Source of the DNA: a virus
Strand: one strand, 5' to 3'
IMG/VR virus record: IMGVR_UViG_3300027834_000279
Span: 1-37,985 of that record
Length of the DNA: 37,985 nt
The translations under genes were made by a program, and so were the position numbers. Shown here one piece after another: positions 1-37,985 of the stretch. Below the pieces are notes generated by a model. It worked only from the letters and a program-made list of their open reading frames with translations, searched no databases and was not told the origin of the DNA. Position 1 is the first letter of the stretch, and each line of letters starts with the position of its first letter.

Positions 1-1056
1 ATGGCGACGATCGTGAAGCGTCCAAAAAGGGACGGCAGTTTCTCATATCTAGCGCGTATTCGCATTGCGCGTACTGGCCAACCTGACTACTCAGAGTCCA
101 AAACATTCCCTAAAAAGGCAATGGCCAGCGAGTGGGCGAAACGACGTGAACTCGAACTGGCTGCACCAGGTGGTGTGCTGTCCGCGAAATGGAAGGGCGT
201 CACCTTACATGATGCCATTGAACGTTACCTGCATGAATTTGCTGATGGAGCCGGGCGTAGTAAGCGAGCGACCATTGAACAGCTGCAGCGCTTTCCTATT
301 GCTCGCGTCAAAATAACCGAGCTCAGCAGTGAGCAGCTTATTGATCATATTCAGATGCGCCGACGTAGTGGTGTTAAAGCGTCTACAGCATCACTCGATA
401 TGACCTGGCTCGGCATTATCCTAAAAACGGCGGTGGCTGCCTGGCGAATGCCGGTGGATTTGAATGAATTTGAATCCGCTAAGTTGCTACTGAAGAGCAA
501 AGGGCTGACTGGCCGTCCAGCTTCCAGGGATCGGCGGCCGACAGCCGATGAAATTGAGCGACTACGGGCTTACTTTGTTCGCTCCCAAAAGATCCGGCCC
601 AGTGCGCTTATACCCATGGAAGACATCATGGATTTTGCCATTGCATCAGCGCGCCGGCAGGAAGAAATCACCCGGCTCACCTGGGACGATCTGGATACAG
701 AGGCGATGACCTGCTGGGTGCGTGATGCCAAGCATCCACGGCAGAAGTGGGGCAACCATAAGCGGTTTAAGCTCACCCATGAGGCGATGGCCATCATCCA
801 GCGACAGCCGCGCAAGAAAGATGAGCCTCGGATCTTCCCCTATTGGGCGAAATCGATTGGCACTCGATGGAGAGCAGCGACGGAATCCAAAGGGATTGAG
901 GATCTACGCTTTCACGACTTGCGCCATGAAGCAACGTCACGGCTATTCGAGGCGGGCTATGAGATCGTGGAGGTGCAGCAGTTCACGCTCCATGAGAGCT
1001 GGGATGTATTGAAGCGATACACGCATCTAAGGCCGGAAACACTGAAACTGCGTTAG
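1..1056 (+). CDS. int: Tyrosine recombinase integrase
   Basis: This 351-aa protein should catalyse site-specific integration and excision of the prophage. The catalytic tyrosine-recombinase motifs are visible: an SARRQEEI box with the first arginine near residue 219, an H-D-L-R box at residues 305-308, and the nucleophile Tyr340 in a KRYTHL motif close to the C-terminus. The N-terminal ~60 residues resemble an arm-binding domain and the middle a core-binding SAM-like domain. Length is typical of phage integrases. It stands alone on the plus strand and converges on the early operon across a shared hairpin terminator. The start is the first base of the window, so upstream signals and att cannot be judged. 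Confidence 0.95.
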   Translation: MATIVKRPKRDGSFSYLARIRIARTGQPDYSESKTFPKKAMASEWAKRRELELAAPGGVLSAKWKGVTLHDAIERYLHEFADGAGRSKRATIEQLQRFPIARVKITELSSEQLIDHIQMRRRSGVKASTASLDMTWLGIILKTAVAAWRMPVDLNEFESAKLLLKSKGLTGRPASRDRRPTADEIERLRAYFVRSQKIRPSALIPMEDIMDFAIASARRQEEITRLTWDDLDTEAMTCWVRDAKHPRQKWGNHKRFKLTHEAMAIIQRQPRKKDEPRIFPYWAKSIGTRWRAATESKGIEDLRFHDLRHEATSRLFEAGYEIVEVQQFTLHESWDVLKRYTHLRPETLKLR

Positions 1057-1082
1057 TCTTATACCGTTACTTTATAATGAGT

Positions 1083-1105
1083 AAAAACCGCCTGAAAAGG
1101 CGGCT
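1083..1105. terminator. Hairpin terminator between int and early operon
   Basis: CCGCC / GGCGG stem with a six-base loop. Read on the minus strand it is followed by TTTTT, a classical rho-independent terminator just after the last early gene. On the plus strand it lies about 25 bp after the int stop and may act weakly there too. Confidence 0.75.
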
Positions 1106-1108
1106 TAC

Positions 1109-1324
1109 TTAGTCAGGGCAGCCATTACGTTCGCACTTTTTAACCCGGACACGGCAGTCGTCCAACTTTCCCTGTAGCTCTTTGATACGCCTTACCAACA
1201 CATCCTCTGGCGGCATTTGGTTACTTTCCAGGGCACGTATGAAGGCGCTAAGTCGTTTGATTTCCTCGGGGTAGAGGGCGCGCTTGCTGGCTGTATCTAT
1301 GGTTCGTTCAATGATGCTATCCAC
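1109..1324 (-). CDS. Small hypothetical protein, end of early operon
   Basis: I chose a GTG start at 1324, giving 71 aa. It has a GGAG ribosome site seven bases upstream and overlaps the stop of the antirepressor gene by 8 bp, a translational-coupling arrangement. An ATG at 1381 would give 90 aa but lies deep in the upstream gene without a clear ribosome site. The protein is charged and probably helical (a stretch rich in Lys, Arg, Glu and Leu near residues 25-60), with a Cys-rich C-terminal tail (CERNGCPD). No family recognised. It is the last gene before the terminator. Confidence 0.6.
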   Translation of the reverse strand: MDSIIERTIDTASKRALYPEEIKRLSAFIRALESNQMPPEDVLVRRIKELQGKLDDCRVRVKKCERNGCPD

Positions 1325-2036
1325 GTGAGTGCTCCATTTTGTGCGTGGCTGAGGCGTTGCTAGACAGCTTACCAACTTCATCCCGCTTCACCAGCGGCTG
1401 AGTGGGAATGCCCAGCACGGTATTAATTTGGCGCAGCTGGCAATGCAGGGTATAGCGCTCATGTGGACCTTGCGCTTGATCTAACTGGCGAGCACATGAG
1501 CGGCTTTGTTCCTGCAAAATCAGCAGGTAGCGAAACTTGGGTGTATCGCCAATCTCTGCGCGTACTTCTTCTAAGGGTCGCACGCTGTCCGCCTGTTGTT
1601 GCAGCAGTTCAATTGCCTGGCGTTCGCGCTGGATAAAGTAGCGCCGAACGCGACGGCCCATCGCGTTGTTTTCGATCATGGCCAGCTCTTTGGCCATGCC
1701 TATGGTGAGATGGTACTCGACCCGGTTGTGGCCACCACGAGAGTCTATATTTTTTGCCTCCCCGATTTGGGAAGCAAAGTCTTTAGTCATTTGGTTCCCC
1801 AGATCGGGGAGATCAAAGTTATCGTTGCCAGTGGCCTTTGAGACTCCCGGATCGGGGAGGCGCAAATCGGTTATGACGGTGAAGTCTTCACCTTCGACGA
1901 ACCCATATTCGTCTATGCGACCTTGAATCCAAGTTGTAAAACGGCGACCTACTTCCAAGAACTCGTGCAGGTCACGAGCATTACACAGCAGCTGCTGATC
2001 ATTGGCTTGGAAAACGGGAATAAGACTTTGCTCCAT
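1317..2036 (-). CDS. AntA/AntB-type phage antirepressor
   Basis: The N-terminal ~80 residues (NARDLHEFLEVGRRFTTWIQGRI and GFVEGEDF) match the AntA/AntB antirepressor domain, known to antagonise phage repressors. The block LTIGMAKELAMIENN...GRRVRRYFIQRER is also characteristic of these proteins. The start at 2036 has a GGAG site eight bases upstream; a longer frame to 2132 adds 32 non-conserved residues. Between the two conserved blocks sits an insert built from three short repeats (LPDPGVSK, LPDLGNQ, SQIGEAKN) that coincide with DNA palindromes at 1758-1859. It lies late in the leftward early operon and would favour lytic growth by countering the repressor at 7540-8226. That target is inferred. 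Confidence 0.8.
   Translation of the reverse strand: MEQSLIPVFQANDQQLLCNARDLHEFLEVGRRFTTWIQGRIDEYGFVEGEDFTVITDLRLPDPGVSKATGNDNFDLPDLGNQMTKDFASQIGEAKNIDSRGGHNRVEYHLTIGMAKELAMIENNAMGRRVRRYFIQRERQAIELLQQQADSVRPLEEVRAEIGDTPKFRYLLILQEQSRSCARQLDQAQGPHERYTLHCQLRQINTVLGIPTQPLVKRDEVGKLSSNASATHKMEHSRG
1758..1859. repeat. Three CCCCGAT palindromes inside the antirepressor gene
   Basis: Three related 16-17 bp imperfect palindromes at 1758-1774, 1795-1811 and 1844-1859, each with a TCCC(C)..(G)GGGA core around GAT(C/T). They are spaced 37 and 49 bp apart and lie wholly in the coding frame. They encode the short repeated insert between the two conserved antirepressor blocks. Confidence 0.7.
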
Positions 2037-2167
2037 GGTTAGCTCCGTAGGACTACTCGGGTGAAGGGAAGTTAAGGAAATGGTGCGGGTAGGTGTGGCA
2101 GAGGTAAAGGCCAAAATGTGATGCGAGTGCAAAGGCTAGCCGGCTAAAGGTTTAGCCGGCGCATACC

Positions 2168-2425
2168 TCACCCATTCACCATCTTCCACTGCTCTCGCGC
2201 CTCAGCCCGTTTCTCATCAATGTATTGCGCTAGGTCGATCGCACTAACCAGCCACGGGCTTTTCTGCGAATCCCCCGCACGATAGGCGGGTACCGGTAAA
2301 GCCTGGGCACCTGCTCGAAAGGCGGCGGTGCGGGGGCTGATGCCGAAGAAGCGTGGGGCTACTTCCTCAAGTGGAAGTTCTGTGCGGCCGTTGAATTCGG
2401 CGAGCAGTCCAAAGTATGTGTTCAT
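2168..2425 (-). CDS. PrtN-like (pyocin activator) transcription factor
   Basis: The 85-aa product starting MNTYFGLLAEF matches the PrtN pyocin-activator family, including FFGISPRTA, ALPVPAYRAG and the SQKSPWLVSAIDLAQYID block. In Pseudomonas, PrtN switches on pyocin genes. Here it is a small early-operon protein that probably acts on phage transcription. The start at 2425 gives an ATGA overlap with the stop of the upstream gene, which fixes the start over the longer reading frame. Family assignment is good; its target in this phage is not known. Confidence 0.82.
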   Translation of the reverse strand: MNTYFGLLAEFNGRTELPLEEVAPRFFGISPRTAAFRAGAQALPVPAYRAGDSQKSPWLVSAIDLAQYIDEKRAEAREQWKMVNG

Positions 2426-2826
2426 TGTTGCCTCCCTGGGCGCTGCTTCCACTTCAGAAAGCATTGGCGAATGCTGCGGAACCTGGCCGCGGCGGTTGGG
2501 TTGTGGTCTAGCTCAGCCCGGCTTTGGATCTGGCAGGCGGCGCAGAGCCAGTCCCGGGCGTCTTCGGTGTTGTGGGTGCCATCGGGTAGTTGGAATTCGG
2601 TCATGTTGTGTTTGGCTCGCCGGCGGCGGTCCAGGTAGAGCTGGAAGGCGCGATCCTGGCAGAGCATGGCGGCTTGCCGGGCAAGCTTGCAGCCCTTGAG
2701 TTGTTCAGCGCACATGCCGCCTCCGTTGTTCACGAATCCCCTGGCACTCGATGCACGTGGTTGCCCAGGGCAGAGCATGGCGGCTTGCCGGGCAAGCTTG
2801 CAGCCCTTGAGTTGTTCAGCGCACAT
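2422..2826 (-). CDS. Hypothetical early protein with duplicated N-terminus
   Basis: A 134-aa frame beginning MCAEQLKGCKLARQAAML. The 37-codon N-terminal stretch is present twice because of a perfect 111-bp tandem duplication. A second in-frame ATG at 2715 has the identical GGAGG ribosome site and would give the presumed ancestral 97-aa protein, so two products are possible. The body contains a Cys pair (DWLCAAC) and basic segments (DRRRRAKHN). The start overlaps the end of the TraR-like gene and the end overlaps the prtN-like start by 4 bp. No family recognised. Confidence 0.65.
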   Translation of the reverse strand: MCAEQLKGCKLARQAAMLCPGQPRASSARGFVNNGGGMCAEQLKGCKLARQAAMLCQDRAFQLYLDRRRRAKHNMTEFQLPDGTHNTEDARDWLCAACQIQSRAELDHNPTAAARFRSIRQCFLKWKQRPGRQQ

Positions 2827-2884
2827 GCCGCCTCCGTTGTTCACGAATCCCCTGGCACTCGATGCACGTGGTTGCCCAGGGCAG
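2658..2884. repeat. Perfect 111-bp tandem duplication
   Basis: Bases 2661-2771 and 2772-2882 are identical, and identity at offset 111 holds from 2658 to 2773. The unit contains the 3' end of the TraR-like gene and the 5' end of the next gene, including its ribosome site. As 111 is 37 codons the downstream frame stays open. No substitutions separate the copies. Confidence 0.95.
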
Positions 2885-3031
2885 GGCATCGCGGCGGGCT
2901 TGGGGGATCTCCTGGCCGCAGTCTTCGCACTTGGGGTCGGGATTTGGAATGTACAGCGAAAGCCGGCTGCTCAAGGCGGCCTCCATGCGGCGCTCCATTA
3001 TTTCGGTGGCGATGTCGGCGTTGTCAGCCAT
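2816..3031 (-). CDS. TraR/DksA-type zinc finger protein
   Basis: A 71-aa protein with the C-x2-C ... C-x2-C zinc finger of the TraR/DksA family: CEDCG near residues 35-39, then ARRDALPWATTCIEC ending near residue 59. Short phage and plasmid members of this family act on RNA polymerase through its secondary channel without DNA binding, imitating DksA plus ppGpp. The N-terminal ~30 residues form a predicted helix (ADIATEIMERRMEAALSSRL). It starts two bases after the stop of the upstream gene and overlaps the next start. Its own 3' end lies in the duplicated segment, but the first copy leaves it intact. Confidence 0.88.
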   Translation of the reverse strand: MADNADIATEIMERRMEAALSSRLSLYIPNPDPKCEDCGQEIPQARRDALPWATTCIECQGIREQRRRHVR

Positions 3032-3033
3032 GG

Positions 3034-3429
3034 TTACTGTTCCTCTTTTTCAATAGCGGCAAAGCGCTGCATCAACTCGTTTCCACCCGGTGTGTATTCG
3101 TGGGGTTCATCACTGGCGTAGATACCCCACTCGATAACGGTGAGCGCGGCTTGCTGCAGGTCGCGATCCAGCACCCGCAGGCGGGTGAGATCCAGCGGCC
3201 AGGCGTAACTGTTGTAAACGGCAAGCAGAATGCGGCGGCAGTGGTGGCTTTGGCCGCTCTCTTTCTCGGCTACCACGGCGAGACGCTCCCAGGCATCCGG
3301 GCCTTTTACATCGAGCTGGGCGCGCTTCTGGTCAGCGGCATCTTCGGCGGCGATCATTGCCTCCAGTGCTTCACGGTTGCGCTCGTGTAGGCGCTGGGTC
3401 ACCAGTGGCATTGAATGTTTGGTGGTCAT
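3034..3429 (-). CDS. Hypothetical protein, DUF7673-like
   Basis: 131-aa soluble protein. The start at 3429 has an AAGGAG site six bases upstream; the longer frame to 3462 overlaps the primase end and is less likely. The C-terminal half (ILLAVYNSYAWPLDLTRLRVLDRDLQQAALTVI...HEYTPGG) resembles the phage-associated DUF7673 pattern with its LYN...FDLT.LR.LD motif. I recall that from memory and it is only a resemblance. No function known. It follows the primase-helicase stop by about 11 bases in the early operon. Confidence 0.65.
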   Translation of the reverse strand: MTTKHSMPLVTQRLHERNREALEAMIAAEDAADQKRAQLDVKGPDAWERLAVVAEKESGQSHHCRRILLAVYNSYAWPLDLTRLRVLDRDLQQAALTVIEWGIYASDEPHEYTPGGNELMQRFAAIEKEEQ

Positions 3430-3440
3430 CACGTGCTCCT

Positions 3441-6107
3441 TCATGCTTGAAACACCCAGCACTTCACGCTGCCGCCGTTATGGCGGACGCGGGAGTTCAC
3501 GGTGCGGTTGGAATCGATAAACTTGCGGGTCTTGCTGCTCTTCAGGTAACGCTTCAGCTCTCGCACCTCTGGGGTGCGCAGCTTGTATTCGGCGCAGGTG
3601 CGCTCGAAGTCTTTAAGGTTGATGGCGATCATGTCGCTGCCCTTGCCGTAGTGGTTCAGCATGGGGTCGTCGCGTAGGCCCTCGATGTAGTCGAAGGCTT
3701 CCCAGAATTCGGCGACCAGCGGGTGGTCGGCGTTGATGGATTGCTGACGCTCCCGGGCCATCTGCTTTATGTGGCCAAGGGCGATATCCAGGGTTTGCTG
3801 GTCGAAGAGATCCAGGCCTTCTGGCCCCAGGCACTCCACCAGGGCCATCAGTTGGCCGTGGCACTTGGCGATGCGTAGCACCTTGATATCTGGGTCGTCG
3901 GCCAACTGGTCGGCGTAGTGGCGGGCGCGTTGGGTGATCAACGCCAGCAGCGCGGCTTCACGTTGAGCCACCGCCAGGGCGAACTGGCTAACGTGCTCAA
4001 TCTCGGTACGTTCCAACGCCTCGGCGAGTGCTTTGGTCTGTTTGTTCTGGCCTTCCCGGGTGAAATGCAGGTGGCAGATACGGGTTTGAATGGCTTCGCC
4101 TGCCTGCACCGGGGCGTTCTGACTGATCACGATGCTGCCGCGGAACGGTGGCTCGTAGGTGTCGTTGCCGCTGTTCTTCACGCCACGGGCGCGGATCGAG
4201 CGGCCGTTAAAGGCGGTTTTCAGCTCATCCCAATCGAACTGCTTCTGTTTGGCGCCGCCATCCTGTTCGCGGTCGGACTCGATCAATACCACCGGCAGGT
4301 TGCTCACCTGGGCGAAGTTGCGCGAGCGTGCGGGCATGGTGGCCTTGCTGGGGTCGAAGCCTTCATAGTCGCGCCGGCCGCACAGCTTCCAGAGAAACTC
4401 GATTAGCGTGGATTTACCCGCGCCGGCTTCGCCCACAATTTCCAAAAACGGGAAGCTGCCCATTTCGGCGCGGATCTGCTCGGCCAGCAGGCTGCCCAGC
4501 CAGTAGCCCAGGGCGATGACGCCGCGGGTACCGAAGGCGCCGAGCAGTTGCTGCGTCCATTCGGTGTTGAATGCCTTGCGATCGGGGTTGATGTGCAGCG
4601 CCACGGATTGGCTGAGGGTTTTCAGCTGGCGGCGTGGACCGAGCTCGAAAAAGTCCTCGCTGTTGATAGGCACCACCTTGCCACCGGCCACGGCCAGATC
4701 GCCGAACACGTAGGCGCCGTGCTCCTTGCTGTAGCCGATGAAGTCGATGGTCTCGACGGTTTTGATGTTGCCGATCTGATCCTGCAGCAGGTTATCCAGC
4801 TGTTGGCTGGTACCTGTCCACACTGCGCCGGGGGCCACGCCCAGCAGGCGCTTTTTATACTCAGATGCGGAAGCCAGTTGGCCACCGCTAAAGGTGTTCT
4901 TGATCGGCGGGCGGCCGTCGGGAAACTCCACGCGGTAGTAGTACCAACTTTCGTCAGTTACCGCGTTGGCCTGGTAGTAGAGCGCCGTGGGGTAACAGGT
5001 GCAGATCCGCTTCACGCTGCCGGATTGCTCCAGGGCAGCGTCGCGCAGGGCGGGGTCGATCTGCCGCTGGTCTTCACCGTCCAGCCCATCGGCGCGCAGG
5101 GCGCGATCGAAGGCGTCCATATCCAGCTTCCACCACCACAGCTGGCGTTTAAACTCGAACCAGAACTCTCGCTGCTCGCGGCGCTTGTAGATCAACAGCG
5201 CCTTGGCCATGGCCGTGGGGGCCAACAGCAGGTCGCCGTGGTAGCGGTAGGTTTCCTGGTGCTTCTCGGTGAGCTCGCCGCGCTGGTGGGCATCGTTCCA
5301 GTCGTGGCCACCGTTGGAGATCTGCGCCGCTTCGCAATCCCAGCCTGCTGCCCGGGCACGCCTCACATGCTTGTGAATGGCGTTATGGCCAGCGCGGTTG
5401 TTATCCAGCGCCCACACCAGCGTGGGGCGGCTGGTCCCGGCTTGATGGGCGGCATCCGATAGGGCGTTTAAGGCTTCATCCGGATAGTTGCCGCAGCTCA
5501 TGGCGGACACCGCCGCGATGCCGTGGTGGTAGAGGGCGATCGCATCGAAGATGCCCTCTACAATCCACACCTCACCGGCAGCGACCAGATCCGCTGAGTT
5601 GAGTGCAGGCGGGCACCACCATTGGCCTTTATAGCGGCCAACGAAATTGGCCTTCTGCTTACCGAAGCGCTCCGGGTTATCCAGCAGTCGCTCCCAGTAA
5701 GCGCCGCCGGGTAGGGCGAAGCGCACGGTGGCGGTACCGCCTATCTCTGGCTTCCAGTAACTCTCCTGGGTGTACCAGCCCTGAATTCGGGCAAGCTCGA
5801 AGCCGCGGCCATCGCGCAGGTAGCCATCGGCTACCGGTGTTTGAGAGGTGGGCTTTTCACCCACCTGGGTGCTGTAGCGCTCGCTCCAGGATCGGAACAG
5901 ATCCGGGAACAGTGCTTTGACGTGGATTTGTGCGCCACAGTTGTTTTCCCGCCCGCATTTCAGCATCCACGGCGCATCGGCGTTGATATACGCTTCGCGC
6001 TTACCGCACTCCGGGCAGCGCACCCGTTGCAGGTAGGGGCCGCGCTCAATCGCCTCAAAATCCCTGATTAAGCGCGCAACAATGTCCTGGCGCAGCGATG
6101 AATTCAC
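3441..6107 (-). CDS. Phage primase-helicase (replication protein)
   Basis: 888-aa replication protein taking the place of P2 gene A. In order: an N-terminal zinc-binding primase-like region (CPEC..., CGRENNCG, residues ~30-60), a TOPRIM-like segment (VWIVEGIFDAIAL, LVWALDNNRAGHNA, residues ~170-260), and a C-terminal P-loop ATPase with Walker A GEAGAGKST (~559-567) and Walker B-like VVLIESD (~605-611). It should prime and unwind at the phage origin. The start is a GTG with AAGGAGG about five bases upstream. At 2.7 kb it is the largest early gene. It is not a P2-type rolling-circle A protein: I see no HUH motif. Confidence 0.88.
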   Translation of the reverse strand: MNSSLRQDIVARLIRDFEAIERGPYLQRVRCPECGKREAYINADAPWMLKCGRENNCGAQIHVKALFPDLFRSWSERYSTQVGEKPTSQTPVADGYLRDGRGFELARIQGWYTQESYWKPEIGGTATVRFALPGGAYWERLLDNPERFGKQKANFVGRYKGQWWCPPALNSADLVAAGEVWIVEGIFDAIALYHHGIAAVSAMSCGNYPDEALNALSDAAHQAGTSRPTLVWALDNNRAGHNAIHKHVRRARAAGWDCEAAQISNGGHDWNDAHQRGELTEKHQETYRYHGDLLLAPTAMAKALLIYKRREQREFWFEFKRQLWWWKLDMDAFDRALRADGLDGEDQRQIDPALRDAALEQSGSVKRICTCYPTALYYQANAVTDESWYYYRVEFPDGRPPIKNTFSGGQLASASEYKKRLLGVAPGAVWTGTSQQLDNLLQDQIGNIKTVETIDFIGYSKEHGAYVFGDLAVAGGKVVPINSEDFFELGPRRQLKTLSQSVALHINPDRKAFNTEWTQQLLGAFGTRGVIALGYWLGSLLAEQIRAEMGSFPFLEIVGEAGAGKSTLIEFLWKLCGRRDYEGFDPSKATMPARSRNFAQVSNLPVVLIESDREQDGGAKQKQFDWDELKTAFNGRSIRARGVKNSGNDTYEPPFRGSIVISQNAPVQAGEAIQTRICHLHFTREGQNKQTKALAEALERTEIEHVSQFALAVAQREAALLALITQRARHYADQLADDPDIKVLRIAKCHGQLMALVECLGPEGLDLFDQQTLDIALGHIKQMARERQQSINADHPLVAEFWEAFDYIEGLRDDPMLNHYGKGSDMIAINLKDFERTCAEYKLRTPEVRELKRYLKSSKTRKFIDSNRTVNSRVRHNGGSVKCWVFQA

Positions 6108-6152
6108 GCTCGCCTCCTTATGTCACAGTTAGTAGCGGGGCCAGTTAGGCGT

Positions 6153-6410
6153 TTACGATTTCCTTTGCGCCTGCTTGATCGCCTGGCTAAGCAAGGTGGG
6201 CGTAAACGGCAGATCGATCGCCGGGTTCGGCATATCGCTGGGCGTCAACGTGTTGCACAGCTCTATGCGTGCTTTCGCCCGAAACCCACAGTCGTCATTG
6301 CGGCACTCCGCGATCGCCTCGCGGTACAACGGCGTTAGCCCCTGGCTTTTACGAATGCGCAGGTTCTGGTCGCAGTGCGGGCAAGGAATGCGGTGTTTGC
6401 TAGCTGTCAT
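6153..6410 (-). CDS. ogr: Ogr/Delta-type zinc-finger late transcription activator
   Basis: 85-aa protein with the Ogr/Delta arrangement: CPHC near the N-terminus, then CRNDDCGF about 25 residues later, followed by a short polar tail ending in a Lys/Arg stretch. In P2 and P4, Ogr and Delta bind dyads upstream of late promoters and recruit RNA polymerase. Three dyads of one design occur here before the late operons and are the likely targets. The start at 6410 overlaps the preceding stop by one base. Its position is unusual: P2 ogr follows D, while this gene lies in the early operon beside the primase. Confidence 0.8.
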   Translation of the reverse strand: MTASKHRIPCPHCDQNLRIRKSQGLTPLYREAIAECRNDDCGFRAKARIELCNTLTPSDMPNPAIDLPFTPTLLSQAIKQAQRKS

Positions 6411-6613
6411 CAATGTTTTCTCTCTATGGGGTAAAGGGCGCGGCCACGGCCGGTGAGTCCTTGGGTGCCTTTGCGCAAACGCCGGCGGAGTAGCCACTCG
6501 GCGGCGTCATCCAGGCTTTGCAAATCCTGCTGTTCGCATACCTGCTGCAGCACTGTCTCCAGCTGGTCATCCAGCGGAAGGCGTAGATCGCTGCGGGCGG
6601 GTTGGTCAGCCAT
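6410..6613 (-). CDS. Small hypothetical protein, RHH-like
   Basis: 67 aa; ATG at 6613 with GGAG nine bases upstream. The segment DLRLPLDDQLETVLQQVCEQQDLQSLDDAAEWLLRRRLRKG has the strand-helix-helix look of ribbon-helix-helix DNA-binding proteins, followed by a basic tail. It is coupled to the ogr-like gene by a one-base stop/start overlap. Function unknown. Confidence 0.65.
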   Translation of the reverse strand: MADQPARSDLRLPLDDQLETVLQQVCEQQDLQSLDDAAEWLLRRRLRKGTQGLTGRGRALYPIERKH

Positions 6614-6651
6614 ACTTCAGTGCTCCTTGAGGCCCTCAAAAGGGCCTGCGT

Positions 6652-6855
6652 TTACGACGCCTGCTGGGGCATAGTGCTAATGGAGAGATCAGCAACGCCC
6701 AGCGTTTCCAGTGCTTCTTTCAGCACCAGTTGACGCAGCAGCGACGCCCGTTCGATGCCGGTGTAATCCACCAGCGCATCGATCAGCTGGGCCTCGTACT
6801 GATCCAAATTGAGAGCGGCGTAACGAGAGCGCACACGTTTGGGGTCCTGGTACAT
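6652..6855 (-). CDS. Small hypothetical protein, RHH-like
   Basis: I place the start at 6855 (67 aa), with AAGG nine bases upstream inside the end of the preceding gene; 6864 or 6924 are alternatives. The sequence RSRYAALNLDQYEAQLIDALVDYTGIERASLLRQLVLKEALETLG reads as an Arc/CopG-like ribbon-helix-helix: a short strand, then helix, turn and helix. Probably a small DNA-binding early protein; identity unknown. Confidence 0.62.
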   Translation of the reverse strand: MYQDPKRVRSRYAALNLDQYEAQLIDALVDYTGIERASLLRQLVLKEALETLGVADLSISTMPQQAS

Positions 6856-6880
6856 GGCAAACATCCTTATGCAGGCAAGG

Positions 6881-7087
6881 TCATTCGGCACTGAGGGTTT
6901 CTTGGTCGTATTGGGCGATGCCACGGAGCAGCAACATGCGGCCGGCAGCCGACATCGAGCGCATTTCCAGCTCCTGAATGCGCTTCAGCTCCTCCCGCTC
7001 GCTTTCGGTGAGGTGAATCATGACGGGGCAGTTACACCCCTTAGGGGCATAAATTGGCTTTGGGGTAATGGTGTTAGTGGTGGCCAT
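6881..7087 (-). CDS. Small hypothetical protein, Arc-like
   Basis: 68 aa; ATG at 7087 with an AAGGAAG site. VMIHLTESEREELKRIQELEMRSMSAAGRMLLLRGI resembles the Arc/MetJ ribbon-helix-helix pattern. It is one of three neighbouring small proteins of this kind, a common make-up of phage early regions (Cox- or Cro-like roles). Which one represses the repressor promoter cannot be told from sequence. Confidence 0.62.
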   Translation of the reverse strand: MATTNTITPKPIYAPKGCNCPVMIHLTESEREELKRIQELEMRSMSAAGRMLLLRGIAQYDQETLSAE

Positions 7088-7144
7088 GGGTTAGGCTTCC
7101 TTAATAGAGTGAAAGACTTTGAACAAGGCGGCCGAGCGTCTGTA

Positions 7145-7471
7145 TTAACGCTCGTAAAGGCGCACCAGCTTGCGCTGCAGGAAGTGTTCATCCATGTAGG
7201 TGCGCAGTTCGCAAAGGGCGTCTTCCACCTGCTCGGTAGAGGCGTTTTGGGCCAGCATCGTGGCAGCGAGTTGGCCCACGGCCTGAGCGGTGGTGCGCTC
7301 TTCCAGCGCTTCAAGATCCGCCAGCGGGTTAGGCGTGTTGGTACCGCGCTTCAATGCGGTTTCGATGTTGCGGCGGGTGTGTTCAGAGCAGCGGTCAAGC
7401 TCCACCTCGACCCCGCGAAACAGGGTGGTCTGAGTGGATGGCATAACAATGGTGGCAATGATGGTGACCAT
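7145..7471 (-). CDS. Hypothetical protein, first gene of early operon
   Basis: 108 aa from the ATG at 7471, which has an AGGGA site nine bases upstream. An ATG at 7513 would add 14 residues but would lie at or before the inferred transcript start. Mostly helical, with no motif recognised (VELDRCSEHTRRNIETALKRG, TTAQAVGQLAATMLAQN). Being first after the divergent promoter, it is a candidate Cro/Cox-like regulator by position only. Confidence 0.6.
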   Translation of the reverse strand: MVTIIATIVMPSTQTTLFRGVEVELDRCSEHTRRNIETALKRGTNTPNPLADLEALEERTTAQAVGQLAATMLAQNASTEQVEDALCELRTYMDEHFLQRKLVRLYER

Positions 7472-7504
7472 GGCAGTGGTTCCCTTTGCGTTGTGTTGTA
7501 GAGT

Positions 7505-7546
7505 GAAAGACATTAATAGAATGGTGGAGATATCCTACCGTGTCAA
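7505..7546 (-). promoter_or_regulatory. Early leftward promoter region (TTGACA box)
   Basis: On the minus strand a perfect TTGACA -35 box lies at 7546-7541, overlapping the repressor start codon. A weak -10 (CATTCT/TTCTAT) follows 17-19 bases downstream. This would start the early transcript near 7505 and place the promoter under the divergent repressor. The -10 is poor, so the assignment is tentative. Confidence 0.45.
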
Positions 7547-8226
7547 TCGGATTGGTGGAAAATATACCCCAAAGGATTAGGGAAGAAATATCTATCCTTG
7601 GGCTTTCTCTGGCTGAAGCGTCCAGACGCGCGGGTGAAAACTCACCTCAGCGCTTGAAAGACGTGCTCGCTGGAAGACAGAAATGTTCTGCTGACCTAGT
7701 TGCTCGGCTAGCAAATATTGGCGTGGATATTTCCTACGTTTTGACAGGTGTACGTGCAGGCACATCCGATGCTCAGCCCCTTGGCTTGCCTGTGACTGAG
7801 CCAGGGCCGGATTTAGTGCCGGTGATGATGTACGACATCGAAGCCGCCGCCGGCGCTGGTCGCAGTTTTGAAGGTGAACCAGTGCAAACCACGCTGCACT
7901 TCCCCAGCAGTGAGCTGGCCGATAAGGGGCTGGATCCCGCGCAGGTGGTAGGCATTAAGGTGCGCGGTGATTCGATGGACGGCACCCTGGCCGATGGCGA
8001 CTGGGTGTTGGTAGATCGCAGCAATCGCGACCCGAAACAGGAAGGGGTGTTTCTGCTGCTGGTGAGTGGAGAGCGGCGGATCAAGCGGGTGCAACGGTTA
8101 GCCGGGGGCGCGTTGTACCTGATCAGTGATAACGAGCTTTACCAGCCGGAAATGATCAAGCCGCAGGATATGCATGATGTGGAGATTCTGGGGCGGTGTG
8201 AGATTCGGATTGGGCGGGTTGTTTGA
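7540..8226 (+). CDS. LexA-like S24 phage repressor
   Basis: 228-aa CI-type repressor. The N-terminal ~70 residues form a helix-turn-helix (LAEASRRAGENSPQRLKDVLAG). The C-terminal half is an S24 peptidase domain with the Ser145 motif RGDSMDG and Lys182, 37 residues apart as in LexA. A linker Ala-Gly pair (residues 104-107) is the likely self-cleavage site. It should hold the prophage silent and be cut upon RecA activation. Start GTG at 7540 with GGAGA about nine bases upstream. It is divergent to the early operon and followed on the same strand by the BRCT and Pycsar genes without an obvious terminator. Confidence 0.9.
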   Translation: MSIGLVENIPQRIREEISILGLSLAEASRRAGENSPQRLKDVLAGRQKCSADLVARLANIGVDISYVLTGVRAGTSDAQPLGLPVTEPGPDLVPVMMYDIEAAAGAGRSFEGEPVQTTLHFPSSELADKGLDPAQVVGIKVRGDSMDGTLADGDWVLVDRSNRDPKQEGVFLLLVSGERRIKRVQRLAGGALYLISDNELYQPEMIKPQDMHDVEILGRCEIRIGRVV

Positions 8227-8292
8227 CTGTAAAACCATGAATACATAAAGGCAGCTTTGAGACTGCTAGTAAGGAAAAACTGGGGGCAGGGG

Positions 8293-8769
8293 ATGGAAGA
8301 CGTTTTGAAATTCGATTATGAAGACGCGAAGGGGAACGTTAGCACGCGAGAAGTGAGCCAGTGGAAGGATGATGGCTGGCTGCTCAAAGGTATCTGCTCC
8401 AATGATAACCGCCGCAAAACATTCCGGCGTGACCGTATCAAAGTAGTTCATGCAGGTGGAGATAGCCTTAGGCCAATTTCCATGCCTCAACACCTCGTTG
8501 ATCAAGCGATCACTTCCATACAAAAGCGAACTGACTCTTTAGAAATTCTCTTTACTGGCTTTGCAAAGGCTCGGCGAGCGCAGCTGGAAGAAGCTGCTAA
8601 TGAGTCGGGCATGCGTGTCTGTAAGACGGTTACTGTGGGGTTGTCGTTTGTCTGTGGTGGGCCTACTGCAGGGCCTACTAAGCTGCGGAATGCTCAGGCT
8701 AAAGGTGTTCCGGTATTGGATGAGGCTGACTTTTTAAAGCTGTTGGAAACTGGTGAGCTGCCGGAGTAA
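8293..8769 (+). CDS. WYL-like plus BRCT domain protein
   Basis: 158 aa from ATG 8293; a TTG at 8257 would add 12 residues. Residues ~5-55 (LKFDYEDAKGNVSTREVSQW...RRKTFRRDRIKVV) resemble a WYL-type ligand-sensing fold without the usual helix-turn-helix. Residues ~85-155 (LEILFTGFAKARRAQLEEAANESGMRV...GPTKLRNAQAKGVPVLDEADFLKLL) read as a BRCT domain like that of DNA ligase, a protein- or phosphate-binding module. Its stop lies four bases before the Pycsar effector ATG, whose ribosome site GGAG sits inside this gene's last codons, so the two are probably one transcript. It may be an ordinary repressor-linked phage gene or a regulator/sensor of the defence genes; sequence cannot decide. Confidence 0.75.
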   Translation: MEDVLKFDYEDAKGNVSTREVSQWKDDGWLLKGICSNDNRRKTFRRDRIKVVHAGGDSLRPISMPQHLVDQAITSIQKRTDSLEILFTGFAKARRAQLEEAANESGMRVCKTVTVGLSFVCGGPTAGPTKLRNAQAKGVPVLDEADFLKLLETGELPE

Positions 8770-8773
8770 AGCT

Positions 8774-9292
8774 ATGAGTGAGTTCAAATTTGATAAGCTA
8801 GATATCTTATTAAAATCTCTATCTAGGAACGATGCTTATATAGCGAATGCTAATACTAAGTCCACAGTAGCACTATCCTTTTCTGCAGCTATTATAGCTG
8901 CAACGGGGTTGAATTATTCGAGAGTTGTAGGTTCTATGGGTCATGATTTTTCGGTTAATGTCCTTAATGTTTTAGTGTTTTTGTCTATTTCTTCATTTCT
9001 ACTTGCAAGCGTTTTTTCTATGTTGGTTATTAGGCCTCGTCTCGATTTGAGTAAGATAAAAAATAATTTCTCATTTTTTGATATAGTCAGTAATTACTCT
9101 AACCACAAGGAATATATAGTTGGGCTAAAAGAAGAGAGTGCAGAGCAGTTTTTCGAGCGCCTTGCCGTTCTCAATTTTAATATGTCGGTCATAGTGAACA
9201 AGAAAAACGAATATCAAGTTAAGTCCATCGTGGCAATGTTTGGAGGAACATTTTCCCTCTCTTTAGCATTGCTTGTCGTTATTCTAGGGTAG
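8774..9292 (+). CDS. pycTM: Pycsar-type transmembrane effector
   Basis: 172-aa membrane protein. Hydrophobic segments lie at residues ~31-46, ~62-85 and ~150-171. The N-terminal block LDILLKSLSRNDAYIANANTKSTVALSFSAAIIA has the I..AN.K....L.F pattern of the Pycsar effector/SMODS-associated membrane families. In known Pycsar systems the cyclase product (cCMP or cUMP) activates the partner TM protein, which disrupts the inner membrane and stops phage growth. The cyclase gene follows after 8 bp. The DNA is far more AT-rich than the phage genes around it, indicating recent acquisition. Assignment rests on the motif pattern plus the cyclase neighbour. Confidence 0.82.
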   Translation: MSEFKFDKLDILLKSLSRNDAYIANANTKSTVALSFSAAIIAATGLNYSRVVGSMGHDFSVNVLNVLVFLSISSFLLASVFSMLVIRPRLDLSKIKNNFSFFDIVSNYSNHKEYIVGLKEESAEQFFERLAVLNFNMSVIVNKKNEYQVKSIVAMFGGTFSLSLALLVVILG

Positions 9293-9300
9293 GGGGAAGT

Positions 9301-10647
9301 ATGAATTTTGATCAACTAGTTAAAGAGTACTTTCCAGATAAGCTGTTAAATAAAAGCTATGGAATGGTTAATGAGTCAGCGATTTTTGCTAATGATGGTT
9401 ATGGTCTCGAGTCTAGAAGCTTTCTAGAGCCAATTAAAAATGAAGAACATCAAGTTCAAAAATCAATCAGGCCTTGGTTTGGAAAGGATGGTATTAAAGA
9501 ACATGGTATAGGATATCACCCTGATTATGAGCACCTTAGTCAAACTGGTGAGATGGAGAATGGCTATATTTGTACTCTCTTTTTAGATATAGCAAAAAGT
9601 TCAAGATTGAATTTAATTTATGATTTGCAAAAAGCATCATTGATTAAAAATAGAATTCTTCAAGTTTCAATAGAGGTTATTAGAGCATTCAATGGTTATC
9701 CTCATCGCATGATGGGAGACGCCATAATGGCTTTTTTTGGAGACAAAAGTATTACTGAAGAACAAGCGGCGATTGATGCTGTTAATTGTGCTGCAGTGCT
9801 AAGGAATATTATTGTCGACCATGTTGTAAAAAGAATTGATGAAGAGTTTGGTGAGCAAAGAACAAAATTAGGTATACGTATTGGTGTGGACTATGGCGCT
9901 AGAGATGAAGTGATCTGGGGAGCTTTTGGCTATACAAGTGCATTTGAAATAACTGCACATGGTCTAAGTGTGGATTTATGCTCAAAGCTACAAGGTATGG
10001 CAGGTAAAAATAATATTATGTTAGGTGAGGGCATTTACTCCCTTATAGATTTTCCAGAGTCTTTTCTTAAAGTTAAAGAAGATAGTAGTGGTGAAGTTAA
10101 GTATGTTACACCTAATCTCACTAAGGCGGATGGTGAGAGTAAGATAAATTACGGTTGTCGTTTGGTTCGCTTAGATGAATACTACAAGTTGATGCCTTTT
10201 AAGCCTGAAAATAAAGGTTTAACGAATAATGGTTTTTATGATGATTTTGTATATTTGTGTGAATATTTTGATGAGGTGGAGGATAAGTGGATAAAGTATG
10301 ATTCTATTTCTAAGCCATTAGGCAAGGAGATAGCATTACGTTTTTCATTGTTTGTACCTAATTATTATTTTGAAAATTATGTAATTGGTTTTAAGTATAA
10401 ATATACTAAGATTAACCATGGAAAGGAGTCAAAAGAGTATAAAGGTAATGGGAGATTTGATAAAAGCGAAGGTCGCCTTGGTATGGGGAGTGAAACCCAT
10501 TACATGAATGGTATACCCTGCAAAATGGCGAGAGTAGTCGATAGTACTCGTTATAGAGGTATACATCAGATGAACATTGAAGGTTTGTTTTTGGGTATGA
10601 ATAACTCCAGTGTATTTAAAGATGTTGTAGGGGTAATGATTTACTAG
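9301..10647 (+). CDS. pycC: Pycsar nucleotide cyclase with AGS-C-like sensor
   Basis: 448-aa class III cyclase. The catalytic domain (~86-245) has the two metal-binding aspartates: Asp96 in LFLDIAKSS and Asp140 in MMGDAIMAFF. At the usual VNLAARL position it reads VDLCSKL (residues 224-230), so the Asn and Arg that help adenylate cyclases are Asp and Lys. The C-terminal ~140 residues (YDSISKPLGKEIALRFSLFVPNYY...) look like the AGS-C sensor domain of phage-sensing cyclases and CD-NTases. The N-terminal ~85 residues are unassigned. A membrane effector 8 bp upstream supports Pycsar, where phage infection triggers cCMP or cUMP synthesis. Which nucleotide is made is not determinable. Strongly AT-rich; ribosome site AGGGGG. 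Confidence 0.87.
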   Translation: MNFDQLVKEYFPDKLLNKSYGMVNESAIFANDGYGLESRSFLEPIKNEEHQVQKSIRPWFGKDGIKEHGIGYHPDYEHLSQTGEMENGYICTLFLDIAKSSRLNLIYDLQKASLIKNRILQVSIEVIRAFNGYPHRMMGDAIMAFFGDKSITEEQAAIDAVNCAAVLRNIIVDHVVKRIDEEFGEQRTKLGIRIGVDYGARDEVIWGAFGYTSAFEITAHGLSVDLCSKLQGMAGKNNIMLGEGIYSLIDFPESFLKVKEDSSGEVKYVTPNLTKADGESKINYGCRLVRLDEYYKLMPFKPENKGLTNNGFYDDFVYLCEYFDEVEDKWIKYDSISKPLGKEIALRFSLFVPNYYFENYVIGFKYKYTKINHGKESKEYKGNGRFDKSEGRLGMGSETHYMNGIPCKMARVVDSTRYRGIHQMNIEGLFLGMNNSSVFKDVVGVMIY

Positions 10648-10705
10648 AAATAATACTTATAAATTCACTTATTATACTTCTTGGATTTAGGCATGCTTCT
10701 GGCCG

Positions 10706-10787
10706 CCCTCTCATCTGTATAAGCCACTATCAATTCATCCCAATTGGTCGTAAGCGCGGGCTTCGGTTCGCGTAGAGAAGGTGCCAG
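10706..10787 (-). pseudogene. Decayed umuC 3'-end fragment
   Basis: About 80 bp with roughly 85% identity to the 3' end of the intact umuC-like gene at 11291-11371. On the minus strand it reads WHLLYANRSPR, then after a one-base deletion TNWDELIVAYTDE, matching the UmuC tail WHLRCANRSAR...TNWDELMVAYTDE. No upstream umuC sequence remains. It sits right after the Pycsar cyclase and marks the edge of a recombination event. Confidence 0.85.
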
Positions 10788-10895
10788 TTTGTAGCATGAG
10801 ATTGCTGCTTGGCTGAAGGCTTGATGCTAGACTAATTTTGAACTATTTAAATATGACTAATCAAAATTTCGTTAACTCACCAGGGGACGCGGTTT

Positions 10896-11174
10896 ATGCC
10901 TATTCGTTTCATTGCAACATTGCTGATCACTATGGTTTCTTTGCAAGCGCAATCAGATACCTTCACGCCATCACATTATTGCACTAAGCCGTTCAAGCCA
11001 ATCCAGTTTTCTTCAGATATGGAAGTTCAGATATTCCTTAATCAGGTTGATGCGTACGAGCGGTGTATTAATAATTTCATCCAAGAACAAGAGGAGGCTA
11101 TTCGTCGTCACCGCGAAGCTACGCAAAATGCTATTAATGAATGGAATAGGTTTGTTAGCCTCGAACTTAATTAA
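10896..11174 (+). CDS. Small exported protein, unknown function
   Basis: 92 aa with a signal peptide (basic start, hydrophobic core FIATLLITMVSL, likely cleavage after QAQS). The mature part has two cysteines (Cys29 in HYCTKPFKP and Cys57 in ERCINNF) that could form a disulfide, then a charged helix (QEQEEAIRRHREATQNAINEWNRFV). I recall similar small periplasmic proteins in gammaproteobacteria but know no function. ATG at 10896 with AGGGGA eight bases upstream. It is flanked by two umuC 3' ends, so it lies inside a recombined segment, and is a candidate lysogenic-conversion gene. Confidence 0.75.
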   Translation: MPIRFIATLLITMVSLQAQSDTFTPSHYCTKPFKPIQFSSDMEVQIFLNQVDAYERCINNFIQEQEEAIRRHREATQNAINEWNRFVSLELN

Positions 11175-11277
11175 AAAATAAATGTTTATTCCTGCAAGAA
11201 GCTCCCAGGTCGATCATTAAGGATATCTACCAAAAATGATCTGCCCATTTGGGGCTTGCGAACTCGATAAGTTGAGC

Positions 11278-12573
11278 TCATTGAATTGCCCCCTCATCCG
11301 TATACGCCACCATCAACTCATCCCAATTCGTCGTGTAGCGCGCGCTTCGGTTCGCGCAGCGTAGGTGCCAGGGGGCGTTCTTTTCCGGAAGGCCCAGGCG
11401 TACCGTTCCTTTTCCCATCTTCTCGTTCAGCGCGTCCATGGTGGCCATTAGCTTTTGGCTGCGCTGGCGTTCCTCTTCCGTTTGCGGTGTGTCCATCAAG
11501 CTGAGCTGTTGGCGGTTCTCGTCGGTGAGGTCGATCAGCATCACGCCCGCTTTCTTGTAGCCGTACTTTGGCCGGTAGATCTTGCGCAGTGCTTCCTGGG
11601 CGGCGTGGAGTATGTCGCGGGTGTCCTGGCTGGGGCGTTCCATTTCCACCGCCAGACTGGGGGAGTATTGGGGCAGGTCGGGCCTAAAACGATCGGTTTT
11701 GAGAAACACTAGCACGGCGCGAGCGAGGCTCTTTTGCTCGCGTAGCTTTTCGGCGCCGCGTTGGGCGTGTTGGCGAATCGCGCCTTGTAGATCGTAAAGC
11801 TGTGAAGTGGGCCGGCCAAAGGATCGACTGGTCATGATGCGCTGGCGTGGCTCGTTGAAGTCGTTCATCTCCAGGCAACTAATGCCGCGTAGCTCCAGCA
11901 CCGTGCGCTCCATATTCACCGAGAACTTACGCCGCAGGCGCTTGGCATCCGCTTCGCGGAGATCCCAGGCGGTGTTGATGCCCAGGATCTGCAGGCGCTC
12001 GTTTAGCCGGCGGCCGACGCCCCATACATCGCTGACCTTGATTTGCTGCAGCAGGTGCCTGGCTTCGTCGCTTTCCGCGTGAAGAATGCACACGCCGGGG
12101 GAGCCGGGGTGCTTCTTGGCGATGCGGTTGGCCAACTTGGCGAGGGTGTGGGTAGCGGCAACGCCAACACACACGGGGATGCCGGTGTAGCGGCGGATCT
12201 TCGTGTGCAGGGATTTGGCGTGTTCCAGCAGTGCTTCCGGCTCGAAGCCATCCATGCGCACGAACATCTCATCAATGGAGTAGGGCTCTACCCCGGCCGT
12301 CTCCTGTTCCAGGATGCCTTGCACCCGGTGGGACATATCGCCGTAAAGCTCGTAGTTGGAAGAGTGCAACACGATCTCGCCGCGATCGACCAGGTGGCGC
12401 ACCTGGTGGGCGGGGGTGCCCATCTCGATACCCAGCGCTTTCAACTCTTCCGAACGGGCGATAATACAGCCGTCGTTGTTGGACATAATGCCTACCGGGC
12501 GGCCGATCAGCTTGCCGTTGAACACTCGTTCGCAACTGACGTAGAAGTTGTTGCAGTCCACCAGCCCAATCAT
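11278..12573 (-). CDS. umuC: UmuC-like Y-family DNA polymerase
   Basis: 431-aa translesion polymerase catalytic subunit. It has the Y-family active-site motifs DCNNFYVSCERVF (metal-binding Asp6) and YSIDEMF (Asp/Glu pair near residues 99-101), a helix-hairpin-helix region (VSDVWGVGRRLNERL) and the UmuC C-terminal tail. Length is normal for UmuC. Ribosome site GGAGG. A LexA box 27 bp upstream shows SOS control, shared with the divergent UmuD'-like gene. With the latter it should form a Pol V-like polymerase that copies damaged DNA. Part of its 3' end is repeated in decayed form at 10706-10787. Confidence 0.93.
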   Translation of the reverse strand: MIGLVDCNNFYVSCERVFNGKLIGRPVGIMSNNDGCIIARSEELKALGIEMGTPAHQVRHLVDRGEIVLHSSNYELYGDMSHRVQGILEQETAGVEPYSIDEMFVRMDGFEPEALLEHAKSLHTKIRRYTGIPVCVGVAATHTLAKLANRIAKKHPGSPGVCILHAESDEARHLLQQIKVSDVWGVGRRLNERLQILGINTAWDLREADAKRLRRKFSVNMERTVLELRGISCLEMNDFNEPRQRIMTSRSFGRPTSQLYDLQGAIRQHAQRGAEKLREQKSLARAVLVFLKTDRFRPDLPQYSPSLAVEMERPSQDTRDILHAAQEALRKIYRPKYGYKKAGVMLIDLTDENRQQLSLMDTPQTEEERQRSQKLMATMDALNEKMGKGTVRLGLPEKNAPWHLRCANRSARYTTNWDELMVAYTDEGAIQ

Positions 12574-12599
12574 GTTGCCTCCATAACCCTTGTTAAATG

Positions 12600-12615
12600 C
12601 TGTTTGTTTATACAG
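12600..12615. promoter_or_regulatory. LexA (SOS) box between umuC and umuD'-like gene
   Basis: CTGT-N8-ACAG, with minus-strand context TACTGTATAAACAAACAGCA, close to the enterobacterial LexA consensus. It sits in the divergent gap, 27 bp from umuC and 75 bp from the UmuD'-like start, and should control both on DNA damage. Confidence 0.85.
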
Positions 12616-12689
12616 TATTAGCAGCAGGGAAAGCGACAGGCAAACGCTAATGTACGTCGCTTAATGTGGAGCAAGCACAGGGCAACAGC

Positions 12690-13040
12690 ATGCGAGTAAA
12701 TTACTTGGGGCCAGCAGTGGTGGGCGTGGAGCACCCGGCAGTGGCCGAAATGGATAGCCGAAAATTTCCCCCCAGCTGCTTTCTGGTGGAGATAAGCGAG
12801 GACGCACGGCCAGGCGGGCCGTGGATGGAGGGCGATGTGCTGGTGGTGGATGAGGCGCGATCGTTCGGCCACGGGGATCTGGTGGTGGCTGAGGTGGAAG
12901 GGGAGTACCGATTGTTTAAATCCCACCGTGTGGGTAGCCGTTGCCGGTTGTTGCCCACCGCTGGTGGGCAGGGCTGCTTTGTGACCGTGCAGCAGTTCAA
13001 GGGGGTGGTGGTGAGGCAGGCTAGGTGTTGGGCGGTGTAG
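12690..13040 (+). CDS. UmuD'-like protein without catalytic dyad
   Basis: 116 aa. It aligns over its length with the UmuD' core: WMEGDVLVVDEARSFGHGDLVVAEVEGEYRLFK versus the UmuD GDLLIVD...SHGDIVIAAVDGEF block. UmuD needs a Ser and a Lys 37 residues apart to remove its arm. Here those positions are Ala39 and Phe76, and the N-terminal arm with its cleavage site is absent. The protein therefore looks like a ready-made UmuD' for the divergent UmuC. The start is the ATG at 12690 with AGGG seven bases upstream; a GTG at 12666 lacks a ribosome site. The 3' half also exists as a decayed copy at 14030-14177. Confidence 0.8.
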   Translation: MRVNYLGPAVVGVEHPAVAEMDSRKFPPSCFLVEISEDARPGGPWMEGDVLVVDEARSFGHGDLVVAEVEGEYRLFKSHRVGSRCRLLPTAGGQGCFVTVQQFKGVVVRQARCWAV

Positions 13041-13163
13041 GTGAGCCCTTACATTGCGTAACGAGAAATAACTAGTTTGCAACTTAGCCAAACTTTGCCA
13101 TAGTGAAAGTGTCGCCTAAGAGCACGCGTGGCGGTAACGCTTCGCCAGAAGATTGCGGCAATC

Positions 13164-13198
13164 AAAACCCCCGACCATGTGGGGTGGTCGGGGGTTTT
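13164..13198. terminator. Strong bidirectional terminator
   Basis: Perfect inverted repeat AAAACCCCCGACCA / TGGTCGGGGGTTTT around a 7-base loop, with A and T tracts on the outer sides, so it can work on both strands. It ends the UmuD'-like transcript and the leftward 56-aa gene. Confidence 0.9.
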
Positions 13199-13214
13199 GT
13201 TTTGAAGCTAACAA

Positions 13215-13385
13215 TTAGGACAGGTGAAAAACGGACTTCTGAGCGCGTTTCTGTGCTTCCTCAGCGCTCAGGTTGACTTCGACATTGCCTTGCCGTTTTG
13301 CGGCAAGATAGCGCTTACGTGCGGCCTCAATGGTTGCCGCCTTGCGCTGCTGCTGTGTGATGTGATCATTCGCGTATAAATGCAT
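13215..13385 (-). CDS. Small basic protein, unknown (56 aa)
   Basis: An open frame of 56 aa: MHLYANDHITQQQRKAATIE, then a basic helical stretch rich in Ala, Arg and Lys, ending KSVFHLS. It has a good AGAGGA ribosome site seven to eight bases before the ATG and ends just before the strong terminator. These signals support a real gene. No family recognised. It lies between the UmuD'-like gene and the first decayed gene D tail, so it is one of the cargo items of this recombination-prone locus. Confidence 0.6.
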   Translation of the reverse strand: MHLYANDHITQQQRKAATIEAARKRYLAAKRQGNVEVNLSAEEAQKRAQKSVFHLS

Positions 13386-13489
13386 AGCATTTTCCTCTAA
13401 TAATGCCCATGCCGCCTCCTACAAACGAAACGAATATCTTGGCATGGAAATGCGCTGCTTTCCTTCCACCTGGCAACGCTAAGGTGAGT

Positions 13490-13549
13490 TCACAGTGTCT
13501 CTATATACCCCCGTTCAATGTAATTGTGGGTCACTTCGCCAAGGATCCT
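13490..13549 (-). pseudogene. Decayed gene D 3' end (short copy)
   Basis: The minus strand encodes ILGEVTHNYIERGYIETL then stop. It matches the C-terminal EVTHSLNERGFGTQV region of the intact D protein and, more closely, the other decayed copy (EVTHNFTERGY). Only about 20 codons remain. The left-hand edge keeps the original stop codon. Confidence 0.75.
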
Positions 13550-13559
13550 AGTTATAAAG

Positions 13560-13579
13560 TTGTAAGAGATCTCTTACAA
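13560..13579. repeat. Perfect 20-bp palindrome
   Basis: TTGTAAGAGATCTCTTACAA is its own reverse complement. Related sites TGT-N12-ACA occur at 14173-14190 and 13036-13053, each at or just after a umuD' 3' end. All three belong to the same repeated module. Confidence 0.8.
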
Positions 13580-13690
13580 ATCTTGTCGGCGATGTCTTAC
13601 ATCAATGGGGCTATTTATCTGTCAAGCTGACTATGACGCTTGGATGCGCGAGCTGGAAGGAATCAGCTTTTCTGTAAGGAGACGGATGCC

Positions 13691-13722
13691 AAAAGCCCTC
13701 GGCCAACGGATGGCCGGGGGTT
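13691..13722. terminator. Degenerate terminator-like hairpin
   Basis: Stem CCCTCGGCCA / TGGCCGGGGG with a 5-base loop and a weak flanking tract. By position it corresponds to the intact terminator at 13164-13198 in a decayed copy of the umuD'-downstream module. Confidence 0.5.
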
Positions 13723-13784
13723 GTCTGGTGTTGCTTGTTAAGGGCCAATCCCGATAATTCCCACCGACACCTCTGCGTTAATAC

Positions 13785-14025
13785 TCACCGCCTCTCCATC
13801 CTAATACTGCAGGTATACCCCCGCTCCGTGAAATTGTGGGTGACTTCGTCAATGATCCAGGGCGTGGCGTTGATCTCTGGCTTGTAGCCTTGGGCTGTGA
13901 CCGGGGTTTCGGGGGAGATGTCTGCCCTCCCCAGCGTTAGCTCAAACTCTGCCAGGCTGCGCTGGATGCGTTGCCATTCACTGCGTGCGGCGGCCAGGGC
14001 GTCGTCTTCCGTGGCGTAGGTGGGG
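13785..14025 (-). pseudogene. Decayed gene D 3' end (long copy)
   Basis: About 80 C-terminal codons of a D-like tail protein. The minus strand ends with GYKPEINATPWIIDEVTHNF-TERGYTCSIRMERR-stop against GYKPQIDATAWLVAEVTHSL-NERG in intact D. The upstream part (14025 down to ~13930) is nearly identical in DNA to 15425-15515. At 14025 the similarity stops abruptly and the sequence becomes umuD'-like. Confidence 0.85.
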
Positions 14026-14029
14026 GGCA

Positions 14030-14177
14030 GAGGTAGAAGGGGAGTTCCGATTGTTTAAATCCCACCGCGTGGGCAGCTGTTGCCGTTTATTGCCAACGAA
14101 TGGTGGCCAGGGCTGTTGTGACCGTGCAGCAGTTCAAGGGCGTGGTGGTGAGGCAGGCGCGGTGCTGGGCGGTGTAA
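14030..14177 (+). pseudogene. Decayed umuD'-like 3' end
   Basis: Nearly identical to the 3' half of the UmuD'-like gene, beginning at EVEGEFRLFKSHRVGSCCRLLPTNGGQG. A two-base deletion relative to 12977-12981 then shifts the frame, so the conserved end (QQFKGVVVRQARCWAV) is out of frame. It is fused directly to a gene D tail on its left. Confidence 0.85.
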
Positions 14178-14329
14178 GCGATCTCTTACAAATTTTGTCG
14201 GCGTTGGCTTACATAAAATTAGGCAAAAACTTGCCAAGCTGGAAATGTCGCCTAGTAGCACGCGTTGCCTTAGGGTTTCGCCAGAAGATTGCGGCACTGG
14301 GATGAGCCCCAGCCATGGAGGACTGGGTG

Positions 14330-15112
14330 TTAATTCCTAACTGAATGAGCGCACTCTAAAATATAATGGCGCTGCCGGATAAGACTTATACCTACATCCA
14401 TAATTGCCAAGCATAAGCCTACAAAGGGAATGGTTCGCTTCATCAGCCAAAGCCTTATCGCACGCGCTATTGGGGATCGCAAGGTTTCAACAGCCTGCTT
14501 GATAGCTTCACTGATAGTAAAGTCATTAATAAGTAGTTCTATATAGTTCCTGAGCTTATTGTTATCGCCTTGCTCAAGTGAATCAGCCATCCCATCTACA
14601 TAAGCAACTTGATTTTGCTCGCTCAAAAAGCCCCTGAAGTCATCTATACGATTAGGCTCAATGTTGAACACATCGGCTAATATTCGTAGTACTGCTTCCG
14701 CACAAGGGTTGAGTGTCGAGGGTGGCAATATCCAATTGATGTCGTCTTCATCACGTAAAGGGATATCCTCATTGAATGGAGCGGGGGAAAAGTTAGTACG
14801 TATCCACTCCTCACCTTCAATATCATCAAGTTCCACGAATTCAGGAACTATCCTGTCCAGTTCATTCTGCAGTACACCGAGGACTTCACTGCTGGTATCA
14901 ATTTGGTCATCGGGTGATGGGTTCAGGCATAAGAGGGCGAACTCTTGCTTCGCAGAGGCTCTAATCGCATTGATAGTGTCGTAGTCCTCTATATCCAGGT
15001 AAACGCTTCTTGGTTGACCTAACACGTTGATGGGATAACAAATCAGTGCACCGCTGCCTAGGCTTGCGCTTGTCACAAAGGCTCTTCTGCTCATTTTTTT
15101 ATTGTTTAACAT
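14330..15112 (-). CDS. Unknown protein with twin-arginine-like leader
   Basis: 260 aa. The N-terminus MSRRAFVTSASLGSGALICYPINVLG has a Ser-Arg-Arg-x-Phe twin-arginine-like motif and a hydrophobic stretch, suggesting Tat export or a membrane anchor. The middle is acidic (DDIEGEEWIRTNF, RDEDDINWILPP). Near the C-terminus TIPFVGLCLAIMDVGISLI is hydrophobic enough for a membrane helix, after a basic amphipathic part (LRSPIARAIRLWLMKR). No family recognised. Start at 15112 with GAGG about nine bases upstream. Base composition is lower in GC than the flanking D gene. It stands alone as cargo between the scar region and D: a candidate lysogenic-conversion or defence gene by position only. Confidence 0.72.
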   Translation of the reverse strand: MLNNKKMSRRAFVTSASLGSGALICYPINVLGQPRSVYLDIEDYDTINAIRASAKQEFALLCLNPSPDDQIDTSSEVLGVLQNELDRIVPEFVELDDIEGEEWIRTNFSPAPFNEDIPLRDEDDINWILPPSTLNPCAEAVLRILADVFNIEPNRIDDFRGFLSEQNQVAYVDGMADSLEQGDNNKLRNYIELLINDFTISEAIKQAVETLRSPIARAIRLWLMKRTIPFVGLCLAIMDVGISLIRQRHYILECAHSVRN

Positions 15113-15246
15113 CGTCCCCAGCCTCTTTTTAAAACGTATGGGTTCCCTAGAGACCAGTATGAGACAAGGTAAGAAGACTTAGCGGGTTAAATGCTCCATT
15201 AATACGTCTATCAGCTATAGGGCTGATGAATTTCTTAGCTGATCAG

Positions 15247-16251
15247 TCAAAATGAGGTTGGTTCTGCGGTTTTAATCTCACACCTCACCTGCGTCCCAAA
15301 CCCTCGCTCATTCAGCGAGTGCGTCACCTCCGCCACCAACCAAGCAGTGGCATCTATCTGGGGCTTGTAGCCACTAAGCGTGAGCGGCGATTCCGGCAGA
15401 ATATCCGCCCGCCCCAGTGCCAGCGTTAACTCAAACTCTGCAAGACCGCGCTGGATGCGTTGCCACTCACTGCGTGCGGCGGCCATGGCGTCGTCTTCCG
15501 TGGCGTAGGTGGGGCGTAGCTGCTTGGCGTTTTCCTCGGTACCGGCCAGTACAGTTTTGCGCTCTGCGCCCCTTGTGTCGTTCCAGTAGGCTTTTACGCC
15601 ACTGTAGGCGTCGCGATCGGTGACGCTGTAGCGGTGCTGGTCGCCGTCGCGGCGGGTGAGGGTGATGGCGGGCATGGCTTGACCGCTGGCGGTGAGTCCT
15701 TCGCCTGCCACGGTAAATAGCATGCGCCCGGCTTTGATGGCGGCAATGGCATCGTACCGTTCGCCCAGGCGGGTGAGAAAATTCAGATCCGACTCGTCGG
15801 TTTGGTCGATGTGACCAATGCGGATGCCGTTGATGGCTGCGGCCACCACTGGCTCTAACTCATTGCGGCCGGCGATGGTGGTGACGATCTCGCCCAGCGT
15901 TACGTCATGCCAGCTTTGGGTGCGTTTGCCAGGCAGCTGGCCACGCATATCCGCCGAGCGGGCGCGGATGGTGAGCTGATCTGGCGTACCGCTGTGCTGC
16001 ACTTCATCTACCGTAAAGCGGCCCTTGTCGATCAGCCCTTCATCCCGCCAGCCAAAAGCCACCTGCAGCACTGCACCGCGTGGGGGAATGGCGAGCTGGC
16101 CATCGTGATCTGCCAGGGTGATATCCAGCTGGTCGGCTTCCAGGCCGCGCTGCTCGCGTAGGGTCAAACTGATCAGGCGGCCGTTAATGCGCGGGGTGAT
16201 GTCGTTGCCATCCAGCGTGATTCGGTAGCTGGGCTTTGGGTAAGCGTTCAT
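15247..16251 (-). CDS. D: Tail hub / late control protein gpD
   Basis: 334-aa P2 gpD homologue, the baseplate hub at the tube end and relative of the T4 gp27/VgrG fold. Recognisable parts are the N-terminal PSYRITLDGNDITPRINGRLISLTL, LEADQLDITLADHDG, the ESDLNFLTRLGERYDA block and the C-terminal GYKPQIDATAWLVAEVTHSLNERG. It overlaps U by 4 bp (ATGA) and ends the F-E-T-U-D operon. Two decayed relatives of its 3' end lie at 13490-13549 and 13785-14025. Confidence 0.93.
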   Translation of the reverse strand: MNAYPKPSYRITLDGNDITPRINGRLISLTLREQRGLEADQLDITLADHDGQLAIPPRGAVLQVAFGWRDEGLIDKGRFTVDEVQHSGTPDQLTIRARSADMRGQLPGKRTQSWHDVTLGEIVTTIAGRNELEPVVAAAINGIRIGHIDQTDESDLNFLTRLGERYDAIAAIKAGRMLFTVAGEGLTASGQAMPAITLTRRDGDQHRYSVTDRDAYSGVKAYWNDTRGAERKTVLAGTEENAKQLRPTYATEDDAMAAARSEWQRIQRGLAEFELTLALGRADILPESPLTLSGYKPQIDATAWLVAEVTHSLNERGFGTQVRCEIKTAEPTSF

Positions 16252-16691
16252 ACGTAGCCCCCGGCCAGTCGCGCCACGGCGGGCAGAGCCAGGCGGCCGA
16301 TTAGGTCGGTGCGTTCGTCGTCGACGTGCTCGAGCGTGAGGTTGAACTCGATTTTTTCAGCGGCGCCGTCGCGGAAGAAGTGGGTGCTGGTTTCTTCCAC
16401 GCGGGTCACGACCCATAAGCCGTATTGGCGGCCGGTGCCTTCGACCAGCGGCCAGGCGTTGCCCTGGTCGGCCATCTCGCGGATCTCATCCAGGCTGAAA
16501 CGGCCGCCGGTGAAGGTGGGCAGTAGGGTGCCGCTGAGCGTGATGGTATCCGCGCCTGGGCCTGCAAACTGGTAGGCGGGCCGCTGCCCCACGCGGGATT
16601 GGCTGGGGTGCCGCCATTCGGTAATGCGTTTGAGTTCTTGGTAGGGCACGGTGCGGGTTTCAAACACGAACATGCCGAGGGCCATGAGCAT
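16248..16691 (-). CDS. U: Tail protein gpU
   Basis: 147-aa gpU family protein, needed to complete the P2 tail. The N-terminal MFVFETRTVPYQELKRITEWRHPSQSRVGQRPAYQFAGPGADTITLSG and later FSLDEIREMADQG...WVVTRVEETSTHF are typical. It lies between the tape measure and D as in P2 and overlaps D by four bases. Confidence 0.93.
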   Translation of the reverse strand: MLMALGMFVFETRTVPYQELKRITEWRHPSQSRVGQRPAYQFAGPGADTITLSGTLLPTFTGGRFSLDEIREMADQGNAWPLVEGTGRQYGLWVVTRVEETSTHFFRDGAAEKIEFNLTLEHVDDERTDLIGRLALPAVARLAGGYV

Positions 16692-16703
16692 GATGGGTTC
16701 CTT

Positions 16704-19433
16704 TTAATCGAGGTCGCGCATCGATGAGCGCTGGCGTGCCTGGGCGTCGCGCTGGGCGTTGGCCAGGGCGCGCTGGACTTCCTGTGCCACGTATTGGGCG
16801 AGCTGCTGTTCGTTCATGCCGGGGGCTGGGGTAACGTTGATATTGATATCGCCCATGATGAGGCCGCCCGCCTGGGCGCTGGGCGCGCTCAGCGGTGGCC
16901 GGGTATCAAACTGAATAGGTGCTTGCTGCTCGATACTGGGCATCGCCGCTGCAGGTAAGGTAGCTGCGCCCAGAGCCAGCCCGGCCCCTGCACGGGTCAC
17001 CCGTCGGGCGATCTCTTGAATGCGCCTGGCGGGTTCGTCCCGCTGGGCGTCCAGCCCTTTGTTCAGGCCATCCACCGTGTAGCCGCCCAACTGGGTAAAC
17101 ACCCGGGAGGGGCTGTTGATATCCAGCACATCGGCAAACCAGCTGCGTACGCTGCCGGCCATATTCACCACTCGGTCGCGCAGCTCGCCAAGCTTGCTAC
17201 TCAGGCCGCTGATTAAGCCATCCACCGTGAAGCCGCCTAGCTGGGCAAACACCCGGGAGGGGCTGTTGATGCCCAGCACGTTGGCGAACCAGTTACGCAC
17301 GCTACCCGCCATGCCCGTTATTCTTTCGCGCAATTCGCCCAGCTTGCCGGTTAGCCCACCGATCATGCCGTCCACAATGGCGCTACCAAGCGAGCTGAAC
17401 TGCTCGGGGATCTGTACGCCCAGGGCGCTTAAAGCGTTAGTGATGCCCTGGTAAAGCAGACCCAGCGGTGACCAGTTGATAAGTAGCTGTGCCACGCCGC
17501 TGATGCCGTTATCAAAGGCGTTTTTCACCTGCTGCCACAGCCCCAGGAAAAAGGCTTTGATGGGTTCCCAGTAGCGGTAGATCAGATAAGCCGCGGCAGC
17601 GATCGCGGCGATGGCCACGCCAATGGGGTTGGCGAGCAGGAACATGGAAACGGTGCGGAATACGCCGCCCAGCCATAGGAATGCTTTGCCCGCCATTAGG
17701 ATCTGCGGGCCGACCAGCGCCATGCCGTAGCGCACCATGGCAATGGGGCCGAGGATAGAGGCGAGCATCAGCGTTAGTGCACCGCCCGCGGTGACCAGCA
17801 CGGCCAGAATGGCGGCCACCTTGGCGATGGTACCGGCCAGCCGTGGGTTTTCATTGATCCAGCGGCCTACGCTGCGGGTGATGGCGGTGACGTTCTGGAT
17901 GAGGTCGCGCAGCGGGCCGTTGTTGGTGTCGGTGATCGAGATCCCCACTTCTTCCCAGGCCGATTTGAGCGATTTGAGGTCGCCACCGATGTTGTCGGCC
18001 ATGGTTTTCGCCACACGGGCGTTTTCACCGGCGGCGTTGGTGAGGATCTCGACAAACTGCTCGATGCCCGCGCTGCCTTGCTGGGCGATCAGTTCCGCCA
18101 TGCCGGCGCCGGGTTCCTCGCCGAAGATGTCCTTTAAGTAGGCGGCGCGGTCGGCGTTGCCCATCTCCTCGGTGGCTTTGGCTACGTCGGTGAGAATGCG
18201 GGGGATGTCCCGCAGGTTGCCTTGGGCATCTTTGGCATTGACGCCTAGGTCTGCCAGCGCCCCGGCAGCGGCCCCGGTGGGCGCGGCCAGGCGGGTGACC
18301 ATGGCGCGTAGGGTGGTGCCTGCTTGGCTGCCTTGAATGCCCACATTGCCCAGCAGCCCGGCCATGGCAGCGGACTGTTCCAGCGACATATTCATGGCCC
18401 GGGCCTGGGGCGCCACGTACTTCATGGATTCGCCGAGCATTTCCAGATCGACGTTGGCCCGGGTAGTGGTGGCGGTGAGCACATCGCCCACGCGGCCCAT
18501 CTCGGCGGGGTCTAGTCCGAAACCGGAGAGAATGTTGGAGGAGATATCCGCCGTGCGGGCGAGATCGGTGCGGTTGGCTAGTGCCAGATCGAGCATATTC
18601 GGCATGGCAGCCTGGATGGCCTCCGGATCGAAGCCTGCCATGGCCAGGTAGCCTTGCGCATCGGCGGATTGCCCCGCGCTAAAGGCGGTGGTGGCTCCTA
18701 GCTCCCGCGCTTGCTGGCGAAGGGCCTGGAAGCGTTCGTCGTCGGCTTCCATGCGGGTGAGCGCCTGCACCCGCGACATCGACTCCCCATAGGCCACGCC
18801 GGGGGCCAGCAGCCGTGCCCCGGCGTACAGCGCGGCACCGCCACTGGCCATCATGCCCGCGCCGGTACCGGCCATGTTGTTGCGCATGCTCATAGCGCGG
18901 TCGTATCGGCCACGGGCTTGGGCGGCATTGCGCTGCTGTTCGGCTAGCCGTTTTAGCCGCTGCCGCTGCTCATCCACGGCGGTGTTGGCCTGCTGTATCT
19001 CGCTGGCCAGCCGTCGTTGATCGCGGGAGAGGTGTTCGGTGCTGACGCCGTTATTTTTTAGCGAGGTACGCAGCCGCTGCAGCTGCTGGCGTTCTTCATC
19101 GTAACGCTGGCTTAGTCGGCGCGCCTGGGTAATGGCCCGTTGACGTTCGGCACGCAATGCGGTGGTGTCGCCCTGGTGGGACTGCATCTGCTGAGAGAGG
19201 CGGCGGATGCGTTCCTGCTGTTCGCGCAGGGCGGTGGTGGTTTCCGTGGATTGCCGGGTTAGGGTACGAAAGGAGTTGACGTTCTTCTGGGTGGCCTCCA
19301 GTTGCTTTAAGCGGTCACGGTTTTCGCGCATGGCTTGAGACGCGCCCTGGGAGGCGCGATCAATCGCCCGTAGCGGGCGGGTGGCCCGGTCGACGGCGTT
19401 GAGAATGACCTCAAGCTTTAGATTACGCGCCAC
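16704..19433 (-). CDS. T: Tail tape measure protein gpT
   Basis: 909-aa tape measure protein that sets tail length and is threaded through the tube. The first ~190 residues are coiled-coil (QQERIRRLSQQMQSHQ..., RDQRRLASEIQQ). A TP901-type core follows (GAMMASGGAALYAGARLL, LGATTAFSAGQSADAQGYLAMAGF), then hydrophobic segments (~560-640) and 50-residue repeats (~680-800). GTG start at 19433, overlapping the E' frame by 11 bp as in P2. Confidence 0.94.
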   Translation of the reverse strand: MARNLKLEVILNAVDRATRPLRAIDRASQGASQAMRENRDRLKQLEATQKNVNSFRTLTRQSTETTTALREQQERIRRLSQQMQSHQGDTTALRAERQRAITQARRLSQRYDEERQQLQRLRTSLKNNGVSTEHLSRDQRRLASEIQQANTAVDEQRQRLKRLAEQQRNAAQARGRYDRAMSMRNNMAGTGAGMMASGGAALYAGARLLAPGVAYGESMSRVQALTRMEADDERFQALRQQARELGATTAFSAGQSADAQGYLAMAGFDPEAIQAAMPNMLDLALANRTDLARTADISSNILSGFGLDPAEMGRVGDVLTATTTRANVDLEMLGESMKYVAPQARAMNMSLEQSAAMAGLLGNVGIQGSQAGTTLRAMVTRLAAPTGAAAGALADLGVNAKDAQGNLRDIPRILTDVAKATEEMGNADRAAYLKDIFGEEPGAGMAELIAQQGSAGIEQFVEILTNAAGENARVAKTMADNIGGDLKSLKSAWEEVGISITDTNNGPLRDLIQNVTAITRSVGRWINENPRLAGTIAKVAAILAVLVTAGGALTLMLASILGPIAMVRYGMALVGPQILMAGKAFLWLGGVFRTVSMFLLANPIGVAIAAIAAAAYLIYRYWEPIKAFFLGLWQQVKNAFDNGISGVAQLLINWSPLGLLYQGITNALSALGVQIPEQFSSLGSAIVDGMIGGLTGKLGELRERITGMAGSVRNWFANVLGINSPSRVFAQLGGFTVDGLISGLSSKLGELRDRVVNMAGSVRSWFADVLDINSPSRVFTQLGGYTVDGLNKGLDAQRDEPARRIQEIARRVTRAGAGLALGAATLPAAAMPSIEQQAPIQFDTRPPLSAPSAQAGGLIMGDININVTPAPGMNEQQLAQYVAQEVQRALANAQRDAQARQRSSMRDLD
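17041..17400 (-). repeat. 50-residue repeats in tape measure gene
   Basis: Two 150-bp units (17101-17250 and 17251-17400) and a partial third (17041-17100). Each encodes an INSPSRVF-QLGG-TVDGL...KLGELR-R...MAGSVR-WFA-VL unit. The copies differ at several bases, so this is an old in-frame duplication. Confidence 0.88.
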
Positions 19434-19560
19434 GCTGGCTCCTGCTCTCCGTGGGTGTGCTGCGCTTTCGCGCCCGTTCCCGCCACTCCATCAGCTCCCG
19501 CAGGCTGAAGTCGGCGCACTCTTCCGGTGACCAGTGGAAGACGATGGCGAGATCCGCCAT
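19423..19560 (-). CDS. E': Tail assembly protein gpE' (GpE family)
   Basis: 45-aa frame starting MADLAIVFHWSPEECADFSLRE and continuing LMEWRERARKRS, the P2 GpE' signature (FHW-P-E-----L-EL--WRE-A). It is in the -1 frame of E, with no stop between the E slippery site and this ATG, so its main form is probably the C-terminal part of a 156-aa E-E' fusion. It overlaps the T start. It acts as a tail chaperone with E, like lambda G-GT. Confidence 0.85.
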   Translation of the reverse strand: MADLAIVFHWSPEECADFSLRELMEWRERARKRSTPTESRSQRGA

Positions 19561-19586
19561 CGCATCTTCCACACAGCCAGGTAGGT

Positions 19587-19892
19587 TTATTCGCTCTCGC
19601 CCTTGGCCCGCTTCGTCAGCAAAAAACCGGCGATTTCACCACCGCACTGCACCAGGTCGGCCGGATCCATTTGGCGGACTTCGGTGGCGGTGAGCGACGG
19701 GTTGGAGAGGCGTGGGATCAGAGTGATCAGCGCATCGGTCTGCATCTGCAGCACGTCGGCCAGTGAGATACCGCGCAGCTCGCCGGATTTGGGCTTGCGC
19801 AGGGTGATCTCGCTGATGGTTTGCTCGCCGCGCTTGATGGGCTCGTCCAGCTCGATGGGATCGGTCACGGTGGCGGTGTGGGCTTTGGTCAT
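19587..19892 (-). CDS. E: Tail assembly chaperone gpE
   Basis: 101-aa gpE homologue. It contains IKRGEQTISEITLRKPKSGELRGISLADVLQMQTDAL and a conserved MDPADL near residue 77. It lies between tube protein FII and the tape measure as in P2. Near its 3' end the slippery heptamer T TTT TTG is in the correct phase (Phe90-Leu91) for -1 frameshifting into E'. It chaperones the tape measure during tail assembly. Confidence 0.92.
   Translation of the reverse strand: MTKAHTATVTDPIELDEPIKRGEQTISEITLRKPKSGELRGISLADVLQMQTDALITLIPRLSNPSLTATEVRQMDPADLVQCGGEIAGFLLTKRAKGESE
19620..19626 (-). promoter_or_regulatory. -1 ribosomal frameshift site T TTT TTG
   Basis: On the minus strand the E frame reads GGT TTT TTG CTG, an X XXY YYZ heptamer in phase. 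A -1 shift is followed by 20 sense codons and then joins the E' ATG frame exactly. P2 uses the same kind of site for E+E'. Confidence 0.85.
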
Positions 19893-19934
19893 GATGGTGT
19901 CCTGGTGTGTGAGGGTTCGAAAAAAGGGGGGGTG

Positions 19935-20447
19935 TTAAATACCTAGGCGCTGACGTCGACCGGCCAGGCGGTCTTCACCGTTGACCTTGAACACGCCGTT
20001 CACCAGGTCGATCTCGATTTTCTCGACGCCGTCGATGGTGAGCTTGTAGTAGCTGAGCGTACTGGTGACCTGGTGTTCGGTGTTTTCGCCGGATTGGGCA
20101 TCGCCCATATCGATCTCGGTGTGGCGGCCGCGCATGACGACCTCGACGGCGGAGGCGTCTTCGATATCGTCGCGTTCGTAACTGCCGGTCATGCGCAGCA
20201 TGTCGGCATCGATGCGGGCGGTACCGAAGTTGTCGAACAGGCTTTCGACCAGCCCGCCGACCGTCCACTGAACGGTGAGCAGGCCATCCTGGCCCATATC
20301 GATACCCACGGCGCCGTCCATGCCGCCGCCGCGCCACTCTTCGATCTTGCGGGTGAGGGTGGGCAAGGTGATCGACTGGACGATGCCCTGCCAGCTTTCG
20401 CCGTTGCTGAACAGGTTGAGGTCTTTGAGCTTTTTGGGGAGTGCCAT
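19935..20447 (-). CDS. FII: Major tail tube protein gpFII
   Basis: 170-aa tube protein: MALPKKLKDLNLFSNGESWQG, then VQSITLPTLTRKIEEWRGGGMDG and TEHQVTSTLSYYKLTIDGVEKIEIDLVNGVFKVNG, the P2 FII pattern and length. It polymerises into the inner tube under the sheath. It follows FI by 20 bp in the same late operon. Confidence 0.95.
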   Translation of the reverse strand: MALPKKLKDLNLFSNGESWQGIVQSITLPTLTRKIEEWRGGGMDGAVGIDMGQDGLLTVQWTVGGLVESLFDNFGTARIDADMLRMTGSYERDDIEDASAVEVVMRGRHTEIDMGDAQSGENTEHQVTSTLSYYKLTIDGVEKIEIDLVNGVFKVNGEDRLAGRRQRLGI

Positions 20448-20467
20448 GGAGTCTCTCGCTAGTCAGT

Positions 20468-21652
20468 TCAGGCGGTGGCCGCGACGCGCTCGGCGAAGTC
20501 AGCCAGGTAGGTATCGGTAATGCGTTGCTGGAAGCCGAGATCCTCCAGCGGCGGTACCGGCGTGTAGTCGTAGTCGATGCGCAGCTTGCCAGCCTTGAGG
20601 GAGGTCTGGGTGTTGAGCTCCTCGTTCAGCCAGGCGCTGCCATCCACAATCAGCCCCAGGGTTTTCAGCTCGCGGAACTTGGCGTTCAGGCCTTCGATGA
20701 TGTCCCGCGCCAATGAGGCGTGCAGGGGCAGATCCACTGCCCAGAGGTGCGCTTCGGCCACGGTGTCGGCGAGGATCTGCGCGGTGCGGGTGTAGTTCTC
20801 GAAGGGGAACAGGCTTTGCGGCCCGGCGCAGGTGCGCGAGCCCCAGAAGCGGTAGCCGCTCTGGTTGACCAGGGTGGTGACATCGGCGGCGTTGAGCAGG
20901 CCTGCATCGGTGGCGGGCGACTGCAGATCCCAGAACACGTCTTTATTGATACCGGTGACGCCATTGACCACCACGTTACTGATGGTTTTGTGCCAGCCCA
21001 CGGTTTGGTCCAGCTGGGCGCGCAGGCCCAGGGCGATGGCCACGGGGCTGATATCGACCGTGTCGGCATCGTCGGTATCGAACGCCTGCCACTGGGGCCA
21101 GATGACCATTAGCTCACGGGCGCCGAACTGGTCGCGGTAGGCGGTGACCTCGGTAATGGTCTCGCAGCCGTGGGCGTAGACATAGCCAAAGGCGCGCAGC
21201 TGCTGCAGCACCGAGACCAGGGCGGTGGCTACCGGCTGGGTATCCAGATACGGCACGCCAATAATGCGCGGCGTGACGCCCAGCTTTTGCTTGGCGGTGA
21301 GCAGCGCCTGCAGCCCAGTGCGTTGGCCTAGTTCGGTGGTGGTGCCAATCACGTTGGTGGTGGTTTCATCGGCATCAATGCCTTCTTCTACCCGCACCAC
21401 GACGATGATCGGTTTGGCTTGCTGGCTGATCGCGGTGAGGGTGTCTTTCAGCGTCCCCTGGGTACCGGCCTTGCCAATGGCGGTATCCACATTAGTGACC
21501 AGAGCGGGCTGGTTAAGGGGAAAGGTGGTGGCATCCGCATCGGAAGCGGTGCAGACCACGCCAATCACCGCCGTGGAGACGGTGCGGATGGTGCGTGTGC
21601 CGTCGTTGACTTCCGCAACGCGCACGCCGTGGTGGTATTGATCGAGTGCCAT
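20468..21652 (-). CDS. FI: Tail sheath protein gpFI
   Basis: 394-aa contractile sheath subunit matching P2 FI: N-terminal YHHGVRVAEVNDGTRTIRTVSTAVIGVVCTA; GYVYAHGCETITEVTAYRDQFGARELMVIWPQW; the C-terminal GSRTCAGPQSLFPFENYTRTAQILADTV block. It is first in the FI-FII-E-T-U-D operon, and an activator-type dyad lies 96-119 bp upstream. Confidence 0.95.
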   Translation of the reverse strand: MALDQYHHGVRVAEVNDGTRTIRTVSTAVIGVVCTASDADATTFPLNQPALVTNVDTAIGKAGTQGTLKDTLTAISQQAKPIIVVVRVEEGIDADETTTNVIGTTTELGQRTGLQALLTAKQKLGVTPRIIGVPYLDTQPVATALVSVLQQLRAFGYVYAHGCETITEVTAYRDQFGARELMVIWPQWQAFDTDDADTVDISPVAIALGLRAQLDQTVGWHKTISNVVVNGVTGINKDVFWDLQSPATDAGLLNAADVTTLVNQSGYRFWGSRTCAGPQSLFPFENYTRTAQILADTVAEAHLWAVDLPLHASLARDIIEGLNAKFRELKTLGLIVDGSAWLNEELNTQTSLKAGKLRIDYDYTPVPPLEDLGFQQRITDTYLADFAERVAATA

Positions 21653-21747
21653 GGTGACTCCTGCGCAGGTTCACTGTTCGAGTAACGAAAAGGGTGAATT
21701 CACGCAGGTATCGTGCGGGGGCTTTAGAGAGGGTGGTAGCGGTGGTG

Positions 21748-21771
21748 GGTGTGAGTGGGACGGTTTACACC
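21748..21771 (-). promoter_or_regulatory. Late-promoter activator dyad (P_F equivalent)
   Basis: 24-bp dyad GGTGT-N14-ACACC (inner bases GAGTG...GTTT) about 100 bp before FI. It has the same design and length as the sites at 29400-29423 and 35066-35089. By position it corresponds to the P2 F-operon late promoter, where Ogr binds. Confidence 0.75.
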
Positions 21772-21819
21772 GTGGGGTGTGGTAAGGTGCGAGAAAGTGA
21801 CTGTTAAGGGAATGTTGGG

Positions 21820-22410
21820 ATGAGCGGGACAGAATTAATGCTAAAGAGCTTTGGCGTAGCTTATCGTGGCTATATGGCATGGAAGTTCGAAAGGCTCCTT
21901 CAAAAAGCAGAAGCCCATGGTATGACTGAAGAGGAGTTATGTAACAGTGACCAACGATTTGCTCTTTTTATGCGGGTGGGAAGAGCATTTGAGACCTGCT
22001 CAGAAAGAGAGGTAGTGGATTACATTGCTGACGCGATGGTTGGAGGCGTCAAGTGTGGTGACGCTGATGCAAAGCCGGATTTCGCTCAAATGGCACTTTC
22101 ATCACTCTCGGGAGCTACAAAAGTTGAATTAGATATTTTGCTTTTACTCAGGAAACATCAGCGCTACACGTTAAACGTTGGTGAAGTCGAGGATAAAGAA
22201 AAAATTAATGAATACGTAGATGAATGTTGTCATGCTTTAGGGATTGATTCTCTTATGCTCGCGTCTTTATCACACAGTATGGCAAGAACTGGATTGGTAA
22301 CTCCAACCTCAAGTGGCTGGGGTGGTTTAGTGAACCATACCAATACATTGACGCCATTGGCGCGGCAATTATTCCACTATGTTGATTACTCAAGGCGGCT
22401 TACCCTATAA
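21820..22410 (+). CDS. Unknown accessory protein at Z/fun-like hotspot
   Basis: 196-aa protein, no family recognised with confidence. A helical N-terminal half (FGVAYRGYMAWKFERLLQKAEAHGMTEEEL) leads to a middle segment ATKVELDILLLLRKHQRYTL and a C-terminal part that reads like a small winged helix (LGIDSLMLASLSHSMARTGLVTP...NTLTPLARQLFHYV). The general shape recalls DUF4393/Abi-alpha-type phage-exclusion proteins, but this is only an impression. It is transcribed against the late genes, with lower GC, and sits between FI and the tail-fibre genes where P2 carries Z/fun. Ribosome site GGGA. Confidence 0.72.
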   Translation: MSGTELMLKSFGVAYRGYMAWKFERLLQKAEAHGMTEEELCNSDQRFALFMRVGRAFETCSEREVVDYIADAMVGGVKCGDADAKPDFAQMALSSLSGATKVELDILLLLRKHQRYTLNVGEVEDKEKINEYVDECCHALGIDSLMLASLSHSMARTGLVTPTSSGWGGLVNHTNTLTPLARQLFHYVDYSRRLTL

Positions 22411-22430
22411 GCCTGCCGGATGGCAGGCTT
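22409..22430. terminator. Terminator between convergent accessory genes
   Basis: Perfect stem AAGCCTGCC / GGCAGGCTT around a GGAT loop immediately after the stop of the plus-strand gene. On the plus strand CATTC follows; on the minus strand the outer AAGCC arm reads into ATAGGG. It separates the two convergent genes. Confidence 0.75.
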
Positions 22431-22437
22431 CATTCAA

Positions 22438-22758
22438 TCACGATTGAGATATTTTCTGAACTTTAACGCCTGCTGAAGAGAAAGCAGCGGCTACATCATC
22501 AATCGAAGCAACATTGATAGCAACTTCTATTTCAAGGTCGACAGTCTTTCCTTTTAGCTCCAACATCGATACTGCATGTTCATAGGCTTCGGCTGGGTTG
22601 GAAAAGACCATATTAACTCTTACAAACTCCCCAAACTCTTTATCAGATATAAATAAGCGCGTGGCATTGTTGCTTTCATTTAGATCAATCATGATATGGT
22701 GAACTTTGTCATGTTCGATAATTCTTACCTTTTGGATTCCTATGTATGTGTCATTCAT
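22438..22758 (-). CDS. Unknown accessory protein at Z/fun-like hotspot
   Basis: 106 aa with AGAGGAAAT upstream. It reads as a mixed beta/alpha protein (VRIIEHDKVHHIMIDLNESN, FISDKEFGEFVRVNMVFSNPAEAYEHAVSMLELKG, VDLEIEVAINVASIDDVAAAFSSAGVKV) with no signal peptide or membrane segment. Unrecognised. It converges on the 196-aa gene across a terminator. The two may be partners or independent cargo. It has a ~130-bp AT-rich upstream region of its own, so it is probably expressed in the lysogen independently of the late operon. Confidence 0.7.
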   Translation of the reverse strand: MNDTYIGIQKVRIIEHDKVHHIMIDLNESNNATRLFISDKEFGEFVRVNMVFSNPAEAYEHAVSMLELKGKTVDLEIEVAINVASIDDVAAAFSSAGVKVQKISQS

Positions 22759-22890
22759 ATATTTCCTCTTTAATAAACTATCAGCTGGAATGCTGATAAT
22801 GTTTACCTTTAGTTAAGTGTAATTATTTCCTGAGTTAGTGCCTCATTCTGTCATGTTTTGTAAAGGCTGCCAATCGGAGGGGGATTGCAT

Positions 22891-23442
22891 TTAAGGCACT
22901 TTGCCATGTGCTCGCGCCGCCTCAAACGCCCCGACAATATCAAAGGCGTGCAACTCTTCGGCACCTTCGGCGGCGTTGATTAAATCGCTGACTTGCCGTT
23001 CCGCTTTGAAGCACCCCTGCACATGCTGAGCCACCGCTTGGGCGATGGGGCGAAGCTCAGCCTCGGTAACCGTGACCCAGCCACCTGCGGCTTTCCATTC
23101 AATCTCATCCACGAACGGCTGTGTGAGCGTTTGAAATGCACTCGTAAGCTGCGCCTGGCTTTCGCGATCAGTGAGGATACGTGATCCATCGGGTAGCTCA
23201 ACGCCGCCGGTTTCGATCTCAAAGCGGTGGGCCGCGAGGGCGCTTTTCAGCTGGTCACGTAGGTAGTCGAGCGACGGTGGTTCTAAGCTATCGCCGTTGG
23301 CGATGTAGTCGTGGTTGATCAACCCTTCCAGACTTTCCGGTACCGGCAGCCAGCGAATGGAAGGGTGAAAGCGGCCTTGTGGCTCAAAGTCGATAAACTC
23401 AGCGCAACGGTTGTCATCGGTAATACGCACATAGCGGGTCAT
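22891..23442 (-). CDS. Tail fibre assembly-like protein (DUF4376)
   Basis: 183 aa. The central block LRDQLKSALAAHRFEIETGGVELPDGSRILTDRESQAQLTSAFQTL...VDEIEWKAAGGWVTVTEAEL matches the DUF4376 region of phage tail-fibre accessory proteins, seen behind fibre genes in the place of P2 G. It probably helps fibre folding or attachment. It overlaps the preceding small gene by 4 bp. Confidence 0.82.
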   Translation of the reverse strand: MTRYVRITDDNRCAEFIDFEPQGRFHPSIRWLPVPESLEGLINHDYIANGDSLEPPSLDYLRDQLKSALAAHRFEIETGGVELPDGSRILTDRESQAQLTSAFQTLTQPFVDEIEWKAAGGWVTVTEAELRPIAQAVAQHVQGCFKAERQVSDLINAAEGAEELHAFDIVGAFEAARAHGKVP

Positions 23443-23633
23443 GGTTCAGGCTCCCATAAGGTGGTGCCGTGGGCATCGCGCACGGCGGTGATTTGGATGG
23501 CATCAATCGGGTGGCCGGTGAGAATATGCACGGCGGTTGCCGCTTCGGCCTGGGCGTCGAAGATGCCCTCGGCGTTGACGGTGGCCACGCCGGGCGCGAC
23601 CGGCGTGGCGTAGCTCACGGTGTACTGGCTCAC
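23439..23633 (-). CDS. Small tail-fibre-linked hypothetical protein
   Basis: 64 aa (MSQYTVSYATPVAPGVATVN...GHPIDAIQITAVRDAHGTTLW), no recognised domain. It is locked between the fibre gene and the DUF4376 gene by four-base overlaps on both sides, so it is translated with them. It may be a fibre accessory or chaperone. Confidence 0.72.
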   Translation of the reverse strand: MSQYTVSYATPVAPGVATVNAEGIFDAQAEAATAVHILTGHPIDAIQITAVRDAHGTTLWEPEP

Positions 23634-26191
23634 GAGGCGTTATCCGGGAACGAGCGGCCCGGCCCCCAGATAATGCGGATAGCGCCCTGGGCGCCCCGTT
23701 CGTTGTACATGCCTGCGCCACCGCCGCCATAAAGGCCCCCGCGAGCATAGCTGCCGTTTCCACTACTGCCGCTTGCGCCTTCTTCACCGTTACTGCCACC
23801 ACCGCCGCCGACGCCCGCTCGATAGCTGGTAGGGGTGCTGTCGCCTGGACTGGTGCCAGCCTGACCATTGTCGGCTTGGCCGTAGATACCTACACCACCC
23901 CCCGCGCCGCCGTAGCCATAGCCGCCACCACCGCCGCCACCAGCACCTGGTGTGCCGTTTGAGTAGTTGTGTCCGCCGTTCCCTCCTGGCCCGGTATAAC
24001 CGCCAGCTCCTGCGCCGCCGCCATGGCTTAAAGTGGTGTAGGGGTTTTCACCGCCATTACCGCCGCCGTCAGCACCCACGGGCTTGCCGCCTTGGGAGGG
24101 CGCGCCTCTAGTACCTCCGGTAGCACTAAATAGGCTACCAAATGAGGAGGAACCTCCTGCCTCTGTTGAGCCATCGCCAACCGTTATCTGAATAACGTCA
24201 CCGGGTGTTACCGGAATGTCATTTTTCCAGGCCAAGCCACCACCGCCACCTTGATTGCCGCCACCCGCGCCGATACCAACAGCGCATACCGAGTTAACGC
24301 CAGCAGGCACCACCCAGTCCGTGGTGCCCACGTTGGTGAATATGGCTTCCCCCGTCGGGATGCCGGTGACAAAGGTAGACCACGCTGACCAGGGACTGTA
24401 GCCAGTGGTCGCCCCCTTATAGCGAACGCGAGCCTCGTAGTCGGTCAGCGCGATCAGCGATATGCCAGGTACGACCCAACTGGTCAGGTTAGCGCCGTCG
24501 TCAGTGCGGCTCGCGACCGTCTCCCCGCTGCTGGCATCACGCACTTCCCAGTCTGAAGCGACATGGGCTTCGCCGCCGCCGGGGAAGCTGAAGCTAGAGG
24601 CGGTCACGGTCAGGCCATTGTTAAAAGCCACGTCCGTGGTGCCATCGGTCGGAGCGGTAATGCTCGGTTGGTCGGCACTGTTGGTGGTGGTAAATCCGCG
24701 CACCACTGACCAGTCTGACCAGCCCAGTGCCGTACCTTGGTGACGCACACGCAGGTAGTGGCGTGTTTCACGGGCCAGGGCGGTGGTGATCTGGTGGCTG
24801 AGAAGGTCGGTCACCGTGCCGCTGTCGTAAACCATCACCCCAAAGGCGCTGTCAGTGGCGATCTGGTACTGGCTGGCCGCGTGGGTGTCGGTCGTGCCGA
24901 CCGCTTCAAAGTCGGCGGTGACGATGGCGGGCAGCAGGCTGGTTCGGGTGGCGTCGGCGGAAGGCGAGGAGATCACCGGCGGCGCTACGTACTCAAAGAC
25001 CGCCCCGGTAGAAAAACCGCTCGGCTTTGACCAGGGCGACCAGGTGCCTTCAGCATCCTGATAGCGGCAGCGCCAGAAATAGACCTGGTTGGTGGTCAGG
25101 TAGCCGCTGGCCACGGTGTGCTGGGTGGTGGGTGTGGGTTCGCTGCCCTGGTAGACGATATTAGCGAAGTCAGCATCGGTGGCGACCTCGAACTGGGCGG
25201 CCTGGTGGGATATGCCGTAGAGAGAGTAGTAGGCGTCACCGGTGAGCGCTGGGGTCTCCATCACATCAGTAGCGCCTTCACCGGGCGCGACGTTGGTGGG
25301 TTGGCGTACAGGATCGGCGCGACCGGCTCGGACTTCGGGCAGGCACACCAGGTAGTGGATCTCGATCAGTTGGCCGCTGTCGCCTAGCTGGGTCTCGACC
25401 TGCAGCTCAATGGTGCCACCCACCGGTAGACGAAACTCAAGATCGGTTACGCCATCCTCAGTGGAGGCTGAGCGTTTGAGCGGGGCATTCAGCCAGCCGG
25501 TGGTCGGAGCATTGGTGCGACGTGCCTTGACGCGCACGCTGCCGTCGCCCGCCACGCGCCGCACGATCAAACGGCCGGCGTCGTCGTAGCGCAGGGTTTT
25601 GATCTCCCGGGAGAAGTAGCGGCCGTTTCCGGCCAGGGCAAAGCCTGCGCGGATATCCCAATTGGTGCGCGCCAGGTGGCCGCTGTTGGTACGGGTCTTG
25701 CCCAGGGTCGCGGTGGCCCGGAAGCGGGTGGCGGTAAGGATCGCCTCGACCTCGACCACCTCGCTTGTGCCATCGTCATCATGGATAAGGTAAGCGTCGC
25801 CCACGACCAGGTTATTGGTGGTGGTCACGTCGACGGACTCATCCCCGGCCACGGTGGCGACAATGGCCGACGGGGCGTAGTCCCGCCAGGTATAGGCGGC
25901 ATCGGCGAACAGCTCAAAGTCAGCGCCCTGGTCGGACTCAGCCAGCCAGATGGGAAATGCGCGGCCGACCGATACCGAGCCAGAGATCTCTACTGACTGT
26001 AGGCGTTGTTCATAGGCGGTGGTGCGCTTCTCCAGGGGCTCAACCCGGGCGAGCAGGTAGTCGTCACGCTCGGCGAGCTGCTTATGGGGCAGGTTGTCGA
26101 TGCCGTCGAGCCCGCCGGTGACCGGGTCGGTCTCTTCGAGCACGTAGACATCGGGAAAATCGGGGGTTTCCTTACGGGGAATATTGGCCAT
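23630..26191 (-). CDS. H: Tail fibre / adhesin with Gly-rich tip
   Basis: 853-aa receptor-binding protein in the place of P2 H. Residues ~1-300 form a shaft/attachment region starting MANIPRKETPDFPDVYVLEETDPVTGGLDG. Residues ~300-650 hold about three fibronectin-III-like repeats (QPTNVAPGEGATDV..., EVATDADFANIVYQG, RVRHQGTALGWSDWS, RVRYKGATTGYSPWS). Residues ~665-835 are a very Gly-rich tip (GGGGGGGYGYGGAGGG) ending QGAIRIIWGPGRSFPDNAS. Such tips in other adhesins pack as polyglycine-II helices and bind receptors. It should determine host range. Confidence 0.88.
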   Translation of the reverse strand: MANIPRKETPDFPDVYVLEETDPVTGGLDGIDNLPHKQLAERDDYLLARVEPLEKRTTAYEQRLQSVEISGSVSVGRAFPIWLAESDQGADFELFADAAYTWRDYAPSAIVATVAGDESVDVTTTNNLVVGDAYLIHDDDGTSEVVEVEAILTATRFRATATLGKTRTNSGHLARTNWDIRAGFALAGNGRYFSREIKTLRYDDAGRLIVRRVAGDGSVRVKARRTNAPTTGWLNAPLKRSASTEDGVTDLEFRLPVGGTIELQVETQLGDSGQLIEIHYLVCLPEVRAGRADPVRQPTNVAPGEGATDVMETPALTGDAYYSLYGISHQAAQFEVATDADFANIVYQGSEPTPTTQHTVASGYLTTNQVYFWRCRYQDAEGTWSPWSKPSGFSTGAVFEYVAPPVISSPSADATRTSLLPAIVTADFEAVGTTDTHAASQYQIATDSAFGVMVYDSGTVTDLLSHQITTALARETRHYLRVRHQGTALGWSDWSVVRGFTTTNSADQPSITAPTDGTTDVAFNNGLTVTASSFSFPGGGEAHVASDWEVRDASSGETVASRTDDGANLTSWVVPGISLIALTDYEARVRYKGATTGYSPWSAWSTFVTGIPTGEAIFTNVGTTDWVVPAGVNSVCAVGIGAGGGNQGGGGGLAWKNDIPVTPGDVIQITVGDGSTEAGGSSSFGSLFSATGGTRGAPSQGGKPVGADGGGNGGENPYTTLSHGGGAGAGGYTGPGGNGGHNYSNGTPGAGGGGGGGYGYGGAGGGVGIYGQADNGQAGTSPGDSTPTSYRAGVGGGGGSNGEEGASGSSGNGSYARGGLYGGGGAGMYNERGAQGAIRIIWGPGRSFPDNAS

Positions 26192-26217
26192 AGCGGTGCC
26201 TCTTTAATCCTGCAGGG

Positions 26218-26571
26218 TTAGAGCTGAAGTTCGAACCAGTCGCCCAGTTCCATGTCGGGGGTTTTCTCAATCGCTGAGCCGCGTGCAACCCGAGCGATGA
26301 GCACACCGTCAGCGGTGAACAGGCCGATCTCTCGAATCATCAGGCCATTGGCCTCGCTGGGGGCGAGCGTCCAGTACACGCGAATCGCCCGGGGGCTCTC
26401 GGGGTCGACCTCAATGCGCTCGATGGGCTTGCGGTAGCCGCCCTCCAGCGCGCTGTCTTCAAACATTTCGGTGGTACCGGCGGTACCAAAACCGACCTCG
26501 GCGACCACCGCGGCCGGGTCAGCAGATGCCAGCAACCGCCCCAGCGCGGTATAGAACCCTTGGGTAATCAT
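26218..26571 (-). CDS. Tail-collar fibre N-terminal-type protein
   Basis: 117 aa: MITQGFYTALGRLLASADPAAVVAEVGFGTAGTTE...RVYWTLAPSEANGLMIREIGLFTADGVLIARVARG. This matches the N-terminal fibre domain family (DUF3751-like) that in P2 is part of H. Here it is a separate polypeptide between I and the big fibre gene, probably bridging baseplate and fibre. It overlaps I by 4 bp. Confidence 0.82.
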   Translation of the reverse strand: MITQGFYTALGRLLASADPAAVVAEVGFGTAGTTEMFEDSALEGGYRKPIERIEVDPESPRAIRVYWTLAPSEANGLMIREIGLFTADGVLIARVARGSAIEKTPDMELGDWFELQL

Positions 26572-27584
26572 GCGAATGCCTCGTGTTGTGTCATGGGGTG
26601 ATAGCGGTGATGGCCACCGCGGAGCTGCCCGCTGCCGTAGGTAACAGCGCCGCGGCGTTCAGGGCCGAAGCCCTGGCGAGTGAAGCGCCCGTTGCGGGGC
26701 AGCGTGCGGGTAGTGCGCAGGGTTGGCGGTGTCACGGTGGCCATCGGCAGGCCACGGCGTGCAGAGCCATCAAAGGCCAGGCGGCCGTCCCGAGGGAGCA
26801 GGGCCTCCCAGGTCAGTGAGGTGCGCAGGTGCAGGCTGAGTGGCTGTCGCCAGTAGAGCCTGCCCGCTTGATAGCGGGTGGTCGCCACTACCACTCGCTC
26901 GCTGCGCCGGGTCTCGCCGTTGAAGCGCAGCTCGCCATCGCGGCGGTAGCGGCGCACGCTGCCCCGGGGCAGGCGACCATCGCGAACGCCTTTGGCACGG
27001 CGTAACTGCAGCCCCACCGCGAGCGGCAAGAACAGCTGGGCAGGGCGATCCACGGCGCTGGAGAGATTGGCGCGGAAAGTGAGCGCGTAGAGGTGCGAGC
27101 GAGCGTTTTTGTAGTACTCGATGATGTGCCGGATACGAGCGATGCGTTGGCGGTCGAGCCCTTCCTGATTGCCCAGGTCAACCGCGACCCGAAACAGCGC
27201 CCAGCGAGCCGCCCCCGCAAAGGCGTGGTGGCCATCTCGGGCAATCTCGCCATCATGATGAAGGGCGGGCAGCCCTTCGATGATCTCGGCATCGCGAAAG
27301 CCGAGCAGCTGCATCCCCCGGCGCACGGCGTAAGGTGTGCCCTTGTAGCGGTGCAGATCGATACTGGTTGCGACCAGGGTGCGGCGCTCCTGGTCGCTAC
27401 GTGCAAAGCGCCACTCCTCTTCAATGGAGAGCGCCCAGGCTAGGTAGGGCAGCAGGTCGGCGGGGATCGTTGCCGGGTCCCACAGCTGCCGAAGCGGGCT
27501 AGGCAGTTCGCTGATGATGCCCGTGGTATCGGCAATGCGCCGCTCAAGGAGCGTAGTGTTGGGGGGTAGCAACGAGGCACTCAC
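26568..27584 (-). CDS. I: Baseplate protein gpI with long C-terminal extension
   Basis: 338 aa. The first ~200 residues are P2 gpI-like (LLPPNTTLLERRIADTTGIISELPSPLRQLWDP, LLPYLAWALSIEEEW, KGTPYAVRRGMQLLGF). P2 gpI is much shorter, about 176 aa. Here ~140 extra residues are Arg-rich with a repeated motif (RRDGELRFNGETRR, PRDGRLAFDGSARR, PRNGRFTRQGFG). The extension may carry an extra docking surface for the split fibre. Four-base overlaps on both sides. Confidence 0.88.
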   Translation of the reverse strand: MSASLLPPNTTLLERRIADTTGIISELPSPLRQLWDPATIPADLLPYLAWALSIEEEWRFARSDQERRTLVATSIDLHRYKGTPYAVRRGMQLLGFRDAEIIEGLPALHHDGEIARDGHHAFAGAARWALFRVAVDLGNQEGLDRQRIARIRHIIEYYKNARSHLYALTFRANLSSAVDRPAQLFLPLAVGLQLRRAKGVRDGRLPRGSVRRYRRDGELRFNGETRRSERVVVATTRYQAGRLYWRQPLSLHLRTSLTWEALLPRDGRLAFDGSARRGLPMATVTPPTLRTTRTLPRNGRFTRQGFGPERRGAVTYGSGQLRGGHHRYHPMTQHEAFA

Positions 27585-28444
27585 GGCGTAACCTCCGTGG
27601 TCAGCTCCAGGCCCGCCAGAAAGGCGGCACCATGGTCGGGCATATCGAGATCCTGGCTAGGCATGGCCAGGGCGATACGGCGCACGCCCGGGCGATGCAG
27701 GGCGGCGGCAAAGCCGGAGAGCGCCACAAAGGCGCCCAGGGCATGACGGCTATCGGCGTAGGCCCGCACAGCGGTTTCTGCTGCGGCGCGTACGGTCTCG
27801 GCGGAGGGGCCGGGTTCGACGATCAGCGTGGCCTGCAGCGTATAGGGCGTTACCTGAGCGGCGACCACATCAACGCTGTCGGTCAGGGGGCGAACCCGCT
27901 CATCGCTGACGGCAGCGCGCACCGCCTCCAGCACGGCCTGACTTGGGGTGCCGTCGCCGCTTTTGGCCAGAATCACCAGCTGCACGTGGCCAGGGGTAGG
28001 GCTGGTGACGGCGACATCGCGCACATCGGCATGGGCGCTGCGGGCATGAAAAGCGTAAGCGCCTACCGAGCCGGTGGTGGGGTAACTCTCCAGGGCCATG
28101 ACGCTGCGCTGTCGCAGGGCGTCGTCGTTTTCGTTCTCAAGGCGGGTAACGCCAAACAGGGCCGCCAGGTGATCCAGGTCGCTGCCGCGGGCCGTGGCCA
28201 CCATGACTGCTTTGGCCGCTTCGTTGATGCGCTGACGCAACACCAGCTCCCGATAGGCGTTCTCTTCCAGCAGCTTGACCAGCGGCTCGGACTCCAGGGC
28301 GAGCAGCTCGGAAATGGCGTCCTGCTCCTCTTCGGGGTAGAGGGTGATAAGTCGCGCTTTGCGCTCAGCCAGGATCGTTTCATAGTCGAGTGGCTCGATG
28401 ATGTTGGGCGCGGGTAGCCGGGAGAGATCGATGGGGCTGTTCAA
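27581..28444 (-). CDS. J: Baseplate protein gpJ
   Basis: 287-aa gpJ homologue of the baseplate wedge family. Signature segments: IDLSRLPAPNIIEPLDYETILAERKARLITLYPEEEQ, LVLRQRINEAAKAVMVATARGSDLDHLAALFGV, YAFHARSAHADVRDVAVTSPTPGHVQLVIL. Length and location between W and I are as in P2. Confidence 0.94.
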   Translation of the reverse strand: MNSPIDLSRLPAPNIIEPLDYETILAERKARLITLYPEEEQDAISELLALESEPLVKLLEENAYRELVLRQRINEAAKAVMVATARGSDLDHLAALFGVTRLENENDDALRQRSVMALESYPTTGSVGAYAFHARSAHADVRDVAVTSPTPGHVQLVILAKSGDGTPSQAVLEAVRAAVSDERVRPLTDSVDVVAAQVTPYTLQATLIVEPGPSAETVRAAAETAVRAYADSRHALGAFVALSGFAAALHRPGVRRIALAMPSQDLDMPDHGAAFLAGLELTTEVTP

Positions 28445-28791
28445 AGGTTCCCCCTTAGCGGCACGGCCAGGCTAACGTTTTCACCGGTATCCACGCGGCG
28501 GGCAGTGATAATGAGATCAAAGCGGCCAGGGCGCTGGGTGGAGACCTGGCGGGTGACTTGCTGTACGCGAATGCGCGGTTCCCACTTCATTAAGGCCACC
28601 ACCGTGGCGGCGTAGGCGCGCAGGGCGGTGGGGCCGTTTAGGGGTTGGTCGATCAGTTCTGGCAGCAGCGAGCCGTACTCCCGGCGCATCACGCGGGAGC
28701 CAATGGGCGTGGTGAGAATATCCGCCACGGATTGCTGGATATGGGCCAGCGCATCTAATCGGCGGCCGTCTTTTGCATTCATACCTGCCAT
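28441..28791 (-). CDS. W: Baseplate wedge protein gpW
   Basis: 116-aa gpW/T4 gp25-like protein. The conserved ILTTPIGSRVMRREYGSLLPELIDQPLN block is the family hallmark. It joins the sheath to the baseplate. Overlaps J by four bases and V by one base. Confidence 0.94.
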   Translation of the reverse strand: MAGMNAKDGRRLDALAHIQQSVADILTTPIGSRVMRREYGSLLPELIDQPLNGPTALRAYAATVVALMKWEPRIRVQQVTRQVSTQRPGRFDLIITARRVDTGENVSLAVPLRGNL

Positions 28792-29354
28792 TACACTGGC
28801 CCCTGGGTGTTGGCGGGGCCGGGCTGGATGCCGCTATGGGCGTGGTCGTGCCCTACGTTTTTGCCGTTATGGGTAAGCCCGCCACCTTGCTGCTGGTAGC
28901 TGCCTTGCCGGTTTAATTCGCCGATGTGTTTGATGTTGCCCTGCCAGGTGGTGCCACCGGGGGCGGTGATCTCGATGGCTCCGGGCAGGCGAATGCGCAG
29001 CACGCTGTTGGCGTGGTCGTACTCGAACAGCCCTTGATCGGGGAACAGCCTGCGCCACAGCGCGGCGGAATCTGTAGGCGCTGGATGCGCGTTGGAGAAA
29101 AGACCAGTAAGCACCACGCCAGCGGCGGGGTCGCCGCCAGGAGAAAAAATAATTACTTGCTCGCCCTTAGTGGGCGGGTCCCAGTCCCGCGTGGTGCCTG
29201 CGCGGCCTTCGATCCACGGCAGCCAATCGGTGAGCAGTTCGCCGGTTTTAACGCGCACCCGGGCAGCGCGGTGATCCACCTCGTCGATGGTGCCGAGGCG
29301 GATCAGGTTGTGCAGTAGGCGGAGCAGTTCCGCGATGTTCACGACGTTGTTCAT
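28791..29354 (-). CDS. V: Baseplate spike protein gpV
   Basis: 187-aa P2 gpV homologue, the tail-tip spike that pierces the outer membrane. The N-terminal OB-fold (NIAELLRLLHNLIRLGTIDEVDHRAARVRVKTGELLTDWLPW) is followed by a C-terminal part with HNGKNVGHDHAHSG that resembles the metal-binding spike tip (H-x-H). The start matches P2 V and follows an AGGAT site. An activator dyad lies 46-69 bp upstream. Confidence 0.94.
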   Translation of the reverse strand: MNNVVNIAELLRLLHNLIRLGTIDEVDHRAARVRVKTGELLTDWLPWIEGRAGTTRDWDPPTKGEQVIIFSPGGDPAAGVVLTGLFSNAHPAPTDSAALWRRLFPDQGLFEYDHANSVLRIRLPGAIEITAPGGTTWQGNIKHIGELNRQGSYQQQGGGLTHNGKNVGHDHAHSGIQPGPANTQGPV

Positions 29355-29399
29355 AGCCGCTATCCTGCGGCGAGGTTTGGCGAAGGCGAAGCAGCGGCG

Positions 29400-29423
29400 G
29401 GTGTAAGTGGGGTGATTTACACC
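29400..29423 (-). promoter_or_regulatory. Late-promoter activator dyad (P_V equivalent)
   Basis: 24-bp dyad GGTGT-N14-ACACC (inner AAGTG...ATTT) between S and V, centred 57 bp before the V start. Same design as the other two late sites; position equals the P2 V late promoter. A weak -10-like CAGGAT lies 33 bp downstream. Confidence 0.78.
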
Positions 29424-29430
29424 GAGCCGC

Positions 29431-29889
29431 TTATACCGAGCTTAGATGATGAAGCACTGAATCCATGATGTGCTCTTGATCCAGCGCGGTGAAACCCAGC
29501 AGCTCCCGTTGGGCGTACTCCACGCGGGGGCCGTCGCGGCTGACGCGATCTTTCAGGCCGCGTTGGTGAGTGATGGCGATGCGGGCGACGTTGCCGAAGA
29601 AACCCACCACGGCGGTGTCGCCCTGGGCGGTGGCCTTGAGCCACTTGGCGCTGGAGAGCTTACTGAACATGACTTGGCGTTTGATGCTGCCTTGCTGGGC
29701 GCGCAGGCGTTGTTCCTTCCGCGGGGCGTAGGGCGTGCCGTCCGGATTGGTTTGGGCGCGGATTCGCTCCCGCTGCCTGCGGCGAAGATCACGCGCTACG
29801 TTGCGGGCCAGCGCCCGGCGCTGCTTAACATCCAGCTTGGCCAGGAGCGGACCGACCCACTCCTCTAACGCTTCCATATTATCCGCCAT
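29431..29889 (-). CDS. S: Tail completion protein gpS
   Basis: 152-aa gpS/virion morphogenesis protein (ALARNVARDLRRRQRERIRAQTNPDGTPYAPRKEQRLRAQQGSIK, then ITHQRGLKDRVSRDGPRVEYAQRELLGF). The start at 29889 has GGGAAGG five bases upstream and overlaps the end of R; the longer frame to 29943 is not supported. It completes the tail-head joint region. Confidence 0.92.
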   Translation of the reverse strand: MADNMEALEEWVGPLLAKLDVKQRRALARNVARDLRRRQRERIRAQTNPDGTPYAPRKEQRLRAQQGSIKRQVMFSKLSSAKWLKATAQGDTAVVGFFGNVARIAITHQRGLKDRVSRDGPRVEYAQRELLGFTALDQEHIMDSVLHHLSSV

Positions 29890-30373
29890 GCGGGCCTTCC
29901 CATTCGGCGGCCAGTGTGTAGACGGCGTCTGCCTCGCTATCACGAATCAACAGCTGCCAGCGAGGGGCCGGGCAGCCGGTAACATCGAAGCGGGGCAGGG
30001 CGTGATCGACCTTGATCTCACCATTGTCGCAATCCATCTTGGCCAGCACACGCTCGGTCAGCTTCACCCGCAGGGCGACATCCACGGATTTGTGGCTGAG
30101 AATCTCGGCTTCAAAACTGATGGCTTCCGTTGGATCAACATCCGGCTGGTATTCGGCCAGCCATTTCAGCAGCGGCACGATGATGGTGTCGAGATCCGCA
30201 CTGAAGTCGGTGAGTACCAGTTGGGCGGTGAACCGGTACTCGTGGGTGAGGTTGGGGCCCCGACGAAATTCGATGCTGCCCTCTTCCACGAAGGTGAGCA
30301 GCCGCTCGGGATCGTTGGCGAGCGCCGGTACTGCGTTAATCAGGTGAGCGCGAAGCAGGTGGAGCTTTTTCAT
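29879..30373 (-). CDS. R: Tail completion protein gpR
   Basis: 164-aa gpR homologue: MKKLHLLRAHLINAVPALANDPERLLTFVEEGSIEFRRG...HEYRFTAQLVLTDFSADLDTIIVPLLKWLAEYQPD. Start at 30373, inside the 3' end of the Rz1-like gene; the longer frame adds ten unlikely residues. Sits between the lysis cassette and S as in P2. Confidence 0.92.
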   Translation of the reverse strand: MKKLHLLRAHLINAVPALANDPERLLTFVEEGSIEFRRGPNLTHEYRFTAQLVLTDFSADLDTIIVPLLKWLAEYQPDVDPTEAISFEAEILSHKSVDVALRVKLTERVLAKMDCDNGEIKVDHALPRFDVTGCPAPRWQLLIRDSEADAVYTLAAEWEGPHGG

Positions 30374-30626
30374 CAGCATTCTCGTGACAAGCGATGACGG
30401 CATCGACCTCGGCGGCGCACTGTGCCCAGGCGGCTTCGGTGCGTTCCAGCTGCAGGTCTAGCTCGCCATTGGTGAGCGGGTTACTGGCGGGGAGCGTGCA
30501 GGGGCTCGGCGTCGCGCACTGATTGGTGATAAGCATCGGCGCCGGTGATGGCGGGGCGTTGGCGCATCCGGCTAATAGCATCAGGCAGGCGAGCGGTAGC
30601 CCAAGCGCGAAGCGTTTCATTTTCAC
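30336..30626 (-). CDS. Rz1-like outer-membrane spanin lipoprotein
   Basis: 96 aa. The GTG at 30626 has GGAG seven bases upstream; ATG 30620 is the alternative. KRFALGLPLACLMLLAGC is a lipoprotein signal with the lipobox LLAGC. A Pro-rich part (ANAPPSPAPML) follows. The 5' half lies in another frame within the Rz-like gene, as usual for LysB/LysC or Rz/Rz1 pairs. The lipoprotein joins the inner-membrane spanin to fuse the two membranes in the last lysis step. Confidence 0.88.
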   Translation of the reverse strand: MKMKRFALGLPLACLMLLAGCANAPPSPAPMLITNQCATPSPCTLPASNPLTNGELDLQLERTEAAWAQCAAEVDAVIACHENADEKAPPASRSPD

Positions 30627-30903
30627 GGTGTAGCTCCTCGATGGTGGTAAGGCGGTTGGAAGCGGTGCGGGCCAGCGCCGCTTGCTGCTGTGCCAGGGCG
30701 CGGCGCTGATTGGCCTGGCGTCGGGCGTTGTCCCATAGCGCATTGATGACCACCCTATTTTGCGCTTCGCGCTGTAGGGATTCGGCCAGCTGCTGTTCGG
30801 CGAGATCGGCGCGGGCCTCGGCGGCATTGGTGCGCTGCCAGAGCGCCCAGGTGACCAGCAGCACCAGGCCCAGAATGGCGAGGGCGGCGAGTAGGCGCGT
30901 CAT
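30481..30903 (-). CDS. Rz-like inner-membrane spanin (LysB type)
   Basis: 140 aa. One N-terminal membrane segment (LLAALAILGLVLLVTWALW) is followed by a long periplasmic coiled-coil (NAAEARADLAEQQLAESLQREAQNR...RRALAQQQAALARTASNRLTTIEELHRENETLR). The start overlaps the endolysin stop as ATGA. Partner of the embedded lipoprotein gene. Confidence 0.9.
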   Translation of the reverse strand: MTRLLAALAILGLVLLVTWALWQRTNAAEARADLAEQQLAESLQREAQNRVVINALWDNARRQANQRRALAQQQAALARTASNRLTTIEELHRENETLRAWATARLPDAISRMRQRPAITGADAYHQSVRDAEPLHAPRQ

Positions 30904-31385
30904 GGTGTTGGCTCCTGTTCCAGCCCGGCCAAACACAGTTCACGTTCGGTGGTGCGGCGTTTTACCAAACCGTTGAGTCTTCGCCCGCTGGCATACACCC
31001 AACGGGAGAGCTCGTGGCAGGCGCCGCGTAGATCCCCGGCGTTGAGTTTGCGCAGTAGGGTGGAGCGGGCGAAGTTGCCTGCCCCGACGTTGTAAACGAA
31101 GGAGGCGAGCGCGGCGCGGGTGGGTGCTGGCAGTTCGACCTGGGCGCGGCGATCTACTACCGCGAAGGCATCGCCCAGATCTTGCTGCAGTAGGGCGGTG
31201 CATTCAGCCTGGCTAAGGGTTTGCCCCAGGCGGGCGGTTTCCGTGTGGCCGTAGCAGATGGTGGGTATGCCCACTGGGTCACGGTAGGCGGTGGGTTCGT
31301 ATCCTTCGTAAAACGAGACCACCGCGGTGGCGATACTGATGGCCCCGGCGGCCAGGCTGACGCCGAGTTTGGTTTTAAGACCCAC
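30900..31385 (-). CDS. SAR endolysin (GH24 lysozyme)
   Basis: 161-aa T4-type lysozyme. The triad Glu27-x8-Asp36-x5-Thr42 lies in YEGYEPTAYRDPVGIPTICYG. The N-terminal ~20 residues (LGVSLAAGAISIATAVVSF) are a weakly hydrophobic Gly/Ala-rich signal-arrest-release anchor, so it is exported by Sec and held inactive in the membrane until the holin depolarises it. GTG start overlapping the holin end by 11 bp. It cleaves peptidoglycan. Confidence 0.92.
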   Translation of the reverse strand: MGLKTKLGVSLAAGAISIATAVVSFYEGYEPTAYRDPVGIPTICYGHTETARLGQTLSQAECTALLQQDLGDAFAVVDRRAQVELPAPTRAALASFVYNVGAGNFARSTLLRKLNAGDLRGACHELSRWVYASGRRLNGLVKRRTTERELCLAGLEQEPTP

Positions 31386-31578
31386 GGCGTTTCTCCCAGT
31401 AGTCGCGCAGGCGGGTGAGGTAGCGGGGAACCAGCAGCCCGATCTGCAGCGCGAGATAAAGCAGCGTTAGCACCGTGACCCAGTCGGCGGGCGTCATGCC
31501 GCCGACATGCAGCAGCGAGACGATGGCCGGGGGCGTGACCTTGGCGCTTTCGGTGGTGATTTCAAAGTGGTGGCTCAT
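31375..31578 (-). CDS. Holin
   Basis: 67 aa. A single strong membrane segment (WVTVLTLLYLALQIGLLVPRYL) follows a polar N-terminus (SHHFEITTESAKVTPPAIVSLLHVGGMTPAD) and is followed by a basic tail (RLRDYWEKRRG). Size, topology and position directly before the SAR endolysin identify it as the holin, possibly of the HP1-like family and a pinholin. It times lysis. Confidence 0.82.
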   Translation of the reverse strand: MSHHFEITTESAKVTPPAIVSLLHVGGMTPADWVTVLTLLYLALQIGLLVPRYLTRLRDYWEKRRGS

Positions 31579-31601
31579 TCGGGCCTCGGCGGTTTAAATC
31601 G

Positions 31602-31811
31602 TTAATCCCACAGGTTCACCGTGGGGGCGCGTTGGGTGGCCTGGGGGATGGTGGGCATCGTGACCGGGGTGCCATGGGGCAGCACCGGCCCCAGTTCTGC
31701 TAGCCACGGGTTGGCGTTCAGCACCTGTTCGGTGACACCACGGGTGGTGCCGTAGAAGCGGTAGCAGATGGCATCCAGGGTGTCGTGCTGTTCGGCATGT
31801 ACCAGCGTCAT
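31602..31811 (-). CDS. X: Tail protein gpX (LysM-like)
   Basis: 69 aa: AEQHDTLDAICYRFYGTTRGVTEQVLNANPWLAELGPVLPHGTPVTMP is the gpX family with its LysM-like fold. It attaches in the P2 tail hub region. Overlaps L by four bases. Confidence 0.93.
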   Translation of the reverse strand: MTLVHAEQHDTLDAICYRFYGTTRGVTEQVLNANPWLAELGPVLPHGTPVTMPTIPQATQRAPTVNLWD

Positions 31812-32281
31812 ATCAGCTCGACCGTGCTATGGGGGCGGCCTTCGATCTCGCTGATCGCCCAGGCGGCATCGCGGCGGTAGCCATCGGCGGGATCTTGCAG
31901 GTTTTCGCCACGCTCCCGGCCGCTGTTGGTGGCGTCATAATCCGCGTAGCGTTCCAGCAGGCTGGCGTGGGCCGTGGAGTAAACGGCGCGCAAATAGAGC
32001 ACGTTGAAGACTTCCGGCGTTTGCCAGACCGGAATGGGTAACGCTTCCATAGTGGGGTAGCCCGCCTCGACCTTGGCCTGCTGCCAGTGGCGCAGTACAC
32101 GGTTCACCGTGGCCATGGCGGCCTTCAGTGCGGTTACGATGCGGGCGTTGGTAATGGTGGTATCCAGCCGGTGGGTTTCCCTGAAGTCGCTAGGCTGGAT
32201 CGCTGGCCAGAAGCCATTATTTTCAATAATGGTGGCTTCGGTTTCGTTACTGTTGGTGCCTGCCGAGATAAAGCTGCTCAT
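31808..32281 (-). CDS. L: Head completion protein gpL
   Basis: 157-aa gpL homologue: FWPAIQPSDFRETHRLDTTITNARIVTALKAAMATVNRVLRHWQ...VYSTAHASLLERYADYDATNSGRERGENLQDPADGYRRDAAWAISEIEGR, covering the family length. It closes the filled head for tail joining. Confidence 0.94.
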   Translation of the reverse strand: MSSFISAGTNSNETEATIIENNGFWPAIQPSDFRETHRLDTTITNARIVTALKAAMATVNRVLRHWQQAKVEAGYPTMEALPIPVWQTPEVFNVLYLRAVYSTAHASLLERYADYDATNSGRERGENLQDPADGYRRDAAWAISEIEGRPHSTVELI

Positions 32282-32395
32282 CGGGTTACCTCTTTATATT
32301 GGCCGTTTATGTAAAAGGGGGTGGGCGGCGTTCGAGCGGCAGCGTTAAACGCTTGGCTCTTACGTCGCGCCCCCTGACGTCGGCGGTCGACTCGG

Positions 32396-33079
32396 TTAGC
32401 TGTCAGCCTTGGGCTGCGCAGCGTTTTGTTTCAGCTCGCGTTCCAGGCGCTCAAGATCTTTCTTCACGCCTATGCGGTCGTTGAGCCCTAGGGCGCGCTC
32501 CAGATTGACTTGGGCATCTTCCAATTGACCTGTCGCCCGGCAGGCGTAGCCCAGGGCTTTGTGCAGCTTGGCGCGGATCTGGTCGTGCATATCCGCATCA
32601 CGGGTAAGTAGCTCCACATCGATCAAGTGAACAAGCAGGGCGGTGGTGTCAGCGTCCTCTTCATCCAGCTTTTTAAGCGCTTGGTCGGCGACCTCTTCAG
32701 CGATGATGGCGGCGGTACCACGCTCGAACTGATCCGGCGGGGTGAGGCCGTGCTGGATGGCGTACTTGGCGATCGCAATGGCCCCGGCAAGGTCGCCGGC
32801 ATCGATGCGCCAGAGCATGACGCGCATCAGTACGTCGTCCTGGGCGCCTTGCCCTGCTTCCAAAACGCCGGTGATGTAATCGGCGTACTTGGGCAGGATC
32901 TCGCGCTTGATCTCGGCCTTGCGTTCCATGGATTGAGTGGATTTGAGCAGGCGGTAGTCTTCAAACAGCGCGGCTTGCATGAGCTCGAAGGCTTCGCCTT
33001 GCATGGGGGCTTCCCCTGCGTCAGCGGCCGCGAGGGCGGCGCTGACGCGTTCAAAGTGGCGGCGGGCTGGGCTGGTCAT
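32396..33079 (-). CDS. M: Small terminase subunit gpM
   Basis: 227-aa gpM homologue: SPARRHFERVSAALAAA, AFELMQAALFEDYRLLKSTQSMERKAEIKREILPKYADYITGVLEAG, DVLMRVMLWRIDAGDLAGAIAIAKYAIQHGLTPPDQFERG. This subunit recognises and helps cut cos DNA together with P. It starts two bases after N. Confidence 0.95.
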   Translation of the reverse strand: MTSPARRHFERVSAALAAADAGEAPMQGEAFELMQAALFEDYRLLKSTQSMERKAEIKREILPKYADYITGVLEAGQGAQDDVLMRVMLWRIDAGDLAGAIAIAKYAIQHGLTPPDQFERGTAAIIAEEVADQALKKLDEEDADTTALLVHLIDVELLTRDADMHDQIRAKLHKALGYACRATGQLEDAQVNLERALGLNDRIGVKKDLERLERELKQNAAQPKADS

Positions 33080-33081
33080 CG

Positions 33082-34152
33082 TTACTCCGTTATCCCGTTG
33101 CGAGCGGCTTCAGACAGCTCGATGTTTTCCACCAGGCAGCCTGCACCGAAGTCCTCGACCACGTAGGCGTCGTTGGAGGATTCGTAGTTCTCGATGCGGT
33201 TGCGCTTGGGGTTCTCGGTGACGTAGCGGCGGCGGGCGCCGTTCTGCCAGTAGACCGAGAGGTTATCCAGGGTGGTGACCATCAGCGCGTTATCGGGGAA
33301 GAAGGGCACATCCATGCCTTGCAGCCCACCGATGCGCTTCTGGCTGATGACCAGATCGGCAGCGAGTTGCTCGCTGGGCGGTAGCTGGTTGAGCAGCGGG
33401 AAGTACTTATCGGCCATAAGATTGCGGCCAAGGATGACCACCAGCCCAGGTAGTCGGCGGAACCAGGGGTCGATAAGGCTGCCGATGATGTCGTAAACCA
33501 GGGCATCCAGTGAGGCGTAGTCGCCTAGAATGGCGCCCGTTAATTTGCCTTCAGTATTTCGCTCTGCAGTTGGATCAATGAGAATTTTGCCGTTGGTTTT
33601 GCCGTCTTTCATCACTCGCTGAGGCGCCTGGGTGCGGTAGTGCTGCAACCAGCCGATGTTGACGTCTTCCAAATAGGGGTTGGCCACCGGGTCGGTTTGG
33701 GTAGCGGCGGAGGTGCCGTTGAAGCCAATCATCATGCGATCCAGCGCCTGCTGGCGAACGATCACATCGCGCACCATGGCCTGGAAGTTGGGGAACTTGG
33801 CCCAGGCATCCAGCTTGGCGTAGCCCAGGTGGGTGTCGAATTCGGTCATTCGGCACTCGTAGCCTTGGGCATCCAGCGTTGTGAGGTCGCGGGTTTTGCG
33901 ATCCTGGTTGTTGACGTTGGTGCGGGCGGCGATAGGGCCGGTAACACCCATGGCGAGCTTTTCGCCTTTCAGTTCATCGACGCCGACCATGTTGATGCGC
34001 GAGAGGAAGTCGCTGGACTCCTGGATGCGCTTTTCCAGCCGCTGCTGGATGGTGGGGTCGACGGCGAATTTCTGGGTGGCATCCGGGACGCCGTTTAGCT
34101 TTGCCACCTGGGCGGCGAAACTGTTGAAGTGCGTGCGGGTATCGTTGCGCAT
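33082..34152 (-). CDS. N: Major capsid protein gpN
   Basis: 356-aa P2 gpN homologue: HFNSFAAQVAKLNGVPDATQKFAVDPTIQQRLEKRIQESSDFLSRINMVGVDELKGEKL, LDAWAKFPNFQAMVRDVIVRQQALDRMMIGFNGTSAA and the C-terminal NGARRRYVTENPKRNRIENYESSNDAYVVEDF. Length matches P2 N (357 aa). In P2 the first ~31 residues are removed by the O protease. Confidence 0.96.
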   Translation of the reverse strand: MRNDTRTHFNSFAAQVAKLNGVPDATQKFAVDPTIQQRLEKRIQESSDFLSRINMVGVDELKGEKLAMGVTGPIAARTNVNNQDRKTRDLTTLDAQGYECRMTEFDTHLGYAKLDAWAKFPNFQAMVRDVIVRQQALDRMMIGFNGTSAATQTDPVANPYLEDVNIGWLQHYRTQAPQRVMKDGKTNGKILIDPTAERNTEGKLTGAILGDYASLDALVYDIIGSLIDPWFRRLPGLVVILGRNLMADKYFPLLNQLPPSEQLAADLVISQKRIGGLQGMDVPFFPDNALMVTTLDNLSVYWQNGARRRYVTENPKRNRIENYESSNDAYVVEDFGAGCLVENIELSEAARNGITE

Positions 34153-34167
34153 GGGCGTGGGCGTCTC

Positions 34168-34986
34168 TTAGCAGTCGGTTTCGATGGTGCCGTCGTTGCC
34201 GGTGGCAGGCTTGCGCGACGGGCGGTTGGGGGTGTTGTCGAGCTGGGAATAGAGCGCATCGAACTCTTTTTTCAGCGTGTTGTGGGCGCTTTTGAGTTCA
34301 TTGAAGGCGGCCTGGGTGGGGCGCTTTTTCAGGGCTTCGCTAAGTGCCTGGTGTTTTTCCACGAACAGGCCGAGGGTCTCTTCCAGGTCGGCGCGGAAGG
34401 CAGTGAAGCCGGCTTCTGTTTTGGCGTCCTGCTTTTTGAACAGCGCTTTGACGCGCTCGGCCAGTGACGGGCCTTTCTCTTCCTGTTCCTCTTCCTCGCT
34501 GAATGAGAGTTCGGTTTCGATAGCTTCAGAGAAGAGGTTTTCCGGGCGCTGTTTACGGGCGGCCAGCGGGGAGTTTCTCCCCTCGGAAGCACTGAACTTG
34601 AGCATGGAGGTGCCAAGGGAGGCAGGGTGGTCGGTGACGGCTAGGCCGACCAGATACGCCTCGCCGGAATCGGCAAAGTCGAGGTCGATCTCCATGGAGG
34701 TGTAGATCTTCTGGCGTTTTTCGACCATGGCCTTGAGCTCATCGGTCGGGTCGATCTCGGCGTATAGGCCGAGCTTACCGTCGTCGCCTTCTTCGGTTTT
34801 GAGCGCAGTCACGTCGCCGTAGGCTTTGAAGGGGCCTTCCGGTAGCAGGCCTTTGATGTGTTCCATATTGACCCGGCAGCCGTAGTTGTCGGGGTCGAAG
34901 TTGGCGGCCATTTGAGTGAGCCATTCGGCGCTGATGGTGCGGCCATCGGTGGTTGCGCCTTCTTTTGCAATGCGGTGCCAGGGCAT
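34168..34986 (-). CDS. O: Capsid scaffold and protease gpO
   Basis: 272-aa gpO homologue. The N-terminal protease half has the expected triad positions: Asp14 (TTDGRTI), His43 (NMEHIKG) and probably Ser97 (YTSMEID). Asp-His spacing is 29 as in P2 (Asp19, His48). The C-terminal half is a helical scaffold (HQALSEALKKRPTQAAFNELKSAHNTLKKEFDALYSQLD). First gene of the O-N-M-L-X-lysis-R-S operon, with an activator dyad ~80-103 bp upstream. Confidence 0.95.
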   Translation of the reverse strand: MPWHRIAKEGATTDGRTISAEWLTQMAANFDPDNYGCRVNMEHIKGLLPEGPFKAYGDVTALKTEEGDDGKLGLYAEIDPTDELKAMVEKRQKIYTSMEIDLDFADSGEAYLVGLAVTDHPASLGTSMLKFSASEGRNSPLAARKQRPENLFSEAIETELSFSEEEEQEEKGPSLAERVKALFKKQDAKTEAGFTAFRADLEETLGLFVEKHQALSEALKKRPTQAAFNELKSAHNTLKKEFDALYSQLDNTPNRPSRKPATGNDGTIETDC

Positions 34987-35065
34987 GGTCGGGCCTCGGT
35001 GTGTGGGTTGGGCGTTTGGCTGCGGTCAGGTTCCCCGCACACGCGGCTTGGCTCAATGAGGGCTG

Positions 35066-35089
35066 GGTGTAAGTGACGTTACTTACACC
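35066..35089. promoter_or_regulatory. Shared late-promoter dyad between O and P
   Basis: 24-bp dyad GGTGT-N14-ACACC; the two 12-base halves are mirror images except for one position. It lies between the divergent O and P genes, centred 57 bp before P and 91 bp before O. By position it could serve both the P2 P_O- and P_P-type late promoters. Confidence 0.8.
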
Positions 35090-35133
35090 GGGCGGGGCAA
35101 TCGTGGCTGCGCCTGCGCGGGTACGCTGGCGGC

Positions 35134-36912
35134 ATGACGCCTCAAGCCAACATCGACGACGACCACTACCGCCTTTCTGCCCGCCATCTTTTTTGGATGG
35201 GGTGGCGGATTGCGCGCATTGCCGAGTTCCTGGAGATACCCAGGGCGACCATTGATTCGTGGAAAAAGCGCGACTCATGGGACGACGCAACGCCGACCCA
35301 GCGGGTAGAGGGGGCGCTGGAAGCGCGCCTGGTGCAGCTGATTTGGAAGGAGCAGAAAGAAGGCAAGGATTTTAAGGAGATCGACCTGCTGGGCCGCCAG
35401 ATCGAGCGGTTAGCCCGAGTGCATAAGTACCAGGGCAGCGGGAAGGAAGCCGACCTGAACCCCAACATCGAGCGCCGCAACGAGGGGCCGAAGAAGAAGC
35501 CCGCCCGTAACGATGTAGGCGATGAAGGGGTGATTCAGATTGTCGAGGCGTTCGAGGCCTCGCTGTTCGATTACCAGCGGGGCTGGTATCGGGCAGGGCA
35601 ACATGAGCGCATCCGTAACTTGCTCAAGTCGAGGCAGATCGGGGCGACGTGGTACTTCGCTCGGGAGGCGATTGCCGATGCCATGGAGACCGGTAAGAAC
35701 AAGATCTTCATGAGCGCGAGCAAGGCCCAGGCGCATATTTTCCGCCATTACATCGTGCAGTTTGTGAAGGAGGTGACCGGGGTGGAGCTCAAGGGCGACC
35801 CCATCATTCTCTCTAATGGTGCAGAGCTGCACTTTCTCGGTACCAACGCCAAAACCGCCCAGGGTTACCACGGCGATACCTACTTAGACGAATACTTCTG
35901 GATTCATGGCTTCGAGACGTTCCGCAAGGTGACGTCGGGCATGGCGATGCACAAAAAGTGGAAGCAGACCTACTTCAGCACGCCATCGTCCGTGGCCCAT
36001 GAGGCGTACCCGTTCTGGACGGGTGACCGGTTCAACAAACGCCAGAAGAAAGCCGACCGGGTCAAGATCGATGTAAGCCATGCGGCCTTGAAGAACGGGG
36101 CACGTGGGCCTGATGGCCAATGGCGGCAGATCGTGACCATTGAGGATGCGATTGCCGGGGGCTGTGACCTGTTCGACATCGATCAGCTGCGCCTTGAATA
36201 CTCGGATGATGAGTTTGCGAACCTGCTGATGTGCGAGTTCGTGGACGACACGCAAAGTGCCTTCCCGCTGGCGATGATGCAGCGCTGCATGGTGGATAGC
36301 TGGGATGCCTGGCGAGATTTGAAACCCTTCGCGCCGCGGCCTTATGGCGAGCATCCGGTATGGATCGGCTATGACCCGGCCGGTGATGGTGAAGATGGCG
36401 ATGGGGCGGGTCTGGTCGTAGTCGCACCGCCGAAAACCGTCGATAGCAAGCACCGCATTCTGGAACGCCATCGCCTCAAAGGCCGCGATTATGAGGCCCA
36501 GTCCGAGTTTATCCGCAGCGTGACCCAGCGCTATAACGTGACCTTTATCGGCATCGATACCTCGGGTCTCGGTGAAGCCGTGGCCCAGCTGGTGGCGAAG
36601 TTCTTCCCCACCGTCACACGTTACCGCTATACCCCGGAAATGAAGTCGCGCCTGGTGATGCAGGCGCAGCAGATCATCAATAAAGGGCGTCTTGAATTCG
36701 ATGCTGGGTGGGTGGATCTCGCCCAGTCGTTTATGGCGATCCGCCGGGAGCTGACTGCCTCCGGACGCCAGATGACCTACACCGCCGGGCGCAATAACCA
36801 GACCGGCCACGCTGACCTGGCGTGGGCGACCATGCACGCCTTACACAATGAGCCACTCGATGGCCCGGTCGATCACGGCACGGGCCGTTCCCTAATGGAG
36901 TTATACGGATGA
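35134..36912 (+). CDS. P: Large terminase subunit gpP (ATPase)
   Basis: 592-aa terminase. An N-terminal helix-turn-helix (RIARIAEFLEIPRATIDSWKKRDSW) precedes the ATPase with the P2-type Walker A LKSRQIGATWYFA and Walker B/DE motif TYLDEYFWIHG. A nuclease domain follows, starting IGYDPAGDGEDGDGAGLVVV with acidic metal ligands and IGIDTSGLGEAV. It packages DNA from cos ends. Overlaps Q as ATGA. Confidence 0.96.
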   Translation: MTPQANIDDDHYRLSARHLFWMGWRIARIAEFLEIPRATIDSWKKRDSWDDATPTQRVEGALEARLVQLIWKEQKEGKDFKEIDLLGRQIERLARVHKYQGSGKEADLNPNIERRNEGPKKKPARNDVGDEGVIQIVEAFEASLFDYQRGWYRAGQHERIRNLLKSRQIGATWYFAREAIADAMETGKNKIFMSASKAQAHIFRHYIVQFVKEVTGVELKGDPIILSNGAELHFLGTNAKTAQGYHGDTYLDEYFWIHGFETFRKVTSGMAMHKKWKQTYFSTPSSVAHEAYPFWTGDRFNKRQKKADRVKIDVSHAALKNGARGPDGQWRQIVTIEDAIAGGCDLFDIDQLRLEYSDDEFANLLMCEFVDDTQSAFPLAMMQRCMVDSWDAWRDLKPFAPRPYGEHPVWIGYDPAGDGEDGDGAGLVVVAPPKTVDSKHRILERHRLKGRDYEAQSEFIRSVTQRYNVTFIGIDTSGLGEAVAQLVAKFFPTVTRYRYTPEMKSRLVMQAQQIINKGRLEFDAGWVDLAQSFMAIRRELTASGRQMTYTAGRNNQTGHADLAWATMHALHNEPLDGPVDHGTGRSLMELYG

Positions 36913-37985
36913 GCGAAGCGGCAGCAGCGCAGAAGCCGCGGGTACGCGTGCCTGCTTACGTGAAAGACACCGAGACCACGGCCGCGCCTGCCAAAGCAGA
37001 GGCGTTTAGCTTCGGCGAGCCGACGCCGGTGATCGATGGCTATGATTTTTTCTATACCGGCTGCTGGATGCTGGGCAATGAGTGGTACGAGCCGCCGGTG
37101 GATTTTCCAGCGCTGGCCCAGACCTACCGTGCCACTGCGCACCATGGTTCGGCCATCCAGGTAAAGCGCAATATCTTGGTGCGTTCGTTTATTCCCCATC
37201 CACTGCTCAGCCGCCAGGCATTTAGTGCGCTGGCCACCGATTACCTGGTGTTCGGCAACTGCTACCTGGAGCGGATCTTCGGGCGCTTGGGTAGGTTGTT
37301 GGCACTAAAGCCAGCGCGGGCGAAGTACGTTCGACGCGGGGCGGATCTTAGCCGCTACTTCTGGGTGCCCAACTGGTCGGATCGCAGCGAGTTCGACGAG
37401 GGCAGCATCATTCACCTGCTGGAACCGGACATCAACCAGGAAGTGTATGGCGTACCGGATTACCTGGGCGCGCTCCAGTCGATCTACCTGAACGAGAACG
37501 CCACGCTGTTCAGGCGCAAGTATTACCTGAATGGCTCCCACGCGGGCTTTGTGATGTACGTCTCCGACGCTGCCCACAACCAGGAGGATATCGACGCCAT
37601 GCGTTCGGCGCTTAAAGAGTCGAAGGGCGTTGGTAACTTCCGAAACCTGTTTATGTACAGCCCCAACGGCAAGAAAGACGGCATCCAGATCATCCCGATC
37701 AGTGAAGTGGCCGCGAAGGATGACTTCGCCGCGATCAAGAACATCACCCGCGACGACCAGCTAGCCGGCCACCGCATTCCCCCGCAGCTCATGGGCATCA
37801 TCCCCAACAACACCGGCGGCTTCGGCGACGTGGAGAAAGCAGCCAAGGTGTTCGTCACCAATGAACTGGAGCCGGTGCAAGCGGTGTTCAGTGAGATCAA
37901 TGATGTGCTGGGGGAGGAGGTGATTAGGTTTAGGGAGTATTCGCTGGCTTCATCCAGCACTGTTTTGGCAGATCCATTGATTTGA
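36909..37985 (+). CDS. Q: Portal protein gpQ
   Basis: 358-aa portal homologue, complete to its TGA at the window edge. Typical segments: PVIDGYDFFYTGCWMLGNEWYEPPVDFPALAQTYRATAHHGSAIQVKRNIL, YLVFGNCYLERIFGRLG, LLEPDINQEVYGVPDYLGALQSIYLNENATLFRRKYYLNGSHAGFVMY, HRIPPQLMGIIPNNTGGFGD. The dodecameric portal is the DNA entry and the neck for tail joining. Confidence 0.96.
   Translation: MSEAAAAQKPRVRVPAYVKDTETTAAPAKAEAFSFGEPTPVIDGYDFFYTGCWMLGNEWYEPPVDFPALAQTYRATAHHGSAIQVKRNILVRSFIPHPLLSRQAFSALATDYLVFGNCYLERIFGRLGRLLALKPARAKYVRRGADLSRYFWVPNWSDRSEFDEGSIIHLLEPDINQEVYGVPDYLGALQSIYLNENATLFRRKYYLNGSHAGFVMYVSDAAHNQEDIDAMRSALKESKGVGNFRNLFMYSPNGKKDGIQIIPISEVAAKDDFAAIKNITRDDQLAGHRIPPQLMGIIPNNTGGFGDVEKAAKVFVTNELEPVQAVFSEINDVLGEEVIRFREYSLASSSTVLADPLI

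Follow-up and report, generated by a model that had tools for sequence, protein, structure and literature searches.

The window analysed here is a virus record of 37,985 bases from a P2-like phage; among named phages it is closest to Halomonas phage vB_HboP_4908 and to a phage recorded as Bacillus phage vB_BpuM-ZY1. Its genes follow the order Q-P / O-N-M-L...S / V-W-J-I-H / FI...D, as in P2. The rightward late operon PQ starts with the terminase large subunit P (35134–36912, + strand; 56% identity to P2 gpP) and continues into the portal protein Q (36909–37985, + strand), which is assigned from its position and the annotation of relatives and reaches the window end. On the opposite strand lie the capsid scaffold O (34168–34986; 42% identity to P2 gpO), first gene of the leftward late operon, the baseplate protein V (28791–29354; 35% identity to P2 gpV), first gene of the V operon, and the tail sheath FI (20468–21652; 62% identity to P2 FI), first gene of the FI operon. 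Within the baseplate region gpJ (27581–28444) shares only 44–56% identity with its counterparts in several relatives, and in those relatives V, O, P and FI stand at about 88–98%; this divergence looks like a recombination patch. At 8774–10647 there is a Pycsar-type anti-phage module, comprising a PycTM-like effector and a PycC-like cyclase.

What lies ahead of these late operons? An earlier note had read three 24-bp dyads of the form GGTGT-N14-ACACC, and all three sequences were confirmed in place. The first, GGTGTGAGTGGGACGGTTTACACC (21748–21771, read on the − strand), is 96 bp upstream of FI; the next, GGTGTAAGTGGGGTGATTTACACC (29400–29423, − strand), is 46 bp upstream of V, just beyond the end of the S gene; and GGTGTAAGTGACGTTACTTACACC (35066–35089, belonging to neither strand) stands 80 bp from O and 45 bp from P. 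All are intergenic. The pattern has 3 matches in the whole window against an expected 0.03, and none of 100 shuffles reached 3. With a position matrix built from 52 distinct sites of relatives, the window excluded, the three dyads scored 34.7, 34.3 and 29.0 bits, and no other place in the 38 kb exceeded 3.8 bits. The motif scan of the whole window thus returned only the three dyads, and not the many equally good sites inside coding regions that the earlier note had thought might tell against them. No sigma-70 promoter match and no terminator was found at any of the three.

The exact P2 form, TGT-N12-ACA, has 8 matches in the window (4.8 expected), of which 5 lie in a umuDC-like region at 13.0–14.2 kb and none at a late promoter. 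We considered the palindromes at 13036, 13561, 13584, 14173 and 14196 as alternative Ogr sites and rejected them, since all are in the umuDC-like region. At these positions an 18-bp palindrome, TGTAAGNGATCTCTTACA, recurs, its tandem partners spaced by 23 bp; the copies lie at and behind a umuD-like sequence and a partial duplication of it (about 14.03–14.18 kb).

The GGTGT-N14-ACACC dyad, which we call class A, is kept in relatives at all three places, with 22 distinct sites for V, 12 for F and 20 for P; the F dyad was not found by pattern in a few relatives (L104, L162 and L097). At V and F sites the gene-distal half is mostly GGTGTAAA(C/T) and the gene-proximal half mostly GGTGT(G/A)AG or near it. 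At O/P sites most halves read GGTGTRAGT, and the window's own O/P dyad has the RAGT signature in both halves. Such halves would fit an O/P operator that combines two gene-proximal halves, one for each direction. Other P2-like relatives (L007, L064 and L036) have P2-like Ogr proteins and, before their late genes, very different palindromes, GTTTGCTCAT..ATGAGCAAAC.

How does this arrangement compare with P2 itself? The P2 record (NC_001895) annotates activator sites at 3057–3087 (one site, labelled pO and pP), 10239–10266 (pV) and 17555–17583 (pF), equivalent in place to the O/P, V and F dyads of the window. The annotated transcription starts are 3016 and 3127, 10308 (the A of the V ATG) and 17626–17628, and the centre of the site for pO and pP is 55–56 bp from both starts. 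The claim that the dyads sit exactly where P2 has its late promoters was thus borne out: the gene junctions are the same three, and the P2 starts are about 55 bp from the site centre. From P2 we infer that the dyads mark all late promoters of this phage. That the O/P site may drive both directions is likewise a sound prediction, P2 listing one activator site for pO and pP; it is hence a known feature and not a new one. With P2 (PMC3931495) the window shares the three junctions, the common O/P site and an Ogr-family protein; starts about 55 bp from the site centre and a V start at the V ATG, as in P2, are predicted for it. It differs in its half-sites (GGTGT/ACACC, with TGT and ACA 14 bp apart where P2 has 12) and in symmetry, the P2 sites being ragged (TGT-N12-CCA, for example) and the window's near-symmetrical. 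The description of the motif as a wider relative of P2's holds if one counts from TGT to ACA, 14 against 12, although spacing variants were already published.

These variants come from the Ralstonia phages RSA1 and RSY1 (PMC5694545), in which TGTTGT-N13-ACAACA is the single dyad type at four late promoters, −50 to −90 from the start codon. Like the window, they have an Ogr homologue; unlike it, their spacing is 13 and their half-sites are TTGT. Phage 186 (NC_001317) also resembles the window in having a C4 zinc-finger activator and, according to its record, a single B site that is assigned to pV as well as p12; a further B-protein site is listed before pJ. Its half-sites, GTTGT-N12-CCA, are different. 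In K139 and O18P a simple scan found no recognisable P2-style dyad between P and O.

If the dyads are operators, where would transcription start? The dyad centre is 56.5 bp from the ATG of P and 57.5 bp from that of V. Both distances fit a predicted start some 55 to 57 bp from the dyad centre, which would leave the transcripts of P and V with no leader or almost none; by analogy with P2, a PV start about 57 bp from the centre would coincide with the V ATG. The putative −10 regions are conserved: GCAGGATAGCGG for PV (29357–29368, − strand) and GCACGATACCTG for PF (21705–21716, − strand), each 31 bp beyond its dyad, and GGTACGCTGGCGG for PP (35120–35132, + strand), just ahead of the P start. V and F have in common a conserved GCA(C/G)GATA element at those 31 bp. 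These putative elements are weak, and at P the element stands about 5 bp closer to the dyad than at V and F; a −10 hexamer shared by all four promoters could not be derived. A divergent ORF of 196 residues (21820–22410), for which no family match was found, has its ATG 60.5 bp from the F dyad centre, and the F operator might drive this ORF as well.

Which protein would read the dyads? Only one Ogr protein is encoded in the window, an 85-residue zinc-finger activator of the Ogr/Delta family (6153–6410, − strand; Pfam PF04606, E 1.6e-10, 41 bits against a cut-off of 26.3), and it is predicted to bind all three. Its gene adjoins a replication gene, whereas in P2 ogr lies behind D. Among solved structures none with a matching sequence was found for this small protein.

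We surveyed the upstream regions of V, P/O and F across P2-like phages and found TGT–ACA spacings of 12, 13 or 14, with few exceptions a single spacing in each phage. Among 73 distinct phages, 139 of 157 promoter pairs agreed in spacing within a phage, compared with a mean of 71 and a maximum of 93 in 2000 shuffles. Spacing 14 is found in the window's clade, 13 in many phages of Pseudomonas, Chromobacterium and Salinicola and in other Halomonas phages, and 12 in L210 as well as in P2 (PMC3931495) and 186. An artefact of register was rejected because the half-site CGTTGT occurs both with N13 (L096, L098) and with N14 (L126 and satellites L333–L339, described below). All three dyads of the window have spacing 14, and none has the interrupted form TGT-N12-ACA; since surveyed and published relatives use 12, 13 or 14, we regard the window's dyad as a spacing variant and not as the P2 consensus.

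Does the spacing go with the activator or with the genes that it would control? For each locus the Ogr protein came from its own record or from nearby on its contig, and ambiguous cases (L088, L094, L101, L114 and L126) were excluded. On the Ogr tree, which has 65 columns and modest support (78/72 for the N14 branch, with one side of a branch recovered in 76% of bootstrap trees), the N12, N13 and N14 classes need 2 changes, the minimum; the trees of terminase P and sheath FI each require 6. With so few columns single branches are weak, and the argument is the contrast between trees. The window's protein groups with the Ogr proteins of other N14 phages. The N13 phage L170 falls with strong support within the N14 group on the terminase tree, and the N14 phages L106, L107 and L109 within an N13 group; on the Ogr tree each joins its own spacing class. 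In L151 the terminase is 95% identical to the window's, yet the O/P operator is of another class and the Ogr protein on another branch. In L151 and L152 (terminases 88–95% identical to the window's) the O/P flanks and the GGTACGCTGGCG element are kept and the dyad arms are different. That spacing tracks Ogr and not the controlled genes is the strongest evidence from sequence that Ogr reads the dyad. We also weighed a one-residue code for spacing: at the position preceding the third zinc cysteine, phage Ogr proteins of the N14 class have E or H, and those of N12 and N13 mostly Q. It was rejected, as L168 (N13) and several N13 satellites have E; the pattern may be phylogenetic.

We conclude that the observation is real and was rightly interpreted, the operator being a spacing variant of the known Ogr–B–delta system of P2, 186 and P4. 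In the reading we prefer, to which we give a probability of about 0.93, the three dyads would be the operators of the phage's own Ogr-type activator, in an N14 class that evolves with Ogr. Silencing of the late genes in the lysogen, by LexA or by an S24-type repressor of the phage, would also account for palindromes upstream of genes that must then be off, and the window does encode two S24-peptidase proteins (7540–8226 and 12666–13040). However, no matching site occurs at the early or repressor region, where nothing exceeds the 3.8 bits of the next best place, the class of site follows the Ogr phylogeny, and the P2 sites at the equivalent places are annotated as activator sites; we consider such silencing very improbable. 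RNA hairpins between the operons, whether terminators or leader structures, are barely credible. The arms can pair as RNA, best at O/P (9 bp), but the inner arms at V and F pair poorly (AAAY against RAGT), none of the three dyads is a terminator-like site, a terminator between the divergent P and O would be senseless, and transcripts are expected to start only downstream of the dyads.

Could a host DNA-binding protein, IHF-like or another regulator, use the dyads while Ogr acts elsewhere? Host factors do participate in many phage promoters. We searched the strict class-A pattern in 275 Halomonadaceae genomes, with the reversed pattern as control, and found 16 matches in 12 genomes (5 for the control). 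Among 15 loci examined, 11 were at P2-like late genes, 2 in P4-like satellites and 2 unrelated and apparently due to chance (L289, L290). For a host regulator one would expect further sites in other places, and spacing differs among phages of one host family; a host protein is accordingly a highly unlikely reader of the dyads.

On the Ogr operator reading, then, induction would be followed by synthesis of Ogr from the early or replication region. Ogr would bind both halves of each dyad and recruit host RNA polymerase to weak promoters, with starts about 55–60 bp from the dyad centre; one operator would serve P and O in opposite directions and the other two V and FI. Binding, activation and the exact start points we infer.

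The two class-A loci in P4-like satellites (genomes G300 and G312) sit in integrated elements with a tyrosine integrase adjoining a tRNA and a gene that resembles defence genes (Fic for L301, AbiJ for L302), followed by the dyad, AlpA, a Toprim primase and a DUF927 helicase. L302 encodes a protein of 138 residues whose two Ogr-type fingers recall the build of P4 delta, and a protein of L301, the only satellite searched for this family, matches the Psu-like family phrog_6165 (E 7e-6). Neither epsilon nor Sid was identified in L301, L302 and their relatives. Further elements gathered by helicase similarity extend the family to L301, L302 and L333–L360, all in Halomonadaceae genomes, with integrase at a tRNA, cargo, AlpA, Toprim, DUF927 helicase and often a delta-like Ogr, which is tandem in several. 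At a 5-of-7 symmetry level, 27 of 29 close elements with a placed alpA have an N13 (11) or N14 (16) dyad within 300 bp upstream of alpA; other spacings there number 0 (N11), 0 (N12), 1 (N15) and 1 (N16), with about 0.01 expected per 300 bp. The dyads fall into classes that phages of the same family use. In the Salinicola genome G041, phage L098 and satellite L345 have identical 10-bp arms, CGTTGTAGAT/ATCTACAACG. Genome G035 has a class-A phage together with a satellite whose N14 class is different; within one genome, then, the classes of helper and satellite do not always agree. P4, the satellite with the PLL/Psid sites and delta, likewise has a dyad upstream of an AlpA-family gene (TTGT-N12-ACAA, at 111 bp from vis, where L301 has its dyad at 102 bp from alpA), a tandem delta-like Ogr and a primase-helicase, and it shares the Psu-like protein with L301; the Halomonadaceae satellites differ in their N13 or N14 dyads and in having primase and helicase as two genes. 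A published survey of P4-like elements reports them from Enterobacterales (PMC8628076). By extension, helper phages would activate the Halomonadaceae satellites and be hijacked by them.

What do these comparisons add? The placement of the sites, the two-way O/P site (P2, and the single B site of 186 for pV and p12) and the N13 spacing of Ralstonia phages were known. Added are a spacing that follows Ogr rather than its target genes and a satellite family with matching sites; in the open-licence papers searched we found neither described. We think it rather probable that P2-like phages use operator dialects (spacing 12, 13 or 14 plus half-site class), uniform in each phage and inherited or exchanged with Ogr and not with its target genes, and that the so far undescribed Halomonadaceae satellites carry the same dialects before their alpA-replication operon, so that activator specificity would set which helper switches on which satellite. 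The late regulon of a little-studied group of Halomonas phages can be identified from its DNA alone; the 12/13/14 series with matched activators is a natural experiment in half-site reading by a small zinc-finger activator as the helical phase varies, and the satellites offer a test of helper–satellite specificity outside Enterobacterales.

Two unusual forms of the activator were met in the survey. The P2-like phage L280 (in the record of L168) has an Ogr with two tandem fingers in one frame of 192 residues, like P4 delta. Satellites L333 (8064–8855, − strand), L335, L338 and L340 encode proteins of 264–298 residues in which an Ogr/Delta zinc finger is joined to a hydrolase domain of the isochorismatase type; in the L333 protein both Pfam domains score above the cut-off.

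Follow-up and report, generated by a model that had tools for sequence, protein, structure and literature searches.

A candidate phage-exclusion gene in a cargo hotspot beside the tail sheath gene of Halomonas-type P2-like phages

A Halomonas-type P2-like phage carries, between its tail sheath gene and a tail-fibre gene, an open reading frame (orfA) which, as judged from sequence comparison, belongs to an undescribed protein family, and it is proposed here, with about an even chance of being right, that this is a cargo (lysogenic-conversion) gene of a variable hotspot that most likely encodes a lone putative phage-exclusion protein. The site is of a familiar kind, its protein family is undescribed, and the way in which its genes are exchanged is unusual. 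Hotspots of this kind are known in E. coli; the present one is found across a whole halophilic bacterial family, its cargo is mostly unrecognised, and the suggested route of cargo exchange is at the start codon, behind a common leader.

The window, that is, the whole stretch of DNA that was analysed, corresponds to a virus record 37985 bases long, the first 12 kb of which match Bacillus phage vB_BpuM-ZY1 at 84% and Halomonas phage vB_HboP_4908 at 88%. The former phage (OR820920.1, locus L001), for which Bacillus pumilus is given as host, matches the window at 84% in its early region and has a sheath protein 94% identical to that of the window, and its host label may be wrong. Two convergent reading frames, orfA and orfB, are present between the sheath gene FI and the DUF4376 fibre gene (Table 1), where a sequence-only reading of the window had placed them. 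In agreement with that reading, their GC content (0.44 for orfA and 0.38 for orfB) is lower than that of the sheath side (about 0.62-0.63) and of the fibre side (mostly above 0.6), and both are unrecognised, with no match in Pfam, PHROGs (nothing below E 0.1), NCBIfam or PADLOC (no model matched at E up to 5). Both are considered genuine genes, because close pairs of orfA homologues have dN/dS values of 0.07-0.27, indicative of purifying selection, and because orfB has a co-located homologue of 38% identity; orfB is in addition accompanied by an AGAGGA ribosome-binding-like site at 22764-22769. The terminator that was said to separate the two genes was not recovered as such, since the hairpin between their stop codons (-18.1 kcal/mol, z -2.2) is devoid of a T-run and a terminator scan called none. 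The statement that the pair lies outside the late operon stands for orfA, because of its orientation, and is not supported for orfB, which runs in the direction of the tail operon, 132 bp past the DUF4376 stop codon, with no terminator found in between.

Table 1. Coordinates of the features at the hotspot of the window.
Feature	Position	Strand	Description	Basis
orfA	21820..22410	+	196 aa; helical N-domain and winged-helix-like C-domain	ORF, homologues, AF2, dN/dS
orfB	22438..22758	-	106 aa; accessory gene, without link to orfA elsewhere	ORF, homologues L019/L071, L020/L021
Tail sheath gene FI (Phage_sheath_1)	20468..21652	-	left anchor of hotspot	
DUF4376 tail-fibre (assembly-type) gene	22891..23442	-	right anchor of hotspot	
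Conserved inverted element	21750..21769	.	TGTGAGTGGGACGGTTTACA on +	alignment of sheath upstream regions; P2 pF activator annotation
Resident cargo leader	21770..21819	+	ends at orfA start codon	shared with L006, L029, L115
9-bp hairpin	22409..22430	.	between convergent stop codons; terminator-like, without T-run	

In phage P2 (AF063097.1), fun(Z) occupies positions 15675-17261. It comes immediately after the V operon terminator, lies directly upstream of the promoter from which FI is read, is antiparallel to FI, and is annotated as blocking the growth of T5. orfA resembles it as nonessential cargo placed between the end of the fibre-assembly genes and FI and antiparallel to the latter, whereas Fun, with 528 aa according to the annotated coordinates, is far longer than the 196 aa of orfA, the two having been compared by length and position. 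The fun locus has been described as a second defence-enriched locus of E. coli P2-like phages, with three newly found systems (Vassallo et al. 2022, PMC9519451). Both are variable cargo loci, that of E. coli with systems of tested function and that of Halomonadaceae with genes of predicted or unrecognised function; the Halomonadaceae gap also differs in possessing a resident leader that is common to unrelated first genes.

To survey the gap, a set of 275 Halomonadaceae genomes was searched for the sheath gene, which was found in 66, and the DNA upstream of it was fetched. Together with six loci that either had been found through orfA or are the window itself (two of them also sheath matches), this gave 71 gaps with both anchors, 65 of these via the sheath. 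Cargo, defined as ORFs of at least 80 aa with a GC content below 0.575 and called mechanically, so that counts are approximate, was present in 58 of the 71 gaps and formed 51 sequence clusters, and the median GC was 0.51 in the gaps versus 0.61 in the flanks. The first cargo gene is antiparallel to the tail operon in 50 of the 58 loaded gaps, which is also true of orfA, orfB having the opposite orientation. Gap content varies among related phages, with the sheath and fibre anchors conserved, and includes AT3 acyltransferases (8 matching proteins), DUF1508 proteins (7), several exclusion-type genes (an AAA_15/AriA-like ATPase, a HEPN protein, a weak AbiU2-like match and a D12 adenine methyltransferase), as well as GNAT, sulfatase, DUF676, lipoprotein and many unrecognised membrane proteins. 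This content identifies the gap as a cargo hotspot, in which some exclusion-type genes occur among much that is unrecognised, and, along with the position relative to P2, bears out the earlier proposal of a variable hotspot equivalent to Z/fun.

The left border of the variable region is marked by the conserved inverted element upstream of FI, which is likely to serve as activator site for the pF-like late promoter from which the sheath gene is read; the P2 record has an annotated pF activator site in the equivalent interval. The P2 Ogr consensus, searched as TGT-N12-ACA, had no exact match, a related inverted element being conserved instead. The leader that follows, of about 45 nt, is 87-89% identical among the window, where orfA is the first gene, L006 (cluster c7) and L029 (cluster c20), and in these comparisons similarity drops to background at the ATG; the same leader precedes a c7-type gene in vB_HboP_4908 (L115). 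Random positions reached at most 51% identity, and among shuffled regions 0 of 1520 trials matched the core at nine mismatches or fewer. A second leader is common to L032 and L033 (76%). That unrelated first genes have a common leader, the similarity of which ends at the ATG, suggests that cargo is swapped behind it, the first cargo genes appearing to be exchanged at the start codon.

Homologues of orfA were found in vB_BpuM-ZY1, in IMG/VR contigs and in 11 of 275 Halomonadaceae genomes (one of the 11 being a 52-residue fragment), and the family alignment comprises 15 members. Within the gap the gene recurs in phages that are divergent from one another, where it runs antiparallel to the tail operon. 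Wider searches yielded 1 of 369 genomes at the class level, which was the very genome the query came from, and at the phylum level 4 of 398, including two Halomonadaceae that had been found before and one genome detected only at E 0.009, so the gene is rare outside the Halomonadaceae group; a scan of IMG/VR with a divergent orfA subgroup found nothing. Remote relatives in another gammaproteobacterial family (L102, L107-L109), which stand alone in chromosomes with no recognised defence genes beside them, join the family in hhalign with a probability of 98.7 (E 1.6e-16, 179 columns).

The protein consists of a conserved helical N-domain (residues ~12-95) and a winged-helix-like C-domain (~95-193). 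Among five AlphaFold2 models built from nine sequences, the best has a mean pLDDT of 79.5 (56-62 for the other four) and shows helices through residue 112, followed by the C-domain, the wing region of which has low pLDDT. VIA-align matched the C-domain to MarR/ArsR/RosR/MotA chains over about 66-95 residues with a best Z of 6.6, a middling value, and weak MarR_2 matches were obtained in 3 of the 15 members; a sequence profile against the PDB gave only OhrR/HxlR-type matches (E 0.5-1.5) over the C-domain, and Foldseek found no match to the model under E 0.5 in PDB or BFVD. Modelled fold and weak sequence matches thus sustain the winged-helix-like C-terminus that had been noticed earlier, although a MarR/ArsR-like winged-helix fold is best called probable rather than proven, because a Z below 8 may reflect a common arrangement. 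In this regard, orfA differs from MarR/ArsR regulators by its extra conserved N-domain, and a common fold shows no function.

Abi-alpha has helices followed by a C-terminal domain, a make-up that may be similar to that of orfA. The Abi-like make-up ascribed to orfA from its sequence did not translate into kinship with this family, given that Abi_alpha (DUF4393, PF14337) matched none of the 15 orfA members at E up to 10 and that hhalign, in a weak comparison with two orfA members only, returned a probability of 0.3%. Like orfA, Abi-alpha is a prophage-borne single gene (PMC6356687).

The two halves of orfA appear to follow different histories. Identity over residues 1-112 and 113-196 is 79% and 42% between the window and L002, and 79% and 36% between the window and L005; the corresponding values are 80% and 84% for L005/L007, 60% and 70% for L013/L007, and 72% and 75% for L011/L012. 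By their C-domains, L001, L003, L006 and L010 form one type, L005, L007 and L013 a second, and L011 and L012 a third, the rest being single. Trees of the N- and C-domains are mutually rejected (AU p 0.003 on the N alignment and 0.0006 on the C alignment), and in pairs of different type DNA identity stays at ~70-80% over the first ~80 codons and then drops, reaching background by codon ~100. The discordant identities, the AU rejection and the drop in DNA identity all point to exchange between the halves of the gene and indicate, for a set of few sequences in which C-domains of different types align at 25-42% identity, that C-domain types recombine against the N-domain. With the C-domains typed in this way, specificity is predicted to reside in them. 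The gene as a whole does not track the phage backbone either, since in genome G156 the sheath is 88% identical and orfA only about 33%.

orfA also occurs outside any sheath locus, in genome G052 (L096), where it is part of a recombinase-linked island and has a dihydrouridine-synthase-like gene in its vicinity (recombinase and synthase were both called by eye from sequence motifs). It is codirectional there with a 104-aa ORF located 9 bp upstream and with a PD-T7-4-like gene close by (PADLOC E 2.8e-12). Within the window itself, a second low-GC cargo block at 8257-10647 (+), right after an S24-type repressor (7540-8226), encodes a 448-aa class III cyclase that matches cytidylate cyclase 8jsf (E 5.7e-26) and 9ard, and just upstream of it a 179-aa ORF with PycTM-like transmembrane segments, recognised by eye; the block is likely a Pycsar defence cassette, and it is preceded by a 170-aa ORF with a BRCT-like C-terminus, again judged by eye. 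The sister phage vB_HboP_4908 has an annotated Eco29kI restriction-modification system near polV (L115, 12318-14170), at the position of which the window has a 260-aa ORF with a signal-like N-terminus (14330-15112, -), probably a third cargo site. The Pycsar-like cassette and the Eco29kI system of the sister phage lead to the view that this phage group carries defence cargo.

Being located where P2 keeps its phage-blocking fun, orfA is a good candidate for a one-gene defence system. Counted in support of exclusion were the fun(Z)-like place and orientation, the hotspot survey with its exclusion-type co-occupants, the PD-T7-4-like neighbour at L096, the dN/dS values, the discordance of the N- and C-domains with the AU rejections, the common leader, the Pycsar-like cassette and Eco29kI; counted against it were the solitary chromosomal relatives and the promoter scan for lysogenic expression, in which no sigma-70 promoter for orfA rose above chance. 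A large part of the cargo at this site concerns surface modification or is unrecognised, so that residence there does not by itself mark a gene as defensive. In the proposed mechanism, orfA would be expressed in the lysogen, its constant helical N-domain would oligomerise or carry the effector activity, and its variable winged-helix domain would recognise a phage-specific nucleic acid or protein, recognition then triggering exclusion through a block of transcription or replication or through abortive death. A more far-reaching version, which is speculative and rather unlikely to hold in full, regards the family as constant helical effectors with interchangeable winged-helix specificity domains, recombination at a prophage cargo site with its resident leader reshuffling both domain and whole gene, so as to provide prophages with a library of exclusion specificities.

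Several other roles can be envisaged. Winged helices are common in ordinary regulators too, and orfA could be cargo that helps the lysogen otherwise, for example as a winged-helix regulator of host genes, a possibility to be taken seriously even if we do not expect it to be correct. The matches of its C-domain to MarR/ArsR/RosR regulators, the presence of acyltransferases, a sulfatase and a lipoprotein in the same hotspot and the solitary chromosomal position of its distant relatives would suit such a role; however, typed, recombining C-domains in the company of exclusion-type genes are more in keeping with an arms race than with a regulator of housekeeping kind, and the half that is kept constant is the helical domain, not the one that looks DNA-binding. 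It has also to be considered that orfA, which diverges from FI with its start 50 nt from the late-promoter element and has a winged-helix C-domain, is a regulator of the phage itself, acting on the divergent late promoter pF or in the lysogeny circuit. This appears improbable, as the late-promoter element is conserved in phages without orfA, orfA is found at only 9 of about 67 loci reached through the sheath alone, another gene intervenes between orfA and FI in L029, L005, L006, L001 and L022, and in L096 orfA lies outside the FI gap. A role of orfA or orfB in the tail or its assembly, or a status as functionless relics, might be suggested by their place inside the tail gene block and by the tail-operon direction of orfB. 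Either is very improbable, given that neither gene matches a tail family, that no homologue is clearly a tail or assembly protein, and that orfA is under purifying selection, is missing from most of the related phages and occurs in an island that is not a phage.

Equally hard to credit is the earlier suggestion that orfA and orfB act together as a two-gene system of exclusion, in favour of which are their adjacency in the window and the low GC of both. orfA is present at about 14 surveyed loci, none of which has orfB, and the homologues of orfB (31-38% identity) occur without orfA, either in this gap, adjoining the sheath gene (L019/L071), or on two chromosomes with a GGDEF-domain-like gene as neighbour (L020 and L021). 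These co-occurrence counts speak strongly against the pair as one system, and the convergent arrangement with separate starts means that the two genes are not one operon. No match to orfB was found in phages, plasmids, IMG/VR or PDB, nor in a sample of 110 genomes of the phylum, and its single-sequence AF2 model, of low confidence (pLDDT 60), gave no convincing match in a fold search. The best explanation is that orfB is an independent passenger gene and no partner of orfA.

Other occupants of the gap are of interest in their own right. The second commonest cargo, cluster c7 (L005, L006, L030, L054, L055, L059, L067, L070 and L115), is a membrane protein of ~260-330 aa with the motif W..FATYLSGTVGVAAVVATL, one scanned member of which had no Pfam family above the cut-off, and it represents another exclusion candidate. 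In L046 (564-2540, +) the gap holds a 659-aa AAA_15 ATPase like AriA of PARIS (PADLOC E 7.5e-20), with no obvious AriB beside it. Finally, L032 and L036 carry, parallel to the tail operon, a HEPN protein together with an unrecognised 268-aa protein (clusters c29 and c30), an arrangement that resembles a toxin-antitoxin or defence pair.
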